Assembly (NCBI GenBank): GCA_018268465.1
Contig: JAFDWN010000011.1
Span: 1 to 60,108 of the forward strand
Length of the DNA stretch: 60,108 nucleotides
Reading direction: 5' to 3'
Origin: Actinomycetota bacterium
GTDB lineage: Bacteria; Actinomycetota; Actinomycetes; Mycobacteriales; Mycobacteriaceae
Shown here: positions 1 through 60,108 of the stretch, one piece after another
How positions within the stretch are numbered: position 1 is the first letter of the stretch
Layout of the letters: each line of letters begins with the position of its first letter
Translations under genes and position numbers: made by a program
The notes under the pieces: model-generated
Told to the model about the DNA's origin: nothing
The model's input: only the letters and a program-made list of their open reading frames with translations
Databases searched by the model: none

Positions 1-67
1 GAGCCGTCGCGGTTGAGGTACCGGAGAAGGGTTTTCCGTCGCACCAGTGCTCGATGATGTGATTCAC
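1..67 (-). CDS. N-terminal fragment of MmsA-like aldehyde dehydrogenase
   Basis: Only the first 22 codons lie in the window; the gene runs off the left edge. Reading leftward from a GTG at 67, the peptide begins VNHIIEHWCDGKPFSG and continues into a Ser/Thr-rich stretch. This resembles the start of CoA-acylating (methyl)malonate-semialdehyde dehydrogenases of the aldehyde dehydrogenase superfamily, which open with a short 'HW.DGK...GTS' segment before the NAD-binding fold. Family members oxidise methylmalonate or malonate semialdehyde to propionyl-CoA or acetyl-CoA in valine, pyrimidine or beta-alanine catabolism. The gene is divergent from the PucR regulator at 179, and PucR-type regulators often control such neighbours. 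The identity rests on a short stretch and is tentative. Confidence 0.5.
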   Translation of the reverse strand, partial: MNHIIEHWCDGKPFSGTSTATA

Positions 68-109
68 GGGGCCTGCGCCTTTCTACAGCGGGAACGTTGA
101 CTCCACTGT

Positions 110-128
110 GCACCGTCGACATCGGTGC
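110..128. promoter_or_regulatory. Inverted repeat, possible PucR operator
   Basis: The arms GCACCG (110-115) and CGGTGC (123-128) are perfect complements around a 7-base spacer. The repeat lies in the 111-bp region between the two divergent genes, about 40 bases upstream of the predicted pucR -10 element. Autoregulation through this site is inference. Confidence 0.3.
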
Positions 129-166
129 GTATGGCATCAATGTGGATCACATCGTGGTTGCTTTCT

Positions 167-172
167 TACAAT
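167..172 (+). promoter_or_regulatory. -10 element of pucR, leaderless arrangement
   Basis: TACAAT ends six bases before the ATG of pucR, and there is no Shine-Dalgarno sequence. This is the TANNNT spacing expected when transcription starts at the initiation codon itself. Leaderless mRNAs are common in mycobacteria. Confidence 0.5.
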
Positions 173-178
173 GTGTAA

Positions 179-1795
179 ATGATTCCGACCGTCGCGGACG
201 TCCTCGCCCTGCCGGTGGTGCAGGCGGGCGCGCCCGAAGTCGTCAGCGCCGAACGCCTCGACCGACTCGTCCGATGGGTGCACGTCAGCGACGTATCCGA
301 CCTATCCGACCTGCTCCAGGGCGGTGAGCTGGTGCTCACGACGGGTCCGGCGCTGCTGGCCGAACCGCACGAATACCTCGATCGGCTGGTGCGCGCCGGC
401 GCTTCGGGGCTGGTCGTGGAGCTCGGCGCCGCCATCCCCGAGCTGCCCCCGTCGGCAGGCAGCACCGCCCGATCCCTGGGCCTGCCCCTGGTGGCGCTGC
501 ATCGCAAGACCCGGTTCGTGGCGATCACCGAGGCCGTACACCGGCTGATCGTCGCCGACCAGTACGAGGAACTGGCCTTCGCACACCGCGCCCACGAAAC
601 GTTCACCGACCTGAGCATGCGGCGGGCGTCGCTGTCCGACATCGTCAACGCGGCGGCGGCCATGATCGGCGAGACGGTCGTGCTGGAGGATCTGTCCCAT
701 CAGGTGCTGGCCGCGTCACCGCAGGGCGAAACCGCCGCGGAGGCGCTGCGGGACTGGCAGCAGCGGTCGCGGATGACCGCCGACGACCGCACCGCGCAGG
801 AACCCTGGACCGTCAGCCCGGTCGGGCCGCGCGGCGAGGACTGGGGCAGGCTCATCATCCCCCGGGCACCACGCACTCCCGCGAAGGCGAAGATGGTGCT
901 CGAACGGGCGGCGCAGGCGCTGGCCCTGCACCGCATGGCCGAGCGCGGGCGTTCCGGGCTCGAACACCAGGCCCAGACCGGGCTGATCGAAGACGTCCTG
1001 CAGGGCCGCATCACCGACGACCGCGAAGCCGAGGCGCGCGCCCACGCTCTGGGCTTGCAGGCTGCGTCGACGTATCTGCCTGCGACCGTGCGGATCTCCG
1101 CGACCGACGAACGCCTGGATCCGGTCGCATCCCAGCGTCGGACGGTCCGGCTGCTGGACGCGGTGGTGCATTGCGTGAAGTCGGCGGGCCACAGCGCGCT
1201 GTGTTCGATCCGTCGCGACGGGGAGATCGGGCTCGTCCTGGCGCTCGCCGCGCGCCGCGGGGTCACCCACGACGCCGCGGTGACTAGACTGGGAGTCGCG
1301 CTGCGAGACAGCATCCGGCGTGGCGCGGACGCCGACAGGGTGGTCTTCGCGCTCGGCTCCGGCGCGGCCACCGTCGTCGACGCCATCCACGGTCTGCGCG
1401 ACGCCGCCCACGTCGCCGACGTGGCACTGGCCATGCCCGAAACCGAGCGGGTGTACTACCGGGCCGCCGACGTGCGGCTGCGGGGTCTGCTCGCACTGCT
1501 GCACGACGACCCGCGGGTGCAGAACTTCGCCGAGACCGAACTCAAGGCGCTGTTGCTGCACGACGCCCACCACGGCGACACCAGCGTGTCGGTGCTGCGC
1601 GGGTATCTCGCACTGGCGGGCAACAAGTCGGCCCTGGCCAAGCGGCTGCACATGAGCAGGCCGGCGCTCTACAGCAGGCTCGACGCGATCGAGCGCATCC
1701 TCGGCGTGGACCTCGCCGACGGCGAGTCCATGACTTCGTTGCACGTCGCTCTGCTCATCCTCGACGCGCACGATGCCGCGCCGCATGCGCGCTGA
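179..1795 (+). CDS. PucR family transcriptional regulator
   Basis: 538 residues with the classic PucR/CdaR layout. An N-terminal PucR domain (about 5-125) opens with IPTVADVLALPVVQAG. A variable middle region follows, and a C-terminal helix-turn-helix (about 475-530) contains GNKSALAKRLHMSRPALYSR. Relatives are effector-responsive activators of nitrogen and amine catabolism (purines, GABA, proline, beta-alanine). The divergent MmsA-like dehydrogenase at the window edge is the most likely target. The gene has no ribosome-binding site, and a TACAAT -10 sits immediately upstream, so the message is probably leaderless. The ATP-grasp gene follows 93 bp downstream on the same strand but appears to have its own -10 element. 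Confidence 0.9.
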   Translation: MIPTVADVLALPVVQAGAPEVVSAERLDRLVRWVHVSDVSDLSDLLQGGELVLTTGPALLAEPHEYLDRLVRAGASGLVVELGAAIPELPPSAGSTARSLGLPLVALHRKTRFVAITEAVHRLIVADQYEELAFAHRAHETFTDLSMRRASLSDIVNAAAAMIGETVVLEDLSHQVLAASPQGETAAEALRDWQQRSRMTADDRTAQEPWTVSPVGPRGEDWGRLIIPRAPRTPAKAKMVLERAAQALALHRMAERGRSGLEHQAQTGLIEDVLQGRITDDREAEARAHALGLQAASTYLPATVRISATDERLDPVASQRRTVRLLDAVVHCVKSAGHSALCSIRRDGEIGLVLALAARRGVTHDAAVTRLGVALRDSIRRGADADRVVFALGSGAATVVDAIHGLRDAAHVADVALAMPETERVYYRAADVRLRGLLALLHDDPRVQNFAETELKALLLHDAHHGDTSVSVLRGYLALAGNKSALAKRLHMSRPALYSRLDAIERILGVDLADGESMTSLHVALLILDAHDAAPHAR

Positions 1796-1853
1796 GGCAC
1801 GACGAGATCCGCCGAGCCCGCCGTAACGACCACCAGAGCGGGCACACCGCCGT

Positions 1854-1859
1854 TAGGGT
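1854..1859 (+). promoter_or_regulatory. Putative -10 element of the ATP-grasp gene
   Basis: TAGGGT fits the mycobacterial TANNNT pattern and lies 29 bases before the ATG at 1889. A weak GCGAGG ribosome-binding site sits in between. No convincing -35 was found. Confidence 0.3.
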
Positions 1860-1888
1860 GGGAAATCCAACGACGAGCGAGGTACGCC

Positions 1889-3706
1889 ATGACAGACCGT
1901 GCGGTTCGATCGAGAGCATCCTCGACGGCGGCCAAGAAGACTCCGGCCACCAAGGCTGCCCCCAAACAGACTGCCGCCAAACAGACTCCGGCCAAGAGGG
2001 CCTCCACCAAGACGGCCACCACCAAGAAGACCCCCGCCGCCACCGCGGGCAGCGGCCAACCGGCCACCGCGAAGAAGTCAGGCGCCGCCGCGAAGAAGGC
2101 CACCGCCACGAAGTCCGCGCCGAAGAGCGTTGCGACGACGACGCCCGCCAAGGCGGCCGGCACCGCGCCGAAACCGGCCACGGCCCGCCAGATCAGCGTC
2201 GGCACCGATGCCGCCTTCGCATCCGGCCAGGGATCGACCCGGCGGCGGCTGCGCAACATCTCCGAGGTCCGGCATTTCTTCCGCACCAACGACGTCCCGA
2301 TCTTCTTCTTCGGCGCCACCCCGTTCAACCTGCTCGGCCTCGACCGCTGGGTGCGCAACTTCTCCTACATCACCTACTACGACGGCTGGGACGGCACCCA
2401 TCCCCGCGTGTTCACCCCGAACCACAAGCCGTACCAGGAGTTCGAGAGCGGGGAGGAGATCAACAACTGGCTGCTCACCAATGCCGAGGTTCGCGCGCAC
2501 ATCGACAGCGTCACCCCACGGGGGGTGCGCCCCAAGGTCGCGATGGTGTTCTTCGACAGCGAAACCGAGGACATCTGCCGCGAACTCGGCTACGACCTGA
2601 TCCTGCCGTCGGCGAGCCTGCGCCAGCACCTCGACTCCAAGATCGTCACCACCCAGCTGGGCAACGAGGCCGGAGCACCCAGCGCGCCCAACGTCCTCAC
2701 TAGGGTCGACGACTGGGCACAACTGCGCGACGTGGCCGAGAAGGCCGATCTGGGAGACGAACTCGTCGTCCAGACGCCCTACGGCGATTCGGGTAAGACG
2801 ACGTTCTTCATCTCCTCGGAAGCCGACTGGAAGAAGCACAGCGCCGACATCGTCGGTGAGGACATCAAGGTGATGCGCCGCATCAACAACCGGCCCGTCG
2901 CGGTCGAGGCCGTCCTCACCCGCTGCGGCACCATCGTCGGACCGTTCATGTCCGAACTGATCGGCTACCGCAAACTGACGCCCTCCCGCGGGGGCTGGTG
3001 CGGCAACGAAATGTACCCCGAGGTGCTCACGCCCGAGAATCGCCGTACCGCAACGCAATTGGTGCGACGACTAGGTGACCGGCTGGCCAAGGAAGGGTAT
3101 CGGGGATTCTTCGAAGTCGACGTGCTGGTCGACACCGACACCGGCGACGTGTACCTGGGCGAACTCAATCCGCGGATCAGCGGGGCCTCGTCGATCACCA
3201 ATGTCACCGCGGGCGCCTACGCCGACGTCCCCCTGTTCCTGTTCCACATCCTGGAGTACATGAACGTCGAGTTCGACCTCGACGTCGACGAGATCAACGA
3301 ACGGTGGGAGGAACTCGCCGCCGAGGACGTGTGGAGCCAGATGATCCTCAAGGAGACCGACGACATCGTGCAGCGGCTCACCGCCACCCCGCGCACCGGT
3401 CACTACTCGCTCGACGCCAAGGGCACGCTGGTCTTCCGCGGTCCCGCGCTGGACTGGCACCAGCTGCAGAACGAGACCGAAGCGTTCTTCCTGCGTATCT
3501 ACGGCCCCGGCGACTACCGCTGGAAGGGTGCCGATCTGGGCGTGGTGGTCACCAAGGGCAGGCTGCAGGTCGACACCGGCAGCGGGAAGTCGGCGCTGGC
3601 GATCCGCGCCCGTCACCTGATCGACTCGATCCGCGCCGAATTCTCGGGCACACCGGTGGCCGCACCCGTCAAACCGCCGACGACTGCGGGAGTCAAATCG
3701 GGCTGA
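1889..3706 (+). CDS. ATP-grasp ligase-like protein with histone-like N-terminal tail
   Basis: 605 residues in two parts. Residues 1 to about 105 are low-complexity Lys/Ala/Thr/Pro with repeated AAKKTPATK-, AKQTPAKRAS- and TTKKTPAAT-type segments. These resemble the basic tail of HupB or eukaryotic histone H1. The rest is a globular ATP-grasp enzyme: HLDSKIVTTQLGNEAG gives the first ATP-binding lysine, LVVQTPYGDSGKTTFF the glycine-rich loop, and VYLGELNPRISG the metal-binding E-x-N-P-R segment. ATP-grasp enzymes join a carboxylate to an amine or thiol through an acylphosphate. General pipelines may label it biotin-carboxylase-like, but no biotin-carboxyl-carrier domain is visible. The substrate is unknown. 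A NylB-type amide hydrolase follows 59 bp downstream. Confidence 0.8.
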   Translation: MTDRAVRSRASSTAAKKTPATKAAPKQTAAKQTPAKRASTKTATTKKTPAATAGSGQPATAKKSGAAAKKATATKSAPKSVATTTPAKAAGTAPKPATARQISVGTDAAFASGQGSTRRRLRNISEVRHFFRTNDVPIFFFGATPFNLLGLDRWVRNFSYITYYDGWDGTHPRVFTPNHKPYQEFESGEEINNWLLTNAEVRAHIDSVTPRGVRPKVAMVFFDSETEDICRELGYDLILPSASLRQHLDSKIVTTQLGNEAGAPSAPNVLTRVDDWAQLRDVAEKADLGDELVVQTPYGDSGKTTFFISSEADWKKHSADIVGEDIKVMRRINNRPVAVEAVLTRCGTIVGPFMSELIGYRKLTPSRGGWCGNEMYPEVLTPENRRTATQLVRRLGDRLAKEGYRGFFEVDVLVDTDTGDVYLGELNPRISGASSITNVTAGAYADVPLFLFHILEYMNVEFDLDVDEINERWEELAAEDVWSQMILKETDDIVQRLTATPRTGHYSLDAKGTLVFRGPALDWHQLQNETEAFFLRIYGPGDYRWKGADLGVVVTKGRLQVDTGSGKSALAIRARHLIDSIRAEFSGTPVAAPVKPPTTAGVKSG

Positions 3707-3708
3707 GC

Positions 3709-3714
3709 TAGGGT
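3709..3714 (+). promoter_or_regulatory. Putative -10 element of the NylB-like gene
   Basis: TAGGGT begins two bases after the stop codon of the ATP-grasp gene and matches the TAGGGT element found before that gene. It may allow independent transcription of the hydrolase, which has an AGGAGG ribosome-binding site at about 3750. Confidence 0.25.
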
Positions 3715-3765
3715 CGTCGGGTACCTACCCGCACTTACGCAGAGGCATCAGGAGGCTGGAAGCAC

Positions 3766-4956
3766 ATGGTGCTCGGCGGCAATCCCGGCCGTGTCCCGTC
3801 CGACGTGACGCTGGAGAACTGGCAATCGGCGGCACAGCTGCACTGGACGTTCCAGCACATCGCCGACTTCCTGCCCACCGCGGTGATCTCCCGCGGCACC
3901 GGTCCGGTCGCCGAGCTGCCGTCCACACCGGAGGTGCTGTCCGACATCCCGCTGCTGGACCACACCAACGGCAAGCGGACGACCGTCGGCGACGTCATGG
4001 CCGCCACGGCCACCGATGGCTGGATCGTCACCAGGCACGGCAAGGTCCTCGAGGAGCACTACTACGGCGGCATGCAGCAGGACACCTCGCATCTGCTCAT
4101 GTCGGTGAGCAAGACCCTGATCGCCACCGTGGTGGGTGCGCTGGTCAGCGACCACGGTCTGGACGTGGACGCCCAGCTGACCACCTACGTGCCGGCGCTG
4201 GCCGCATCGGGATATGCCGGTGCCACCGTGCGAAACCTGCTCGACATGCGTTCGGGTATCAGGTTTTCCGAAGACTATCTGAACCCGATGGCCGAGGTAC
4301 GGCTGCTCGAACAGGCGATCGGCTGGGCGCCGCGGACGGTGCCGGACCTGCCGACGACCATGTACGACTATCTGCTGACGCTGCAGCAGGAGTCACCCCA
4401 CGGTGGCGCGTTCCGGTATCGCTCGTGCGAAACCGACGTCCTGGGCTGGGTGTGCGAGGCGGCCAGCGGCGTGCGCATGCCCGAGCTGATGTCCGAAGTG
4501 CTGTGGAGCAAACTGGGCGCGGAGTACGACGCCTCGATCGGCGTGGACTCCGTGGGCACCGGCATGTTCGACGGCGGGATCAACGCCGGCCTGCGCGACC
4601 TGGCGCGGTTCGGGTCGCTGTTCCTCAACGGCGGGACGGCGCTCGACGGGCGCCCCGTGGTGTCACTGTCCTGGATCGCCGACACCTTCGCCGGCGGCAC
4701 CGACTCCCGCGCGGCGTTCGCGGCCAGCCCCGACGACAACCGCATGCCCGGCGGTATGTACCGCAACCAGTGCTGGTTCCCCTACGCCGGCAACACCGTG
4801 CTGCTGTGCCTGGGTATCCACGGGCAGATGATCTACGTGAACCGGGCGGCCGGCGTGGTGGCGGCGAAGCTGTCGAGCTGGCCGCTGCCCCAGGACGCCA
4901 CCAAACTGTTTCCGACGATCGCCGCATTCGACGAGATCGCCGCGAACCTGTCCTGA
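3766..4956 (+). CDS. Serine hydrolase, beta-lactamase class C / NylB-like
   Basis: 396 residues, cytoplasmic as read because no signal peptide is evident. The catalytic S-x-x-K motif is SVSK (Ser113, Lys116). The general-base tyrosine is in FRYRSCETD, and the C-terminal third motif is the HG of GIHGQMIYVN. This pattern, with Y-R-S in place of the penicillin-binding-protein Y-x-N, is typical of 6-aminohexanoate-dimer hydrolase (NylB) relatives and carboxylesterase-like class C proteins rather than true beta-lactamases. Likely chemistry is amide or ester hydrolysis of an unknown substrate. The ATG has AGGAGG about 10 bases upstream. Its position after an ATP-grasp ligase suggests opposing amide-forming and amide-cleaving activities, which is inference. 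Confidence 0.8.
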   Translation: MVLGGNPGRVPSDVTLENWQSAAQLHWTFQHIADFLPTAVISRGTGPVAELPSTPEVLSDIPLLDHTNGKRTTVGDVMAATATDGWIVTRHGKVLEEHYYGGMQQDTSHLLMSVSKTLIATVVGALVSDHGLDVDAQLTTYVPALAASGYAGATVRNLLDMRSGIRFSEDYLNPMAEVRLLEQAIGWAPRTVPDLPTTMYDYLLTLQQESPHGGAFRYRSCETDVLGWVCEAASGVRMPELMSEVLWSKLGAEYDASIGVDSVGTGMFDGGINAGLRDLARFGSLFLNGGTALDGRPVVSLSWIADTFAGGTDSRAAFAASPDDNRMPGGMYRNQCWFPYAGNTVLLCLGIHGQMIYVNRAAGVVAAKLSSWPLPQDATKLFPTIAAFDEIAANLS

Positions 4957-4962
4957 CCGCGG

Positions 4963-5268
4963 CTACTCGGGCAGCCGCAACTCCGGCTTCTCCACCTCTT
5001 CGATGTTGACGTCCTTGAAGGTGATCACCCGCACCTGCTTGACGAACCGCGCCGGCCGGTACATATCCCACACCCAGGCGTCGCCCAGCCGGAGCTCGAA
5101 GTACACCTCGCCGTTGGAGTTGCGCGGCACCAGTTCCACACTGTTGGCGAGGTAGAACCGCCGCTCGGTCTCGACGACGTAGCTGAACTGCCCGACGATG
5201 TCCTTGTACTCGCGGTACAGCGAGAGCTCCATCTCGGTCTCGTACTTCTCGAGATCTTCAGCACTCAT
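4963..5268 (-). CDS. DUF2469 family protein (Rv2901c homologue)
   Basis: 101 residues, acidic, beginning MSAEDLEKYETEMELSLYRE. It matches the actinobacterial DUF2469 family in length and in its central segment (SYVVETERRFYLANSVEL and VWDMYRPARFVKQV). Function is unknown, although family members are consistently found next to RNase HII, as here. Its stop lies six bases from the convergent hydrolase stop, with no room for a terminator. The start is an ATG without a strong ribosome-binding site, 41 bases after the rnhB stop, so co-transcription with rnhB is likely. Confidence 0.85.
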   Translation of the reverse strand: MSAEDLEKYETEMELSLYREYKDIVGQFSYVVETERRFYLANSVELVPRNSNGEVYFELRLGDAWVWDMYRPARFVKQVRVITFKDVNIEEVEKPELRLPE

Positions 5269-5309
5269 CTGCTCTGCTGTCCTTCGCGTCGGTCATGGTC
5301 TATCTTCCC

Positions 5310-6044
5310 TTACCCGAGTTGGCTGTGCCGCTCGGATCCCCAGTCCGGCGATGCGCCGGGCTCGCTGTCCGCGGACGTGCGGGCGGCCGGGGACAACCGG
5401 CGGACGTTGATGAACGAATACCTGTGCTGACTGCACGGTCCGAGCGCGGTCAGCGCGGCGGTGTGGGCCGCTGTGCTGTAGCCCTTATGCTCGGCGAAAC
5501 CGTAGCCGGGGAAGTCGCCGTCCATGCGCACCATCAGTCGGTCGCGGCTCACCTTCGCCAGCACACTCGCCGCCGCGATACACGCCGCGGCGGCGTCGCC
5601 GCCAACCACGGGCAGCGACGGCATCGGCAACCCCGGCACGCGGAAGCCGTCGGAGAGCACGTACCCGGGGCGTACCGACAGTCCCGCCACCGCGCGGCGC
5701 ATGCCCTCGATATTGGCGACGTGCACACCGCGGCGGTCCACCTCCGTCGAGGGGATGAACACCACGTGATAGGCCGCGGCGTACCGGCGGATCAACGGAT
5801 ACAGACGCTCCCGTTCGCGTTCGTTGAGTCGTTTCGAATCGTCCAGCGCGGCAAGGCTGTCCAGCCTGTTGGGGCCGAGTACGCAGGCCGCGACCACCAG
5901 GGGACCCGCGCAGGCGCCCCGGCCGACCTCGTCGACGCCGGCAACCGGGCCCAGACCTCCGCGGTAGAGCGCCGATTCCAGTGTCCGCAGGCCGGCGGAC
6001 TTCCGGATCACCGTCCGGGGTGGCCAGGAGTTCGAGGCGGTCAA
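5310..6044 (-). CDS. rnhB: Ribonuclease HII
   Basis: 244 residues. RNase HII nicks RNA in RNA-DNA hybrids and at single embedded ribonucleotides. The signature [15 protein letters not shown] carries the first two acidic metal ligands (Asp and Glu of DEVGRG). The later segments [17 protein letters not shown] and [19 protein letters not shown] are also family hallmarks. The start is a TTG that overlaps the stop of a 12-codon upstream reading frame as TTGA. No other in-frame start fits the conserved [15 protein letters not shown]-terminus. The gene lies in the usual lepB-rnhB-DUF2469 order. Confidence 0.95.
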
Positions 6045-6079
6045 AGCTGGAGTCCCCGGCTCTTCGCGCGGGCCGACAT
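6041..6079 (-). CDS. Possible 12-codon leader ORF upstream of rnhB
   Basis: An ATG at 6079 follows an AGGAGG ribosome-binding site by four bases and opens a frame encoding [12 protein letters not shown]. Its TGA overlaps the TTG start of rnhB in a TTGA junction, which would couple rnhB translation to it. The AGGAGG overlaps the lepB stop codon. No homology can be judged at this length. Confidence 0.35.
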
Positions 6080-6087
6080 CGCGCCTC

Positions 6088-6936
6088 CTACTGGGACGTC
6101 TGCGGGTTCATCGAATCCACGCCGCCCCAGCGGGCCGGCGGCCACGCGATGAACCGTGCCTTACCGATGACATTCTCCACCGGCACCGTGCCGTTGGTGG
6201 GGTCACCGGTGCACAGCAGCCCGCGCTGGGCGTCGGCCGGCAGACTGGTGCAGTGCGCGCGTGAATCCGCGGAATGGGTGCGGTTGTCGCCCATGACCCA
6301 CAGCCGGCCCTCGGGCACCGTCACGGGGCCGAACTCATTTCCCAAACACTTGTAGACGTTCGGATCGGGCACGTTCATGGTGGCCCGGTCGAGATACGGC
6401 TCGTCGAGCGGCTTGCCGTCGACGGTCAGACCGGTGGTCTCCCGGCATTCGACCGTCTGCCCCCCGACCGCGATGATCCGTTTGACGAGGTCGTTCTCGT
6501 CCGGCGGCACGAATCCGATGAACGACAGCGCATTCTGCACCCATCGCACCGCGGTGTTGTCCGAGCGGATCGACTTGTAGCCGACGTTCCACGACGGCGG
6601 GCCCTTGAAGACGACGACGTCGCCGGGGCTGGGTTCGGAGAACCGGTAGGTCAGCTTGTCGACCATGATCCTGTCGCCGACACAGCCGTTGCACCCGTGC
6701 AACGTCGGCTCCATCGACTCCGACGGGATGAGGTAGGGCCGCGCCACGAACGTCAACATCACGTAGTAGAGCACCAGCGCGATGGCGACCAGGATCGCGC
6801 CTTCACGTAGGGCGCCGTGTTTGCGTTTGGGTTCGGCGGCCGCGTCCGCGCCACCCGATGCCGTCGTGTCGACCGGTTCGGGATCCTCGAGTGTGCGATC
6901 GGGTATCGAGTCGGCGGAGTCCTTGGGTCCGGTCAC
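6088..6936 (-). CDS. lepB: Type I signal peptidase
   Basis: 282 residues. LepB cleaves signal peptides from proteins exported by Sec and Tat at the outer face of the membrane. An acidic cytoplasmic N-terminus (1-45) leads into one transmembrane helix (about 46-64, [17 protein letters not shown]). The serine nucleophile is Ser74 in [10 protein letters not shown], and the lysine general base is Lys152 in [22 protein letters not shown] supplies the conserved late motif. The start is GTG. It is the usual neighbour of rplS upstream and rnhB downstream. Confidence 0.95.
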
Positions 6937-7012
6937 GGGATCAGCGTAGCCAGCGCGGTGGCGGCAGCTGTGCCGCGCGCGCCGCGAGAGTCAGCGTCCG
7001 GCCCGGACAAGC

Positions 7013-7354
7013 TCAGCGCTTTTCCTTGATCTTCGCCTTCTTGCCGCGCAGTTCACGCAGGTAGTACAGCTTGGCGCGACGGACGTCACCGCGGGTGACG
7101 ACGTCGATGTGGTCGATGTTGGGCGAATGCACCGGGAAGGTCCGCTCGACGCCGACGCCGTAGCTTTCCTTGCGCACCGTGAAGGTCTCGCGGACGCCGC
7201 CGCCCTGTCGGCGCAGGACGACACCCTTGAAGACCTGGATGCGTTCCTTGGAGCCCTCGATAACCTTCACGTGCACGTTGACGGTGTCGCCGGGGCTGAA
7301 GTCCGGGATGTCGTCGCGCAGCGACGTCTGATCGACGAAGTCCAGCGTGTTCAT
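7013..7354 (-). CDS. rplS: 50S ribosomal protein L19
   Basis: 113 residues, the normal length, starting [20 protein letters not shown]19 sits at the 30S-50S interface of the ribosome. Conserved segments are [22 protein letters not shown] and the basic C-terminus [14 protein letters not shown]. The ATG at 7354 follows a GGAAG ribosome-binding site. A longer open frame exists upstream but lacks L19 character. A promoter block at 7489-7521, nearly the same as that of rpsP, implies a leader of about 127 nt. Confidence 0.97.
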
Positions 7355-7654
7355 CGGTGACACTTCCTTGCTGTTCGCGGCGCGGGCAGGCTTCCACAAC
7401 AGGGCGCGCTGCCTCGCCGATGTATTCGGGCGTATCTGCGGGTGCGTCTCACAACGGGCGACGGACGGCCCGTGCGGACAACTGCTCAATTGTGCCAGAC
7501 GGGCACCGCTGCAGTGAAATCGTCCGTCCGTCTGCCGTCAACCGGTAAGAAAGCCTAAGTAAGCACAGAGCCAGTGCGCAGGTTAGGCTGTGATTTCTGG
7601 GCTGCGCCGTCGCGCCGGCCCCGCACGGATCGCCAGTACCCCCGGAGGAGGCCT
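7355..7654. other. Intergenic region between rplS and lppW
   Basis: 300 bp between divergent genes with no convincing ORF. It holds the rplS promoter block (7489-7521), a GTGCC/GGCAC inverted repeat (7492-7506) overlapping it, and a TAGGCT -10-like hexamer for lppW (7584-7589). The GGAGGAG ribosome-binding site of lppW lies at 7644-7650. Confidence 0.6.
7489..7521 (-). promoter_or_regulatory. Promoter of rplS (CACAAT -10 with extended TGG)
   Basis: Read on the minus strand, the block begins GATTTCACTG at 7521 and ends TCTGGCACAAT at 7489. It aligns without gaps to the rpsP promoter, with 25 of 33 positions identical. TTCACT serves as a weak -35, with an 18-base spacer. Confidence 0.6.
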
Positions 7655-8581
7655 ATGCGACCGGGGCCGTCGAGGCTCACGACGGTGACCGCGCTCCTCG
7701 TGATCGCCGCGCTGGCCGTGACCGGCTGCGAGGCACGGGTTTACGGAACGCCGCCGCCGGCGCAGGAGGGTCCGCAACTGACCGTCGTCGCGCCGCAGGG
7801 CAGTTTGGCGCCGCTACCGGAGGCGCCGCCGGACGTACCCGCCGCGACGTTCAACGGCCTCGATGAGCGCGCCAGGCAGGCCACGGCCGACGCGGCCGAC
7901 CAGGGCGCCGACATCACCGTGCTGGTCCTGGACCGCAACACCGGCCAGCGCGTATCCAACGGCAACGGGACCACGATCGCGATCGCCTCGGTCGCCAAAC
8001 TGTTCATCGCCGACGACCTGCTGCTGCAGGAGGCGAAGGGGCAGACCGAGCTCTCCCCCGCCGACCGCAAGGCACTCGACGTGATGCTGCGCTCCTCGGA
8101 CGACAACGCCGCGGAGATGTTCTGGAACCGCAGCGGCGGCGGCGACATCATCAGCCGCGTCGCGGCGCGCTACGGCCTCACCTCGACCAGGCCGCCCGCG
8201 AACGGGCGCTGGTGGAACACCATCAGCACCGCCGCCGACCTGGTCCGCTACTACGACATGCTGATGAACGGCAGCGGCGGCCTGCCCCCCGAGCGGGCCA
8301 GCATCATCCTGTCCAACCTGACCCGGTCTACGCCCAACGGCATCGACGGCTATCCCCAGCGCTTCGGCATTCCCGAGGGGCTCTACGCCGAACCGGTCGC
8401 CGTCAAACAGGGCTGGATGTGCTGCATCGGAGCGGACTGGATGCACCTGTCCACCGGCGTGATCGGACCGGATCGGCGGTTCGTGATGGTGATCGGGTCG
8501 TTGCAGGCCGCCAGTGACGACGTCGCCCGCACGACCATCACCCAGGCCGTGAAAACGATGTTCCCCGGCGGACGCATCTGA
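7655..8581 (+). CDS. lppW: Lipoprotein LppW, class A beta-lactamase-like fold
   Basis: 308 residues, homologue of Rv2905. A signal peptide (about 1-22) ends in the lipobox LAVTGC, so the protein should be lipid-anchored outside the membrane. The serine-hydrolase motifs are SVAK (S-x-x-K), RSSDDNAAE in place of the usual S-D-N, and VKQGW in place of K-T/S-G. The overall plan is that of class A beta-lactamases or transpeptidase-like proteins, but the altered third motif makes beta-lactamase activity uncertain. The ATG at 7655 has GGAGGAG five bases upstream; an in-frame extension to 7574 lacks a ribosome-binding site. Confidence 0.85.
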   Translation: MRPGPSRLTTVTALLVIAALAVTGCEARVYGTPPPAQEGPQLTVVAPQGSLAPLPEAPPDVPAATFNGLDERARQATADAADQGADITVLVLDRNTGQRVSNGNGTTIAIASVAKLFIADDLLLQEAKGQTELSPADRKALDVMLRSSDDNAAEMFWNRSGGGDIISRVAARYGLTSTRPPANGRWWNTISTAADLVRYYDMLMNGSGGLPPERASIILSNLTRSTPNGIDGYPQRFGIPEGLYAEPVAVKQGWMCCIGADWMHLSTGVIGPDRRFVMVIGSLQAASDDVARTTITQAVKTMFPGGRI

Positions 8582-8636
8582 CGGCGATTCCGCCCCGCGG
8601 ATGGGTACGCGCTCCGCGTCGGTTTCCGCGCCGACA

Positions 8637-9227
8637 TCATGTCTTCCCCGGCCACCCCGCCAGCGCCTGGTCGGCCACGGCGTGCAGCTCCTCGCGGGTG
8701 GCGCCGCTGCTGGCCTGCACCGAGATGCCCTGGTTGACGGCGTTGATCCAGCGGGAGATGACCATGGGATCCACACCGGGTAGTTCGCCATTCTCCTGGG
8801 CGACGGCGAATCGGTCGGCGAGCAGTTTCACGCCGTCGGCGCGACGGTGGGCGAGGTCGGCCTGTATCGATGCGGCGTCGGCCCCGGCGGCGAGCGCACC
8901 CTGGACGACCATGCAGCCTCGGGGGGTCGTGGGATCGGTGTACGCCTCGACCGCTCCGTGGACTGTCGCGTAGGCGACCTCCCACGCCGTGGATTGGGCC
9001 ATCGCCGCAACGACGAACCCGCCGGGACCCGCCATGTATCGGTCGACGGCCCGGTAGAACAGCCGCTCCTTGGAACCGAAGGCGGCATAAATACTGCGCC
9101 GGTTGATTCCGGTCGCGTCGGTCAGGTCGGTGATGGAGACGCCGTCGTAGCCGTGTTCCCAGAACAGGGTCATGGCGATCTCCAGCACCCGGTCGGGGTC
9201 GAATTCGCGGGGTCGGCCGACGGCCAT
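8637..9227 (-). CDS. TetR family transcriptional repressor
   Basis: 196 residues beginning MAVGRPREFDPDRVLEIAM. The N-terminal HTH contains ITDLTDATGINRRSIYAAFG, typical of TetR proteins of the YxaF/LmrA-like type. The C-terminal effector domain includes RGCMVVQGALAAG, also common in this subgroup. The start at 9227 is preceded by AAGGAGG. It is divergently transcribed from an SDR oxidoreductase 121 bp away, so it very likely represses that gene and itself. The operator candidate is the AACC/GGTT repeat at 9305-9316. This pair has no counterpart between lppW and trmD in M. tuberculosis. Confidence 0.9.
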   Translation of the reverse strand: MAVGRPREFDPDRVLEIAMTLFWEHGYDGVSITDLTDATGINRRSIYAAFGSKERLFYRAVDRYMAGPGGFVVAAMAQSTAWEVAYATVHGAVEAYTDPTTPRGCMVVQGALAAGADAASIQADLAHRRADGVKLLADRFAVAQENGELPGVDPMVISRWINAVNQGISVQASSGATREELHAVADQALAGWPGKT

Positions 9228-9304
9228 CCGCCACCTCCTTGTGATACGGCTCACAACGCGGAATGACTCCGCCATGACATGCGCTTGACCACAGCATACT
9301 TAGT

Positions 9305-9316
9305 AACCAGTCGGTT
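9305..9316. promoter_or_regulatory. Candidate TetR operator
   Basis: AACC-AGTC-GGTT is an inverted repeat of a kind often bound by TetR proteins. It lies between the divergent tetR and SDR genes, 32 bp before the SDR start. A TTGACC at 9285-9290 just upstream could be a -35 element. Confidence 0.4.
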
Positions 9317-9348
9317 CGAAACAATCGACACCACGAACGGAGACCACG

Positions 9349-10128
9349 ATGACCACCACCGCAGCAGCCGAAACCCCCGCCGACTCGGCACCGCCCCTGG
9401 CCGGACGGCGCGCCCTCGTCACCGGCGGTTCGCGCGGCATCGGCGCCGAGATCGTGCGGCGACTGGCCGCCGAGGGCGCCGCGGTCGCCTTCACCTACCA
9501 TTCCTCACCCGAACAGGCCGAGGCACTCGCCGCGACCCTCACCGCGGCGGGCGGAACCGTGGTGGCCATCCGGGCAGACAGCGGAGACGCCGACGCCATC
9601 GGGGCTGCCGTCGACGACGCCGCCGGACGGTTGGGCGGGCTGGACACCCTGGTCAACAACGCCGGCGTCGCTCACATCGCCGACGTCGACACCTACCCCC
9701 TCGACGAGTTCGACCGCATGCTGGCCATCAACGTCCGCGGGGTGTTCGCCGCCATCCAGCGGGCGCTGCCGCATCTGGGTGCCGGCGGGCGCGTCATCAC
9801 GATCGGCAGCGTCAACGCCGACCGCGTCCCCGTCGCCGGACTCGCCGCCTATGCGATGACCAAGGCGGCCGTCGCGGGTCTCACCCGCGGCCTGGCGCGC
9901 GAACTCGGGCCACGGGGCATCACCGTGAACAACATCCAGCCGGGCCCGGTCAACACCGACATGAACCCCGAGGCCGGCGAGTTCGCCGACGTGATGCGCG
10001 GCCTGACCGCGGTGGGGCGCTACGGCCAACCCCGCGACATCGCCGATGCCGTCGCCTATCTGGCGCGACCGGAGACGGGATACATCACCGGGGTCAACTG
10101 GAACGTCGACGGCGGCTACACCCTGTGA
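9349..10128 (+). CDS. SDR family NAD(P)-dependent oxidoreductase
   Basis: 259 residues. A classical short-chain dehydrogenase: the cofactor loop is LVTGGSRGIGAEI, NNAGVAHIAD is the structural N-N-A-G, and the active site is the Ser of IGSVNAD with YAMTK (Tyr-x-x-x-Lys). PETGYITGVNWNVDGGYTL closes the domain. The loop sequence suggests a 3-oxoacyl reductase-like or xenobiotic carbonyl reductase, but the substrate cannot be named. It is regulated in all likelihood by the divergent TetR. It converges on trmD, separated by a strong hairpin. Confidence 0.92.
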   Translation: MTTTAAAETPADSAPPLAGRRALVTGGSRGIGAEIVRRLAAEGAAVAFTYHSSPEQAEALAATLTAAGGTVVAIRADSGDADAIGAAVDDAAGRLGGLDTLVNNAGVAHIADVDTYPLDEFDRMLAINVRGVFAAIQRALPHLGAGGRVITIGSVNADRVPVAGLAAYAMTKAAVAGLTRGLARELGPRGITVNNIQPGPVNTDMNPEAGEFADVMRGLTAVGRYGQPRDIADAVAYLARPETGYITGVNWNVDGGYTL

Positions 10129-10134
10129 TCACCT

Positions 10135-10173
10135 CGGTGCCGACACGTGCGGCCAGCGCACGTGTCCGCACCG
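10135..10173. terminator. Bidirectional hairpin between SDR gene and trmD
   Basis: CGGTGC-C-GACACGTGC (10135-10150) pairs with GCACGTGTC-C-GCACCG (10158-10173) around a 7-base loop. The stem has fifteen base pairs and one C-C mismatch. It lies exactly between convergent genes and has no U-tract, as is usual in mycobacteria. Confidence 0.75.
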
Positions 10174-10176
10174 ACA

Positions 10177-10854
10177 TCACGGCAGGAGGTCGGGGCGGCG
10201 TTCGCGGGTCCGCCGCAGCGACTGTTCACGACGCCACGCGGCGATCCTCGCGTGGTCACCCGACAGCAGCACCTCGGGCACATCCAGTCCGCGCCAGCTG
10301 GCCGGCCGGGTGTAACTCGGCCCCTCGAGCAAACCGTCGGAGTGCGAATCATCCTGGTGCGAAACGGGATTGCCCAGAACGTCGGGCAGCAGCCGGACCA
10401 CCGCCTCGATCATGACCAACGCGGCCGATTCGCCGCCGGCGAGCACGTAGTCCCCGATCGACACCTCTTCGACCCGCATCCGGCGGCCGGCGTCGTCGAC
10501 CGCCCGTTGGTCGATACCTTCGTAGCGGCCGCACGCGAACACCAGATGCGATTCGCCGCTCCAGCGCTGCGCAGCGGCCTGGGTGAAGGGTGTGCCCGCA
10601 GGCGAGGGCACCACCAGAAGTGAACGTTCCGAACAGATCTCGTCCAGCGCCTCACCCCACACCGGCGCCTTCATCACCATGCCGGGACCGCCGCCGTAGG
10701 GCGAATCGTCGACCGACCGGTGCACATCGTGGGTCCAGCGCCGCAGATCGTGCACGCCCAGCCGCACGATCCCCGCGTCGATGGCCTTACCCGGCAACGA
10801 CTGCCGCAGCGGATCCAGATACGCGGGGAAGATCGTGATGACGTCGATGAGCAT
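10177..10854 (-). CDS. trmD: tRNA (guanine-37-N1) methyltransferase
   Basis: 225 residues. TrmD methylates G37 of tRNAs that read CNN/proline-type codons, using S-adenosylmethionine, and so prevents frameshifting. Family motifs are [13 protein letters not shown] at the start, [13 protein letters not shown], the SAM-binding trefoil-knot segment [10 protein letters not shown], and [14 protein letters not shown]. It is the last gene of the rpsP-KH-rimM-trmD operon, 12 bp after rimM. A strong hairpin follows its stop. Confidence 0.97.
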
Positions 10855-10866
10855 GGCGGCGCAGGC

Positions 10867-11388
10867 TCAATCCAGGTCGAAAAGACCGTCGGGGGGATCG
10901 ATGTCGATGACGCCGTCGTCCCGCGACACCGACGTCACGATGGCGCTGACGAAGGGCACCAGCAACTCGCGGCCGTCCGGTGAGCGCACCGACAACAGTT
11001 CCCCCGCCGGCGTGTGCAGCACCTCGGTCACCGTGCCGACCTCGTCGCCGGCCGCGGTGCGCACCCGCAGACCCTCCAGCTCGTGGTCGTAGAACTCGTC
11101 CGGCCCGTCGATGGGCGGCAGATCGGCGGAGTCGACCAGGAACAGGGTGCCGCGCAGGGCATCGGCGGCGTCCCGATCGGTCACGCCGGCCAGCCGCACC
11201 AACAGCCTGCCGGCATGCTCGCGCACCGCCTCCACGACGAAACTCCGGTCGGCGCCGCCCCGGGAGGGTCGGCCGCGCAAGGTGCAGCCGGATGCGAACC
11301 GTTCGCCGGGGTCGTCGGTGCGGACCTCGACCACGAGTTCGCCGGAGATACCGTGCGCTTTGGCGACGCGCCCGACTACCAGGTCCAT
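10867..11388 (-). CDS. rimM: Ribosome maturation factor RimM
   Basis: 173 residues. RimM binds S19 and assists maturation of the 30S head. The N-terminal RimM domain begins [20 protein letters not shown], and the C-terminal PRC-barrel covers about 95-170, with [13 protein letters not shown]. It sits between the KH-domain gene and trmD in the conserved operon. Confidence 0.96.
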
Positions 11389-11430
11389 AGATGTTCGCCC
11401 GAATGCGGCCCGCGGTCGGCGGTCACGACG

Positions 11431-11673
11431 CTACTGGTCGGTGTCCACCACGTCGACACGGATGCCGCGCCCGCCGATCCCGGCGACCAGGGTGCGCAGC
11501 GCGGTCGCGGTGCGCCCGCCGCGCCCGATCACCTTGCCCAGGTCATCGGGATGCACGTGCACCTCGACGGTGCGGCCACGCCGGTTGGTCACCATGTCCA
11601 CCCGGACGTCCTCGGGGTTGTCCACGATCCCGCGGACCAGGTGTTCGACCGCGTCGACGACGACGGAACCCAC
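11431..11673 (-). CDS. KH-domain RNA-binding protein (KhpA type)
   Basis: 80 residues, homologue of Rv2908c. A single KH domain contains the RNA-binding G-x-x-G loop in KVIGRGGRTATALRTL. Relatives (KhpA/YlqC) act with KhpB as RNA chaperones affecting cell division and translation. The GTG start lies eight bases after the rpsP stop, consistent with translational coupling. The encoded C-terminus IRVDVVDTDQ is well conserved in mycobacteria. Confidence 0.93.
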   Translation of the reverse strand: MGSVVVDAVEHLVRGIVDNPEDVRVDMVTNRRGRTVEVHVHPDDLGKVIGRGGRTATALRTLVAGIGGRGIRVDVVDTDQ

Positions 11674-11681
11674 AGCCGCGC

Positions 11682-12146
11682 TCAGTTCTCGCCGGCCGGG
11701 GCGTCCGCGGGAGCCTCGGCGTCGGCGGCCGGGGCGTCACTCGACTTGGGCGCCGCGGGCGCCTTCTTCTTCTTGAGCTGGGTGGCTTCACCGGTCGGGG
11801 CGCCGTCGGCAGCCGCCAGCGCCGCGTTGAACAGGTCGAGCTTGCTGGGCTTGGGCTCCTTGACCTTCAGGGTGCCCTCAGCGCCGGGCAGACCCTTGAA
11901 CTTCTGCCAGTCGCCGGTGATCTTCAGCAGCGCCAGAACGGGTTCGGTCGGCTGGGCGCCGACGCCGAGCCAGTACTGCGCGCGCTCCGAATCGATCTCG
12001 ATCAGGCTCGGGTCTTCCTTCGGGTGGTACCGGCCGATGACCTCGATGGCGCGGCCGTCGCGGCGGGTGCGCGAATCGGCTACGGCGACGCGGTACTGGG
12101 GATTGCGGATCTTGCCGAGCCGGGTGAGTTTGATCTTGACAGCCAT
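11682..12146 (-). CDS. rpsP: 30S ribosomal protein S16
   Basis: 154 residues. The core (1 to about 85) starts [20 protein letters not shown] and contains [20 protein letters not shown]. The C-terminal extension is rich in Ala, Lys and Pro ([10 protein letters not shown], then an Ala/Asp/Pro tail), as in other actinobacteria. The ATG at 12146 is chosen because upstream codons lack S16 similarity. It is the first gene of a four-gene operon driven by the promoter at 12329-12361, giving a leader of roughly 175 nt. Confidence 0.97.
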
Positions 12147-12328
12147 GGGTGAAGCACGTCTCCTGTGTGTGCCACGCTGCAATTCAGCGATCACGGGCGG
12201 GCTGCCCGGATCCGGTTTTGCCTTACGTGTGTGACCTCCGCACGGCGCATCGAGCACGTGGCCGCAGGCGTATCGCTCGCCGCGGGCCTACTGCGCGGCG
12301 AACCGAGTCGCGCGGTGGACAGCCGCCC

Positions 12329-12361
12329 ATTGTGCCAGATCAGCCACGCCGGAGAGAAATC
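12329..12361 (-). promoter_or_regulatory. Promoter of the rpsP operon
   Basis: On the minus strand the block starts GATTTCTCTC at 12361 and ends ATCTGGCACAAT at 12329. The -10 is CACAAT with an upstream TGG. It matches the rplS promoter at the same spacing. TGTCC occurs at the probable transcription start of both genes. Confidence 0.6.
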
Positions 12362-12364
12362 GCC

Positions 12365-12787
12365 TCAGACCAGCTTGTCGAAGCACTTGGTCTCCACACG
12401 GCGGCTCATCCGCCACCCCTCGGCGGTCCGGACGAACTCGTCGTCGTACCACAGCCCGCAGAACAGGACCTGCCCGTCGCCGCCGAGCACCATCGGGTTG
12501 AAGCAGATCGTCCGCGACGACGCGCGGTCACCACCCTCGGCGATCCGGATGTCGACATTGCCCAGCATGTGGGCGTAGGCGGGGAAGTTGGGCAGCACCT
12601 CGGCCAGCCAGGATTTGACCTGCGGATAGTGGCCGTCAATGCCCCCCATCGCGCGATAGTCGATGTAGGCGTCGCCGGTGAACACGCGGTCGAGGTCGTC
12701 GAAGCGCCGCCGGTCGATCGCCGTGGAGTAGTCGATCAGCAGCTGCTGGATCTCGAACCGGTCCGAGATCTCGGCGAGGCTCATCAT
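12365..12787 (-). CDS. SnoaL-like nuclear-transport-factor-2 fold protein (Rv2910c homologue)
   Basis: 140 residues beginning MMSLAEISDRFEIQQLLIDY. The N-terminal helix with YSTAIDRRRFDDLDRVFTGD and the central YIDYRAMGG are typical of SnoaL_4/bile-acid 7-alpha-dehydratase-like proteins of the NTF2 superfamily. The C-terminus FVRTAEGWRMSRRVE is also characteristic. Members are small dehydratases, isomerases or ligand binders, and the substrate here is unknown. Both ATG codons at 12787 and 12784 are possible starts. It is divergent from dacB2 with 58 bp between. Confidence 0.85.
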   Translation of the reverse strand: MMSLAEISDRFEIQQLLIDYSTAIDRRRFDDLDRVFTGDAYIDYRAMGGIDGHYPQVKSWLAEVLPNFPAYAHMLGNVDIRIAEGGDRASSRTICFNPMVLGGDGQVLFCGLWYDDEFVRTAEGWRMSRRVETKCFDKLV

Positions 12788-12831
12788 GCGGTGATTCAAC
12801 ACTGACCCGCCGGCCGGCCGGGCGCGAGGGT

Positions 12832-12837
12832 TAGGCT
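12832..12837 (+). promoter_or_regulatory. -10 element of the first dacB gene
   Basis: TAGGCT, followed by eight bases and then the ATG. No Shine-Dalgarno sequence is present, suggesting a leaderless or near-leaderless transcript. The same spacing occurs before the second dacB copy. Confidence 0.4.
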
Positions 12838-12845
12838 GACCGGCC

Positions 12846-13721
12846 ATGGTGAGGTTCGTCGCGGCCGTCGCGATCGCGCTCATGGCCCTGATCACCGTCG
12901 GCGCACCGTCCGCCGGCGCGGATATCGACATCCGGCCCGCGGGATCGGTGCCGATCCCCGAGGGCCCCGCCGAAGCCTGGGTCATCGCCGACCTGGACAC
13001 CGGCCAGGTGCTGGCCGGGCGCAACGAGAACATCCGGTACGCGCCCGCGAGCACCATCAAGACGCTGCTGGCGCAGGTCGTCCTCGACGAGGTTCCGCTC
13101 GACGCCACGATCGTGGCCGACGAGGCCGACACCCGGGTGGAATGCAACTGCGCCGGCGTGGCACCCGGACAGACCTACACCGCCCGCCAGCTCCTCGAGG
13201 CCCTGCTGCTGGTGTCGGGCAACGACGCGGCCAACACCGTGGCCCGGATGCTCGGCGGTCAGGACGCCGCGGTGGCGAAGATGAACGCCAAGGCCGCGGC
13301 CCTCGGCGCCTACGGGACCAACGTGGTGACCCCGTCGGGGCTCGACGGACCCGGCATGCCGTTCTGGTCCACCCCGCACGACCTCGCGGTGATCTTTCGG
13401 GCGGCGCTGGCCAACCCCGTATTCGCCCAGATCACCACCATGCCCTCGACGGTGTTCCCGACCGCCACCGGCGACCGCGTCCTGGTGAACCAGGACGAGT
13501 TGCTGCACCGCTACCCGGGGGCGATCGGCGGGAAGACGGGCTTCACCGACATCGCCCGCAAGACCTTCGTCGGCGCCGCGCAGCGCGACGGCCGCCGTCT
13601 GGTGATCGCGATGATGCACGGCCTGGTCAAGGAGGGCGGTCCGACGTACTGGGACCAGGCCGCGGCACTGCTGGACTGGGGTTTCGGCCAGGACCGCAGC
13701 GCCGGTATCGGGTGGCTCTAA
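12846..13721 (+). CDS. dacB2: D-alanyl-D-alanine carboxypeptidase (DacB2 type)
   Basis: 291 residues, homologue of Rv2911. A signal peptide (1 to about 25, AVAIALMALITVGAPSAGA) exports it. It is a penicillin-binding S11 peptidase with ASTIKTL (S-x-x-K), SGNDAAN (S-x-N) and GGKTGFTD (K-T-G). It trims the terminal D-Ala of peptidoglycan stem peptides, limiting cross-linking. There is no C-terminal membrane anchor. A close paralogue follows 101 bp downstream. Confidence 0.93.
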   Translation: MVRFVAAVAIALMALITVGAPSAGADIDIRPAGSVPIPEGPAEAWVIADLDTGQVLAGRNENIRYAPASTIKTLLAQVVLDEVPLDATIVADEADTRVECNCAGVAPGQTYTARQLLEALLLVSGNDAANTVARMLGGQDAAVAKMNAKAAALGAYGTNVVTPSGLDGPGMPFWSTPHDLAVIFRAALANPVFAQITTMPSTVFPTATGDRVLVNQDELLHRYPGAIGGKTGFTDIARKTFVGAAQRDGRRLVIAMMHGLVKEGGPTYWDQAAALLDWGFGQDRSAGIGWL

Positions 13722-13808
13722 ACCCCGATCTCACCGAAGTTGCTGATTCGCAACGTATCCGAGATCCGTTCAGGGCCTGATCGAGACACTTCCGCGCGGC
13801 GGTGCCGA

Positions 13809-13814
13809 TACGCT
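13809..13814 (+). promoter_or_regulatory. -10 element of the second dacB gene
   Basis: TACGCT, eight bases before the GTG at 13823, mirrors the TAGGCT-N8-ATG arrangement of the first copy. This supports 13823 over the upstream GTG at 13802. Confidence 0.35.
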
Positions 13815-13822
13815 CGCCCTCC

Positions 13823-14692
13823 GTGGCCATCGTTTCGCGAAAGCTGTTGGCGGCGTTGGCCACCGTGGCCAGCGTTCTGGCGACCCCCGCCGTCGTCACC
13901 GCCGTACCGGCCGCGCGCGCCCAGCCGAGCGTGGAACCGGCAGGGGCGCTGACGATTCCGCAGGGCCCGGCCCGGGCGTGGCTGGTCGCCGACATGGACA
14001 GCGGACGTGTCCTGGCGTCGCGGGACCCCTATGCCCTCTCCGCGCCGGCCAGCACCATCAAGGTGCTGCTGGCGATGGTGGTCCTCGACCAGGTCAACCT
14101 GAACGCGGCGATCGTCGCCTCCCCCGCCGCGACGGCCGTCGAGTGCAGCTGCGCCGGCGTCAAGGCCGGCCGTGTCTACACGGCGCGTCAGCTGCTCGAC
14201 GGCCTGCTGCTGGTCTCGGGTAACGACGCCGCCAACACGCTGGCCGACATGCTGGGCGGCAGACCGGTCGCCGTGGCCAAGATGAACGCCAAGGCACGGT
14301 CGCTGGGCGCCCGCAACACCCGAGCCGCCACCCCGTCCGGCCTGGACGGCCCCGGGCTGCTGTCGGCCACGACGGCGCACGACCTGGCCGTCATCTTCCG
14401 CGCCGCGATGCAGTATCCGGCCTTCGCCCATATCGTCCGACAGCCCTCGGCGCCCTTCCCGTCCGGCGACGGCGCCGGTTTCCGGCAGCTGACCAATCAG
14501 AACGAGTTGATGCGGCGCTATCCCGGCATGCTCGGCGGCAAGACCGGCTTCACCAACATCGCCCGCAAAACCTACGTCGGCGCCGCCGAACGCAACGGCC
14601 GCCGGCTGGTGGTCGTGCAGATGTACGGCACCGGCGACCTGTACGGACAGGCGATGGGACTGCTGGACTGGGGTTTCAGCCAGAGCCGGTGA
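13823..14692 (+). CDS. D-alanyl-D-alanine carboxypeptidase, tandem paralogue
   Basis: 289 residues with a signal peptide (VAIVSRKLLAALATVAS, then Ala-rich to about residue 33). S11-family motifs are ASTIKVL (S-x-x-K), SGNDAAN (S-x-N) and GGKTGFTN (K-T-G), all intact. It is clearly duplicated from the preceding gene: AVECSCAGVKAGRVYTARQL here matches the equivalent segment there. Sequence divergence and the retained catalytic residues suggest an old, functional duplication. In M. tuberculosis this place holds unrelated genes (Rv2912c-Rv2914c). Its 3' end overlaps the convergent amidohydrolase gene by 17 bp. Confidence 0.92.
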   Translation: MAIVSRKLLAALATVASVLATPAVVTAVPAARAQPSVEPAGALTIPQGPARAWLVADMDSGRVLASRDPYALSAPASTIKVLLAMVVLDQVNLNAAIVASPAATAVECSCAGVKAGRVYTARQLLDGLLLVSGNDAANTLADMLGGRPVAVAKMNAKARSLGARNTRAATPSGLDGPGLLSATTAHDLAVIFRAAMQYPAFAHIVRQPSAPFPSGDGAGFRQLTNQNELMRRYPGMLGGKTGFTNIARKTYVGAAERNGRRLVVVQMYGTGDLYGQAMGLLDWGFSQSR

Positions 14693-15776
14693 CGTAGACG
14701 CGACCGCGCAGGATCACCAGGTCGGGGTGTGCGAGGACGGCACCGCCGCGGCGCGGGTCCTCCCGGTAGCACACCAGGTCGGCGGGTGCGCCGTGCTCCA
14801 GACCGGGCCGTCCCAGCCAGGCGCGGGCATCCCAGCTCGCCGCCCCCAGCGCCTCGGTCGGGGTCATGCCGATGCGCCTGAGCGCGTCGATTTCGTCGGC
14901 GATGAGCCCGTGCGGGACGGTGCTGCCCGCATCCGTCCCGGCGTACACCGCCACCCCCGCCTCGCGGGCCGCCGCCACCCGCGGGTAGCAGGTCCGGTAG
15001 AGCTCGCGCATATGCGCGGCGTAGGTGGGATACCTGGCCGCGGCGTCGGCGATGCCGGGGAAGTTCTCCACGTTGATCAGCGTCGGTACGAGCGCGGTCC
15101 CGTATTCGACCATCAGCTCGATGGTGTCGTCGGTGAGCCCGGTCCCGTGCTCGATGCAGTCGATCCCGGCCGTGATCAGGCCGGGCAGCGCATCCTCGCC
15201 GAAGACGTGCGCGGTGACGCGGGCACCGTTGGCGTGGGCCGCGTCGATGGCCAGCTTCAGCGCGTCGTCGGACCACAGTGGCGCCAGGTCGCCGGTGTCG
15301 CGGTCGATCCAGTCGCCGACCAGCTTCACCCAGCCGTCGCCCCAGCGCGCCTGTTCGGCCACCGCGTCGGCCAGCTGGGCATCCTCGATCTCGTCGGCGA
15401 ATCCCCGGATGTAGCGTTTCGGCCGCGCGAGATGCCTGCCCGCCCGGATGATGCGCGGCAGGTCGTCGTGGTCGTCGAGGCTGCGGGTGTCGGTGGGCGA
15501 TCCGGCGTCGCGCAGCAACAACGCCCCCGCGTCGCGGTCGGTGCGGGCCTGCGCGATGGCGTCGTCGAGCTCGATCTCCCCGTGCTGGCCCAGGCCGACG
15601 TGGCAGTGCGCGTCGACCAGCCCCGGCACGATCCATCCAGAACCGTCCGCGCCGAACACCGTCTCGGCACCGGGCACCGGCTCGGCGCTCAGAATTCCGT
15701 CGACGATCCACCACTGCACCGGCTGCTCGCCCGGCAGCCCCCGGCCACGTACGTGCAGGGGCGCACCACCTGTCAC
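14676..15776 (-). CDS. Metal-dependent amidohydrolase (Rv2915c homologue)
   Basis: 366 residues. An imidazolonepropionase/prolidase-like amidohydrolase. The H-x-H metal site is VDAHCHVG, VKLVGDW offers the bridging lysine, AHVFG and EHGTGL carry the next histidines, and YAGTDAGS the catalytic aspartate. The N-terminal beta-sandwich supplies DGSGWIVPGLVDAH. The physiological substrate is unknown. The GTG start lies four bases after the ffh stop, so it is probably co-transcribed with ffh. Confidence 0.88.
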   Translation of the reverse strand: MTGGAPLHVRGRGLPGEQPVQWWIVDGILSAEPVPGAETVFGADGSGWIVPGLVDAHCHVGLGQHGEIELDDAIAQARTDRDAGALLLRDAGSPTDTRSLDDHDDLPRIIRAGRHLARPKRYIRGFADEIEDAQLADAVAEQARWGDGWVKLVGDWIDRDTGDLAPLWSDDALKLAIDAAHANGARVTAHVFGEDALPGLITAGIDCIEHGTGLTDDTIELMVEYGTALVPTLINVENFPGIADAAARYPTYAAHMRELYRTCYPRVAAAREAGVAVYAGTDAGSTVPHGLIADEIDALRRIGMTPTEALGAASWDARAWLGRPGLEHGAPADLVCYREDPRRGGAVLAHPDLVILRGRVYVTGSG

Positions 15777-15780
15777 GGAG

Positions 15781-17343
15781 TTACTTCTGGCCCGGGAATT
15801 TCAGCTTGGACAGGTCGATGTCGGCCAGACCGGGCGGCAACTCGTCGAGTCCCTTGGGCATGCCCGACAGGTCGGGGAAGCCCGCGGGCAGACCCGGCAT
15901 CCCGGCGCCGAGCGGATTGCGCACCTTCGGCGGTGTCGGCCCCTTTGCGCCCTTCTTGCCCTTCTTGCCCTTGGCTTTGCTGCGTGCGCCCTTGCGCGCG
16001 AACGGCATTCCCATCTGCCCGGCCATCTGCGACATCATCTTGCGCGCCTCGAAGAACCGGTCGACGAGCTGGTTGACCTCCGAGACCGTCACACCCGAGC
16101 CGTTGGCGATCCGCAGCCTGCGGGATGCGTTGATGATCTTCGGGTCGGCGCGTTCGGCCGGGGTCATGCCGCGGATGATGGCCTGCACCCGGTCGAGCTG
16201 GCTGTCGTCGACGGCGGCAAGCGCATCTTTCATCTGCCCGGCGCCGGGCAGCATGCCGAGCAGGTTGCCGATCGGGCCCATCTTGCGGATGGCCAGCATC
16301 TGTTCGAGGAAATCCTCCAGCGTGAGCTCGCCGCTGCCGATCTTGGCGGCGGCGGCCTCGGCCTGCTGGGCGTCGAAGACCTGTTCGGCCTGCTCGATGA
16401 GGGTCAGCACGTCGCCCATACCGAGGATGCGGCTGGCCATCCGGTCGGGGTGGAAGACGTCGAAGTCGTCGAGTTTCTCGCCGGCGGACGCGAACAGGAT
16501 CGGAACGCCGGTGATCTCGCGCACGGACAGGGCGGCGCCGCCTCGGGCGTCACCGTCGAGTTTGGTCAGCACCACCCCCGTGAAGCCGACGCCCTCGCGG
16601 AAGGCCTCGGCCGTCGAGACCGCGTCCTGGCCGATCATCGCGTCCAGGACGAACAGCACCTCGTCGGGATCGACGGCCTCGCGGATCGCCGCCGCCTGCG
16701 CCATGAGCTCCTCGTCGATACCCAGGCGACCCGCGGTGTCGACGATGACGACGTCGTGGTGCTTCGCCCGGGCCTCGGCCAGACCTGCGGAGGCGACCGC
16801 CACCGGGTCGCCGGCCTTCATCGCCTCCAGCTCGGCGCCGTCGGGCGACACCCCCGGGTGGGGTGCGAACACCTGGACTCCGGCGCGTTCGCCGACGATG
16901 CGCAGCTGGTTGACCGCGCCCGGCCGCTGCAGGTCGCACGCCACCAGCAGCGGGGTGTGACCTTGTCCGCGAAGCCATTTCGCCAGCTTTCCGGCCAGCG
17001 TGGTCTTACCGGAGCCCTGCAGGCCCGCCAGCATGATCACCGTGGGCGGCGTCTTGGCGTACGTCAGCGTGCGCGTCTCGCCGCCGAGGATGCCGACGAG
17101 CTCCTCGTTGACGATCTTGACGACCTGCTGGGCGGGGTTGAGCGCGGCCGAGACCTCCGCTCCCCTGGCGCGTTCCTTGATGCGGTTGACGAAGGCCCGC
17201 ACGACGGGCAGGGCCACATCCGCCTCGAGCAGAGCCAGCCGGATCTCGCGGGCGGTCGCGTCGATGTCGGCGTCGGTCAGCCGCCCCTTGCCGCGCAGGC
17301 CCTGCAGGGCACCGGTGAGCCGGTCAGACAGGGATTCAAACAC
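15781..17343 (-). CDS. ffh: Signal recognition particle protein (SRP54)
   Basis: 520 residues. Ffh binds signal sequences and 4.5S RNA and delivers ribosomes to FtsY at the membrane. The N domain (about 1-95) is followed by the GTPase G domain, with GLQGSGKTTLAGKLA as P-loop and VDTAGRL. A methionine-rich M domain follows (FLEQMLAIRKMGPIGNLLGM). The C-terminus adds a Lys-rich stretch (ARSKAKGKKGKKGAKG) and a Gly/Pro tail. The GTG start has no ribosome-binding site; TAAGCT seven bases upstream suggests a leaderless mRNA. Confidence 0.97.
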   Translation of the reverse strand: MFESLSDRLTGALQGLRGKGRLTDADIDATAREIRLALLEADVALPVVRAFVNRIKERARGAEVSAALNPAQQVVKIVNEELVGILGGETRTLTYAKTPPTVIMLAGLQGSGKTTLAGKLAKWLRGQGHTPLLVACDLQRPGAVNQLRIVGERAGVQVFAPHPGVSPDGAELEAMKAGDPVAVASAGLAEARAKHHDVVIVDTAGRLGIDEELMAQAAAIREAVDPDEVLFVLDAMIGQDAVSTAEAFREGVGFTGVVLTKLDGDARGGAALSVREITGVPILFASAGEKLDDFDVFHPDRMASRILGMGDVLTLIEQAEQVFDAQQAEAAAAKIGSGELTLEDFLEQMLAIRKMGPIGNLLGMLPGAGQMKDALAAVDDSQLDRVQAIIRGMTPAERADPKIINASRRLRIANGSGVTVSEVNQLVDRFFEARKMMSQMAGQMGMPFARKGARSKAKGKKGKKGAKGPTPPKVRNPLGAGMPGLPAGFPDLSGMPKGLDELPPGLADIDLSKLKFPGQK

Positions 17344-17350
17344 GGTGGCC

Positions 17351-17356
17351 AGCTTA
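17351..17356 (-). promoter_or_regulatory. -10 element of ffh, leaderless arrangement
   Basis: TAAGCT on the minus strand ends seven bases before the GTG of ffh. It overlaps a GGCCAG-CTTAT-CTGGCC inverted repeat (17347-17363). Confidence 0.4.
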
Positions 17357-17744
17357 TCTGGCCGGACCCATCCCGCTCGCCCGCCGGACCCCGTTTCACC
17401 GCGCCGAGTGTGTACCGACTGCGAGAATTTCGCGAAAACACCGCGGCCACTTCACATTCGGTGTCGACGCTGCCGGATGTGACCCCGCTGGGCCGCCGTA
17501 CGACGAAATCCGCAACCAAACATGCCGGGGCGCGGGGTGCGCGGAGGTTGCCGAGCCCCCTCACAAACGCAAAACCCCAGCTGGGAGGTCTGGCGGCGTG
17601 TTGATTCTGCCCATTGTCCGACGACGCATTTCGTAGTAGGTTCGAGCCAGGTTGAATCCACAGCCACCTGGAGACGTCACGGTGCACCGGGGGCGGTGCA
17701 GCTACCACGACGTGGCGCCTTGAAACGCCAGGGGCGACGTCCCT

Positions 17745-17794
17745 GACGTGAGCCACGATGCCTGTCACGGACGTGAGCCACGATTCGTGTCACG
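17745..17794. repeat. Two tandem 25-bp repeats with alternating CGTGA/TCACG half-sites
   Basis: GACGTGAGCCACGAT-gcc-TGTCACG (17745-17769) is followed immediately by GACGTGAGCCACGAT-tcg-TGTCACG (17770-17794), with 23 of 25 positions identical. Each repeat carries CGTGA and TCACG 13 bases apart. At the junction they form TCACG-GA-CGTGA. The repeats end 23 bases before the STAS start codon. Confidence 0.85.
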
Positions 17795-17817
17795 CATGCC
17801 GACCGACGGAGTCCACC

Positions 17818-18234
17818 GTGACCATGACCACCACCCCCACGTTTGCTCGCCATCGAGCGACGCGCACACGCGGCCTCCGTGTCCGAGCCTGTCCGGTCGA
17901 CCTCGCATCCATGCATGTCGTCGTCCGGGGCGAGGTGGACGCCGCGAATGCCGGCGAGTTCGAATCCCGGGTGTGCCGGTGTATCGCCGATCACCACGAG
18001 TTGGTGCTGGATCTGACCGGCGTCGAGTTCTTCGCCGTGGAGGCGTTCGCGACCCTCAAACACATCCAATCCTGCTGTCACCGCGCCGGCGCACGGTGGG
18101 TGCTGGTGCCCAGCGCCGCGGTGGCCCGGGTGATGCGCCTGTGCGACCGCGACCGCTGCATCCCCTGCGCGGCGACGCCGGAGAACGCGTTCTGCGCGCT
18201 TCGGCCCCGCACCGCGCACGCCGTCACCGCCTGA
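17818..18234 (+). CDS. Cysteine-rich STAS-domain protein
   Basis: 138 residues with a STAS fold (about 20-115): VDLASMHVVVRGEVDAANAG and ELVLDLTGVEFFAVEAFATL are the diagnostic strands. In anti-anti-sigma factors the second segment normally reads D-x-S-G with a phosphorylated serine. Here it is FFAVEAFATL, so the phospho-switch is missing. Nine cysteines occur, including VCRC, SCCH and CDRDRCIPC, which is unusual for the family and could bind metal or respond to redox. The GTG at 17818 has GGAG six bases upstream. It may regulate a sigma factor or sense a signal, but no partner is encoded nearby. Confidence 0.75.
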   Translation: MTMTTTPTFARHRATRTRGLRVRACPVDLASMHVVVRGEVDAANAGEFESRVCRCIADHHELVLDLTGVEFFAVEAFATLKHIQSCCHRAGARWVLVPSAAVARVMRLCDRDRCIPCAATPENAFCALRPRTAHAVTA

Positions 18235-18261
18235 GCGGCCACACCAGCGGCGCCGGGACGG

Positions 18262-20760
18262 TCAGCTGGCCTGCTCGGCCGGTTTGGCCGGCGGCGGCGC
18301 CGGGAGCACGCCGTACAGTTCCCGCTCGATCTCGTCGCGCACCGCCGCCAGGTCGGGGGTCTCACTGCCCAGTTGCGCCGGCATCACGATGCTGAACACA
18401 TCGACCACCGACGACCCGAGGGTGGTCACCTTCGCCCACGCGATGTCGACGCCGTCGCGTTCGAACACCGCGGTGAGCCGCGCCAGCAGGCCCGCACGGT
18501 CCATCGTGCGGATCTGCACCAGCAGCTCCCGCGGTGCGGCACCGTCGAGCCACAGCACCCGCGGCGGGGCGGGGACGTGGTTGATCGGCACGGCGGCGGC
18601 CACCTCGCCGGCGCGGCCGGTGCCGTGCTGCGACGCTTCGCGCTCCCGGCGGTCCAGCGTCCCCAGCACGTCGAGTTCGCCCTCGAGCGCGAGGATGAAC
18701 TGCTGACGCAGCAACTCCGCGGCGGGTGGCGCACCGAAGTGCGGCGACACCACGAACGTGTTCACCGCCGTCTGCTCGTGACTGTTCACCGAGGCCGAGT
18801 GCACCCGCAACGAGTTCAGGGCCAGCACGCCGGCGGCCTTGGACAGCAAGCCGCGACGGTCCGGCGCGATCATCGTGACGTTGAAGATGTGCGGACCGTC
18901 GCCCGGTGTCAGCTCGACGTGCACACCCTCCTGCGCGACGAGTGAAAGGTGCCTGGGCTCAATGGGATCGGGCTGGGGCAGCGGCTCCCCCGCCATCACC
19001 ATCCGGCACCGCCGCACCAGGTCCCCGATGAGCGACGCCTTCCAGTCGCCCCACACACCGGGCCCGGTGGCCAGCGAGTCGGCCTCGGCCAGGGCGTGGA
19101 GCAGCTCCAGCAGCAGCGGTTCGCCGCCGAGCGCGTCGACGACACCGTCGATCGTCTTGGGATCCTGCAGATCTCGGCGTGTCGCGGTCTCCGGGAGCAG
19201 GAGGTGATAGCGCACCACCTTGGACAGCACGGCGATATCCGACGGCCACAACCCCAGCCGGGTGCCGATCTGGGTGGCCAGTTCGGCCCCGATCACACTG
19301 TGATCCCCGCCGCGGCCCTTACCGATGTCGTGACACAACGCGCCGAGGAGCAGCAGATCGGGCCGTGCCACCCGGGTGGTGAACGCACTGATCCGCGACA
19401 CCGTTTCCACCAGGTGGCGGTCGACCGTCCAGATGTGCACGACGTCGCGGGGCGGCAGGTCGCGCACCGCGCCCCATTCCGGGAAGAGCCTGCCCCACAG
19501 CCCCGTTCGGTCCAGTGCCTCGATGGTCTCGACGGCCGGCGGGCCCGCGGCCAGCATGACCAGGAGATCCTTGAGCGCCTGGCGGGGCCACGGTGTGCGC
19601 AGTTCCGGCGCGGTCTCGGCCAGCCGGCTCAGCGTAGACACCGCCATCGGCAGTCCGGTGGTCGCCGATGCCGCCGCCACCCGCAGGATCAGCCCCGGAT
19701 CGCGTTCCGGGCGGGCATCCCTGGCGAGGATCACTTCCCCGGCGAATTCGATGACACCTTCGTCGAGAGGTCTGCGCACCGGCCTGCGCAATGCCGACAA
19801 CCCGCGGCGGGGCAGCGCGTTGGCGGCCGTGCGCAGACCCGAGTCCACGTAGTAGGTGACCGTGCGCGCCGCATCGCTGAGCATGCGGGCCAGGTCGAAG
19901 CGGTCGCCGATCCGCAACGCCGCACCGATCTCGTCGGCGTGCTGGGCCAGCAACAGCTCCCTGCCGCGCCGGGCCACCCGGTGCAACTCGGTGCGGACGT
20001 TGAGCAGGGCCAGATGCGCACCCCCCAGCGTGCCCGTCGGCGACGCGAGGGCCGGACTCGGGTAGATGTCGGCCAATTGGGCGATGGCGAGCGCGTTGAG
20101 CAGCTGGACGTCGCGCAGCCCACCGCGGCCGCATTTCAGATCCGGCTCGGCCCGGTGCGCGATCTCCCCGCTGCGCTGCCATCGCGCCTGTGCGTGGTCC
20201 ACCAACTCGTCGAAGCGCGAGGCGATTCCGGTCCGCCATTGCCGGCGGGCGCCGCCGATCAGCAGTGCCGACAGATCGGCGTCACCGGCGATGTGTCTGG
20301 CTTCCAGCATCGCCAGCCCGGCCGAGATGTCATCGCCGGCCACCTTCATCGCCTCGGGTACCGTGCGCACGCTGTGATCCAGGCGAATGTTCGCGTCCCA
20401 CAACGGATACCACAGCAGTTCGGCGATCCGGCTGACCTCCTCGACGGGCATGTTGTCGTGCAACAGCATGAGGTCGAGATCGGAGTACGGCAGCAGTTCC
20501 CGGCGGCCCAGGCCGCCGGTGGCGACGATCGCGAACCCGCTGGTCGCCGTAATTCCGATCTCGGTTGCCTTTGTGGTGAGCCAGAATTCGTTCAAGTCCA
20601 GTAGAGCGTCACGCAGCGCGGCCGAATCCAGCTGACGCGCGCGCCCCGAGAGCAGCTGTTCGGCGGCGGCCGTCAGATCCGTCGCGGGACGCGACGAACC
20701 CGCCGCCGGAACCTCCTTGCGGGAGGCCCCGGCGGCGGGATCGCGATTCTGTTCTCTCAT
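18262..20760 (-). CDS. glnD: [Protein-PII] uridylyltransferase family protein
   Basis: 832 residues. GlnD modifies PII in response to glutamine; in actinobacteria the modification of PII is adenylylation. Domains are an N-terminal nucleotidyltransferase with [21 protein letters not shown], an HD domain for demodification with [17 protein letters not shown], and two C-terminal ACT domains (about 620-700 and 735-810, e.g. [14 protein letters not shown]). The ATG is chosen because GGGGGAGG lies seven bases upstream; a GTG one codon earlier is the alternative. It is the last gene of amt-glnB-glnD. Confidence 0.96.
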
Positions 20761-20845
20761 CACAAGTCCTCCCCCGGCCTACCAATCACACGCTCACACG
20801 GCCACGTCCGGGAGACGACTGTTCAGAACTACACGTCGATTCGGG

Positions 20846-21217
<372 letters not shown>

Positions 21218-22573
21218 TCAGACGAGTTCATAAGCCGTTTCCGCATGTTCCTTCTCATCGATGCCGACTTCCTCGTCTTCCTCGGTGACCCGCCAGCCCA
21301 GCGGCTTGACGATGAACGCGATGATGACAGTCATGATGGCGGTGAAAACGACCGCGACCAATGCAATCACGAACTGCACCACGAGCTGCTGGATTCCGCC
21401 GCCGTAGAACAGGCCGGTCTCGGTGGCGAGCAGGCCGATGCCGATGGTGCCCCACAACCCGGCAACCAGGTGCACACCAACGACATCCAGCGAGTCGTCA
21501 TAGCCGAACTTGTACTTCAGGCCGATCGCGACGGCCGACAGGGCGCCGGCGACCGCGCCGAGGATCAGCGATCCGATCGCCGAGAGCGCGCCACAGGCGG
21601 GGGTGATCGCGACCAGGCCCGCGACGATGCCCGATGCCGCACCGACACTCGTGGCGTGTCCGTCGCGGATGCGCTCCACGACCAACCAGGCCAGCATGGC
21701 CGCCGCGGTGGCAGCGGTGGTGTTCACCCACACCGAACCGGCGAGCATGTCCGCGGCGCCTTCGGATCCGACGTTGAAGCCGAACCAGCCGAACCACAGG
21801 ATGGCCGCGCCCAGCATGACGAACGGGATGTTGTGCGGACGGTAGGCGGTCTTGCCGAAGCCGACGCGCTTACCGAGCAGCAGGGCCAGCACCAGGGCCG
21901 CCATACCGGCGTTGATGTGCACCACGGTGCCACCGGCGAAGTCGATCGGTGCCACGTTGGCCGCCTCGGCGTCCGCGTCGTAGCCGAACATCCAGGACGC
22001 GATGCTGTTCTCCGCGCCCGACAGCAGGCCGCCGCCCCAAACCATATGGGCCAGAGGGAAATACACCAAGGTGACCCAGAGACCGCCGAATACCAGCCAG
22101 GTGCCGAACTTCATCCGCTCGGCCACCGCGCCGCTGATGAGGGCGACGGTGATGACGGCGAAGGTCAGCTGGAACGCGACCCAGACAATCGCGGGTACGG
22201 TGCCGAAACCGCCGGACACGAAGGCGTCCGCACCGTCGATCTCACGGACCTCGGTCAACTGACTGACGCCGAAGAGCGCGAACGGATTGTCGAAGATGCC
22301 GAGGATGTCCGAGCCGCCGGTGTGCGCCGAGGCGAACGACATCGAGTATCCCCACAACACGTAGATGACGCTGACGACCCCCATCGAGCCGAACGACATC
22401 ATCATCATGTTGAGGACGGATTTCTGCCGGGACAGGCCACCATAGAAGAACGCCAGGCCCGGTGTCATGAACAACACCAGTGCGGCGGAGGTGAGCACCC
22501 ATGCCGTGTCGCCAGCGCTCAGGCCGTCCGGCCCGAAAGGCAGGAAGGCGTCGTCAGGTAAGGCTAAAACCAC
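21218..22573 (-). CDS. amt: Ammonium transporter
   Basis: 451 residues with about 11 transmembrane helices. Amt conducts ammonium/ammonia into the cell and is blocked by PII. Hallmarks are LVLFMTPGLAFFYGGLSRQK near the start, FQLTFAVITVALISGA, DFAGGTVVHINAG and GVHLVAGLWGTIGIGL, carrying the conserved pore histidines. The start is GTG with AAGGAGG about nine bases upstream. A GlnR-type operator lies 67-137 bp upstream, so the operon should be induced by nitrogen limitation. Confidence 0.97.
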   Translation of the reverse strand: MVLALPDDAFLPFGPDGLSAGDTAWVLTSAALVLFMTPGLAFFYGGLSRQKSVLNMMMMSFGSMGVVSVIYVLWGYSMSFASAHTGGSDILGIFDNPFALFGVSQLTEVREIDGADAFVSGGFGTVPAIVWVAFQLTFAVITVALISGAVAERMKFGTWLVFGGLWVTLVYFPLAHMVWGGGLLSGAENSIASWMFGYDADAEAANVAPIDFAGGTVVHINAGMAALVLALLLGKRVGFGKTAYRPHNIPFVMLGAAILWFGWFGFNVGSEGAADMLAGSVWVNTTAATAAAMLAWLVVERIRDGHATSVGAASGIVAGLVAITPACGALSAIGSLILGAVAGALSAVAIGLKYKFGYDDSLDVVGVHLVAGLWGTIGIGLLATETGLFYGGGIQQLVVQFVIALVAVVFTAIMTVIIAFIVKPLGWRVTEEDEEVGIDEKEHAETAYELV

Positions 22574-22639
22574 TTTGTGTGAACCTCCTTGGGAAGTGCG
22601 CCGACAGGATCGGCATCAGGAAGAGATTCGATTGCTGTG

Positions 22640-22677
22640 GTTTCATCGGTGATTCAGATGTGTTTCCGCCGTGTGAA
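22640..22677 (-). promoter_or_regulatory. GlnR-type operator with four half-sites upstream of amt
   Basis: Read on the minus strand: TTCAC-N6-GAAAC-N6-GAATC-N6-GAAAC. The 11-bp periodicity and both GAAAC b-sites match the actinobacterial GlnR box (GTnAC-N6-GAAAC repeated). The first a-site is a near match and the second is degenerate. Confidence 0.7.
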
Positions 22678-22693
22678 CTGACTCGCCCAGAGC

Positions 22694-22709
22694 GTAACGC
22701 TCGTGTTTC
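22694..22709 (-). promoter_or_regulatory. Second, partial GlnR-like site upstream of amt
   Basis: On the minus strand GAAAC-ACGAGC-GTTAC pairs a perfect b-site and a perfect a-site at the correct 6-base spacing. The flanking half-sites are poor. Confidence 0.45.
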
Positions 22710-22770
22710 ACCATGCAAGAAGAGCGAATTCGTTCAATCCGTGAAAGACTGTGGGACCCGGATTTGCGGC

Positions 22771-24273
22771 TCAGCCCAGTAGCGCATCGACGAACGCGGC
22801 TGCCTCGAAGGGTGCCAGATCGTCGGGCCCCTCGCCGAGACCGACGAGCTTGACCGGCACACCCAGCTCCTGTTGGACGCGGAAGACGATGCCGCCCTTG
22901 GCCGTACCGTCGAGTTTGGTCAGCGCCACCCCGGTGATGTCGACGACGTCAGCAAACACCCGGGCCTGCGCCAGTCCGTTCTGGCCGATCGTCGCGTCCA
23001 GCACCAGCAGCACCTCGTCGACCTCCGCGCGGCGGCTGACCACCCGCTTGACCTTCCCAAGCTCATCCATCAAACCGGTTTTGGTGTGCAGTCGTCCCGC
23101 GGTGTCGATGACCACCACATCGGCGCCCGCCTCGATCCCCTCCTCGACCGCGTCGAACGCCACCGACGCCGGATCGGCGCCTTCCGCGCCGCGGACGACC
23201 TGCGCGCCCACCCGCGACGCCCACGTCTGCAGCTGATCGGCGGCCGCGGCACGGAACGTGTCGGCCGCGCCGAGCACCACCCGCCGTCCGTCGGCGACCA
23301 GCACCCGGGCCAGTTTCCCGACCGTCGTGGTCTTGCCCGTGCCGTTCACCCCGACGACCAGCAGCACCGACGGTTTGTCGGCATGCGGCAGGGCCTTGAT
23401 CGAGCGATCCAATCCGGGCTGCAGCTCGGAGATCAGCACGTCACGCAGGACGGCGCGGGCATCGGCCTCGCTGCGGACACTGCTGCTGGCCATCCGGGCG
23501 CGCAGCGCGCCGATCACGGATTCGGTGACGACGGGGCCGAGATCGGCGATCAGCAGGGTGTCCTCGATCTCCTCCCAGGACTCATCGTCGAGGTCACCTC
23601 CGCCGAGCAGGCCGAGCATGCTCTTGCCCAGCGCGTTCTGCGATTTGGCGAGACGGCCGCGCAACCGCCCCAGCCTGCCCTCGGTGGGTGCGATGGACTC
23701 GAGGTCGGGGGCGGCGGGCGCCGCGGGCTGCGGCGGGGCTTCGGCCGGCGGGACCGGCGCAGGGGCTTCGGCGGGCGGGGCTTCGGCCGGCGGGGCGGGC
23801 GCAGGGGCCTCGGCGGGCGGGGCTTCGGCCGGCGGGACCGGCGCAGGGGCTTCGGCGGGCGGGGCGGGCGCGCGGAGATCGGCCACACCGTTGCCCGGCG
23901 CGACCGTCGGCTCGGGCAGTTCGACGTCGGCGATGGAGCGTTTCGGCGCGTCGTGCGGAATGGTGGCGTCGTCGCCGACCGCGGGCAGCCCCGTCGTGTC
24001 GATGCGTTCGGGTGGCGCCGCCGCAGGCGTCGGCGGCGCGGCCGGGGGCTGCGGTCGGGGCACCGGCGGCGCCTCCGGGACGGCCGGCGGCGCCGACTGG
24101 CTGAACGTGATGCCCGACGCTGCCTTATAGCCACCGGATCGGTCGACTGGTGTGGCAGTGTCGGGAGCCGACAGACTGATCCGTCGGCGCCGGTATCTCA
24201 CCAGCCCGACAACCAGCGCCACTACGAGCAGAACGGCGATGACCGCGATTGCGATCCACAGACCTTCCGACAC
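22771..24273 (-). CDS. ftsY: SRP receptor GTPase FtsY
   Basis: 500 residues. FtsY docks the SRP-ribosome complex at the membrane. An N-terminal transmembrane helix (about 4-26, [20 protein letters not shown]) is followed by a basic patch. A long acidic Ala/Pro linker (about 45-220) contains 14-residue repeats. The NG domain follows, with [15 protein letters not shown] as P-loop, [11 protein letters not shown] and [11 protein letters not shown]. The GTG start at 24273 lies six bases after a GACAAT -10 element with no ribosome-binding site, suggesting a leaderless mRNA. It is divergent from the IDI-2 gene. Confidence 0.96.
23737..23862. repeat. Three tandem 42-bp repeats inside ftsY
   Basis: Units lie at 23737-23778, 23779-23820 and 23821-23862. 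The first and third are identical, and the middle differs at three bases. Each encodes 14 residues of the type [14 protein letters not shown] in the FtsY linker, so copy-number change would keep frame. Confidence 0.85.
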
Positions 24274-24279
24274 CCCGCC

Positions 24280-24285
24280 ATTGTC
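24280..24285 (-). promoter_or_regulatory. -10 element of ftsY, leaderless arrangement
   Basis: GACAAT on the minus strand, preceded by CTGC and followed by GGCGGG and then the GTG start. It resembles the CTGGCACAAT elements of rplS and rpsP. Confidence 0.45.
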
Positions 24286-24340
24286 GCAGGGCGGTAAGGC
24301 GGTGACGATCGGCCCCGACGTCGGCGATGAGGGGACGGGC

Positions 24341-25345
24341 ATGGAGACCCGCAAGCGCAGGCATATCGACGTCTGTCTGACCCAGGCCATCGACTACCAG
24401 AGCGTCACCACGGGCCTGGAGCGGTACCGGCTGCCCTACAACGCGCTGACGCAGACCAGCCTCGGCGGCATCGACCTGTCGACCGAATTCCTCGGTAAAC
24501 GGTTGCGCGCCCCGGTGCTGATCGGCGCGATGACCGGCGGAGCCGAACTGTCGGGCACCATCAACCGCAACCTCGCCGCCGCCGCGCAGCACCTCGGTGT
24601 GGGCATGATGCTGGGCTCGCAACGCATCATGCTCGACAACGACCGGGCGGCGGAGAGTTTCAGCGTCCGCGACAACGCCCCCGACACCCTGCTGATCGGC
24701 AACATCGGGCTGGCGCAGCTCGACGAACGCGTGCTACCCAGCCTCGTGCGCGGTCTGGAACGGGTGGGCGCCGACGCGCTGGGCGTGCACACCAACCCGC
24801 TGCAGGAGGCGATGCAGCACGAAGGTGACACCGATTTCACGGGGTCGATCGCCCGGCTGCGCGACGTCGCCGGCTCGATCGGCTATCCGGTTCTGCTCAA
24901 GGAGGTCGGCCACGGCATCGGGGCGAGCGCCGCCGCCGAACTGGTCGACTGTCCGATCGCCGCGGTCGACGTCGCCGGGGCGGGCGGCACGTCCTGGGCC
25001 CGGGTCGAACAGTTCGTCCGCTACGGGGAGATCCGGCATCCGGCTCTGGCCGAATGGGGTATCCCGACCGCGCAGGCGCTCGCCGAGGTGCAACACGTCC
25101 TTCCCGACGTGGCGATCGTCGCCTCGGGCGGGATCCGCACCGGAATGGACGCCGCCAAGGCCATCGCGATGGGAGCCGCCGTCGTGGCGATCGCCCGACC
25201 TCTGCTCGCCCCTGCGATCGAATCGCCTGCGGCCGTGGTTGATTGGCTGGAGCGATTCATCGACGAGTTGCGTATCTGCCTGCATGGCTGCGGGGCGGCC
25301 GACCTGGCCGCGCTGCGCAGGCGCGGGGTGAGCGAGATCGGTTAG
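24341..25345 (+). CDS. fni: Type 2 isopentenyl-diphosphate delta-isomerase
   Basis: 334 residues. The FMN- and NADPH-dependent enzyme interconverts isopentenyl and dimethylallyl diphosphate for isoprenoid synthesis. It starts [13 protein letters not shown], with typical [24 protein letters not shown]-type [23 protein letters not shown] and [20 protein letters not shown] are FMN- and substrate-binding segments of the TIM barrel. It sits alone between ftsY and smc, a place where M. tuberculosis has no gene, and overlaps the smc stop by four bases. M. tuberculosis encodes the unrelated type 1 isomerase elsewhere. Confidence 0.93.
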
Positions 25346-28300
25346 GCCGGGCTGCCCGCGGTGACGGCACCGCTGTCGGCGGCGGCCGGACGGCCGGACA
25401 CGACGTCTTGGCCCCGCAGCCGCTGGGAGATCACCGCCGTGATGCCGTCGCCCTGCATCGTCACCCCGTAGAGCGCGTCGGCGACCTCCATCGTCGGCTT
25501 CTGGTGGGTGATGACGATGAGCTGGGAACGTTCCCGTAGCTGTTCGAACAACCCGATGAGGCGCCGCAGGTTGACGTCGTCCAGCGCCGCCTCCACCTCG
25601 TCCATCACGTAGAACGGCGACGGCCTGGCCCGGAAGATCGCGACGAGCATCGCCACCGCCGTCAGCGACTTCTCACCGCCGGACAGCAGCGACAGGCGTT
25701 TGATCTTCTTGCCGGGCGGGCGGGCTTCCACGTCGATCCCGGTGGTCAGCATGTCGTCGGGGTTGGTCAGCAGCAGCCGGCCCTCACCCCCGGGGAACAG
25801 GGCGGTGAACACGTCCCGGAACTCACGTTCCACGTCGGTATAGGCCTCGGTGAAGACCTGCAGGATGCGCGCGTCGACGTCGGTGATGACGTCCAGCAGG
25901 TCCTTCCGCGCCGCCTTGACGTCCTCGAGCTGCGTGGACAGGAAGTTGTACCGCTCCTCCAGCGCGGCGAACTCCTCCAGCGCCAGCGGGTTGACGCGGC
26001 CCAGCTCCGCCAGCTCCCGTTCGGCGCGTTTGGCCCGGCGCTCCTGGGTGGGCCGGTCGTAGGGCATCGGGGCCGGCGCCGTCACCTGTTCGCCGCGTTC
26101 GCGGGCCTGCTCATACTCAGCCATCTCCAGATCGGACGGCGGAAGCCCCAGATGCGGGCCGTACTCGGCGACCAGGTCGGCGGCCGCCATGCCGAACTGT
26201 TCGAGCACCTGCTGTTCGGTTTGCTCGATGCGAAGCGCCGCTTGCGCTTTGGCGACCTCGTCGCGGTGCAGCGCGTCGGTCAGTGTGGTGATCCGGGCCC
26301 CCAGCCGAGCGACTTCCTCGCGCGCGGCGGCCAGCGCCGCGGCCCGGTGCTGACGTTCTGCGGCCAGTGCGTCACGGGTGCGCGACGCCACCGCCACCAC
26401 GGCACCGAGACGGTGCGCGACCAGGCGACCCGACTCGGCGACCGCCGCCGCCACCGCGGCCGCGTGTTCGCGGGCCACCCGGGCGCGCTGAGCGCGCAGC
26501 CGCGCCTCCCGTTCGGTGGCCGCCGCGCGGCGCAGCGAATCCGCCCGCCCGCGCACGGCATTGGCGCGCTCCTCGGCGGTACGCACCGCCAGTCGGGCCT
26601 CCACCTCCATCCCCCTGGCGACCTCCGCCGCCGCGGTCGACGTTTGCCGGTCCACGGGTTCGGCCTCGAACATCGGCGCCTGCTGCGCGTTGTGCAGCCG
26701 CTGTTCGAGTTCGGCGAGTTCGTCGACGGTGCGGGTGCGCCCGGTCTCCAGCTCCTCGCGCTGCTTGACCAGACGCCGGTAGTCCACCTCGGCCGCGCGG
26801 GCGTCCTGCCCGAGTCTGCCGAGCTGCTCGTAGATCGCCGAGATCGCGGCGTCGGATTCGTTGAGCGCGGCCAGCGCCTGCTCGGCGGCGTCCTGGCGGG
26901 CGGTCTGCTCGGCGAGCGCACCGGACAGCGCCGCGGTCAACTCCGCGCTCTGCGTCTGCGCGGTCGCCAATTCGGTACGCGCCTTGTCGATCTCGGAGGT
27001 GATCTCCAGCGTGCTGGGTTTACGGTCGGAACCGCCCGTAACCCAGCCGGCGCCGACCAGATCGCCGTCGGCGGTGACGGCGCGCAGCTGCGGACGCGCG
27101 GCGACCACGTCGAGCGCGGCGGCGAGGTCGTCGGCGACGACGACACCGGACAGCATCGCGGTGATCGCCCCGCGCAGGCGTTCGGGAATGTCCACGACGT
27201 CGACCGCCCACACCATGGCGTGCGGCAGCGCATCGGACGGCACCGCCGCCGCGGCCGGCCAGTCGCCCAGGACGATCGCCGCCCTGCCGCCATCGGACTC
27301 CTTGAGGGCGGTCACGGCGGCCCTGGCGGCCCCGAAATCCTCGGCGGCAACCGCGTCAGCGGCGGCACCGAGCACCGCGGCGATCGCCACCTCGTGGCCG
27401 GGCCGGACCTTCAGCATCTCCGCGACGGAACCGAAAAGTCCTGCGCCACTTCGGTTCTTCTGCAACCACGCGGCGCCGTCCTTGCGGTCCAGACCCACCG
27501 ACAGCGCGTCGATACGCGCGAGCAGCGAGGCGATCTGCCGTTCCGCGGCGCGTTCGGCCGCCTGCAGTTCGGCGACGCGTCCGTCGACCAGGCGCAGTGC
27601 GGTCACGGTCCGGTCGTGGTGGTCGTCGAGGCCGACCTCACCGGCGTCGAGGTCACCGACACGGCCCTGCACGGTTTCGAATTCGGCCTGGGCGTGCTGG
27701 GCCTTGGCCGCGGCATCCTCGATACCCGCCGTCAGCCGCGCGGCGGTTTCGTCGATCGACTCCACGCGGGTGCGCATGGTGTCGACCTGGCCCGCCAGCC
27801 TGGCCAGACCTTCTCGACGGTCGGCCTCGGCCCGCGCGGCGGCCAGATGTGCCCGCTCCGCCTCGGCCGCCTCGCGTTCCCGCTCGGCCAGTTCGGCACG
27901 CGCGGCCTCCAGCCGGGCGCGCGATTCGGCCAGCTCGGCCAGCAGGTCCTGTTCCCGCGCGGCGACCTCGTCGGCCTGGGCATCCAGGGCGTCTGGATCC
28001 GCACCGGACGACACCTCGGGCGCGGCGTCGAGCAGTTGGGCGCGGTCGGTGGCGATGCGGACCGTCGCACCGACCCGTTCGGCCAGCGCCGACAGCCGGA
28101 ACCATGTCTGCTGGGCGTGTTCGGCCCGCTCGCTGAGCCCCGAGACCGCGGACTCGTGGGCGGTCATGGCCTGATTGGCGTGCGCCAGCTGTTCGGTGAT
28201 CTCGTCGTGTTCGCGTCGCAGCGTCGTCTCGGCCTGGTTGGTGTTGTCGAATTCGGCCTGCCGGGTGACCAGATCGTCGGCCGCCAGCCGCAGCCGCGCG

Positions 28301-28971
28301 TCGCGCAGGTCGGCCTGGATGGTCTGGGCGCGACGGGCCACCTCGGCCTGCCTGCCCAGAGGCTTGAGTTGGCGGCGCAACTCGGTGGTCAGATCCGTCA
28401 GCCGGGCGAGGTTGGCCGACATCGAGTCGAGTTTGCGGACCGCCTTTTCCTTGCGTTTGCGGTGTTTGAGCACACCGGCGGCCTCCTCGATGAAGGCGCG
28501 GCGCTCCTCCGGGCGGGATTCGAGGATTTCGGAGAGTTTGCCCTGGCCGACGATGACGTGCATCTCGCGGCCGATTCCGGAGTCGCTGAGCAGTTCCTGA
28601 ACGTCCATCAGACGGCAACCGCTGCCGTTGATCTCGTATTCGCTGGCGCCGTCGCGGAACATCCGGCGGGTGATCGAGACCTCGGAGTACTCGATGGGCA
28701 GCGCGTTGTCGGAGTTGTCGATCGTCACGGTGACCTCGGCGCGGCCCAGCGGCGCCCGCGAGGACGTACCCGCGAAGATGACGTCCTCCATCTTGCCGCC
28801 GCGCAGCGTCTTGGCGCCCTGCTCGCCCATCACCCACGTCAGCGCGTCGACGACATTCGACTTACCCGAACCGTTGGGACCGACCACGCACGTGATGCCC
28901 GGCTCGAAGCGCAGAGTCGTCGGCGCGGCGAAGGACTTGAAGCCCTTCAGCGTCAGACTCTTGAGGTGCAC
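25342..28971 (-). CDS. smc: Chromosome segregation protein SMC
   Basis: 1209 residues. SMC dimers organise and segregate the chromosome. The N-terminal ATPase half has [15 protein letters not shown] and the Walker A motif [16 protein letters not shown]. Long coiled coils (about 170-500 and 660-1000) flank a hinge at about 510-650. The C-terminal half has the signature [17 protein letters not shown], and Walker B in [18 protein letters not shown]. The start is the GTG at 28971, matching the conserved [M/V][13 protein letters not shown]; TAGTGT eight bases upstream could make it leaderless. Confidence 0.97.
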
Positions 28972-29031
28972 GACGTGCCACACTACCGCCGTCGTGCGGT
29001 CGGGGCGCGCAGCCTCCCCGAGGCGGGATAG

Positions 29032-29319
29032 CTATCTTTCGCGGAAGCCGTCGAAGGGCTCGCCCGGTTCGGACCAGTCCGCGACGACGGTGTCGACCGA
29101 ACCGGGCGTCGTACCGCTTTTCAGCAGCTCAAGGAGCTTTTCGCAGGCGTGGCGAGGCCCCTGGGCGACCACCTGGACGCGGCCGTCGGGCCGGTTGGAG
29201 GCAAACCCGGTCAAGCCGAGTTCGAGCGCGCGCGAACGGGTCCACCACCGAAATCCGACCCCTTGGACGTAGCCGTGCACCCACGCCGTCAGGCGAACGT
29301 CACCGTCGGCCAATATCAC
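29032..29319 (-). CDS. acyP: Acylphosphatase
   Basis: 95 residues. It hydrolyses acyl phosphates such as carbamoyl phosphate. The active site is [17 protein letters not shown] (phosphate-binding G-x-V-Q-G-V-x-F-R), and the catalytic Asn is in [13 protein letters not shown]. The GTG start lies within the last codons of the OsmC gene, an overlap of 20 bp, so the two are translationally coupled. A smc-acyP arrangement is typical of mycobacteria. Confidence 0.93.
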
Positions 29320-29716
29320 TCACCTCAAATGTCACTTTGGTACCGGATTTCAGGGTGCGGCCCACGGTGCACACCTGGTCGATGGCGCGTTCGACCACGG
29401 TGAGCAGTCGGCTCACCTCATCGTCGGTCAGCCCCGACAGATCGACCTCGAGTTTCTCCTCCAGCAGCGGATAGCGTTCCTGCTCGCGGTCCGCGGGCCC
29501 GGACACTGCGATGGTCGTCTGATAGTCGTCGCCGAGCCGCCGCCGCAGCGGCGCGTCGCTGGCCATACCGCTGCACGCCGCCAGCGCGATCTTCATCAGC
29601 TCGCCCGGCGTGAACACTCCTTCGACGTCCTCGGAGCCGACGAGCACCTCGGCACCGCGCGAACTGTGCCCGGTGTAGCGGCGCACGCCGGTGCGTTCGA
29701 CCCACAGATCCGTCAT
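29300..29716 (-). CDS. OsmC family protein (Rv2923c homologue)
   Basis: 138 residues. OsmC/Ohr proteins reduce organic peroxides through two cysteines. Here the first lies in the [11 protein letters not shown] helix and the second in [11 protein letters not shown], both at the expected positions. [16 protein letters not shown] is the family core. It overlaps the acylphosphatase gene by 20 bp. It could act as a thiol peroxidase or bind small acyl compounds. Confidence 0.87.
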
Positions 29717-29819
29717 GGTCCTCTTTCTACCTCTCGTCTCGCGCGGAGCTGGCCTCCGGCCGTTGTCAGCGCCACCCGGGTGCCAGGAATTCCCTACCGT
29801 ACGGGGTCACGCCGCCGGT

Positions 29820-29875
29820 GAGCGTGCGCGAACTCCCCCATTCGTCCGGCGTGGCGGCCGCAGACACGCACGCTC
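29820..29875. repeat. Spaced 9-bp inverted repeat between OsmC and mutM genes
   Basis: GAGCGTGCG (29820-29828) and CGCACGCTC (29867-29875) are perfect complements with 38 bases between. The repeat lies in the 185-bp gap downstream of mutM and upstream of the OsmC gene. It could be a mutM terminator or a regulatory site. Confidence 0.4.
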
Positions 29876-29901
29876 GCGGGTAAGGGGACAGGGCGGGGCG
29901 G

Positions 29902-30762
29902 TCAGGTGCGGCGTACCCGCGGGCGGGCCTGACATCGCGGGCAGTAGTAGGACGACCGATTCATGAACTTCTCCCGCCGCATCACCGCACCACACCGCCG
30001 GCACGGCTCACCCTCCCTGCCGTAGGCGTCCAGCGACCGGTCGAAGTACCCGGACTCGCCGTTGACGTTGACGTACAACGAGTCGAACGACGTGCCGCCC
30101 TGCCCCAGCGCCTCGGTCATCACCTCGGCGGCGGCGTCGAGAAGTTCGCCCAACTGGCGCCGCGGCAGCGACGACGCCAGCCGGGTCCCGTTGATCTTGC
30201 TGCGCCACAACGCCTCGTCGGCGTAGATGTTGCCGATACCGGACACCACGGTCTGGTCGAGGAGTTGACGTTTTATCTCGGAGTGCTTGTGGCGCAACAC
30301 CGTCACCACCCCGTCCCGGTGGAACCGCGGATCCAGGGGATCGCGCGCCAGATGGGCGACCGGAACCGGAACGTCGGTGCCGTCGACGGTCACCATGTCG
30401 GCGATCATCCAGCCGCCGAACGTGCGCTGGTCGACGAAGCTCAGCGCGGTACCGTCGTCCAGGAGCGCCGCAATCCGCAGATGCACGTCACTGGCCAACG
30501 GCCCCAACAACATCTGCCCGCTCATCCCCAGATGGACCACCAACGCCTGCGCCCCGTCGTCGAGGGTCAGCCACAGGTACTTGCCGCGCCGGCCGGTTCC
30601 GGCGACCGTGGCGTCGAGCAGTCGCGCGGTCAGGTCCGACGGCCCGGCCTCGTGACGCCGCACCGCACGTGGATGGTGAACGCGCACCGCGGTGATCGTC
30701 CGCCCGGTGACATGGGCATCCAGTCCGCGCCGCACCACCTCGACTTCGGGCAGTTCAGGCAT
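29902..30762 (-). CDS. mutM: Formamidopyrimidine-DNA glycosylase
   Basis: 286 residues. MutM (Fpg) excises 8-oxoguanine and formamidopyrimidines with AP-lyase activity. After Met1, the catalytic P-E-L-P-E motif is [34 protein letters not shown] is the H2TH region. The C-terminal zinc finger has CRRCG and CPRCQ. The start at 30762 is fixed by the catalytic proline. It overlaps rnc by eight bases. Confidence 0.97.
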
Positions 30763-31483
30763 CCGGGCCGGGTGTCTCCCCGCCCGCGGCATCGTCGACC
30801 TTCAGGGCGTTCCACGCCGCGGCGGCCGCCTTCAACTCGGCTTCCTTCTTCGTGCGCCCCATACCGGTGCCGTACTCGGCGTCGCCGACGAAAACCATGG
30901 CGGTGAACTCCTTGTCATGGTCGGGGCCGGTCGAGGTGACCGTGTAGGACGGCACGCCCCGGCCCTGCGCCGCGGTCAGCTCCTGCAGGCTGCTCTTCCA
31001 GTCCAGCCCGGCGCCCAACGTGGGGGCGGTGTCGAGGAGTTCGCCGAACAGCCGCAGGATGACCTCCCGGACCTCGACCAGCCCGTGCGCCAAATAGATT
31101 GCGCCGAGCAGGGATTCGACACCGTCGGCGAGGATGCTCGACTTGTCCGCGCCACCGGAGTTCTCCTCCCCTTTGCCGAGGAACAGATGCGCGCCCAGGC
31201 CCCCGTCACCGAGACCGCGCCCGACATCGGCGAGGGCCTGCGTGTTGACGATGCTGGCCCGCAACTTGGCGAGGTCGCCTTCGGAACGGTCGGGATGGCG
31301 GTGGTAGAGCTCCTCGGTGATGGTCAGTCCGAGCACCGCGTCGCCGAGGAATTCGAGCCGTTCGTTGGTGGGCAGGCCGCCGTTCTCGTAGGAGTAGCTG
31401 CGGTGGGTCAGGGCCACCGTGAGCAGGTCCGCGGCCAGGTCGACGCCCAGTGAATCGAGCAGGGCCGAGTGGTCGCCGGTCAC
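30755..31483 (-). CDS. rnc: Ribonuclease III
   Basis: 242 residues. RNase III cleaves double-stranded RNA in rRNA and mRNA maturation. The catalytic signature is [14 protein letters not shown], with a second acidic site in [13 protein letters not shown] dsRNA-binding domain covers about 162-230 ([11 protein letters not shown] to [14 protein letters not shown]). The GTG start overlaps the DUF177 gene stop as GTGA. A long in-frame extension upstream is the shadow of that gene. Confidence 0.96.
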
Positions 31484-32112
31484 GTCGGCTCCCCGCGGGG
31501 CGGCTCGGCCGCCGGATCGGCTGAAGCAGCCGAGTCCGGTGCCTCCTGAGACTCGGGCAGCATCGCCGCCAGCTTCGCCCACCGCGGGTCGATCTGGTCG
31601 TGGTGGTGGCCCGATTCGGCGGTGGCCAGCGGGATACCGCACTGCGGGCACAGCCCGGGGCAATCCGGCCGGCACAGCGGGGCGAGCGGCAACGCCAGCC
31701 CCACCGCGTCGATCACCGACTGCTCCAGGTCGACGGTGTCGTCGATGACGTGGCCGACCTCGTCCTCCTCGGTGGTTGCCTCGGTGGCGCTGTCGGGATA
31801 GGCGAACAGCTCGGTGAGGTCGATGGCGACCGAGCCGGTGACCGGCGAGAGACAGCGGGCGCATTCGCCCGCTGTGGGCGCCGACACCGTCCCCGTGACC
31901 AGCACACCCTCCGACACCGACTGGACCCGCAGGTCCAGGGTGAGCGGCGCACCCTTCTCGATCGCGATGAGGTCGAGTCCGATCCGCGACGGGCTGGGAA
32001 CCGTCTCGGTGACGGCCATGATCGCTCCCGGGCGGCGTCCCAACCGCGAGATGTTGATGGTCAGCGCCGACGGTGTTCGCCGGTGCGCCGACGCGGTTCG
32101 CGGACCTGCCAT
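31480..32112 (-). CDS. DUF177 / YceD family protein (Rv2926c homologue)
   Basis: 210 residues beginning [20 protein letters not shown]. YceD proteins are linked to 23S rRNA accumulation. [10 protein letters not shown] and [13 protein letters not shown] supply a set of cysteines likely to bind zinc. An acidic loop and a Pro/Ala/Glu-rich tail complete it. In many bacteria yceD precedes rpmF; here it precedes rnc with a four-base overlap, as in other mycobacteria. Confidence 0.88.
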
Positions 32113-32289
32113 GACGGGGATTGTACGGCGGGTGGTGTGGAACGATGCCGGACGTCTCGGCCACGAAGACACTCGATCACCGAGATTTTTATCCGTTCGT
32201 CGGCGCGGTCAGCCCGAATCCGCGCCGGGCGCTTCCCGGTGTCCCCGGTCCGCCCGCACCGCGCGCGATCATTGCCGGGAGATCGGTGA

Positions 32290-32313
32290 CCGGCCCGTGA
32301 GGCGCCGGGCCGG
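32290..32313 (+). promoter_or_regulatory. Strong hairpin in the leader of the sulfonate monooxygenase gene
   Basis: CCGGCCCG (32290-32297) pairs perfectly with CGGGCCGG (32306-32313) over an 8-base loop. It ends 25 bases before the start codon, just upstream of the GAAGGA ribosome-binding site. It may act as an attenuator or protect the mRNA 5' region. Confidence 0.5.
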
Positions 32314-32338
32314 ATCACGACGAACGAAGGATGGCCGA

Positions 32339-33508
32339 GTGACTGTGAAGCTGCACTGGTTTCTGCCCACGTACGGCGACAGCCGGCTGATCGTCGGCGG
32401 CGGCCACGGCACACCCGCGGGTTCGGCGCGCAGCGACCGCGATGCGACCGTCGACTACCTCGCCTCCATCGTGCGGTCGGCCGAGGCGTTCGGATTCTCC
32501 GGGGCGCTGATCCCGACAGGGGCGTGGTGCGAGGACGCGTTCATCACCGCGGCCCTATTGGCGCGCGAGACCACCTCGCTGGCGTTTCTGGTCGCGTTCC
32601 GGCCCGGCTTGGTCAGTCCGACGCTCTCGGCGCAGATGGCGGCGACGTTCGCCCGCCACGCCCCGGGACGCATCCTGCTCAACGTGGTGGTCGGCGGTGA
32701 AGCGCACGAGCAGCGGGCGTTCGGCGACTTCCTGGACAAGGACGACCGCTACCGCCGCGCCGACGAGTTCCTCGACGTAGTGCGGCGTCTGTGGGCCGGC
32801 GAGACGGTCACCCACGAGGGTGAGTTCATCCGTGTCGACGGGGCGTCGCTGGCCACACCGCCGGTGCCCGTCCCGCCGCTGTATTTCGGTGGCAGCTCGG
32901 CGGCGGCCGGCCCGGTGGCCGCCCGCCACGCGGACGTGTACCTGACGTGGGGCGAACCACCGGAGGCCGTGCGCAGGAAGATCGAATGGATCACCGAACT
33001 CGCCCGCGAGCAGGGCCGCCCGGTGCGCTTCGGCATCCGGCTGCACACCATCTCCCGCGACACCGCCGGGGAGGCATGGGATCAGGCCGGCCGGCTGCTC
33101 GCCGCACTGGACGACGAGACGGTGCGCACCGCGCAGGCCGGCCTGGCGCGCAGCGAGTCCGAGGGACAGCGCCGGATGCGCGCGCTGCACGAGGCCACCC
33201 GCACCGGCGGCACCTGGCAGGACGCCCGGACCCTGGAGATCGCGCCCAATCTGTGGGCCGGTGTCGGACTGGTGCGCGGCGGCGCGGGAACCGCGCTGGT
33301 GGGCAGTCACACCGAGGTGGCCGATCGCATCGCCGAGTACGCCGCGATCGGAATCGACGAATTCATCTTCTCGGGCTATCCCCATCTGGAAGAGCTCTTC
33401 TGGTTCGGGGAGGGTGTGGTCCCGATCCTGCGCGAGCGTGGGCTGTTCGGGGGTGCCGCCGAGCAGCGGCCCGCCGCATCCATTCCATTCGTCGGGGCCG
33501 CCAGGTGA
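32339..33508 (+). CDS. FMNH2-dependent alkanesulfonate monooxygenase family protein
   Basis: 389 residues of the luciferase-like monooxygenase superfamily, closest to SsuD: KLHWFLPTYGDSRLIVGG at the start, SGALIPTGAWCEDAF, GRILLNVVVGGEAHEQRAFG and DVYLTWGEPPEAV. SsuD cleaves sulfite from alkanesulfonates using reduced FMN supplied by a partner reductase. The GTG at 32339 has AAGG eight bases upstream. The next gene overlaps as GTGA and is SfnB-like, so the pair probably serves sulfur acquisition from sulfonates or dimethyl sulfone. No flavin reductase or transporter is present in the window. Confidence 0.88.
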   Translation: MTVKLHWFLPTYGDSRLIVGGGHGTPAGSARSDRDATVDYLASIVRSAEAFGFSGALIPTGAWCEDAFITAALLARETTSLAFLVAFRPGLVSPTLSAQMAATFARHAPGRILLNVVVGGEAHEQRAFGDFLDKDDRYRRADEFLDVVRRLWAGETVTHEGEFIRVDGASLATPPVPVPPLYFGGSSAAAGPVAARHADVYLTWGEPPEAVRRKIEWITELAREQGRPVRFGIRLHTISRDTAGEAWDQAGRLLAALDDETVRTAQAGLARSESEGQRRMRALHEATRTGGTWQDARTLEIAPNLWAGVGLVRGGAGTALVGSHTEVADRIAEYAAIGIDEFIFSGYPHLEELFWFGEGVVPILRERGLFGGAAEQRPAASIPFVGAAR

Positions 33509-34752
33509 CCGCGGATATCGACAGGCTGGCGACCGACCGGCAGCCCGCCGGAGGGCTGATCGGCTCCGCCGCCGAGGCGCTCGACGTCGCCGCGGCACTG
33601 TCGGTGTCCTTCGGGCGGGATGCGAGCGCCCGGGACGCGGGCCGCGAACTGCCCCACGAGCAGGTCCTGGCGCTGAAGGCGTCCGGCCTGCTGGCATTGT
33701 CGGTGCCCGCCCGCTATGGCGGACCGGAACTCCCGGCGACCGTGCTGGCGGAGGTGTTCCGGCTGCTCGCACATGGCGACCCGTCGATCGGGCAGATTCC
33801 GCACTCGCATTTCACGTTTCTGGAGGCGCTGCGTCTGCAGGGCACCGACGCCCAGAAGTCCTTCTTCTACGGCCTCGTGCTGGACGGGGCGCTGCTGGCC
33901 AACGCGCAGTCCGAACGCGGGCCGCACCCACTCGACGTCGACACCACGACGCTGGCCTCGTCGGAGGCGGGCGTGCACCGTCTGACGGGACGCAAGTTCT
34001 ACTGCACGGGGGCGCTGTTCGCCGACTGGGTGGTGGTGCGGGCCTCGGTGTCCGACGGGTCGGCGGGACCCCCGACGTCGTCGACGCCCAAGGCGCTGGC
34101 GTTCGTCCGTGCGGGCACCGCCGGTCTGCAGGTCATCGACGACTGGGACGGCATGGGTCAGCGCACCACCGCGTCGGGCACCGTCGTGCTCGACGGCGTG
34201 CGGGTGCCCGCCGACCACGTGATCGCGTACTCGCCGATCTTCACCCGGCCGACGCTGTTCGGTGCCCGGGCGCAGTTGCTGCACGCCGCACTCGACGTGG
34301 GAATCGCCACCGCGGCCCTGGCAGAGGGGGTGCGTCAGGCCGCGGCAGCCCGGCCGCACTTCGAGGCCGGGGTGGCGTCGGCGGCCGAGGATCCGACGGT
34401 GATCCAGGTGGCGGGCCGGCTGGCCGTGACGGTGCGCGGGGCGCAGGCATTGCTCGCCGAGGCGGCCCGCGCGGTCGATGCCGCCGCGGCCGGGCTCACC
34501 GACGATTCAGCCGCGGCGGCGTCGATCGCGGTGGCGACGGCGAAGGTCGCGGCGGCCACGGCGGCACTGGAGGCGTCCAGCGTCCTGTTCGAATTGGGGG
34601 GTACCCGCAGCGCCTCGGCGACGGGCAATGCGTCGCGCTACTGGCGCGACGCGCGCACCCACACGCTGCACGACGCGACGAGATGGAAGCTGCACCACAT
34701 CGGCCGCTATGTCCTGTCGGGTGTCCGGCCGCCGCGGCACGGTCAGCTCTGA
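33505..34752 (+). CDS. SfnB-like acyl-CoA dehydrogenase family sulfur-acquisition protein
   Basis: 415 residues of the acyl-CoA dehydrogenase/flavin monooxygenase fold. SVPARYGGPELPATVLAEVF, DPSIGQIPHSHF, GRKFYCTGALFADWVVV and WDGMGQRTTASGTVVLDGV are typical of the SfnB/DszC group, which acts in dimethyl sulfone or aromatic sulfur use. The GTG overlaps the stop of the SsuD-like gene. The C-terminus has RYWRDARTHTLHDATRWKLH, where these enzymes place substrate and flavin contacts. The exact substrate is unknown. Confidence 0.87.
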   Translation: MTADIDRLATDRQPAGGLIGSAAEALDVAAALSVSFGRDASARDAGRELPHEQVLALKASGLLALSVPARYGGPELPATVLAEVFRLLAHGDPSIGQIPHSHFTFLEALRLQGTDAQKSFFYGLVLDGALLANAQSERGPHPLDVDTTTLASSEAGVHRLTGRKFYCTGALFADWVVVRASVSDGSAGPPTSSTPKALAFVRAGTAGLQVIDDWDGMGQRTTASGTVVLDGVRVPADHVIAYSPIFTRPTLFGARAQLLHAALDVGIATAALAEGVRQAAAARPHFEAGVASAAEDPTVIQVAGRLAVTVRGAQALLAEAARAVDAAAAGLTDDSAAAASIAVATAKVAAATAALEASSVLFELGGTRSASATGNASRYWRDARTHTLHDATRWKLHHIGRYVLSGVRPPRHGQL

Positions 34753-34755
34753 GCG

Positions 34756-34780
34756 GCGGCGCGGGCGCTCAGCGCGCCGC
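34756..34780. terminator. Hairpin between convergent sfnB-like and sepIVA genes
   Basis: GCGGCGCG (34756-34763) pairs with CGCGCCGC (34773-34780) over a 9-base loop. It begins four bases after the first gene's stop and includes the last codons of sepIVA. There is no U-tract. Confidence 0.5.
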
Positions 34781-35506
34781 GTAGTCGTGCGTACCGGCGG
34801 CGGTGCGCAGCTGGTGGCGGCCGCGGCCCACCGAGCGCAGCGTCCCGTTGAGGAACTCCTCGAACTCGGCGAGTTTGCTGTCGACGTAGATATCGCATTC
34901 ACCGCGAAGGCGGTCGGCTTCGCCGTGGGCGGAATCGATGAGGCGGGCCGACTCCGCGGTGGCCGTCTGCACGATCTCGGTCTGTGACACCAGCCGCTGC
35001 TGCTCCTTGATGCCCTCCTGGACGGCCTTCTCGTACGACAGGTTGCCGTTCTCGATGAGCCGGTCGGCTTCGGCCTTGGCGCGGCCGATGCTGGCTTCGT
35101 ACTCCCGTTTGGCCGTGGCCGAGACGCGCACCGCCTCCTCCCGCGCCTCGCCGACCATGCGATCGCTGTGCTGGCGCGCCTCGGCGACCATCCGGTCGGC
35201 CTGGGCTTTGGCGTCGGACAGCAGCCGGTCGGCCTCGGCACGCGCGTGGTTGAGCATCGAGTCGGCTTCCGCGCCGGCGCTGGAGACCATGGAGTCGGAC
35301 CGTTCCTTGGCCTCACGCAGCAGCGAGTCCCTGGCGTCGAGGACGTCCTGCGCGTCGTCCAGCTCCCCGGGGATGGCGTCTTTGATGTCGTCGATGAGTT
35401 CGAGGACATCACCGCGGGGCACCACGCATCCGGCAGTCATCGGCACGCCGCGCGCTTCTTCGACAATTGCACCCAGCTCGTCGAGAGCCTCAAAAACTCG
35501 GTACAC
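34769..35506 (-). CDS. sepIVA: Septum-associated DivIVA-like protein SepIVA
   Basis: 245 residues, homologue of Rv2927c/MSMEG_2416. The N-terminus VYRVFEALDELGAIVEEARG has a DivIVA-like domain. Residues about 50-215 form long coiled coils, with repeated heptads such as AEADRLLSDAKAQADRMVAE. SepIVA is essential in mycobacteria and controls septation and cell-envelope precursor metabolism. The GTG start has GGAGG eight bases upstream. MtrA-like direct repeats lie in its upstream region. Confidence 0.93.
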   Translation of the reverse strand: MYRVFEALDELGAIVEEARGVPMTAGCVVPRGDVLELIDDIKDAIPGELDDAQDVLDARDSLLREAKERSDSMVSSAGAEADSMLNHARAEADRLLSDAKAQADRMVAEARQHSDRMVGEAREEAVRVSATAKREYEASIGRAKAEADRLIENGNLSYEKAVQEGIKEQQRLVSQTEIVQTATAESARLIDSAHGEADRLRGECDIYVDSKLAEFEEFLNGTLRSVGRGRHQLRTAAGTHDYAAR

Positions 35507-35532
35507 GGCAACACCCTCCAGGCGTAGTTATT

Positions 35533-35565
35533 TGTTACCAGTGTGCCTGGTGTTACGTCTGTGAC
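35533..35565 (-). promoter_or_regulatory. MtrA-like direct repeats upstream of sepIVA
   Basis: Read on the minus strand: GTCACA-GAC-GTAACA (35565-35551), then a further GTAACA (35538-35533). The first two are spaced nine bases start to start, as in the GTCACAgcg-type direct repeats reported for mycobacterial MtrA. They lie 27-59 bases before the start codon. Confidence 0.45.
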
Positions 35566-35696
35566 TTCGCTTCGACGCCGGTGTGTCGTCTCAACGCCTA
35601 CATCGTGACCCAGGCTCAACCCCTGGTGCGGAGTTGTTCGGGTCACATTATGTCAAGAGCAGCCGGGCGGCGCGCCGAGAGGCGCCCGCCCCGCGG

Positions 35697-36170
35697 TCAC
35701 GCCAGCTTGGCGCGCATCCGCGCATTGACCGGCTCGGGCAGCAACGCCGACACGTCTCCGCCGAACGAGGCCACCTCCTTGGCCAACGACGACGACACGA
35801 ACGAATAACTCGGGGTGGTGGCGACGAAGAAGGTGTCCACCCCCGCGATGTGTTTGTTCATCTGCGCCATCTGCAACTCGTATTCGAAGTCGGTGCCGGT
35901 GCGCAGACCCTTGACGATCGCCGTCAGCCCCCGCGACTTCACGAAGTCCACGACCAGACCCTCACCCGACTCCACGCGCAGATTCGGCAGGTGCGTGGTG
36001 GATTCGACGATCATCTCGATCCGTTCGTCGAGGCTGAACATGCCCTTCTTGTTCGGGTTGACCAGCACCGCGACCACCACCTCGTCGAACTGGGCGGCCG
36101 CACGTTCGAAAACGTCGACGTGGCCGAGGGTCACCGGATCGAACGACCCCGGGCATACCGCGCCACTCAT
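35697..36170 (-). CDS. coaD: Phosphopantetheine adenylyltransferase
   Basis: 157 residues, the family length. CoaD makes dephospho-CoA from 4'-phosphopantetheine and [22 protein letters not shown] contains the nucleotidyltransferase T/HxGH motif (TLGH), and [20 protein letters not shown] the ISST-like loop. [17 protein letters not shown] contacts substrate. The ATG at 36170 is the conserved start. It lies 28 bp after rsmD. Confidence 0.97.
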
Positions 36171-36198
36171 GGTTGACGACGCTAGCAGTCCGGCACCG

Positions 36199-36756
36199 TC
36201 AATCCCGCTCGGCCACTTCGATTCGCGTGTCACCGTAGCGGCGCGCGGGCCACACCGACCAGCCGTCGGGCCAGGTCAGTCCCGGCCCGGAGGCACGGCG
36301 TTCGACGACGGCCACCGTCCCGGCCACCGCCCAGCCACCGGCGTCCAGGGCCGCCAGCATGGCCTGCACGTCGGCATCTCCGACGGCGTCGTAGGGCGGA
36401 TCGGCCAGCACCAGGTCGACCGGACGATCCGTCCCGGCCGCCAACACCGCCGCGACACTCCCCCGCCGGACGACGGCGCCGCTCACGCCGAGATCGGCCA
36501 CGTTGCGCGAGATCACCGCGGCGGCGCGCTGATCAGACTCGACGAACATGGCCGTCGCGGCGCCGCGTGAAAGTGCTTCCAGCCCAAGGGCACCCGAACC
36601 TGCGTACAGGTCGAGCACCCGCATACCGCCGAAATCCAAACGCGCGCACAGCGCGTTGAACAACGCTTCCCTGACACGATCGGCCGTGGGCCGGGTGCCG
36701 CTGCGCGGCACACCGATCCGGCGCCCGCCATAGGCCCCGGCGATGATGCGCGTCAG
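36199..36756 (-). CDS. rsmD: 16S rRNA (guanine-966-N2) methyltransferase, probable CTG start
   Basis: 185 residues if begun at CTG 36756. RsmD methylates G966 of 16S r[23 protein letters not shown] is the SAM-binding motif I and [10 protein letters not shown] the catalytic N/D-PPY. The conserved family N-terminus ([19 protein letters not shown]) is encoded upstream of the first GTG (36711). In that frame the only candidate before a stop is a CTG at exactly the Met position of the M. tuberculosis protein. That CTG overlaps the pca TGA as CTGA, implying coupled initiation. Starting at 36711 would give 170 residues and lose a conserved strand. Confidence 0.9.
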
Positions 36757-39700
36757 CTCACGACCACCAGCAGGTCACCGCCCTCGACCTGGGCGGTGGC
36801 CGACACCGCCACCCGCGCCACCGTGCCGTCCTTGGGGGCGGTGATCGCGGCCTCCATCTTCATGGCCTCGATGGTGGCCACGGTCTGCCCGGCCTTGACC
36901 GCGTCGCCAACGGCCACCCCGACGGTGACGACCCCGGCGAACGGCGCGGCGATGTGGTCGGGGTTGTTCCGGTCGGCCTTCTCGGCGGTGGGAACCTCGC
37001 TGGCGATGCTGCGGTCCCGCACCAGCACCGGCCGCAACTGACCGTTGAGGATGCACATCACCGTGCGCATACCCCGTTCGTCGGCATCGGAGATGGCTTC
37101 CAGCCCGATGAGCAGCTCGACGCCCGGACCGAGTTTGACGCGATGCTCGTCGCCGCGCCGCAGACCGTAGAAGAACTGGTTGGCCGACAGTGTCGACGTG
37201 TCGCCGTAGGTGTCCCGATGCGACTCGAATTCCTTTGTCGGACCAGGGAACAACAGGCGGTTGAGGGCCGCGCGCCGAGTCGCGCCGGGCAGCTCGAGTT
37301 CCGCCTCGTCCTTGGCCGTGAGCTGCTCGGTGGGTTTGGCCGGCGGACGGCCCTCGAGGGCCTTGGTGCGCAGCGGCTCCGGCCAGCCGCCGGGGGGATC
37401 GCCCAATTCGCCGCGCAGGAAGCCGATGACGGAGTCGGGGATGTCGAAACGGGCCGGATCCGCGGCGAATTCCTCGGCGCTGACCCCCGCGCCGACCAGC
37501 GCCAGCGCCAGATCGCCGACCACCTTGCTCGACGGGGTCACCTTGACCAGCCGGCCCAACAGCCGGTCGGCGTCGGCGTAGCTGCCCTCGATGTCCTCGA
37601 ACCGGTCACCCAGCCCCAGCGCGATGGCCTGCTGACGCAGATTCGACAACTGACCGCCCGGGATCTCGTGGCGGTACACCCGGCCCGTCGGGCCCGGAAT
37701 CCCCGATTCGAAGGGTTTGTAGACCTTGCGCAACGCCTCCCAGTACGGTTCGAGGTCGCACATCGCCGTCAGCGACAATCCGGTGTCGTATTCGGTGTGT
37801 GCCGTCGCCGCCACGATCGAACTCAGCGCGGGCTGACTGGTGGTGCCCGCCAGCGGCGCCGACGCACCGTCCACCGCGTTCGCGCCGGCCTGCCAGGCCG
37901 CCAGATAGGTGGCGAGCTGACCGCCCGGGGTGTCGTGGGTGTGCACGTGCACGGGCAGATCGAACCGGCTGCGCAGCGCGCTGACCAGCAGGGTGGCCGC
38001 CTGCGGGCGCAGCAGACCGGCCATGTCCTTGATGGCCAGCACGTGCGCACCCGCGTCGACGATCTGCTCGGCGAGCTTGAGGTAGTAGTCCAGCGTGTAG
38101 AGGTTCTCCCCCGGATCGGACAGGTCTCCGGTGTAACTCATGGCGACTTCGGCCACCGCCGTGCCGGTTTCGCGGACCGCGTCGATCGCCGGGCGCATCG
38201 ACTCGACATTGTTCAGCGCGTCGAAGATGCGGTAGATGTCGATACCCGTCGCCGTCGCCTCGCGCACGAACGCATGCGTGACGGATTCGGGATACGGCGT
38301 GTAGCCGACCGTGTTGCGCCCGCGCAGCAGCATCTGCAGACAGATGTTGGGAACCGCCTCACGCAGCGCCGCCAACCGCTCCCACGGGTCCTCCTTGAGG
38401 AACCGCAGCGCCACGTCGTAGGTCGCCCCGCCCCAGCATTCGATGGACAGCAACTGCGGCGTCAGCCGGGCGATGTACGGTGCGACCGCCAGCAGACCCG
38501 TGCTGCGAATCCGGGTCGCCAGCAGCGACTGGTGCGCGTCGCGGAACGTCGTATCGGTTACCCCGACGGACTTCGACTCGCGCATCCAGCGAGCGAATCC
38601 CTCCGGGCCCACCTCGCTGAGCAGATGCTTGGTGCCCCGCGGTGGCATCGCCTCCAGATCGAGCTGGGGCAGCTTGTCGTGCGGGTAGACCGCCGACGGA
38701 CGCGGGCCGTGCGGCTGGTTGACGGTGACGTCGGCGAGATAGTTGAGGATCTTGGTGCCGCGGTCGGCGGGTTCGCGCGCCGTCAGCAGCTGTGGGCGGT
38801 CGTCGATGAACGACGTCGTGACCCGCCCCGCGCGGAAATCGGGGTCGTCGACCACCGCCTGCAGGAACGGGATGTTCGTCGACACCCCGCGGATCCGGAA
38901 CTCCGCCAGCGCCCGGCGGGCCCGCGCCACCGCCACCCCGAAGTCCCGGCCGCGGCAGGTCAGCTTGACCAGCATCGAGTCGAAGTGGGCGCTGATCTCC
39001 GCACCCACGTTGGTGCCGCCGTCCAGGCGGATACCCGCACCACCCGGGGATCGGTAGGCGGTGACGCGCCCGGTGTCGGGCCGGAAACCGTTGGCGGGAT
39101 CCTCGGTGGTGATGCGGCACTGCATGGCCGCGCCGCGCACCTGGATGGTGTCCTGACTCAGCCCGAGTTCGGCAAGGGTCTGTCCCGCCGCCAACCGCAG
39201 CTGACTGGAAACCAGGTCGACGTCGGTGATCTCTTCGGTGACGGTGTGCTCGACCTGGATACGCGGATTGCATTCGATGAACACGTGGTGGCCACGTTCG
39301 TCGAGCAGGAATTCGATCGTGCCCGCACACGTGTAGTCGATCTGCCGGGCCAGGGCCACCGCATCGGCGCAGATCCGCTGACGCAGTTCGTCGGGCAGAT
39401 TCGGGGCCGGCGCCAGCTCGATGACCTTCTGGTGGCGCCGCTGCACGCTGCAGTCGCGTTCGTAGAGGTGGATCACGTTCCCCGCGGTGTCGGCAAGGAT
39501 CTGCACCTCGATGTGGCGCGGGTTGAGCACCGCCTGCTCCAGGTACACCGACGGGTCGCCGAACGCCGACTCGGCCTCGCGGCTGGCCGCCTCGATCGAT
39601 TCGCGCAGCGCGCCCGGTTCGGCCACCCGGCGCATGCCGCGGCCGCCGCCGCCCGACACGGCCTTGACGAACAACGGGAACTGCATGTCCTGCGCCGCCG

Positions 39701-40136
39701 CCATCAACTCCTCGACCGAGGACGACGGCGCCGAGGACGTCAGCACCGGCAGCCCGGCGGCTCGCGCCGCAGCGATCGCCCTCGACTTGTTGCCGGTCAG
39801 CTCAAGCACTTCGGCCGACGGGCCGACGAACCGGATTCCCGCCGCCGCGCACGCCGCGGCCAGCTCGGGGTTCTCCGAAAGGAAGCCGTACCCCGGGTAC
39901 ACCGCGTCGGCACCGGACAGCCGCGCCACCCGGATGATTTCGTCGACAGACAGGTACGCCCGTACGGGATGGCCTTTTTCGCCGATCTGGTAGGACTCGT
40001 CGGCCTTCAGCCGGTGCAGCGAGTTGCGGTCCTCGTACGGATACACCGCGACGGTGGCGATGCCCATCTCGTAGGCGGCGCGGAAGGCACGGATCGCGAT
40101 TTCGCCGCGGTTGGCGACCAAGACTTTGGAGATCAC
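36753..40136 (-). CDS. pca: Pyruvate carboxylase
   Basis: 1127 residues. This biotin enzyme forms oxaloacetate from pyruvate and bicarbonate. The N-terminal biotin carboxylase domain (about 1-460) has [32 protein letters not shown] and [20 protein letters not shown]. The carboxyltransferase domain (about 520-830) has [15 protein letters not shown] and [11 protein letters not shown]. The biotinyl domain ends the protein with the lysine motif [16 protein letters not shown]. The start is GTG. Its TGA overlaps the CTG start of rsmD. Confidence 0.98.
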
Positions 40137-40165
40137 GAGCTACCTTAACCGGCGCCCGTGACGGC

Positions 40166-40798
40166 TCACAGCAGAGTCGACCAGTATTCCCAGAACCGCA
40201 CGAGGATAAGCAGTGTGACGCCAGTGAACCACAACGCCGTCAGTGACCACCGCCACTGGTAGACCACCCGCGCAACGGCGTTGCCGTGCAGCGGCCGCAG
40301 CGCGATCGACGCCGTGACCACCAGCAACGGGATGGTCACCGCCCAGACGACCATGCAATACGGGCACAGCGCGCCGATGCGGTACAGACTCTGGAAGATC
40401 AGCCAGTGCACGAAGACCGCGCCGAGCAGTGTGCCCGCGGCCAGCCCGGCCCAATACCAGCGCGGAAGCGCCACTTTCGTCACCGCCAGCACGCCGGTGA
40501 CCAGCACGACGGTGAACCCGACGATGCCGATCAACGGGTTGGGGAAGCCGAACAGCGACGCCTGCCAGGTGATCATCACCGACCCGCAGGACAGCACCGG
40601 GTTGATGCTGCACGACGGCACGTAGGCGGGATTGATGAGGAGTTCGATCTTCTCGATCGTCAGGGTCAGTGCCGCGGCGAGGCCGAGCACGCCCGCAATC
40701 AGCACCCACACCGCGCTGGGCGTGCCGACCCGCACGCCGGAACGAGCGCCCGACGGCGAGTGGGCGGCCTCGACGGGCCCGGGCGCTGTCGCGGTCAT
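40166..40798 (-). CDS. Vitamin K epoxide reductase family protein (Rv2968c homologue)
   Basis: 210 residues with about five transmembrane helices. VKOR re-oxidises DsbA-like proteins by passing electrons to menaquinone. The loop cysteines are in SCSINPVLSCGS, and the C-x-x-C redox pair is in IGALCPYCMVVW. The ATG overlaps the stop of the DsbA-like gene as ATGA, so the two form a disulfide-bond relay encoded together. Confidence 0.92.
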   Translation of the reverse strand: MTATAPGPVEAAHSPSGARSGVRVGTPSAVWVLIAGVLGLAAALTLTIEKIELLINPAYVPSCSINPVLSCGSVMITWQASLFGFPNPLIGIVGFTVVLVTGVLAVTKVALPRWYWAGLAAGTLLGAVFVHWLIFQSLYRIGALCPYCMVVWAVTIPLLVVTASIALRPLHGNAVARVVYQWRWSLTALWFTGVTLLILVRFWEYWSTLL

Positions 40799-41574
40799 GA
40801 CGCCGGTGCCGGTGCGGGACTCGGAGCGGGCGCGGGTGCCGGTGCGTCCAGTCCGGGGACGTCGCCGACGATCTCCTTGATCTTGGCCACGAGCGCATCG
40901 GGCGTCGTCGGGCTGTAGTCCTCACCGTTGATGCGCACGGTCGGCGTGGCATTGACACCGGTGGCGGCCGCCATTCCCTGCACCATCTTCACGTAGCGGT
41001 CGCTGTTGATGCAGTCGGGGACGGAGCCCGCCGCGCCGGCCTGCCGGGCCAGCTCGATCAGCCGGGCATTGTCGGGATAGGTCCCGCCGCCTTCCTGCGG
41101 TTGAATCTCGGTCGTGTACAGCGCCGAATGGAAGCGCCGGAACGCGTCGATGGACTCGTCGGCCACGCAGTAGGCGGCCGCACCCGAACGCGACGAGTAA
41201 CCTCCGCCGCGGGCGTCGAGGATCGACACCATGTGATAGTCGGCGGCGACGGCGCCACTGTCGATCAGCTTGGAGATGGTGGGCCCGAAGGTCCGCTCGA
41301 AATTGCCGCATGCGGGGCACAGGAAGTCCTCGTAGAGCGAGAGCACCGCCTTGGGCTCCGTCGTGCCCTCCTTGGTGATCAGTTCACCGGAGGTGACCCG
41401 GATCGCTTTCGCCTCCCCGGGGGCGGGTTTGTCGCTGCCCAGGACGATGTAGAGCACCAGCGCGACGGCGAACACGACCACGACCGCCGTCAGACCGATC
41501 TGAATCAGCAGATTCCGCTTCCGGTCGGCCGCTTTCAGGTCGTAGCCGGGTTTCTTCTTCGGTTTGGTGGGCAC
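40795..41574 (-). CDS. DsbA-like thioredoxin-fold protein (Rv2969c homologue)
   Basis: 259 residues. A cytoplasmic Lys-rich start (VPTKPKKKPGYDLKAADRKR) precedes a membrane anchor (about 23-46). The extracytoplasmic DsbA fold has the active-site CPAC in YEDFLCPACGNF and the cis-proline in NATPTVRINGE. Two further cysteines (AAYCVADES and VPDCINSD) probably form the second disulfide described in mycobacterial DsbA. The tail is an Ala/Pro repeat (PAPAPAPSPAPAPAS). It introduces disulfides into exported proteins. A TTG start at 41601 is possible but less likely. Confidence 0.92.
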   Translation of the reverse strand: MPTKPKKKPGYDLKAADRKRNLLIQIGLTAVVVVFAVALVLYIVLGSDKPAPGEAKAIRVTSGELITKEGTTEPKAVLSLYEDFLCPACGNFERTFGPTISKLIDSGAVAADYHMVSILDARGGGYSSRSGAAAYCVADESIDAFRRFHSALYTTEIQPQEGGGTYPDNARLIELARQAGAAGSVPDCINSDRYVKMVQGMAAATGVNATPTVRINGEDYSPTTPDALVAKIKEIVGDVPGLDAPAPAPAPSPAPAPAS

Positions 41575-41597
41575 GCGATAAGAGTACCGGCGGCAGG

Positions 41598-42716
41598 TCA
41601 AGGGCCTCTGACGCGGCCGAGGTGGATACCCAACGCCGCGACCATGTCGCCCGTCGCCGCGAGGGCGCCGCCACCCAGGGGGAAGAAGTTGGCGAAGGCG
41701 TGGATGACCGACGGGTACTCGCGCACGTCGACCGGCGTGCCGGCGGCCCGCAGCGCGGCGGCGTAGGCGCGTCCTTCGTCGCGCAGCGGATCGAAACCCG
41801 CGGTGATCACCAGGGCCGGCGGGAGCCCGCGCAGATCCGGCGCCAGCAGCGGTGACACCACGGGGTCGGTGGCGTCGACGGACGCGCCGGTGAGGTACTT
41901 GTCCGCGCAGAAGTCCATATCCCGCCTCCGCAGCAGCAGGCCTCGCCCGTACAGCGACCGCGACCGGGTGTGCGCACCGAAGTCGGTGATGGGGTACGCC
42001 AGCAGCTGCAGCGCGGGGATGGGTCCACCCTCGTCGCGTGCCAGTCGGGACACGACGGCGGCGAGGTTGCCGCCCGCACTGTCACCGCCGACGGCGATGC
42101 GGGCGGGGTCCGCGCCCAGCTCGTCGGCGTGCCCCGACGCCCACCGGAAGGCGGCGTAGGCGTCCTCGACCGCGGCGGGCGCCGTGTGCTCGGGGGCCAG
42201 CCGATAATCCACCGAAAGCACCCCGACGTCCGCGTCGCGGCAGATCAGCCGGCACATCCCGTCGTGGCTGTCCAGGTCGCCGACCACGAAGCCGCCGCCG
42301 TGGAAGTAGACGAGCAACGGCAGTCCGGAATCCCGGCGGGGCCGGTAGAGACGGGCGGGGATCGGACCGGCCGGGCCGGGGATCGTGAGATCGCTCACCT
42401 CGACGCGGATGTCGACCGTGGCCGCGGTGGCTTCGGCGGTCAACCGCCGGCGCGCGACACCGACGTCGTCGCTGGAGATCAGCCCGCCGAAGCCCGACGC
42501 ACGCTGGGCCGCCAGGGCGAGCTGGAGCGTCGTGTCCAGCGTCTCGCCCTCGATGGTGAGGCGCCGTCCCAGCACCAGTGCCCGCTGCACGCGATCGGGC
42601 ATCCGCGACAGCGCCGGCACCCCTGCGTGGCGTGCGGCATCGAGCGCGGCCTGGCCGTTGCGGGCGCAGGAGCGGCGGGCGGCCCGCACAGCCCGGCCTG
42701 GCAGACTCTCGGTCAT
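41598..42716 (-). CDS. lipN: LipN-like alpha/beta-hydrolase esterase
   Basis: 372 residues of the hormone-sensitive-lipase family. The oxyanion motif is VYFHGGGFVVGD (HGGG), the nucleophile is in GGDSAGGNLAAVV (G-D-S-A-G), and the catalytic Asp and His are in ITAGFDPLRDEG and VIHAFANF. It hydrolyses short acyl esters. The ATG has GGAG about eight bases upstream, and its start codon overlaps that of the divergent aldo-keto reductase by two bases. Confidence 0.92.
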   Translation of the reverse strand: MTESLPGRAVRAARRSCARNGQAALDAARHAGVPALSRMPDRVQRALVLGRRLTIEGETLDTTLQLALAAQRASGFGGLISSDDVGVARRRLTAEATAATVDIRVEVSDLTIPGPAGPIPARLYRPRRDSGLPLLVYFHGGGFVVGDLDSHDGMCRLICRDADVGVLSVDYRLAPEHTAPAAVEDAYAAFRWASGHADELGADPARIAVGGDSAGGNLAAVVSRLARDEGGPIPALQLLAYPITDFGAHTRSRSLYGRGLLLRRRDMDFCADKYLTGASVDATDPVVSPLLAPDLRGLPPALVITAGFDPLRDEGRAYAAALRAAGTPVDVREYPSVIHAFANFFPLGGGALAATGDMVAALGIHLGRVRGP

Positions 42717-43545
42717 GGCAGCTCCGTTAATCACTCTCAACGACGGCAATCCGATTCCCCAGGTCGGGCTGGGCGTCTGGCAGACACCTCCGCAGGACAC
42801 CGAACGGGCGGTTGCCGCCGCGCTGGAGGCGGGCTATCGGCACATCGACACCGCCGCAGCGTACGGCAACGAGGCCGAGACGGGCCGGGCCATCGCCGCG
42901 TCCGGGATCCCCCGCGAGGACGTGTTCCTAGTGACCAAGTTGTGGAACGCCGACCAGGGTTACGACAGCACGTTGGCCGCGTTCGACGCCAGTCTGGAAC
43001 GCCTGGGCGTGGACTACCTCGACCTGTATCTGATCCACTGGCCGGTGCCCGCCAAAAATGCCTTCGCCGAGACCTTCACCGCCTTTGCGCATCTGCGCGA
43101 CAAGGGCCGGATCCGCTCGATCGGGGTGAGCAATTTCGAACCGGAACACCTGCGGATCCTCATCGACTCGACCGGCGTGGTACCCGCGGTCAACCAGGTC
43201 GAGCTGCACCCGCTGCTGCCTCAGCACGAGCTTCGGGCGGTGCACGCCCAGCTGGGTATCGCGACCGAGGCGTGGAGCCCGCTGGGCCAAGGCTCACTGC
43301 TGAGCAACCCGGTGGTGACCGCCATTGCGGAGGCGTACGGCAAAACCGCAGCGCAGGCCTTGATCAGATGGCACGTTCAGCTGGGTAATATCGTCATCCC
43401 CAAGTCGGTGAACCCGGAACGGATAGCGAGCAATTTCGACGTGTTCGACTTCGAGCTGAGCGAGCAGGACATCGCGTCCATCAATGCGCTCGAGGACGGC
43501 ACCCGGCTGGGTCCCGATCCCCGAACTTTCAACTTCACAGGTTAG
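42715..43545 (+). CDS. Aldo-keto reductase, first tandem copy
   Basis: 276 residues. An NADPH-dependent AKR5-like (beta/alpha)8 barrel: [14 protein letters not shown] carries the catalytic Asp and Tyr, [11 protein letters not shown] the Lys, and LYLIHWPVP the His. [20 protein letters not shown] is the cofactor-binding segment. Such enzymes reduce dicarbonyls such as methylglyoxal. The ATG at 42715 overlaps the lipN start codon and has no ribosome-binding site; CTGGCAGACT seven bases upstream could be a leaderless -10. Confidence 0.93.
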
Positions 43546-43550
43546 GTGAC

Positions 43551-44390
43551 ATGACGTCGGCGGCTGCGATACCCACCGTGATCCTCAACGACGATCACAC
43601 CATTCCGATCATCGGTCTCGGCGTGGGCGAACTGTCGGACTCCGAGACCGAGCGCGCCGTCTCGGCCGCCCTGGAAGCCGGTTACCGCCTGATCGACACG
43701 GCCGCCGCCTACGGCAACGAGGCGGCCGTCGGCCGCGCCATCGCCGCGTCGGGAATTCCGCGCGCCGAGTTGTGCGTCACCACCAAGCTGGCCACCCACG
43801 ACCAGGGGTTCAAGTCCTCGCAGGACGCCGCGCGTGCCAGCGTGGAGCGACTCGGCCTGGATTACGTGGACCTCTACCTCATCCATTGGCCCGCCGTGGA
43901 GTACGGGAAGTACATCGACAGCTGGGGTGGGCTGATGAAGGTCAAGGAAGACGGGGTGACCCGCTCCATCGGTGTGTGCAACTTCACCGAGGAGCACCTG
44001 TCCGACCTCATCGACCTGACCTTCTTCACCCCGGCGGTCAACCAGATCGAGCTGCATCCCCTGCTGAACCAGGCCGCGCTGCGCGCCGTCAACGCCGGGC
44101 ACGGGATCGCGACCGAGGCCTACGGGCCGCTGGGCATCGGCAACCTGCTCGACAACCCGACGGTCGGCGCCGTCGCGGCGGCCCACGAGAAGTCCCCCGC
44201 CCAGGTGCTGATCCGGTGGAGCATCCAGCTCGGCAATATCGTCATTCCGCGCTCGGCCACCCCGGAGCGGATCGCGCAGAACATCGAGGTGTTCGACTTC
44301 GAACTCAGCGATGACGAGGTGGCCACCCTCAACGGCCTCGACGACGGCACCCGCTTCCGTCCGGACCCGGACACCTACACGGGGACCTAG
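43551..44390 (+). CDS. Aldo-keto reductase, Rv2971-like copy
   Basis: 279 residues. The catalytic tetrad is in [14 protein letters not shown] (Asp, Tyr), [12 protein letters not shown] (Lys) and LYLIHWPAV (His), with [20 protein letters not shown] for NADPH. Structure-solved mycobacterial homologues from this locus reduce dicarbonyls. It lies five bases after the first copy, with an AGGTGAC ribosome-binding site in the junction, so the two form an operon. Of the two paralogues, this one more closely resembles Rv2971 ([16 protein letters not shown]-type start). It converges on the HNH gene. Confidence 0.94.
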
Positions 44391-44467
44391 AGGCTCCTCC
44401 TCGCCGAGCCGAGGCGGCCATCCGCCCGGCTGGGCGACCTCTCTGCGCGCACTCTCAACTCGCGCGA

Positions 44468-45169
44468 TCACCGCGTCGGGCAGCCGGCGGCGGCGTCGCG
44501 GAGCACCACTGCGGACGGCTGGTCGACCGGTAGCTGATAGCCCCGCAGCACCGCGGCGAACTGCACGGCGTACTGACACCAGAACGCACGGTTGGGCGGC
44601 ATCCAGTCGGCGGGTTCACCGTCGCCCTTGTCCTGGTTGGCCGGGCCCGAAACCGCGATGAGGTTGGCGGGGTCGTTGGCGAACCGCACCCGCAGCTCGT
44701 CGGTCCAGTCCCGCGCGCCCAGATCCCAGGCCAGCGCCAGCGGGACGATGTGGTCGATCTGCACCGAGGCGCCCACCTGATTGCCCCTCGTGAACCCCAC
44801 GGTCGTGTCGGTGTACGGGTCGAGCAATGTGCCCGCAGCTACGGCGCTGGGACACCGGCTGGTCGACACGTACGTCTTGTCGACGAGGTCGCGGTCGAGG
44901 ATGTCGTTGCGGGTATCGCAACCGTTGCGGCCACCGGGTGCGGTGTTGTCGTCGGTCCAGCTCTCCCCGAACGCCGCCCTTCGGTAGTCGTGGCCGCGGA
45001 CGCGCTCGGGGATCTCGGGAACGCCGGCGAGCACGTCGACCCCGGGTGCGACGACGGGGATGTCGGCCTGCGCGACGAATCGCGCCGAGCGGTCCGCGGT
45101 CACCTGGTAGGCCACCAGCACCGCCAGGCCGACAGCGGCGATCAGCCACAGCAGCCGCGCGCCGCTCAC
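44468..45169 (-). CDS. Membrane-anchored HNH / DUF1524-type protein (Rv2972c homologue)
   Basis: 233 residues. A single N-terminal helix (about 5-22, LLWLIAAVGLAVLVAYQV) anchors or exports the protein. The C-terminal DUF1524/GmrSD-like HNH domain has the D-H-I-V-P-L motif in SVQIDHIVPLALAWDLG, followed by FANDPANLIAVSG and NQDKGDGEPADWMPPN with the expected Asn/His-type metal ligands. It looks like an extracytoplasmic nuclease. The GTG overlaps the recG stop as GTGA, so it is the last gene of the recG transcript. Confidence 0.87.
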   Translation of the reverse strand: MSGARLLWLIAAVGLAVLVAYQVTADRSARFVAQADIPVVAPGVDVLAGVPEIPERVRGHDYRRAAFGESWTDDNTAPGGRNGCDTRNDILDRDLVDKTYVSTSRCPSAVAAGTLLDPYTDTTVGFTRGNQVGASVQIDHIVPLALAWDLGARDWTDELRVRFANDPANLIAVSGPANQDKGDGEPADWMPPNRAFWCQYAVQFAAVLRGYQLPVDQPSAVVLRDAAAGCPTR

Positions 45170-47382
45170 GCCTTGTCCAGGTAGACGACGCGGTCGGTGT
45201 CGGTGAACTGCGCGGCCAGCAGCGCCATCCCGGGATGCCCGGGATCCTGCCGATAGACCGACTCGCACAGCTCGCGCGCCTGGAGAATGAGGTCCAGGTG
45301 CCGAGCCAGGGACAGGAATCTCAGCGTGATGGTCCGTCCGGACTGGTTGAGCCCCAGCACGTCACCCTCGCGGCGCTCGGCCAGATCCAGGTCGGCCAGC
45401 GCGAAGCCGTCGAGTGTGCCGGCGACCGCGCTCAGCCGCCCGCCCGCCTTGGATCCCTCGGGCAGCCGGGTGGCCAGCAGGCACAGGCTGGGATGCTCGC
45501 CCCGGCCGATGCGGCCCCTGAGCTGGTGGAGCTGGCTGATGCCGAACCGGTCGGCGTCCATCACCACCATCACCGTCGCGTTGGGCACGTCGACGCCGAC
45601 CTCGATGACCGTGGTGCAGACCAGCACGTCGATCTCGCCCGCCCGGAACGCCGTCATCGTGGCGTCCTTCTCCTCGGCGGCCAGCCGGCCGTGCATCAGG
45701 CCCAGCCGCAGCCCGGTCAGCGCGCCGTGGCGCAGTGTGTCGTAGAGCGTCAGCACCGTGATCGGCGGCGGTCCGCCCTCACCGCCCCCGGAACCCTTGT
45801 CGTCCTTGTCGTCGATGCGGGAGGCGACGACGTAGGCCTGACGCCCGGCGCGGACCTCCTCGCCGATCCGCGCCCACGCCCGGTCCAGCCAGGTCGGCTT
45901 CTGCGACACGAAGATCGTGTTGGTGGAGATCGGCTGCCTGCCGCGGGGCAGTTCACGCAGTGTCGACGTCTCCAGGTCGCCGTAGACGGTCAGCGCGACG
46001 GTCCGCGGGATCGGGGTGGCGGTCATCACCAGAAGGTGTGGTGTGATTCCGCGTTTTGCCTTGGCGCGCAGTCGGTCTCGCTGCTCGACACCGAACCGGT
46101 GCTGTTCGTCGACGACGACCATGCCGAGGTTGTCGAATTCGACGGCGTCCTGCAGCAGTGCGTGGGTGCCGATGACGATGCCCGCGTCCCCGCCCGCCAC
46201 CTCGTCGCGTACCGCGCGTTTCTGTTGCGGCGACATCGATCCGGTCAACAGTGCCACCCGCGTGGCACCGTCGGCGCCGCCCAGCTGACCGGCCATTCCG
46301 AGCGGTCCGAGAACATCGACAATGGACCGCGCGTGTTGTACCGCAAGGACTTCCGTCGGTGCGAGCATCGCGCACTGGTAGCCGGCGTCGACCATCTGCA
46401 GCATTGCCAGCACGGAGACGACCGTCTTGCCCGAGCCGACCTCGCCCTGCAGCATCCGGTTCATCGGACGGGCCGCGGCCAGTTCGGCCGAGATGACGTC
46501 GAGGACCTCGCGCTGCCCGCCGGTCAGTTCGAACGGCAACCGGCCGCGCAGCGTGGTCATCAGCCCGCCGTCGGCCGGCGGCGCGGACGGACCCGATTCG
46601 CTGAGCTCGCCGTAGCGGCGGGTGACCAGCCCCCATTGCAGGCCGACGGCCTCGTCGAAGGTCAGCCGTTCGACGGCCCGGTCGCGTTCCTCGTCGTTCT
46701 CGGCCAGGTGCACGGCGCGCAGCGCCTCATCCTCCGAGACCAGGTGACGTTGCCGCACCACGTCATCCGGCAACGGATCGGGCACGGGGTCGAGCACATC
46801 GAGCACCTGCCGCACGCAGGCGTAGATGTCCCAGCTCTGCACCTTGGCACAGGCGGGATAGATCGGGAAGAAATCCCTGGCGAACGCGGAGAGCAGTTCG
46901 GCACCGCTGGCGCCCGACGCGTCGGCGATGCTCTTCATCGACTTGGTGCCGACGTTCTTGTCCGAATCGAGGATGAGGAACGCCGGATGGGTCAGCTGCA
47001 TCGTGCCTTTGAAGTAGCCGACCTCACCGGAGAGCATCACGCGGGTGCCCGCCACGAGGCTGTGTTTGAGGAATTTGGCGTTGAAGAACGTGGCCGTCAC
47101 CTTGGGCCGCCGGTCCCCGAGGGTGACGACGAGGTATTCACGTTTGGGCTGCCGGGTGGACCAGCGGACGTCGGCTTTGGTGATCGTGTCGACGAACGTC
47201 ACGTGTTCGCCCTCTTCGAGTTCGAGGTCTTCGCCTTCGCCGCGCACCGACATGCCGTGGCTGTACTTGCGCGGGTAGTGGCGCAGCAGATCGTTGACCG
47301 TGCGGATGCCGAAGTGTTCGTCGAGTTGTGCGGCGGCCTTGGCGCCGATGACGTAGTCGAGCCTGTCGCCGAGGGTGGCCAT
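45166..47382 (-). CDS. recG: ATP-dependent DNA helicase RecG
   Basis: 738 residues. RecG remodels stalled replication forks and Holliday junctions. The N-terminal wedge/OB domain covers about 55-170. Helicase motifs follow: LQGEVGSGKTVVSVLAML (I), APTEVLAVQH (Ia), VVDEQHRFGVEQR (II, DEQH), MTATPIPRT (III), TTVIEVGVDVPNAT (V) and LRGRIGRGEH (VI). A polyglycine insertion (KGSGGGEGGPP) interrupts the second RecA domain. The start is ATG, two bases after the DAK2 stop. Confidence 0.97.
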   Translation of the reverse strand: MATLGDRLDYVIGAKAAAQLDEHFGIRTVNDLLRHYPRKYSHGMSVRGEGEDLELEEGEHVTFVDTITKADVRWSTRQPKREYLVVTLGDRRPKVTATFFNAKFLKHSLVAGTRVMLSGEVGYFKGTMQLTHPAFLILDSDKNVGTKSMKSIADASGASGAELLSAFARDFFPIYPACAKVQSWDIYACVRQVLDVLDPVPDPLPDDVVRQRHLVSEDEALRAVHLAENDEERDRAVERLTFDEAVGLQWGLVTRRYGELSESGPSAPPADGGLMTTLRGRLPFELTGGQREVLDVISAELAAARPMNRMLQGEVGSGKTVVSVLAMLQMVDAGYQCAMLAPTEVLAVQHARSIVDVLGPLGMAGQLGGADGATRVALLTGSMSPQQKRAVRDEVAGGDAGIVIGTHALLQDAVEFDNLGMVVVDEQHRFGVEQRDRLRAKAKRGITPHLLVMTATPIPRTVALTVYGDLETSTLRELPRGRQPISTNTIFVSQKPTWLDRAWARIGEEVRAGRQAYVVASRIDDKDDKGSGGGEGGPPPITVLTLYDTLRHGALTGLRLGLMHGRLAAEEKDATMTAFRAGEIDVLVCTTVIEVGVDVPNATVMVVMDADRFGISQLHQLRGRIGRGEHPSLCLLATRLPEGSKAGGRLSAVAGTLDGFALADLDLAERREGDVLGLNQSGRTITLRFLSLARHLDLILQARELCESVYRQDPGHPGMALLAAQFTDTDRVVYLDKA

Positions 47383-47384
47383 GG

Positions 47385-49031
47385 CTATTCGACCCCGATC
47401 AGCAGCGCGTCACCGTGGTGGCCGGTGTGGTAGATGACCAGTTCGGTACCGAGGTGCTTGCGGTGCACGTGCTCGCGCAGCGCGGCGCCCACCGCGGAGT
47501 CGACACCGTCACCGGTGAGCACCGTCACCAGCTCGCCGCCCGCGCCAAGCAGCAGGTCGATCAAACCTGCACCGGCGGCGGCGATGTCGTCACCCACGAT
47601 CAGCACCTCATCTCCCGCGATGCCCAGCCCGTCGCCGGGTTTACATGCGCCCGCCCAGGTCAACGCGTCCTCGGTGGCCAGCCGTACCGAGCCGTGCCGG
47701 GCCGCGGCGGCAGCCCTGGCCATGGTGTAGCCGTCGTCGACGACCTGCCGCTGCGGATCGTGCACCGCCAGCGCGGCCAGCCCCTGCACCATCGAACCCG
47801 CAGGCACCGGGACGACGTCGACCCCCCAACCGTTGGACGCCGTGCAGCCCGCGACCAGTTCCTCCGCGGCGACATATCCGTTGGGCAGCACCATCACCTG
47901 CGCGGCGCCGGCGTCGACGAGGGCGCGCAGCAGCTGTTTGGCGCTGACCGGCGCGCCGGGGTCGGGTCTCAGCACGTGCGCCCCCTCGGCGACGAACAGT
48001 TCTTCGGCACCGTCACCGTCGACAACGGCCAGCACCGCCCGGCCGCCGCCCCACCCCGCGGCGGGGTGCCCCCCGCCGGTCAGCGCGGTGATCTGGATGC
48101 GGCTGAGCGTGCCCAGGGGCAGCGCCGCCTCGACCGCCCCGCCGGCATCGTCGGCGTGCACGTGTACCGAGTACTGCCCGCCGGCAGACCCGTCCCCGTC
48201 GGTCTGCCCCGACGCGGCGATCGCCACGGATTCGCCGAGCTGCTCGAGGCGTTCGCGCAGCCTTCCGATGTCGCCGGGCCCGCACCCGCTCAGCAGATAC
48301 ATCACCTCGAACTGCGGGGGCGCCGCGGTGTGCGCCGACACGTCGTGCGACGGCGGCGACGGCCGGTACTCGGCGCGATGGGGGGCGTGGCCGGTCAGGG
48401 TGGCGGTCATCGCGTCGAGCAGCACCACCAGGCCCCGCCCGCCCGCGTCGACCACCCCGGCGTCGGAGAGCACGCTCAGCTGGGTCGGTGTCTTGTCCAG
48501 CGCGACGACCGCCGCGTCGCCGGCCGCCACTACGGCATCGCCGATGTCGCCCCCACCGGCGGCCGTATGTTCTGCCGCTCCGGCCGCGGCCTGCAGTACC
48601 GACACGATGGTGCCCGCGATCGTCTCGCCGATCGAGGCGACAGTGAGCCCGACCCCGTGGCGCAGCGCCGCGGCGAACACCGGCGCGTCGATATCCGGGA
48701 GGTCACCGCTGCGCTCTGCGGCCGCGGTGGCGACGACGTCGGCCAGTCCGCGCAGGATCTGGGACAGGATCACACCCGAATTCCCGCGGGCGCCGTGCAA
48801 CGCACCCTCGGACAGGGCCGCCGCCATGGCCACGACCCCGGCGCTCGACGGCAGCGCGTCGGCCTGGATCCACGCCGAGCGCATGGTGAACAACATGTTG
48901 GTCCCCGTGTCGGAGTCCGCGACGGGGAACACGTTCAGCCGGTTGATCTCGTCGGCGTGGGCGATCAGGTCCCCGACCCCGGTGTGGGCCCACTCCCGCA
49001 GGGCCGAAGCGTCCAGCCGCCGAGCCGACAT
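47385..49031 (-). CDS. DAK2-domain fatty-acid-kinase-like protein
   Basis: 548 residues, equivalent to Rv2974c-Rv2975c joined. The N-terminal Dak2 phosphatase/kinase domain (about 1-205) has HADEINRLNVFPVADSDTGTNM, with the Mg-ATP aspartates, and GARGNSGVILSQIL. A central linker region and a C-terminal DegV-like/DAK1 portion follow. Relatives (FakA) phosphorylate fatty acids bound to FakB, but no FakB lies nearby. The ATG at 49031 has GGGAGG upstream. recG follows after two bases. Confidence 0.9.
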   Translation of the reverse strand: MSARRLDASALREWAHTGVGDLIAHADEINRLNVFPVADSDTGTNMLFTMRSAWIQADALPSSAGVVAMAAALSEGALHGARGNSGVILSQILRGLADVVATAAAERSGDLPDIDAPVFAAALRHGVGLTVASIGETIAGTIVSVLQAAAGAAEHTAAGGGDIGDAVVAAGDAAVVALDKTPTQLSVLSDAGVVDAGGRGLVVLLDAMTATLTGHAPHRAEYRPSPPSHDVSAHTAAPPQFEVMYLLSGCGPGDIGRLRERLEQLGESVAIAASGQTDGDGSAGGQYSVHVHADDAGGAVEAALPLGTLSRIQITALTGGGHPAAGWGGGRAVLAVVDGDGAEELFVAEGAHVLRPDPGAPVSAKQLLRALVDAGAAQVMVLPNGYVAAEELVAGCTASNGWGVDVVPVPAGSMVQGLAALAVHDPQRQVVDDGYTMARAAAAARHGSVRLATEDALTWAGACKPGDGLGIAGDEVLIVGDDIAAAGAGLIDLLLGAGGELVTVLTGDGVDSAVGAALREHVHRKHLGTELVIYHTGHHGDALLIGVE

Positions 49032-49131
49032 CCCACCTCCCAACCGCTTGACCCGCCGTGCGCGCCAGCCTAGCCACCGGCCACGACACCACTGCCGCGA
49101 TAGGCTGTGCGCGGTCTCTGCCGGTCACATT

Positions 49132-49160
49132 TTGGCGATACCCGCGACGCCCGGTATTCT
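49132..49160 (+). promoter_or_regulatory. Promoter of rpmB
   Basis: TTGGCG (49132-49137), a 17-base spacer, then TATTCT (49155-49160). The leader to the ATG would be about 75 nt, with GAGGAG about eight bases before the start. Confidence 0.5.
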
Positions 49161-49241
49161 GGCCAGGTTGTCGGGTCGAGCCGCCGCGGTGACGGGCGAG
49201 AGATCCAGACCCCCCAAGTACTGATTCGAGGAGTTCTACAT

Positions 49242-49436
49242 ATGGCTGCCGTGTGCGATATCTGCGGGAAGGCGCCCGGCTTCGGCAAGTCGGTGTCGCA
49301 TTCGCATCGCCGGACGAGCCGCCGGTGGGACCCGAACATCCAGACCGTGCGCGCGGTGTCGCGTCCCGGCGGTAACAAGCAGCGCATCAACGTGTGCACC
49401 TCCTGCATCAAGGCCGGGAAGGTCGCGCGCGGCTGA
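49242..49436 (+). CDS. rpmB: 50S ribosomal protein L28, zinc-binding form
   Basis: 64 residues starting MAAVCDICGKAPGFGKSVSH. Two C-x-x-C pairs (CDIC and CTSC) show the zinc-containing (C+) form; zinc-free paralogues, where present, are encoded elsewhere and induced on zinc loss. SHSHRRTSRRWDPNIQTV is the L28 core. The ATG follows GAGGAG. Divergent from the DAK2 gene. Confidence 0.97.
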   Translation: MAAVCDICGKAPGFGKSVSHSHRRTSRRWDPNIQTVRAVSRPGGNKQRINVCTSCIKAGKVARG

Positions 49437-49483
49437 CGCTGCGCCGTGGTTAGACGGCGGGGCTGCCGGGTAGCCCTGCCCTC

Positions 49484-49840
49484 ATGACATTTCGCGACAC
49501 CTCACGTCCGGTTGTCCTCACCCTCGCCGCCGCGCTGGCGTCGGGTGTGCTTCTCGCTGCGTGCGGCGGCTCCGGCGGCGACAGCGACACGACGACGCCG
49601 GTGACGGAGACGACAGAGGTCACGACGACCGTCGAGCCGACGAGCGAAGAGACGTCGTCTCCGGCGCCGCCGCCCTCGCCGGCCGGCCCCACCACGGGCG
49701 ACGACGCCACGGTCGAGATTCCGTCCCCGCCAGCGATTCCCTCACCCCCGGCGATCCCGTCCCCGCCCGCGATTCCGTCGCCTCCGGCGATCCCGGCGCC
49801 GCCGGCGATCCCGTCACCGCCGGCCGTTCCTCTGCCCTGA
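49484..49840 (+). CDS. Proline-rich lipoprotein with hexapeptide repeats
   Basis: 118 residues, not recognised. The signal peptide (1-27) ends in the lipobox VLLAAC, so it is probably a lipoprotein. A Thr/Glu/Ser-rich stretch follows (TTTPVTETTEVTTTVEPTSE). The C-terminal third is a run of six PSPPAI-type hexapeptides. The composition suggests an extended cell-wall-spanning stalk with no enzymatic domain. It lies 47 bp after rpmB in the same direction. Confidence 0.75.
   Translation: MTFRDTSRPVVLTLAAALASGVLLAACGGSGGDSDTTTPVTETTEVTTTVEPTSEETSSPAPPPSPAGPTTGDDATVEIPSPPAIPSPPAIPSPPAIPSPPAIPAPPAIPSPPAVPLP
49718..49825 (+). repeat. Six tandem 18-bp units encoding PSPPAI-type repeats
   Basis: Units start at 49718, 49736, 49754, 49772, 49790 and 49808. 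They begin ATTCC or ATCCC and encode Ile-Pro-(Ser/Ala)-Pro-Pro-Ala. Third-codon positions vary between units, showing selection on the peptide and an age greater than that of the DUF3515 minisatellite. Confidence 0.85.
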
Positions 49841-49860
49841 GCACGTCGCCGGCGGGTCCG

Positions 49861-49879
49861 GGCGGCTAGGGCAGCCGCC
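49861..49879. terminator. Hairpin between the lipoprotein gene and ung
   Basis: GGCGGCT (49861-49867) pairs with AGCCGCC (49873-49879) over five bases. It lies just past the lipoprotein stop and spans the ung stop codon, so it could end both convergent transcripts. Confidence 0.5.
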
Positions 49880-50549
49880 AGTCGATCGGTTCGGCACCCA
49901 TCGAGTCCAGCATGGCGTTGGCGCGGCTGAACGGCCGCGACCCGAAGAAGCCGCGCGACGCCGACAGCGGCGACGGGTGCGCTGACTCGATCACCAGGCA
50001 CTCACCGCCGGTGAGCATCGGCTTCAGGGTGGACGCGTCGCGGCCCCACAGGACCGCGACCATCGGCTGGTTCCGGGCTGCCAGCGCCCGGATCGCGCAC
50101 TCGGTCACCGCTTCCCAGCCCTTGCCGCGATGGGACGCCGGATTGCCCGGCCGCACCGTGAGCACCCTGTTGAGCAGCATCACACCGCGCTGCGCCCACG
50201 GGGTCAGGTCACCGCTGCTGGGGCCGGGATGGCCGAGATCGGCGGCGTATTCGGTGAAGATATTGGTCAGGCTCCTCGGCAACGGGCGCACGTCGGCCGC
50301 GACGGAGAAGCTGAGCCCCACCGCGTGCCCCGGCGTCGGATACGGATCCTGCCCGACGATGAGCACCCGGACATCGTCGAATGGGAAGGTGAAGGCGCGC
50401 AGCACATTAGGTCCCGCGGGCAGGTAGCGGTGCCCGGCGGCCAGTTCGGCGCGCAGAAACTCCCCCATCTGCGCCACTTGCGGGGCGACGGGTTGCAGCG
50501 CGCCGGCCCAGCCCTCCTCGACGAGTTCGTTCAGTGGACGTGCGGTCAC
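49866..50549 (-). CDS. ung: Uracil-DNA glycosylase
   Basis: 227 residues, family 1. It removes uracil from DNA. The water-activating loop is [16 protein letters not shown], with Asp68. FTEYAADLG and [11 protein letters not shown] form the uracil pocket. The leucine/histidine loop is [18 protein letters not shown]. It is an ATG-type family start ([14 protein letters not shown]). It lies downstream of thiL, 25 bp away. Confidence 0.97.
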
Positions 50550-50574
50550 GGCATGACAACCTAGCGGTTCGCGG

Positions 50575-51555
50575 TCAGTAGGACTGCCACCCGGGGTTCC
50601 CGGCCCAGGTCACACCGTCCACCAGCACCTGCGGTGACCCGTCGAGCACCCGGCCGATCACACGCCAGCCGTCCGGCGGCGCCCCGCCGAAGGTGGCCGC
50701 CAGGGCATGGTCCTCACCCCCGCCGAGCACCCAGTCGCGCGGGTCGGCGCCCACCGCGTCCGCCGCCGTACGCACGGCGTCGACGTCGGCGGCGAGCGTG
50801 CCGGCGCTGAGATCGATCACGCAGCCCGACGCCTGCGCGATGTGGCCGAGATCCCCGAGGAGACCGTCGGACACGTCGGTCATCGCGGTGGCGCCCGCGT
50901 CGGCGGCCACCCGGCCCTGGCCGTAGGGCGGCTCCGGCGTCAGGTGTCTGCGGCGCAGCGACCCCAAGTCGTGCGTCCCCTCGCGTATCCCCCGAAGCCA
51001 CAGCGCATATCCCGCCGCCGACCGGCCCAGTTCGCCCGCCACCGCGACGGTGTCGCCGGGGCGCGCACCGTCACGGCGAACCGGTGCCCGCCCGGCCAGG
51101 TCTCCGAGTACGGTGACCGAGATCACCCACTGGGGGGCGCTGACCATGTCGCCGCCGACGACGCCGGCACCGAATTTATGTGCTTCGTCCCACATCCCGT
51201 CGGCCAGCTGTAGCGCAGCGGTGGTCGCCGTGTCACCCGGTGCCCCGAAGGCGACGACGAACGCGGTGGCGCGGGCGCCCATCGCCTCGATGTCGGCGGC
51301 GTTCTGCGCGATGGCCTTGCGGCCGATGTCGTGGGGGGTCGACCAGTCCAGCCGGAAATGCCTGCCCTCGACCAGCATGTCGGTGGATACCACGATCCTG
51401 CCGTCCGGAGCGGCGACCACCGCGGCGTCGTCTCCGGGCCCGAGCGCGACGACACCGGGCTGCTCACGCCCCGCCACGAGCCGGGCGATGACCGCGAACT
51501 CCCCCAGCCCGGCGAGGGTCTGCTGCGCAGACTCAGCCGGATCGCGACTCGCCAT
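50575..51555 (-). CDS. thiL: Thiamine-monophosphate kinase
   Basis: 326 residues. ThiL phosphorylates thiamine monophosphate to the diphosphate cofactor. The AIR-synthase-like fold has GPGDDAAVV (ATP/Mg), [33 protein letters not shown] and [19 protein letters not shown]. The ATG at 51555 has GGAGG eight bases upstream. It is divergent from the small AsnC-domain gene. Confidence 0.95.
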
Positions 51556-51660
51556 AACACCTCCTGTCGTCGGCCGCCGTGGCCTGAACGCGGACCCGAC
51601 CTGCGGTACGTTTGGTCCCTGCGGCGAGGAGTCTATGCAGCGAGACGGAGGAGATGGCCG

Positions 51661-51903
51661 GTGGTCGAGGCGTTCATGCTGATCCAGACCGAGGTGGGCC
51701 GCGCCGAGGTCGTGGCCGAGCAGCTCTCGGCTCTGCCAGGTGTGCTGTCCTCGGAATACGTAACCGGCCCGTACGACGTCGTCGTGCGTATCACCGCCGC
51801 GACCCTCGGTGACCTGCAGGCCTCTGTGGTCCCCAGCGTGCAGCAGGTCACCGGGATCACCCGCACCCTCACCTGCCCGATCGCCAACGGGACCCGGCCA
51901 TAG
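51661..51903 (+). CDS. Stand-alone AsnC/Lrp ligand-binding (RAM) domain protein
   Basis: 80 residues covering only the C-terminal effector-binding domain of Lrp/AsnC regulators. VEAFMLIQTEVGRAEVVAEQ and SSEYVTGPYDVVVRITA give the beta-alpha-beta RAM fold, and no helix-turn-helix precedes it. Such proteins can bind amino acids or form mixed oligomers with full regulators. The GTG at 51661 follows GGAGGAG by seven bases. The DUF3515 gene begins 10 bp later, so the two are co-transcribed. Confidence 0.87.
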   Translation: MVEAFMLIQTEVGRAEVVAEQLSALPGVLSSEYVTGPYDVVVRITAATLGDLQASVVPSVQQVTGITRTLTCPIANGTRP

Positions 51904-51913
51904 AGTTGCAGAG

Positions 51914-52573
51914 GTGACCGAAGGCCACACCGACGACATCGCGGACGGCCCGCCCCGGGCGCTGCTCGTCGCGGCGATGGTCGTGGCGGTAGCCGCGGTG
52001 GTCGTGGTCCTCGGCGTCGCCGCCGTCCGGCAGGGGTCGCCAGAAGCGCAGCCGGTGGCCATCGCCGGAGTTCCCGCACCACAGGCGCAGAGCGCCGAAT
52101 GCCGCGCTCTGCTGGACGCGCTGCCCGAACAACTCGGTGACTACCGCCGTGCCGCGACCGTCGACCCGACCCCGGCGGGCGCCGCGGCGTGGCAGGCGGA
52201 CCCGGGCGGCGAGCCCGTCATCCTGCGCTGCGGACTCGACCGGCCCGCCGACTTCACCGTCGCTTCGCCGCTGCAGGTCGTCGCCCCGGTGCAGTGGTTC
52301 CGGGTGGGCGAAGCAGGGGCGGGAGACGACCGGGTGGGCGAAGCAGGGGCGGGAGACGACCGGGTGGGCGAAGCAGGGGCGGGAGACGACCGGGTGGGCG
52401 AAGCAGGGGCGGGAGACGCTAGCGCGCGCAGCACCTGGTATGTCGTGGACCGGCCCGTCTATGTGGCGCTCACACTCCCCGCGGGCTCGGGTCCCACACC
52501 CATCCAGAAGATCTCCGAAGCCGTCGCCGAGACGATGCCGGCGACCCGGCCGGACCCCGCCCCGATCAGTTAG
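51914..52573 (+). CDS. DUF3515 membrane-anchored protein with internal minisatellite
   Basis: 219 residues, homologue of Rv2980. A transmembrane helix (about 16-38) is followed by an extracytoplasmic DUF3515 domain with cysteines in [15 protein letters not shown] and [11 protein letters not shown]. The conserved end is [21 protein letters not shown]. Between the segments PVQWFRVG and ARSTWYVVD lies a 40-residue insertion of four near-identical [10 protein letters not shown] units. Homologues go almost directly from one segment to the other. Function is unknown. The stop overlaps that of convergent ddl. Confidence 0.85.
52301..52420 (+). repeat. 4 x 30-bp in-frame minisatellite in the DUF3515 gene
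   Basis: Units at 52301-52330, 52331-52360, 52361-52390 and 52391-52420 begin CGGGTGGGCG AAGCAGGGGC. The first three are identical, and the fourth differs only at its last two bases. Each encodes [10 protein letters not shown]. Confidence 0.97.
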
Positions 52574-53691
52574 CGCAGGCCGGTGCCGCGGGCCAGTGCG
52601 GTGTCGACCATCGCCGCCAGCAACGTCGGGTAGTCGATGCCGCTGGCCGCCCACATGCGCGGATACATCGAGATCGTGGTGAATCCGGGCATCGTGTTGA
52701 TCTCGTTGAGCACCGGACCGTCGTCGGTCAGGAAGAAGTCCACCCGCGCCAGGCCCTGGCAGTCGATCGCCTCGAAGGCGCGGATGGCGAGCTGCCTGAT
52801 CTCGTCGGCGACGTCGTCGGCCACCTTGGCGGGCACGTCCAGCTCCGCGCCGTCGTCGAGGTACTTCGTGGCGAAGTCGTAGAACGCGTCCTCGCGGCCG
52901 CGCACACCGGCCACCCGGATCTCGCCGACCGTACTCGCCTCGATCCTGCCGTCGGGGAACTCCAGCACACCGCATTCGAGTTCTCGGCCGGGCACGGCCG
53001 CCTCGATGATGACCTTGGGGTCGTGCTGACGGGCGTATGCGACGGCGGCGGGCAGCTCATCCCAGTTCGATACGCGGCTCACACCGATCGACGAACCGCC
53101 GCGCGCGGGTTTGACGAACACCGGCAGCCCGAGCCGTTCGCGGTCCTCGAGCTCGACGGTGGTATCCCGCGGGCGCAGCACGACGTGATCGCCGATCGGC
53201 AAACCCTCGGCGGCCAGCAGCTTCTTGGTGAACTCCTTGTCCATACCGGCCGCGCTTGCCAGCACCCCGGCGCCGACGTAGGGCACACCCGCCAGTTCGA
53301 GCAGCCCCTGGATGGTGCCGTCCTCGCCGTAGGGCCCGTGCAGCACCGGGAACACCACGTCGACGGAGGCGAGGACCTCACCGGCGCCGTGTTCCAGTGC
53401 GACGAGGTGACCGCTGCGCTGCGGGTCGGCGGGCAGCGCCAGCGCGGTGCCCGACTCGCCGCTCACCTCGGGCAGCCGGCCGTCGGCGATCGCGAGCGAC
53501 TCCGGCCGCGCGTCGGTGAGCACCCACGAGCCGTCCGGGGTGATGCCGACCGCGACGACCTCGAACCGCTCCGGATCGAGGTTGCGCAGGATGCTGCCCG
53601 CCGACACGCAGGAGATCGCATGCTCGGAGCTGCGTCCGCCGTACACCACGGCCACCCGGACGCGGCCACGCGACGCTGTGCTCGATGTCAC
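52570..53691 (-). CDS. ddl: D-alanine--D-alanine ligase
   Basis: 373 residues from GTG 53691. Ddl joins two D-Ala for peptidoglycan. The ATP-grasp fold has [58 protein letters not shown] and [18 protein letters not shown]. The target of D-cycloserine. Length and the R-V-A-V-V-Y-G-G start match other mycobacteria; a GTG at 53727 would add 12 residues. Confidence 0.96.
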
Positions 53692-53788
53692 AGGCGGGTC
53701 GGCCTCGGGCAGGTGGGGGGCGTTCACAACCTAGAGAGGCTACCGTCCCGGCTGGAGGCCGCACGATTTGATTTCGCCACCAGGCGTT

Positions 53789-56616
<2,828 letters not shown>

Positions 56617-56688
56617 GAATCATCGGCCAGCGAAAACGGGTTCGGCGCGTTGGTGCTGCGCGGTAGCAGTTCGGCGGGTCGATAGGGA

Positions 56689-58887
56689 ATGATCGGGAAG
56701 ATGACCGAAGCCGAAACCCAGATCCGAGCAGGCGAGCCGGAGTTGGCGTCGGGAGCCGCTGCCCCGACCACCACCGATTCGGCGCCCGAGGCGCCGCCCG
56801 CGGCGACGTCTCCTGCGGTCGACGACGCGCTGCCCGAGGACCGCTACCTCAATCGGGAGCTCAGCTGGCTCGACTTCAATGCCAGGGTGCTGGCGCTGGC
56901 GGCCGACCCGTCACTGCCGCTGCTGGAACGCGCGAAGTTCCTCGCGATCTTCGCCTCGAATCTCGACGAGTTTTACATGGTGCGCGTCGCGGGCCTCAAA
57001 CGCCGTGACGAGATGGGCCTGTCGGTGCGTTCGGCCGATGGGCTCTCGCCGCGCGAGCAGCTGCGCCGGATCAGCGAACGCACGCAGCAGATCGCCAGCC
57101 GACATGCGCGGGTGTTCCTCGACGCGGTGCGCCCGGCGCTGGCCGACGAGAGCGTCCTGGTGGTCACGTGGGCCGACCTCGACGAGGCCGAACGCGACGA
57201 GTTGTCGACGTACTTCCACGATCAGGTCTTCCCCGTGCTGACCCCGCTGGCCGTCGACCCCGCGCACCCGTTCCCGTTCGTCAGCGGATTGAGCCTCAAC
57301 CTGGCGATCACGGTGCGCCAGCCCGAGGACGGCACGCAGCACTTCGCACGTATCAAGGTGCCCGACAACGTCGACCGGTTCGTCGAACTGCCCGGGGCGC
57401 CAACGGCCGCCGGTAAACGCGGTTACCGCTTCCTGCCGATGGAGGAACTGATCGCCGCGTTTCTGCCGGTGCTGTTCCCCGGCTTGGAGATCGTCGAGCA
57501 CCACGCCTTCCGCATCACCCGCAACGCCGACTTCGAGGTCGAGGAGGACCGCGACGAGGATCTGCTGAAGGCGCTGGAACGTGAACTGGCGCGCCGGCGG
57601 TTCGGTTCGCCGGTGCGGCTGGAAGTGGCCGACGACATGACCGACAACATGCTCGAACTGTTGCTGCGCGAATTGGACGTCGACCCCGGCGACGTCATCC
57701 AGGTTCCGGGCCTGCTGGACCTGTCGTCGTTGTGGCAGGTGTACGGGGTCGACCGGCCCGCGCTGAAGGACCCGACCTTCGTGCCGGCCACCCCGCCCGC
57801 GTTCGGCGAACGCGAGACGCCCAAGAGCATCTTCGCGACACTGCGCGATGGCGACGTGCTGGTGCACCACCCTTACGACTCGTTCTCCACCACCGTGCAG
57901 CGGTTCATCGAGCAGGCCGCGGCCGACCCGAATGTGCTTGCCATCAAACAGACCTTGTACCGCACCTCCGGCGACTCCCCGATCGTCAACGCGCTCATCG
58001 ACGCCGCCGATTCGGGCAAGCAGGTCGTTGCCCTCGTGGAGATCAAGGCGCGTTTCGACGAGCAGGCCAACATCAAATGGGCCCGCGCACTCGAACAAGC
58101 CGGCGTGCACGTCGTATACGGGCTGATCGGGCTGAAGACCCACTGCAAGACGTGTCTGGTGGTACGCCGCGAAGGGTCGACGATCCGCCGCTACTGCCAT
58201 ATCGGCACCGGCAACTACAACCCGAAAACCGCCCGGCTGTACGAGGATGTCGGCCTGCTGACGGCCTCGCCGGATATCGGCGCCGACCTCACCGACCTGT
58301 TCAACTCGCTCACCGGCTATTCGCGCAAGGTGTCCTACCGTAATCTGCTGGTGGCTCCGCACGGGGTGCGCAAGGGCATCATCGAGCGCATCGAACGTGA
58401 AGTCGCGGCCACCCGGGAGGGCGGCGAGGGCCGGATTCGGCTGAAAGCCAACGCATTGGTGGACGAGCAGGTGATCGACGCGCTATATCGTGCGTCACAA
58501 GCCGGCGTGCGTGTCGAGGTGGTGGTGCGCGGAATCTGCGCCCTGCGGCCCGGGGCGCCCGGATTCTCGGACAACATCACGGTGCGCTCGATTCTCGGGC
58601 GTTTTCTGGAGCACTCGCGAATTATTCACTTCAACGCCATCGACGAGTTCTGGATCGGCAGCGCCGACATGATGCATCGTAATCTCGACCGCCGTGTCGA
58701 AGTGATGGCTCAAGTCAAGGATCCGAGGCTGACCGCTCAACTCAACGACGTCTTCGATTCCGCGATGGACCCCGCCACCCGCTGCTGGGAGCTGGGTTCG
58801 GAGGGTAACTGGACGGCCCTGCCCCACGAAGGCGAGACCGTCCGGGACCATCAGGTGTCGATGATGGAACGCCACCGCCAACGCTGA
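56689..58887 (+). CDS. ppk: Polyphosphate kinase 1
   Basis: 732 residues. Ppk1 polymerises the gamma phosphate of ATP into polyphosphate. After a disordered Ala/Pro leader (1 to about 45), [20 protein letters not shown] starts the N domain and [20 protein letters not shown] follows. Catalytic PLD-like motifs: [29 protein letters not shown] with the phosphorylated histidine, [19 protein letters not shown] and [20 protein letters not shown] at 56689 or 56701 could start; neither has a well-spaced ribosome-binding site. A hairpin follows the stop. Confidence 0.97.
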
Positions 58888-58905
58888 GACCGGCTGACAC
58901 CCACT

Positions 58906-58923
58906 AGGCCCAGCGGTGGGCCT
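58906..58923. terminator. Perfect hairpin between ppk and mutT1
   Basis: AGGCCCA (58906-58912) pairs with TGGGCCT (58917-58923) over a GCGG loop. It lies 18 bases after the ppk stop and 23 before the mutT1 start. It has no U-tract. Confidence 0.5.
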
Positions 58924-58946
58924 CGACCTGACCTGCAGGAGTTGAG

Positions 58947-59894
58947 GTGCCCAGAAAAGACCCACCGGCAGCGGTGCCGGGTGGCGGTAAGGACATATTC
59001 GCGGCCGGGGCGGTGCTGTGGCGAAGGGGCTGTGGCTCAACGCCGGAGGCCGGACACCCCATCGAGGTGGCCGTCGTGCACCGCCCCCGCTACGGCGACT
59101 GGTCGCTGCCCAAGGGCAAAGTCGACCGCGGGGAGAACGAACCCGTCACCGCGGTGCGTGAGGTGCACGAGGAAACCGGCTATACCGCGCATCTGGGGCG
59201 CCAGCTGGCGGAAGTCAGCTATCCCGTCGGCCCGGACACCAAGCGGGTGCGCTATTGGGCGGCGCGCTGCGTCGACGGCGAATTCAGCGCGAACTCCGAA
59301 GTCGATCAGCTGATCTGGCTGCCGGTCGACGCGGCGATGGAACGACTCGTCTATGAGCACGATCGGAAGGTGTTGGGCGGGTTCACCGAACTCCCAGCCG
59401 ATACCCGGACCGTGTTGGTGGTGCGGCACGGCAGTGCGGGCAGCAGGGCACGCTACCGCGGCGACGATCGGGTGCGGCCGCTGGACAAACGCGGGCGCGC
59501 TCAGGCCGAAGCCCTCGTCGGCCAGCTGCTGGCCTTCGGCGCCGACACGGTGTATGCCGCGGATCGGTTGCGCTGCCACCAGACGGTTGCACCGCTCGCC
59601 GAGGAACTGGGCGTGCCGATCAGCGACGAGCCGACGCTCTCCGAGGAGGCGTACACCGCCGACCGCAAGGCGGCGCGGCGCCGTTTGATCGAGATCGCCG
59701 ACGCCGGCGGCACACCCGTGATCTGTTCGCAGGGCAAGGTGATTCCGCACCTCGTCGCGTGGTGGGGCGAACGCGACGGCGTGCAACCCGACACCGCACG
59801 CAACCGCAAGGGCAGTACCTGGGTGTTGTCGTTGATCGACGGCAAGCTCGTCGCCGCCGACCACATCGACAGCCCGCTGGCCATCGTCACGTGA
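58947..59894 (+). CDS. mutT1: MutT1: Nudix hydrolase fused to a histidine phosphatase domain
   Basis: 315 residues. MutT1 sanitises oxidised nucleotides (8-oxo-GTP and diphosphates) and hydrolyses diadenosine polyphosphates. The Nudix box (about 57-79) reads [14 protein letters not shown], then REVHEETGY. The C-terminal histidine phosphatase domain starts [12 protein letters not shown], with His161. The GTG follows GGAG by about six bases. It lies between ppk and hupB as in all mycobacteria. Confidence 0.96.
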
Positions 59895-59967
59895 CGGGGC
59901 CGGACGGGAAGCGGGCGGCGCCCGTCTCCTGACGCCGCACCCCCTGCAGGTACTCGGCACGCACAAA

Positions 59968-59998
59968 CGCGCCGCAGGTCGAACGACCCCGCGGCGCG
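59968..59998. terminator. Bidirectional hairpin between mutT1 and hupB
   Basis: CGCGCCGC (59968-59975) pairs with GCGGCGCG (59991-59998). Inside the loop GGTC and GACC can also pair. It sits between convergent genes, just past the hupB stop. Confidence 0.65.
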
Positions 59999-60011
59999 CC
60001 TGGCGGTGAAC

Positions 60012-60108
60012 TTACTTGCGGCCCTTCTTGGCCGGTGCGGCCTTCTTGGCCGGGGCCTTGGTCGCGGCGGCCTTCTTCACCGGGGCCTTGGTGGCGACGG
60101 CCTTCTTC
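60012..60108 (-). CDS. hupB: C-terminal tail of nucleoid protein HupB (partial)
   Basis: Only the last 32 codons are in the window; the gene enters from the right edge. The peptide is KKAVATKAPVKKAAATKAP and then AKKAAPAKKGRK before TAA. This is the Lys/Ala/Pro-repeat histone H1-like tail that distinguishes mycobacterial HupB (Hlp) from other HU proteins. HupB compacts DNA and also binds iron. The position after mutT1 is conserved. Confidence 0.93.
   Translation of the reverse strand, partial: KKAVATKAPVKKAAATKAPAKKAAPAKKGRK

Follow-up and report, generated by a model that had tools for sequence, protein, structure and literature searches.

The locus and its reading frame

Near the beginning of the 60,108-nucleotide stretch of mycobacterial DNA analysed here (the window), the list of open reading frames places the gene of an ATP-grasp protein of 605 residues at 1889-3706 on the plus strand, starting at ATG 1889. 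Its first 100 residues are a lysine-rich tail that is predicted to be disordered, and genes for a PucR-type regulator and a NylB-type serine hydrolase lie on either side. The features referred to below are as follows.

179-1795, plus strand: PucR-type regulator gene, upstream of the ATP-grasp gene (PucR 6.8e-31, HTH_30 8.4e-16)
1889-3706, plus strand: ATP-grasp protein, 605 aa, of family NF005096 (PRK06524, "biotin carboxylase"), by an NCBIfam match of 725 bits and by fold
1889-1918, plus strand: conserved protein start, residues 1-10, MTDRAVRSRA; of MSDRPVR type in eight relatives, median dN 0.108
1919-2188, plus strand: predicted disordered Lys/Ala/Thr/Pro tail, residues 11-100; pLDDT 39-49, median dN 0.57, tandem repeats of whole codons
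2189-2224, plus strand: conserved short motif QISVGTDAAFAS, residues 101-112, with a variable linker of about 9 residues after it
2252-3652, plus strand: ATP-grasp core, residues 122-588
3766-4956, plus strand: serine hydrolase gene of NylB type, 60 nt past the end of the ATP-grasp gene; residues 7-376 match 6-aminohexanoate-dimer hydrolase at E 8.7e-70
60012-60107, minus strand: end of a HupB-type gene, a lysine tail for comparison, named from an earlier preliminary description of this DNA and from composition

The lysine tail of the ATP-grasp protein is translated, because it holds no other start codon and because its start is common to eight close relatives. Within 1889-2251 no in-frame ATG, GTG or TTG exists besides ATG 1889, the next being GTG 2351 inside the core, and the eight relatives share the MSDRPVR-type start (MTDRPVR, MSGDRPVR and MSERPVR included), then diverge freely and agree again from the motif on. 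GAGG lies 5' of ATG 1889. In 1889-2203 the first, second and third codon positions have GC fractions of 0.52, 0.74 and 0.85, compared with 0.63, 0.43 and 0.89 in the core. That translation begins past the tail and the repeats are never made, as the fast evolution of the tail might suggest, has virtually no chance of being right in view of the missing start codon, the conserved protein start, the third-position GC and the GAGG, and the same lack of any in-frame start between ATG 1889 and 2351 contradicts the late start that the preliminary description had named as the finding that would overturn it. A scan of 1700-5100 returned no promoter-like site, and the two terminator-like sites in this range, with 1.1 expected, are both on the minus strand.

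Residues 1-100 contain 17% lysine, 5% arginine, 1% aspartate plus glutamate and 67% alanine, threonine, serine and proline, with a net charge of +21 and four KK doublets; the Lys/Ala/Thr tail that had been described ahead of an ATP-grasp enzyme is thus real, as is the HupB-type tail at the window's other end, which reads KKAVATKAPVKKAAATKAPAKKAAPAKKGRK followed by a stop codon. The repeats, put earlier at about 105 residues, are genuine as well but end near residue 100, and residues 101-112 form a separate conserved motif. Taken by tens of residues, AlphaFold pLDDT is 34-49 in the tail and mostly above 85 in the core. A stretch of 80 residues as rich in lysine and in alanine, threonine, proline and serine occurs at a single place in the window's six frames, namely this tail; 20 first-order Markov resamples of the window gave none. 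Among 977 neighbourhood proteins, a set that like the neighbour clusters includes duplicate loci, such a lysine-rich stretch is found in 22, and 21 of these belong to the family's 132 members. The Pfam HC2 histone model matches the tail at E 0.0027, far below its cut-off, and reaches E 1 at only one other place in the whole genome; we set aside an HC2 histone identity and take this as a match of composition.

The DNA underlying the tail is tandemly repeated in units of 15, 18 and 21 bp, all whole codons, and the tail turns over quickly. Across 36 pairs from nine sequences, median dN is 0.57 in the tail, 0.065 in the core, 0.108 in the protein start and 0.132 in the motif, the tail dS of 1.39 being near saturation and undefined in 11 of the 36 pairs.

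A variable N-terminus and a conserved motif

How widely is the tail shared? The comparison drew on 133 entries (132 loci and the window), which became 126 once six core-identical entries (L001, L002, L040, L043, L045 and L046) and one with a partial core (L053) had been left out; 80 of the loci are the best 80 of 184 confirmed, and counts lean to close relatives. In the tree of these 126 distinct cores three groups can be told apart. The window falls among 87 rows (support 100), another 30 mycobacterial rows make up a group of their own (support 100), and a group of nine rows includes the window genome's second copy, with a support of 87 that lies under the 95 mark.

Tails could be measured in 82 of the 87 members of the window's clade and range from 8 to 513 residues (median 65), with start codons assigned by a simple rule that makes single lengths uncertain, above all in the group of 30, and that probably places the start too late in L101, L130, L110, L111, L041 and L070 of the window's clade. 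Net charge is zero or negative in 26 of the 82 and at least +10 in 25, and lysine makes up less than 5% in 27. The domain combination that the preliminary description proposed to search for does recur, as tails of at least 100 residues in 18 of the 82, net positive in all 18, but neither length nor charge is conserved. Summed over these 18 proteins, the tails hold 489 lysines, 116 arginines and 221 acidic residues, and their cores 289, 555 and 1213, so tails favour lysine and cores arginine. Relatives with cores 87-90% identical to that of the window carry between 17 and 120 residues ahead of the motif. Homologues lacking the tail, earlier named as counterevidence, are approached by L037, the core of which is 88% identical to the window's and which has only 17 residues ahead of the motif, yet among the nine closest sequences, the window included, all nine tails are net positive (+3 to +33).

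Lysine tails also occur on the other type of paralogue. In the nine-row sister group, L035 and L036 have a Lys/Ala tail of their own, 148-163 residues long, with net charges of +49 and +43 and without the VSVGTDAAFA motif, and the other seven rows have 13-34 residues ahead of the core; this looks like a separate gain. Within the genus, the NF005096 cut-off is reached in 76 of 198 genomes, and the window type, present in 11 of these with the window genome counted, is thus a minority form. In three of the 198 genomes the window type coexists with the second type, and every time exactly one of the two copies is strongly charged: the window copy in the window genome (G000, +21 versus +6 for the second copy), and the second type in G087 (+43 versus +4) and in G109 (+49 versus +6). 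Because L035 (from G109) and L036 (from G087) pair in the tree with a support of 99, the charged second type in these two genomes makes, together with G000, two events at most.

More distant homologues differ again at this end. Four annotated proteobacterial homologues, all plasmid-borne, have their start codons 4-29 codons before the core match, and across the phylum the family cut-off is reached in 15 of 396 genomes, 5 of them from the window's genus. Outside the class, a membrane-helix-like segment (19-residue hydropathy of at least 1.8, starts putative) precedes the core in 6 of 10 loci taken from the other of these genomes; the homologues with this segment are L144, L145, L147, L151, L153 and L154. 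Since the segment stands there instead of a tail, the N-terminus looks like a site for localisers. It is a variable add-on, of which lysine tails are one form, and the joining of tail and ligase is real, on an unusual host protein, but is not an invariant fusion.

The better conserved element is not the lysine tail but the short VSVGTDAAFA motif by the core, which is absent from the preliminary description and is parted from the core by the variable linker. DAA[FY] is present at the junction of tail and core in 66 of the 87 clade members and in none of the 39 others; it is absent or altered in 21 of the 87, and the stricter form [VIM][GA]TDAA[FY] is found in 60. Two AlphaFold models, the second of an almost tail-less relative with a 74-row clade alignment in which 61 rows have DAA[FY] ahead of the core, give the motif a pLDDT below 50. 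Neither model predicts that the motif of a monomer docks on its own core; it may make contact within a dimer or with a partner.

The ATP-grasp core and its hydrolase neighbours

The protein matches NF005096 over residues 114-594 at 725 bits, against a cut-off of 684, and its core has an ATP-grasp fold of the biotin-carboxylase type. By NCBIfam and by fold the ATP-grasp domain is therefore complete, as had been claimed, but the ATP-grasp models in Pfam all stay short of E 0.1 on this protein. The family name "biotin carboxylase" is doubtful here because the bicarbonate-site residues are replaced, NPRIQVE in pyruvate carboxylase corresponding to NPRISGA in this protein (RIQVE to RISGA), where we take the Q, V and E after NxR to be the bicarbonate-site residues of biotin carboxylase. 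With these residues replaced, a true biotin carboxylase is unlikely. Pfam gives no match to the Biotin_carb_C domain on the protein, though it misses the ATP-grasp core too. Defence-system models match neither this protein nor the hydrolase.

The standing neighbour of the core is a hydrolase gene. From the NylB, C45/AAT, M20 and amidase neighbours, together with fold and sequence, we infer that the core is probably an amide (carboxylate-amine) ligase. A NylB-type hydrolase gene lies in the flank of 114 of the 126 actinomycete loci; it is downstream on the same strand in 105, at a distance of at most 400 nt in 104, and placed elsewhere or inverted in nine. No hydrolase is found in the available sequence of the remaining 12, three of which have less than 300 bases of downstream sequence and four of which have 1.5 kb. 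The window's hydrolase has an SxxK sequence within HLLMSVSKTL, which we take to play the role that this motif has in NylB-type hydrolases. As a standing partner of the ATP-grasp family in actinomycete loci, the hydrolase also gives a clue to the role that NylB has in nature, and the window's two genes look like part of an amine-breakdown operon.

Some of these loci contain genes of amine pathways. An Orn/Lys/Arg-type decarboxylase, an aldehyde dehydrogenase, a GABA-aminotransferase-like gene or a copper amine oxidase lies near in 31 of the 91 loci with more than 6.5 kb of sequence (23 of 83 in the window's clade and 8 of 8 in the others), the background rate coming from the window alone; by the same clustering, none of the four types occurs within the window's 60 kb. 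At the window genome's second ligase copy (L054; G000:C6:200000-219000, 5374-16631), the adjoining genes encode two hydrolases, a GABA-transaminase-family protein, an aldehyde dehydrogenase, a PucR regulator, an acyl-CoA dehydrogenase and a protein most like succinate-glutarate CoA-transferase, below the cut-off of that model. This gene order would suit the breakdown of 5-aminovalerate to glutarate.

Homologues beyond the actinomycetes have hydrolases of other types nearby. Two rhizobial homologues, located beside the nif genes, have a decarboxylase-type gene upstream, a C45 peptidase gene directly after and a NylB-type hydrolase some 9 kb further along. The stretches concerned, on symbiosis plasmids of Rhizobium leguminosarum (L135 11272-25337 and L140 9195-23341), hold a decarboxylase-type gene, the "biotin carboxylase", a C45 peptidase, an ABC transporter, an amidase and the NylB-type hydrolase beside nifHDKEN. 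A Shinella locus contains guanidino-acid genes. Outside the class, four downstream proteins were examined and each is of AAT/C45 type; such a hydrolase lies downstream in L145 and L151, and an M20 peptidase lies upstream in L144 and L145. Near the HupB-type end of the window, 53 kb from the ligase, are genes that we take to be polyphosphate-kinase-like (56689-58887) and MutT-like (58947-59894), and no link between them and the ligase was seen in the window.

Possible roles and relation to known systems

Why attach a polycationic tail to a metabolic ligase? The explanation that we tentatively favour, with a probability somewhat short of even, is an amide ligase of amine breakdown that is paired with NylB, carries a disordered polycationic tether for polyanions and docks through its motif. 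The ligase, a carboxylate-amine enzyme of amine or omega-amino-acid breakdown, would make an acyl-amine that the neighbouring NylB-type hydrolase would open. The first 100 residues would form a translated, disordered tether without a part in catalysis, which in the window's lineage would most likely act through charge alone to hold the enzyme loosely on polyanions (nucleoid DNA, RNA, polyphosphate or anionic membrane), and the VSVGTDAAFA motif would dock on a partner. Translation, disorder, composition, fast turnover, the conserved motif and the gene pairing are supported by computation; the amide chemistry, the association with polyanions, the docking of the motif and a tail that is dispensable for catalysis are what we infer. 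A loose electrostatic tether fits the window's lineage, since positive charge is kept in all nine of the closest tails and their sequence is not, but it cannot be the role of the family at large because so many clade tails, 26 of 82, have no net positive charge. Across the clade, the motif is a better candidate for a specific contact than charge. A polyanion-binding tail is possible, and placement on the nucleoid is conceivable on that basis.

A more specific form of this proposal, which we consider doubtful, makes the ligase and its NylB-type partner an amide make-and-break pair in the breakdown of lysine, cadaverine and 5-aminovalerate or of putrescine and GABA, held on polyanions by a lysine tail that arose repeatedly. 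The ligase would cap one amine, so that the aldehyde at the other end could not ring-close, and the hydrolase would take the cap off the omega-amino acid; in some lineages a lysine tail, arisen more than once and on either paralogue, would keep the ligase where polyamines gather. If true, this would explain what the nylon-oligomer hydrolase NylB does in nature.

It is also quite possible that the tail amounts to a disordered, nearly neutral spacer that lengthens and shortens by in-frame repeat slippage. Only the motif, in the role of docking peptide or oligomer contact, and the protein start would then be functional, and the lysines would do no more than keep the spacer soluble. The spread of lengths, the whole-codon tandem repeats, the high dN of the tail next to a far better conserved motif and the many tails with less than 5% lysine are all consistent with this, but the excess of lysine over arginine and acidic residues in the 18 long tails, each net positive, and the presence of a lysine tail in the motif-less L035 and L036 argue against it. 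An unlikely alternative is that the lysines are targets of modification, by acetylation as in HupB, by pupylation or by the ligase itself, so that the tail would be regulatory or self-modified: lysine stretches of HupB and Ku are described as acetylated, and pupylation as limited to actinobacteria (PMC7398561), and the enzyme probably acts on amines, which the lysine side chain resembles, but tails are lysine-poor in many members. Very improbable, finally, is a cargo-loading tag for a protein compartment; that role has been proposed for the N-termini of family 2 encapsulin cargo, which have a comparable layout, long and disordered and with a short conserved motif (PMC8346489), but the encapsulin motifs GPTGLGT and TVGSL are absent from residues 1-112, and none of the annotated neighbours is named as a shell gene.

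That lysine tails occur on both paralogue types of this metabolic ligase provides a natural test of tail function, since enzymes with a long tail can be set against nearly tail-less ones whose cores are 88% identical. The gene pair, for its part, gives a concrete starting point in the search for the natural substrate of NylB-type hydrolases and calls the name "biotin carboxylase" into question, and the pairing may be a more useful lead than the tail. A literature search on the ligase, its pairing with NylB, the rhizobial neighbours, encapsulin cargo and lysine tails, in which few subscription journals were covered, found no study of this ATP-grasp protein.

Several known systems resemble parts of this one. 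Actinobacterial lysine repeats are described in HupB, TopA and Ku, and the LR tails of HupB and Ku as needed for DNA contact and as acetylated (PMC7398561); LR tails are reported predominantly in DNA-binding proteins (PMC11229371), and the lysine-rich disordered N-terminus of YihI is reported to be able to bind polyphosphate (PMC12345225). These cases serve as precedents for the tail, not as evidence on the ATP-grasp protein. As in the LR tails of HupB/HupS, TopA and Ku, the window's tail is of low complexity and lysine-rich, contains KK doublets, is predicted to be disordered and occurs in a high-GC actinobacterium (PMC7398561, PMC11229371), and like them it consists of degenerate, lysine-enriched repeats. 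LR tails, however, stand at the C-terminus of a DNA-binding protein, whereas this tail stands at the N-terminus of a metabolic ATP-grasp enzyme, and here length and charge vary from species to species. Because the core is an ATP-grasp enzyme and not the usual DNA-binding host (HupB, TopA, Ku or HrdB), we describe the tail as LR-like and stop short of classing it as an LR domain.

The comparison with NylB concerns the neighbouring gene, the product of which is a nearly full-length match to 6-aminohexanoate-dimer hydrolase; here, in contrast, the gene lies beside that of an ATP-grasp ligase, and at other loci near decarboxylase, amine oxidase, aminotransferase, aldehyde dehydrogenase and CoA-transferase-like genes. 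In the Puu pathway, which proceeds by gamma-glutamyl-putrescine capping, a ligase and an amide hydrolase likewise flank amine oxidation, PuuA being a ligase of the glutamine-synthetase type and PuuD a hydrolase of the class-I-amidotransferase type. The gene context suggests the same logic at the loci described here, carried out by different enzymes: an ATP-grasp ligase and hydrolases of NylB or C45 type.
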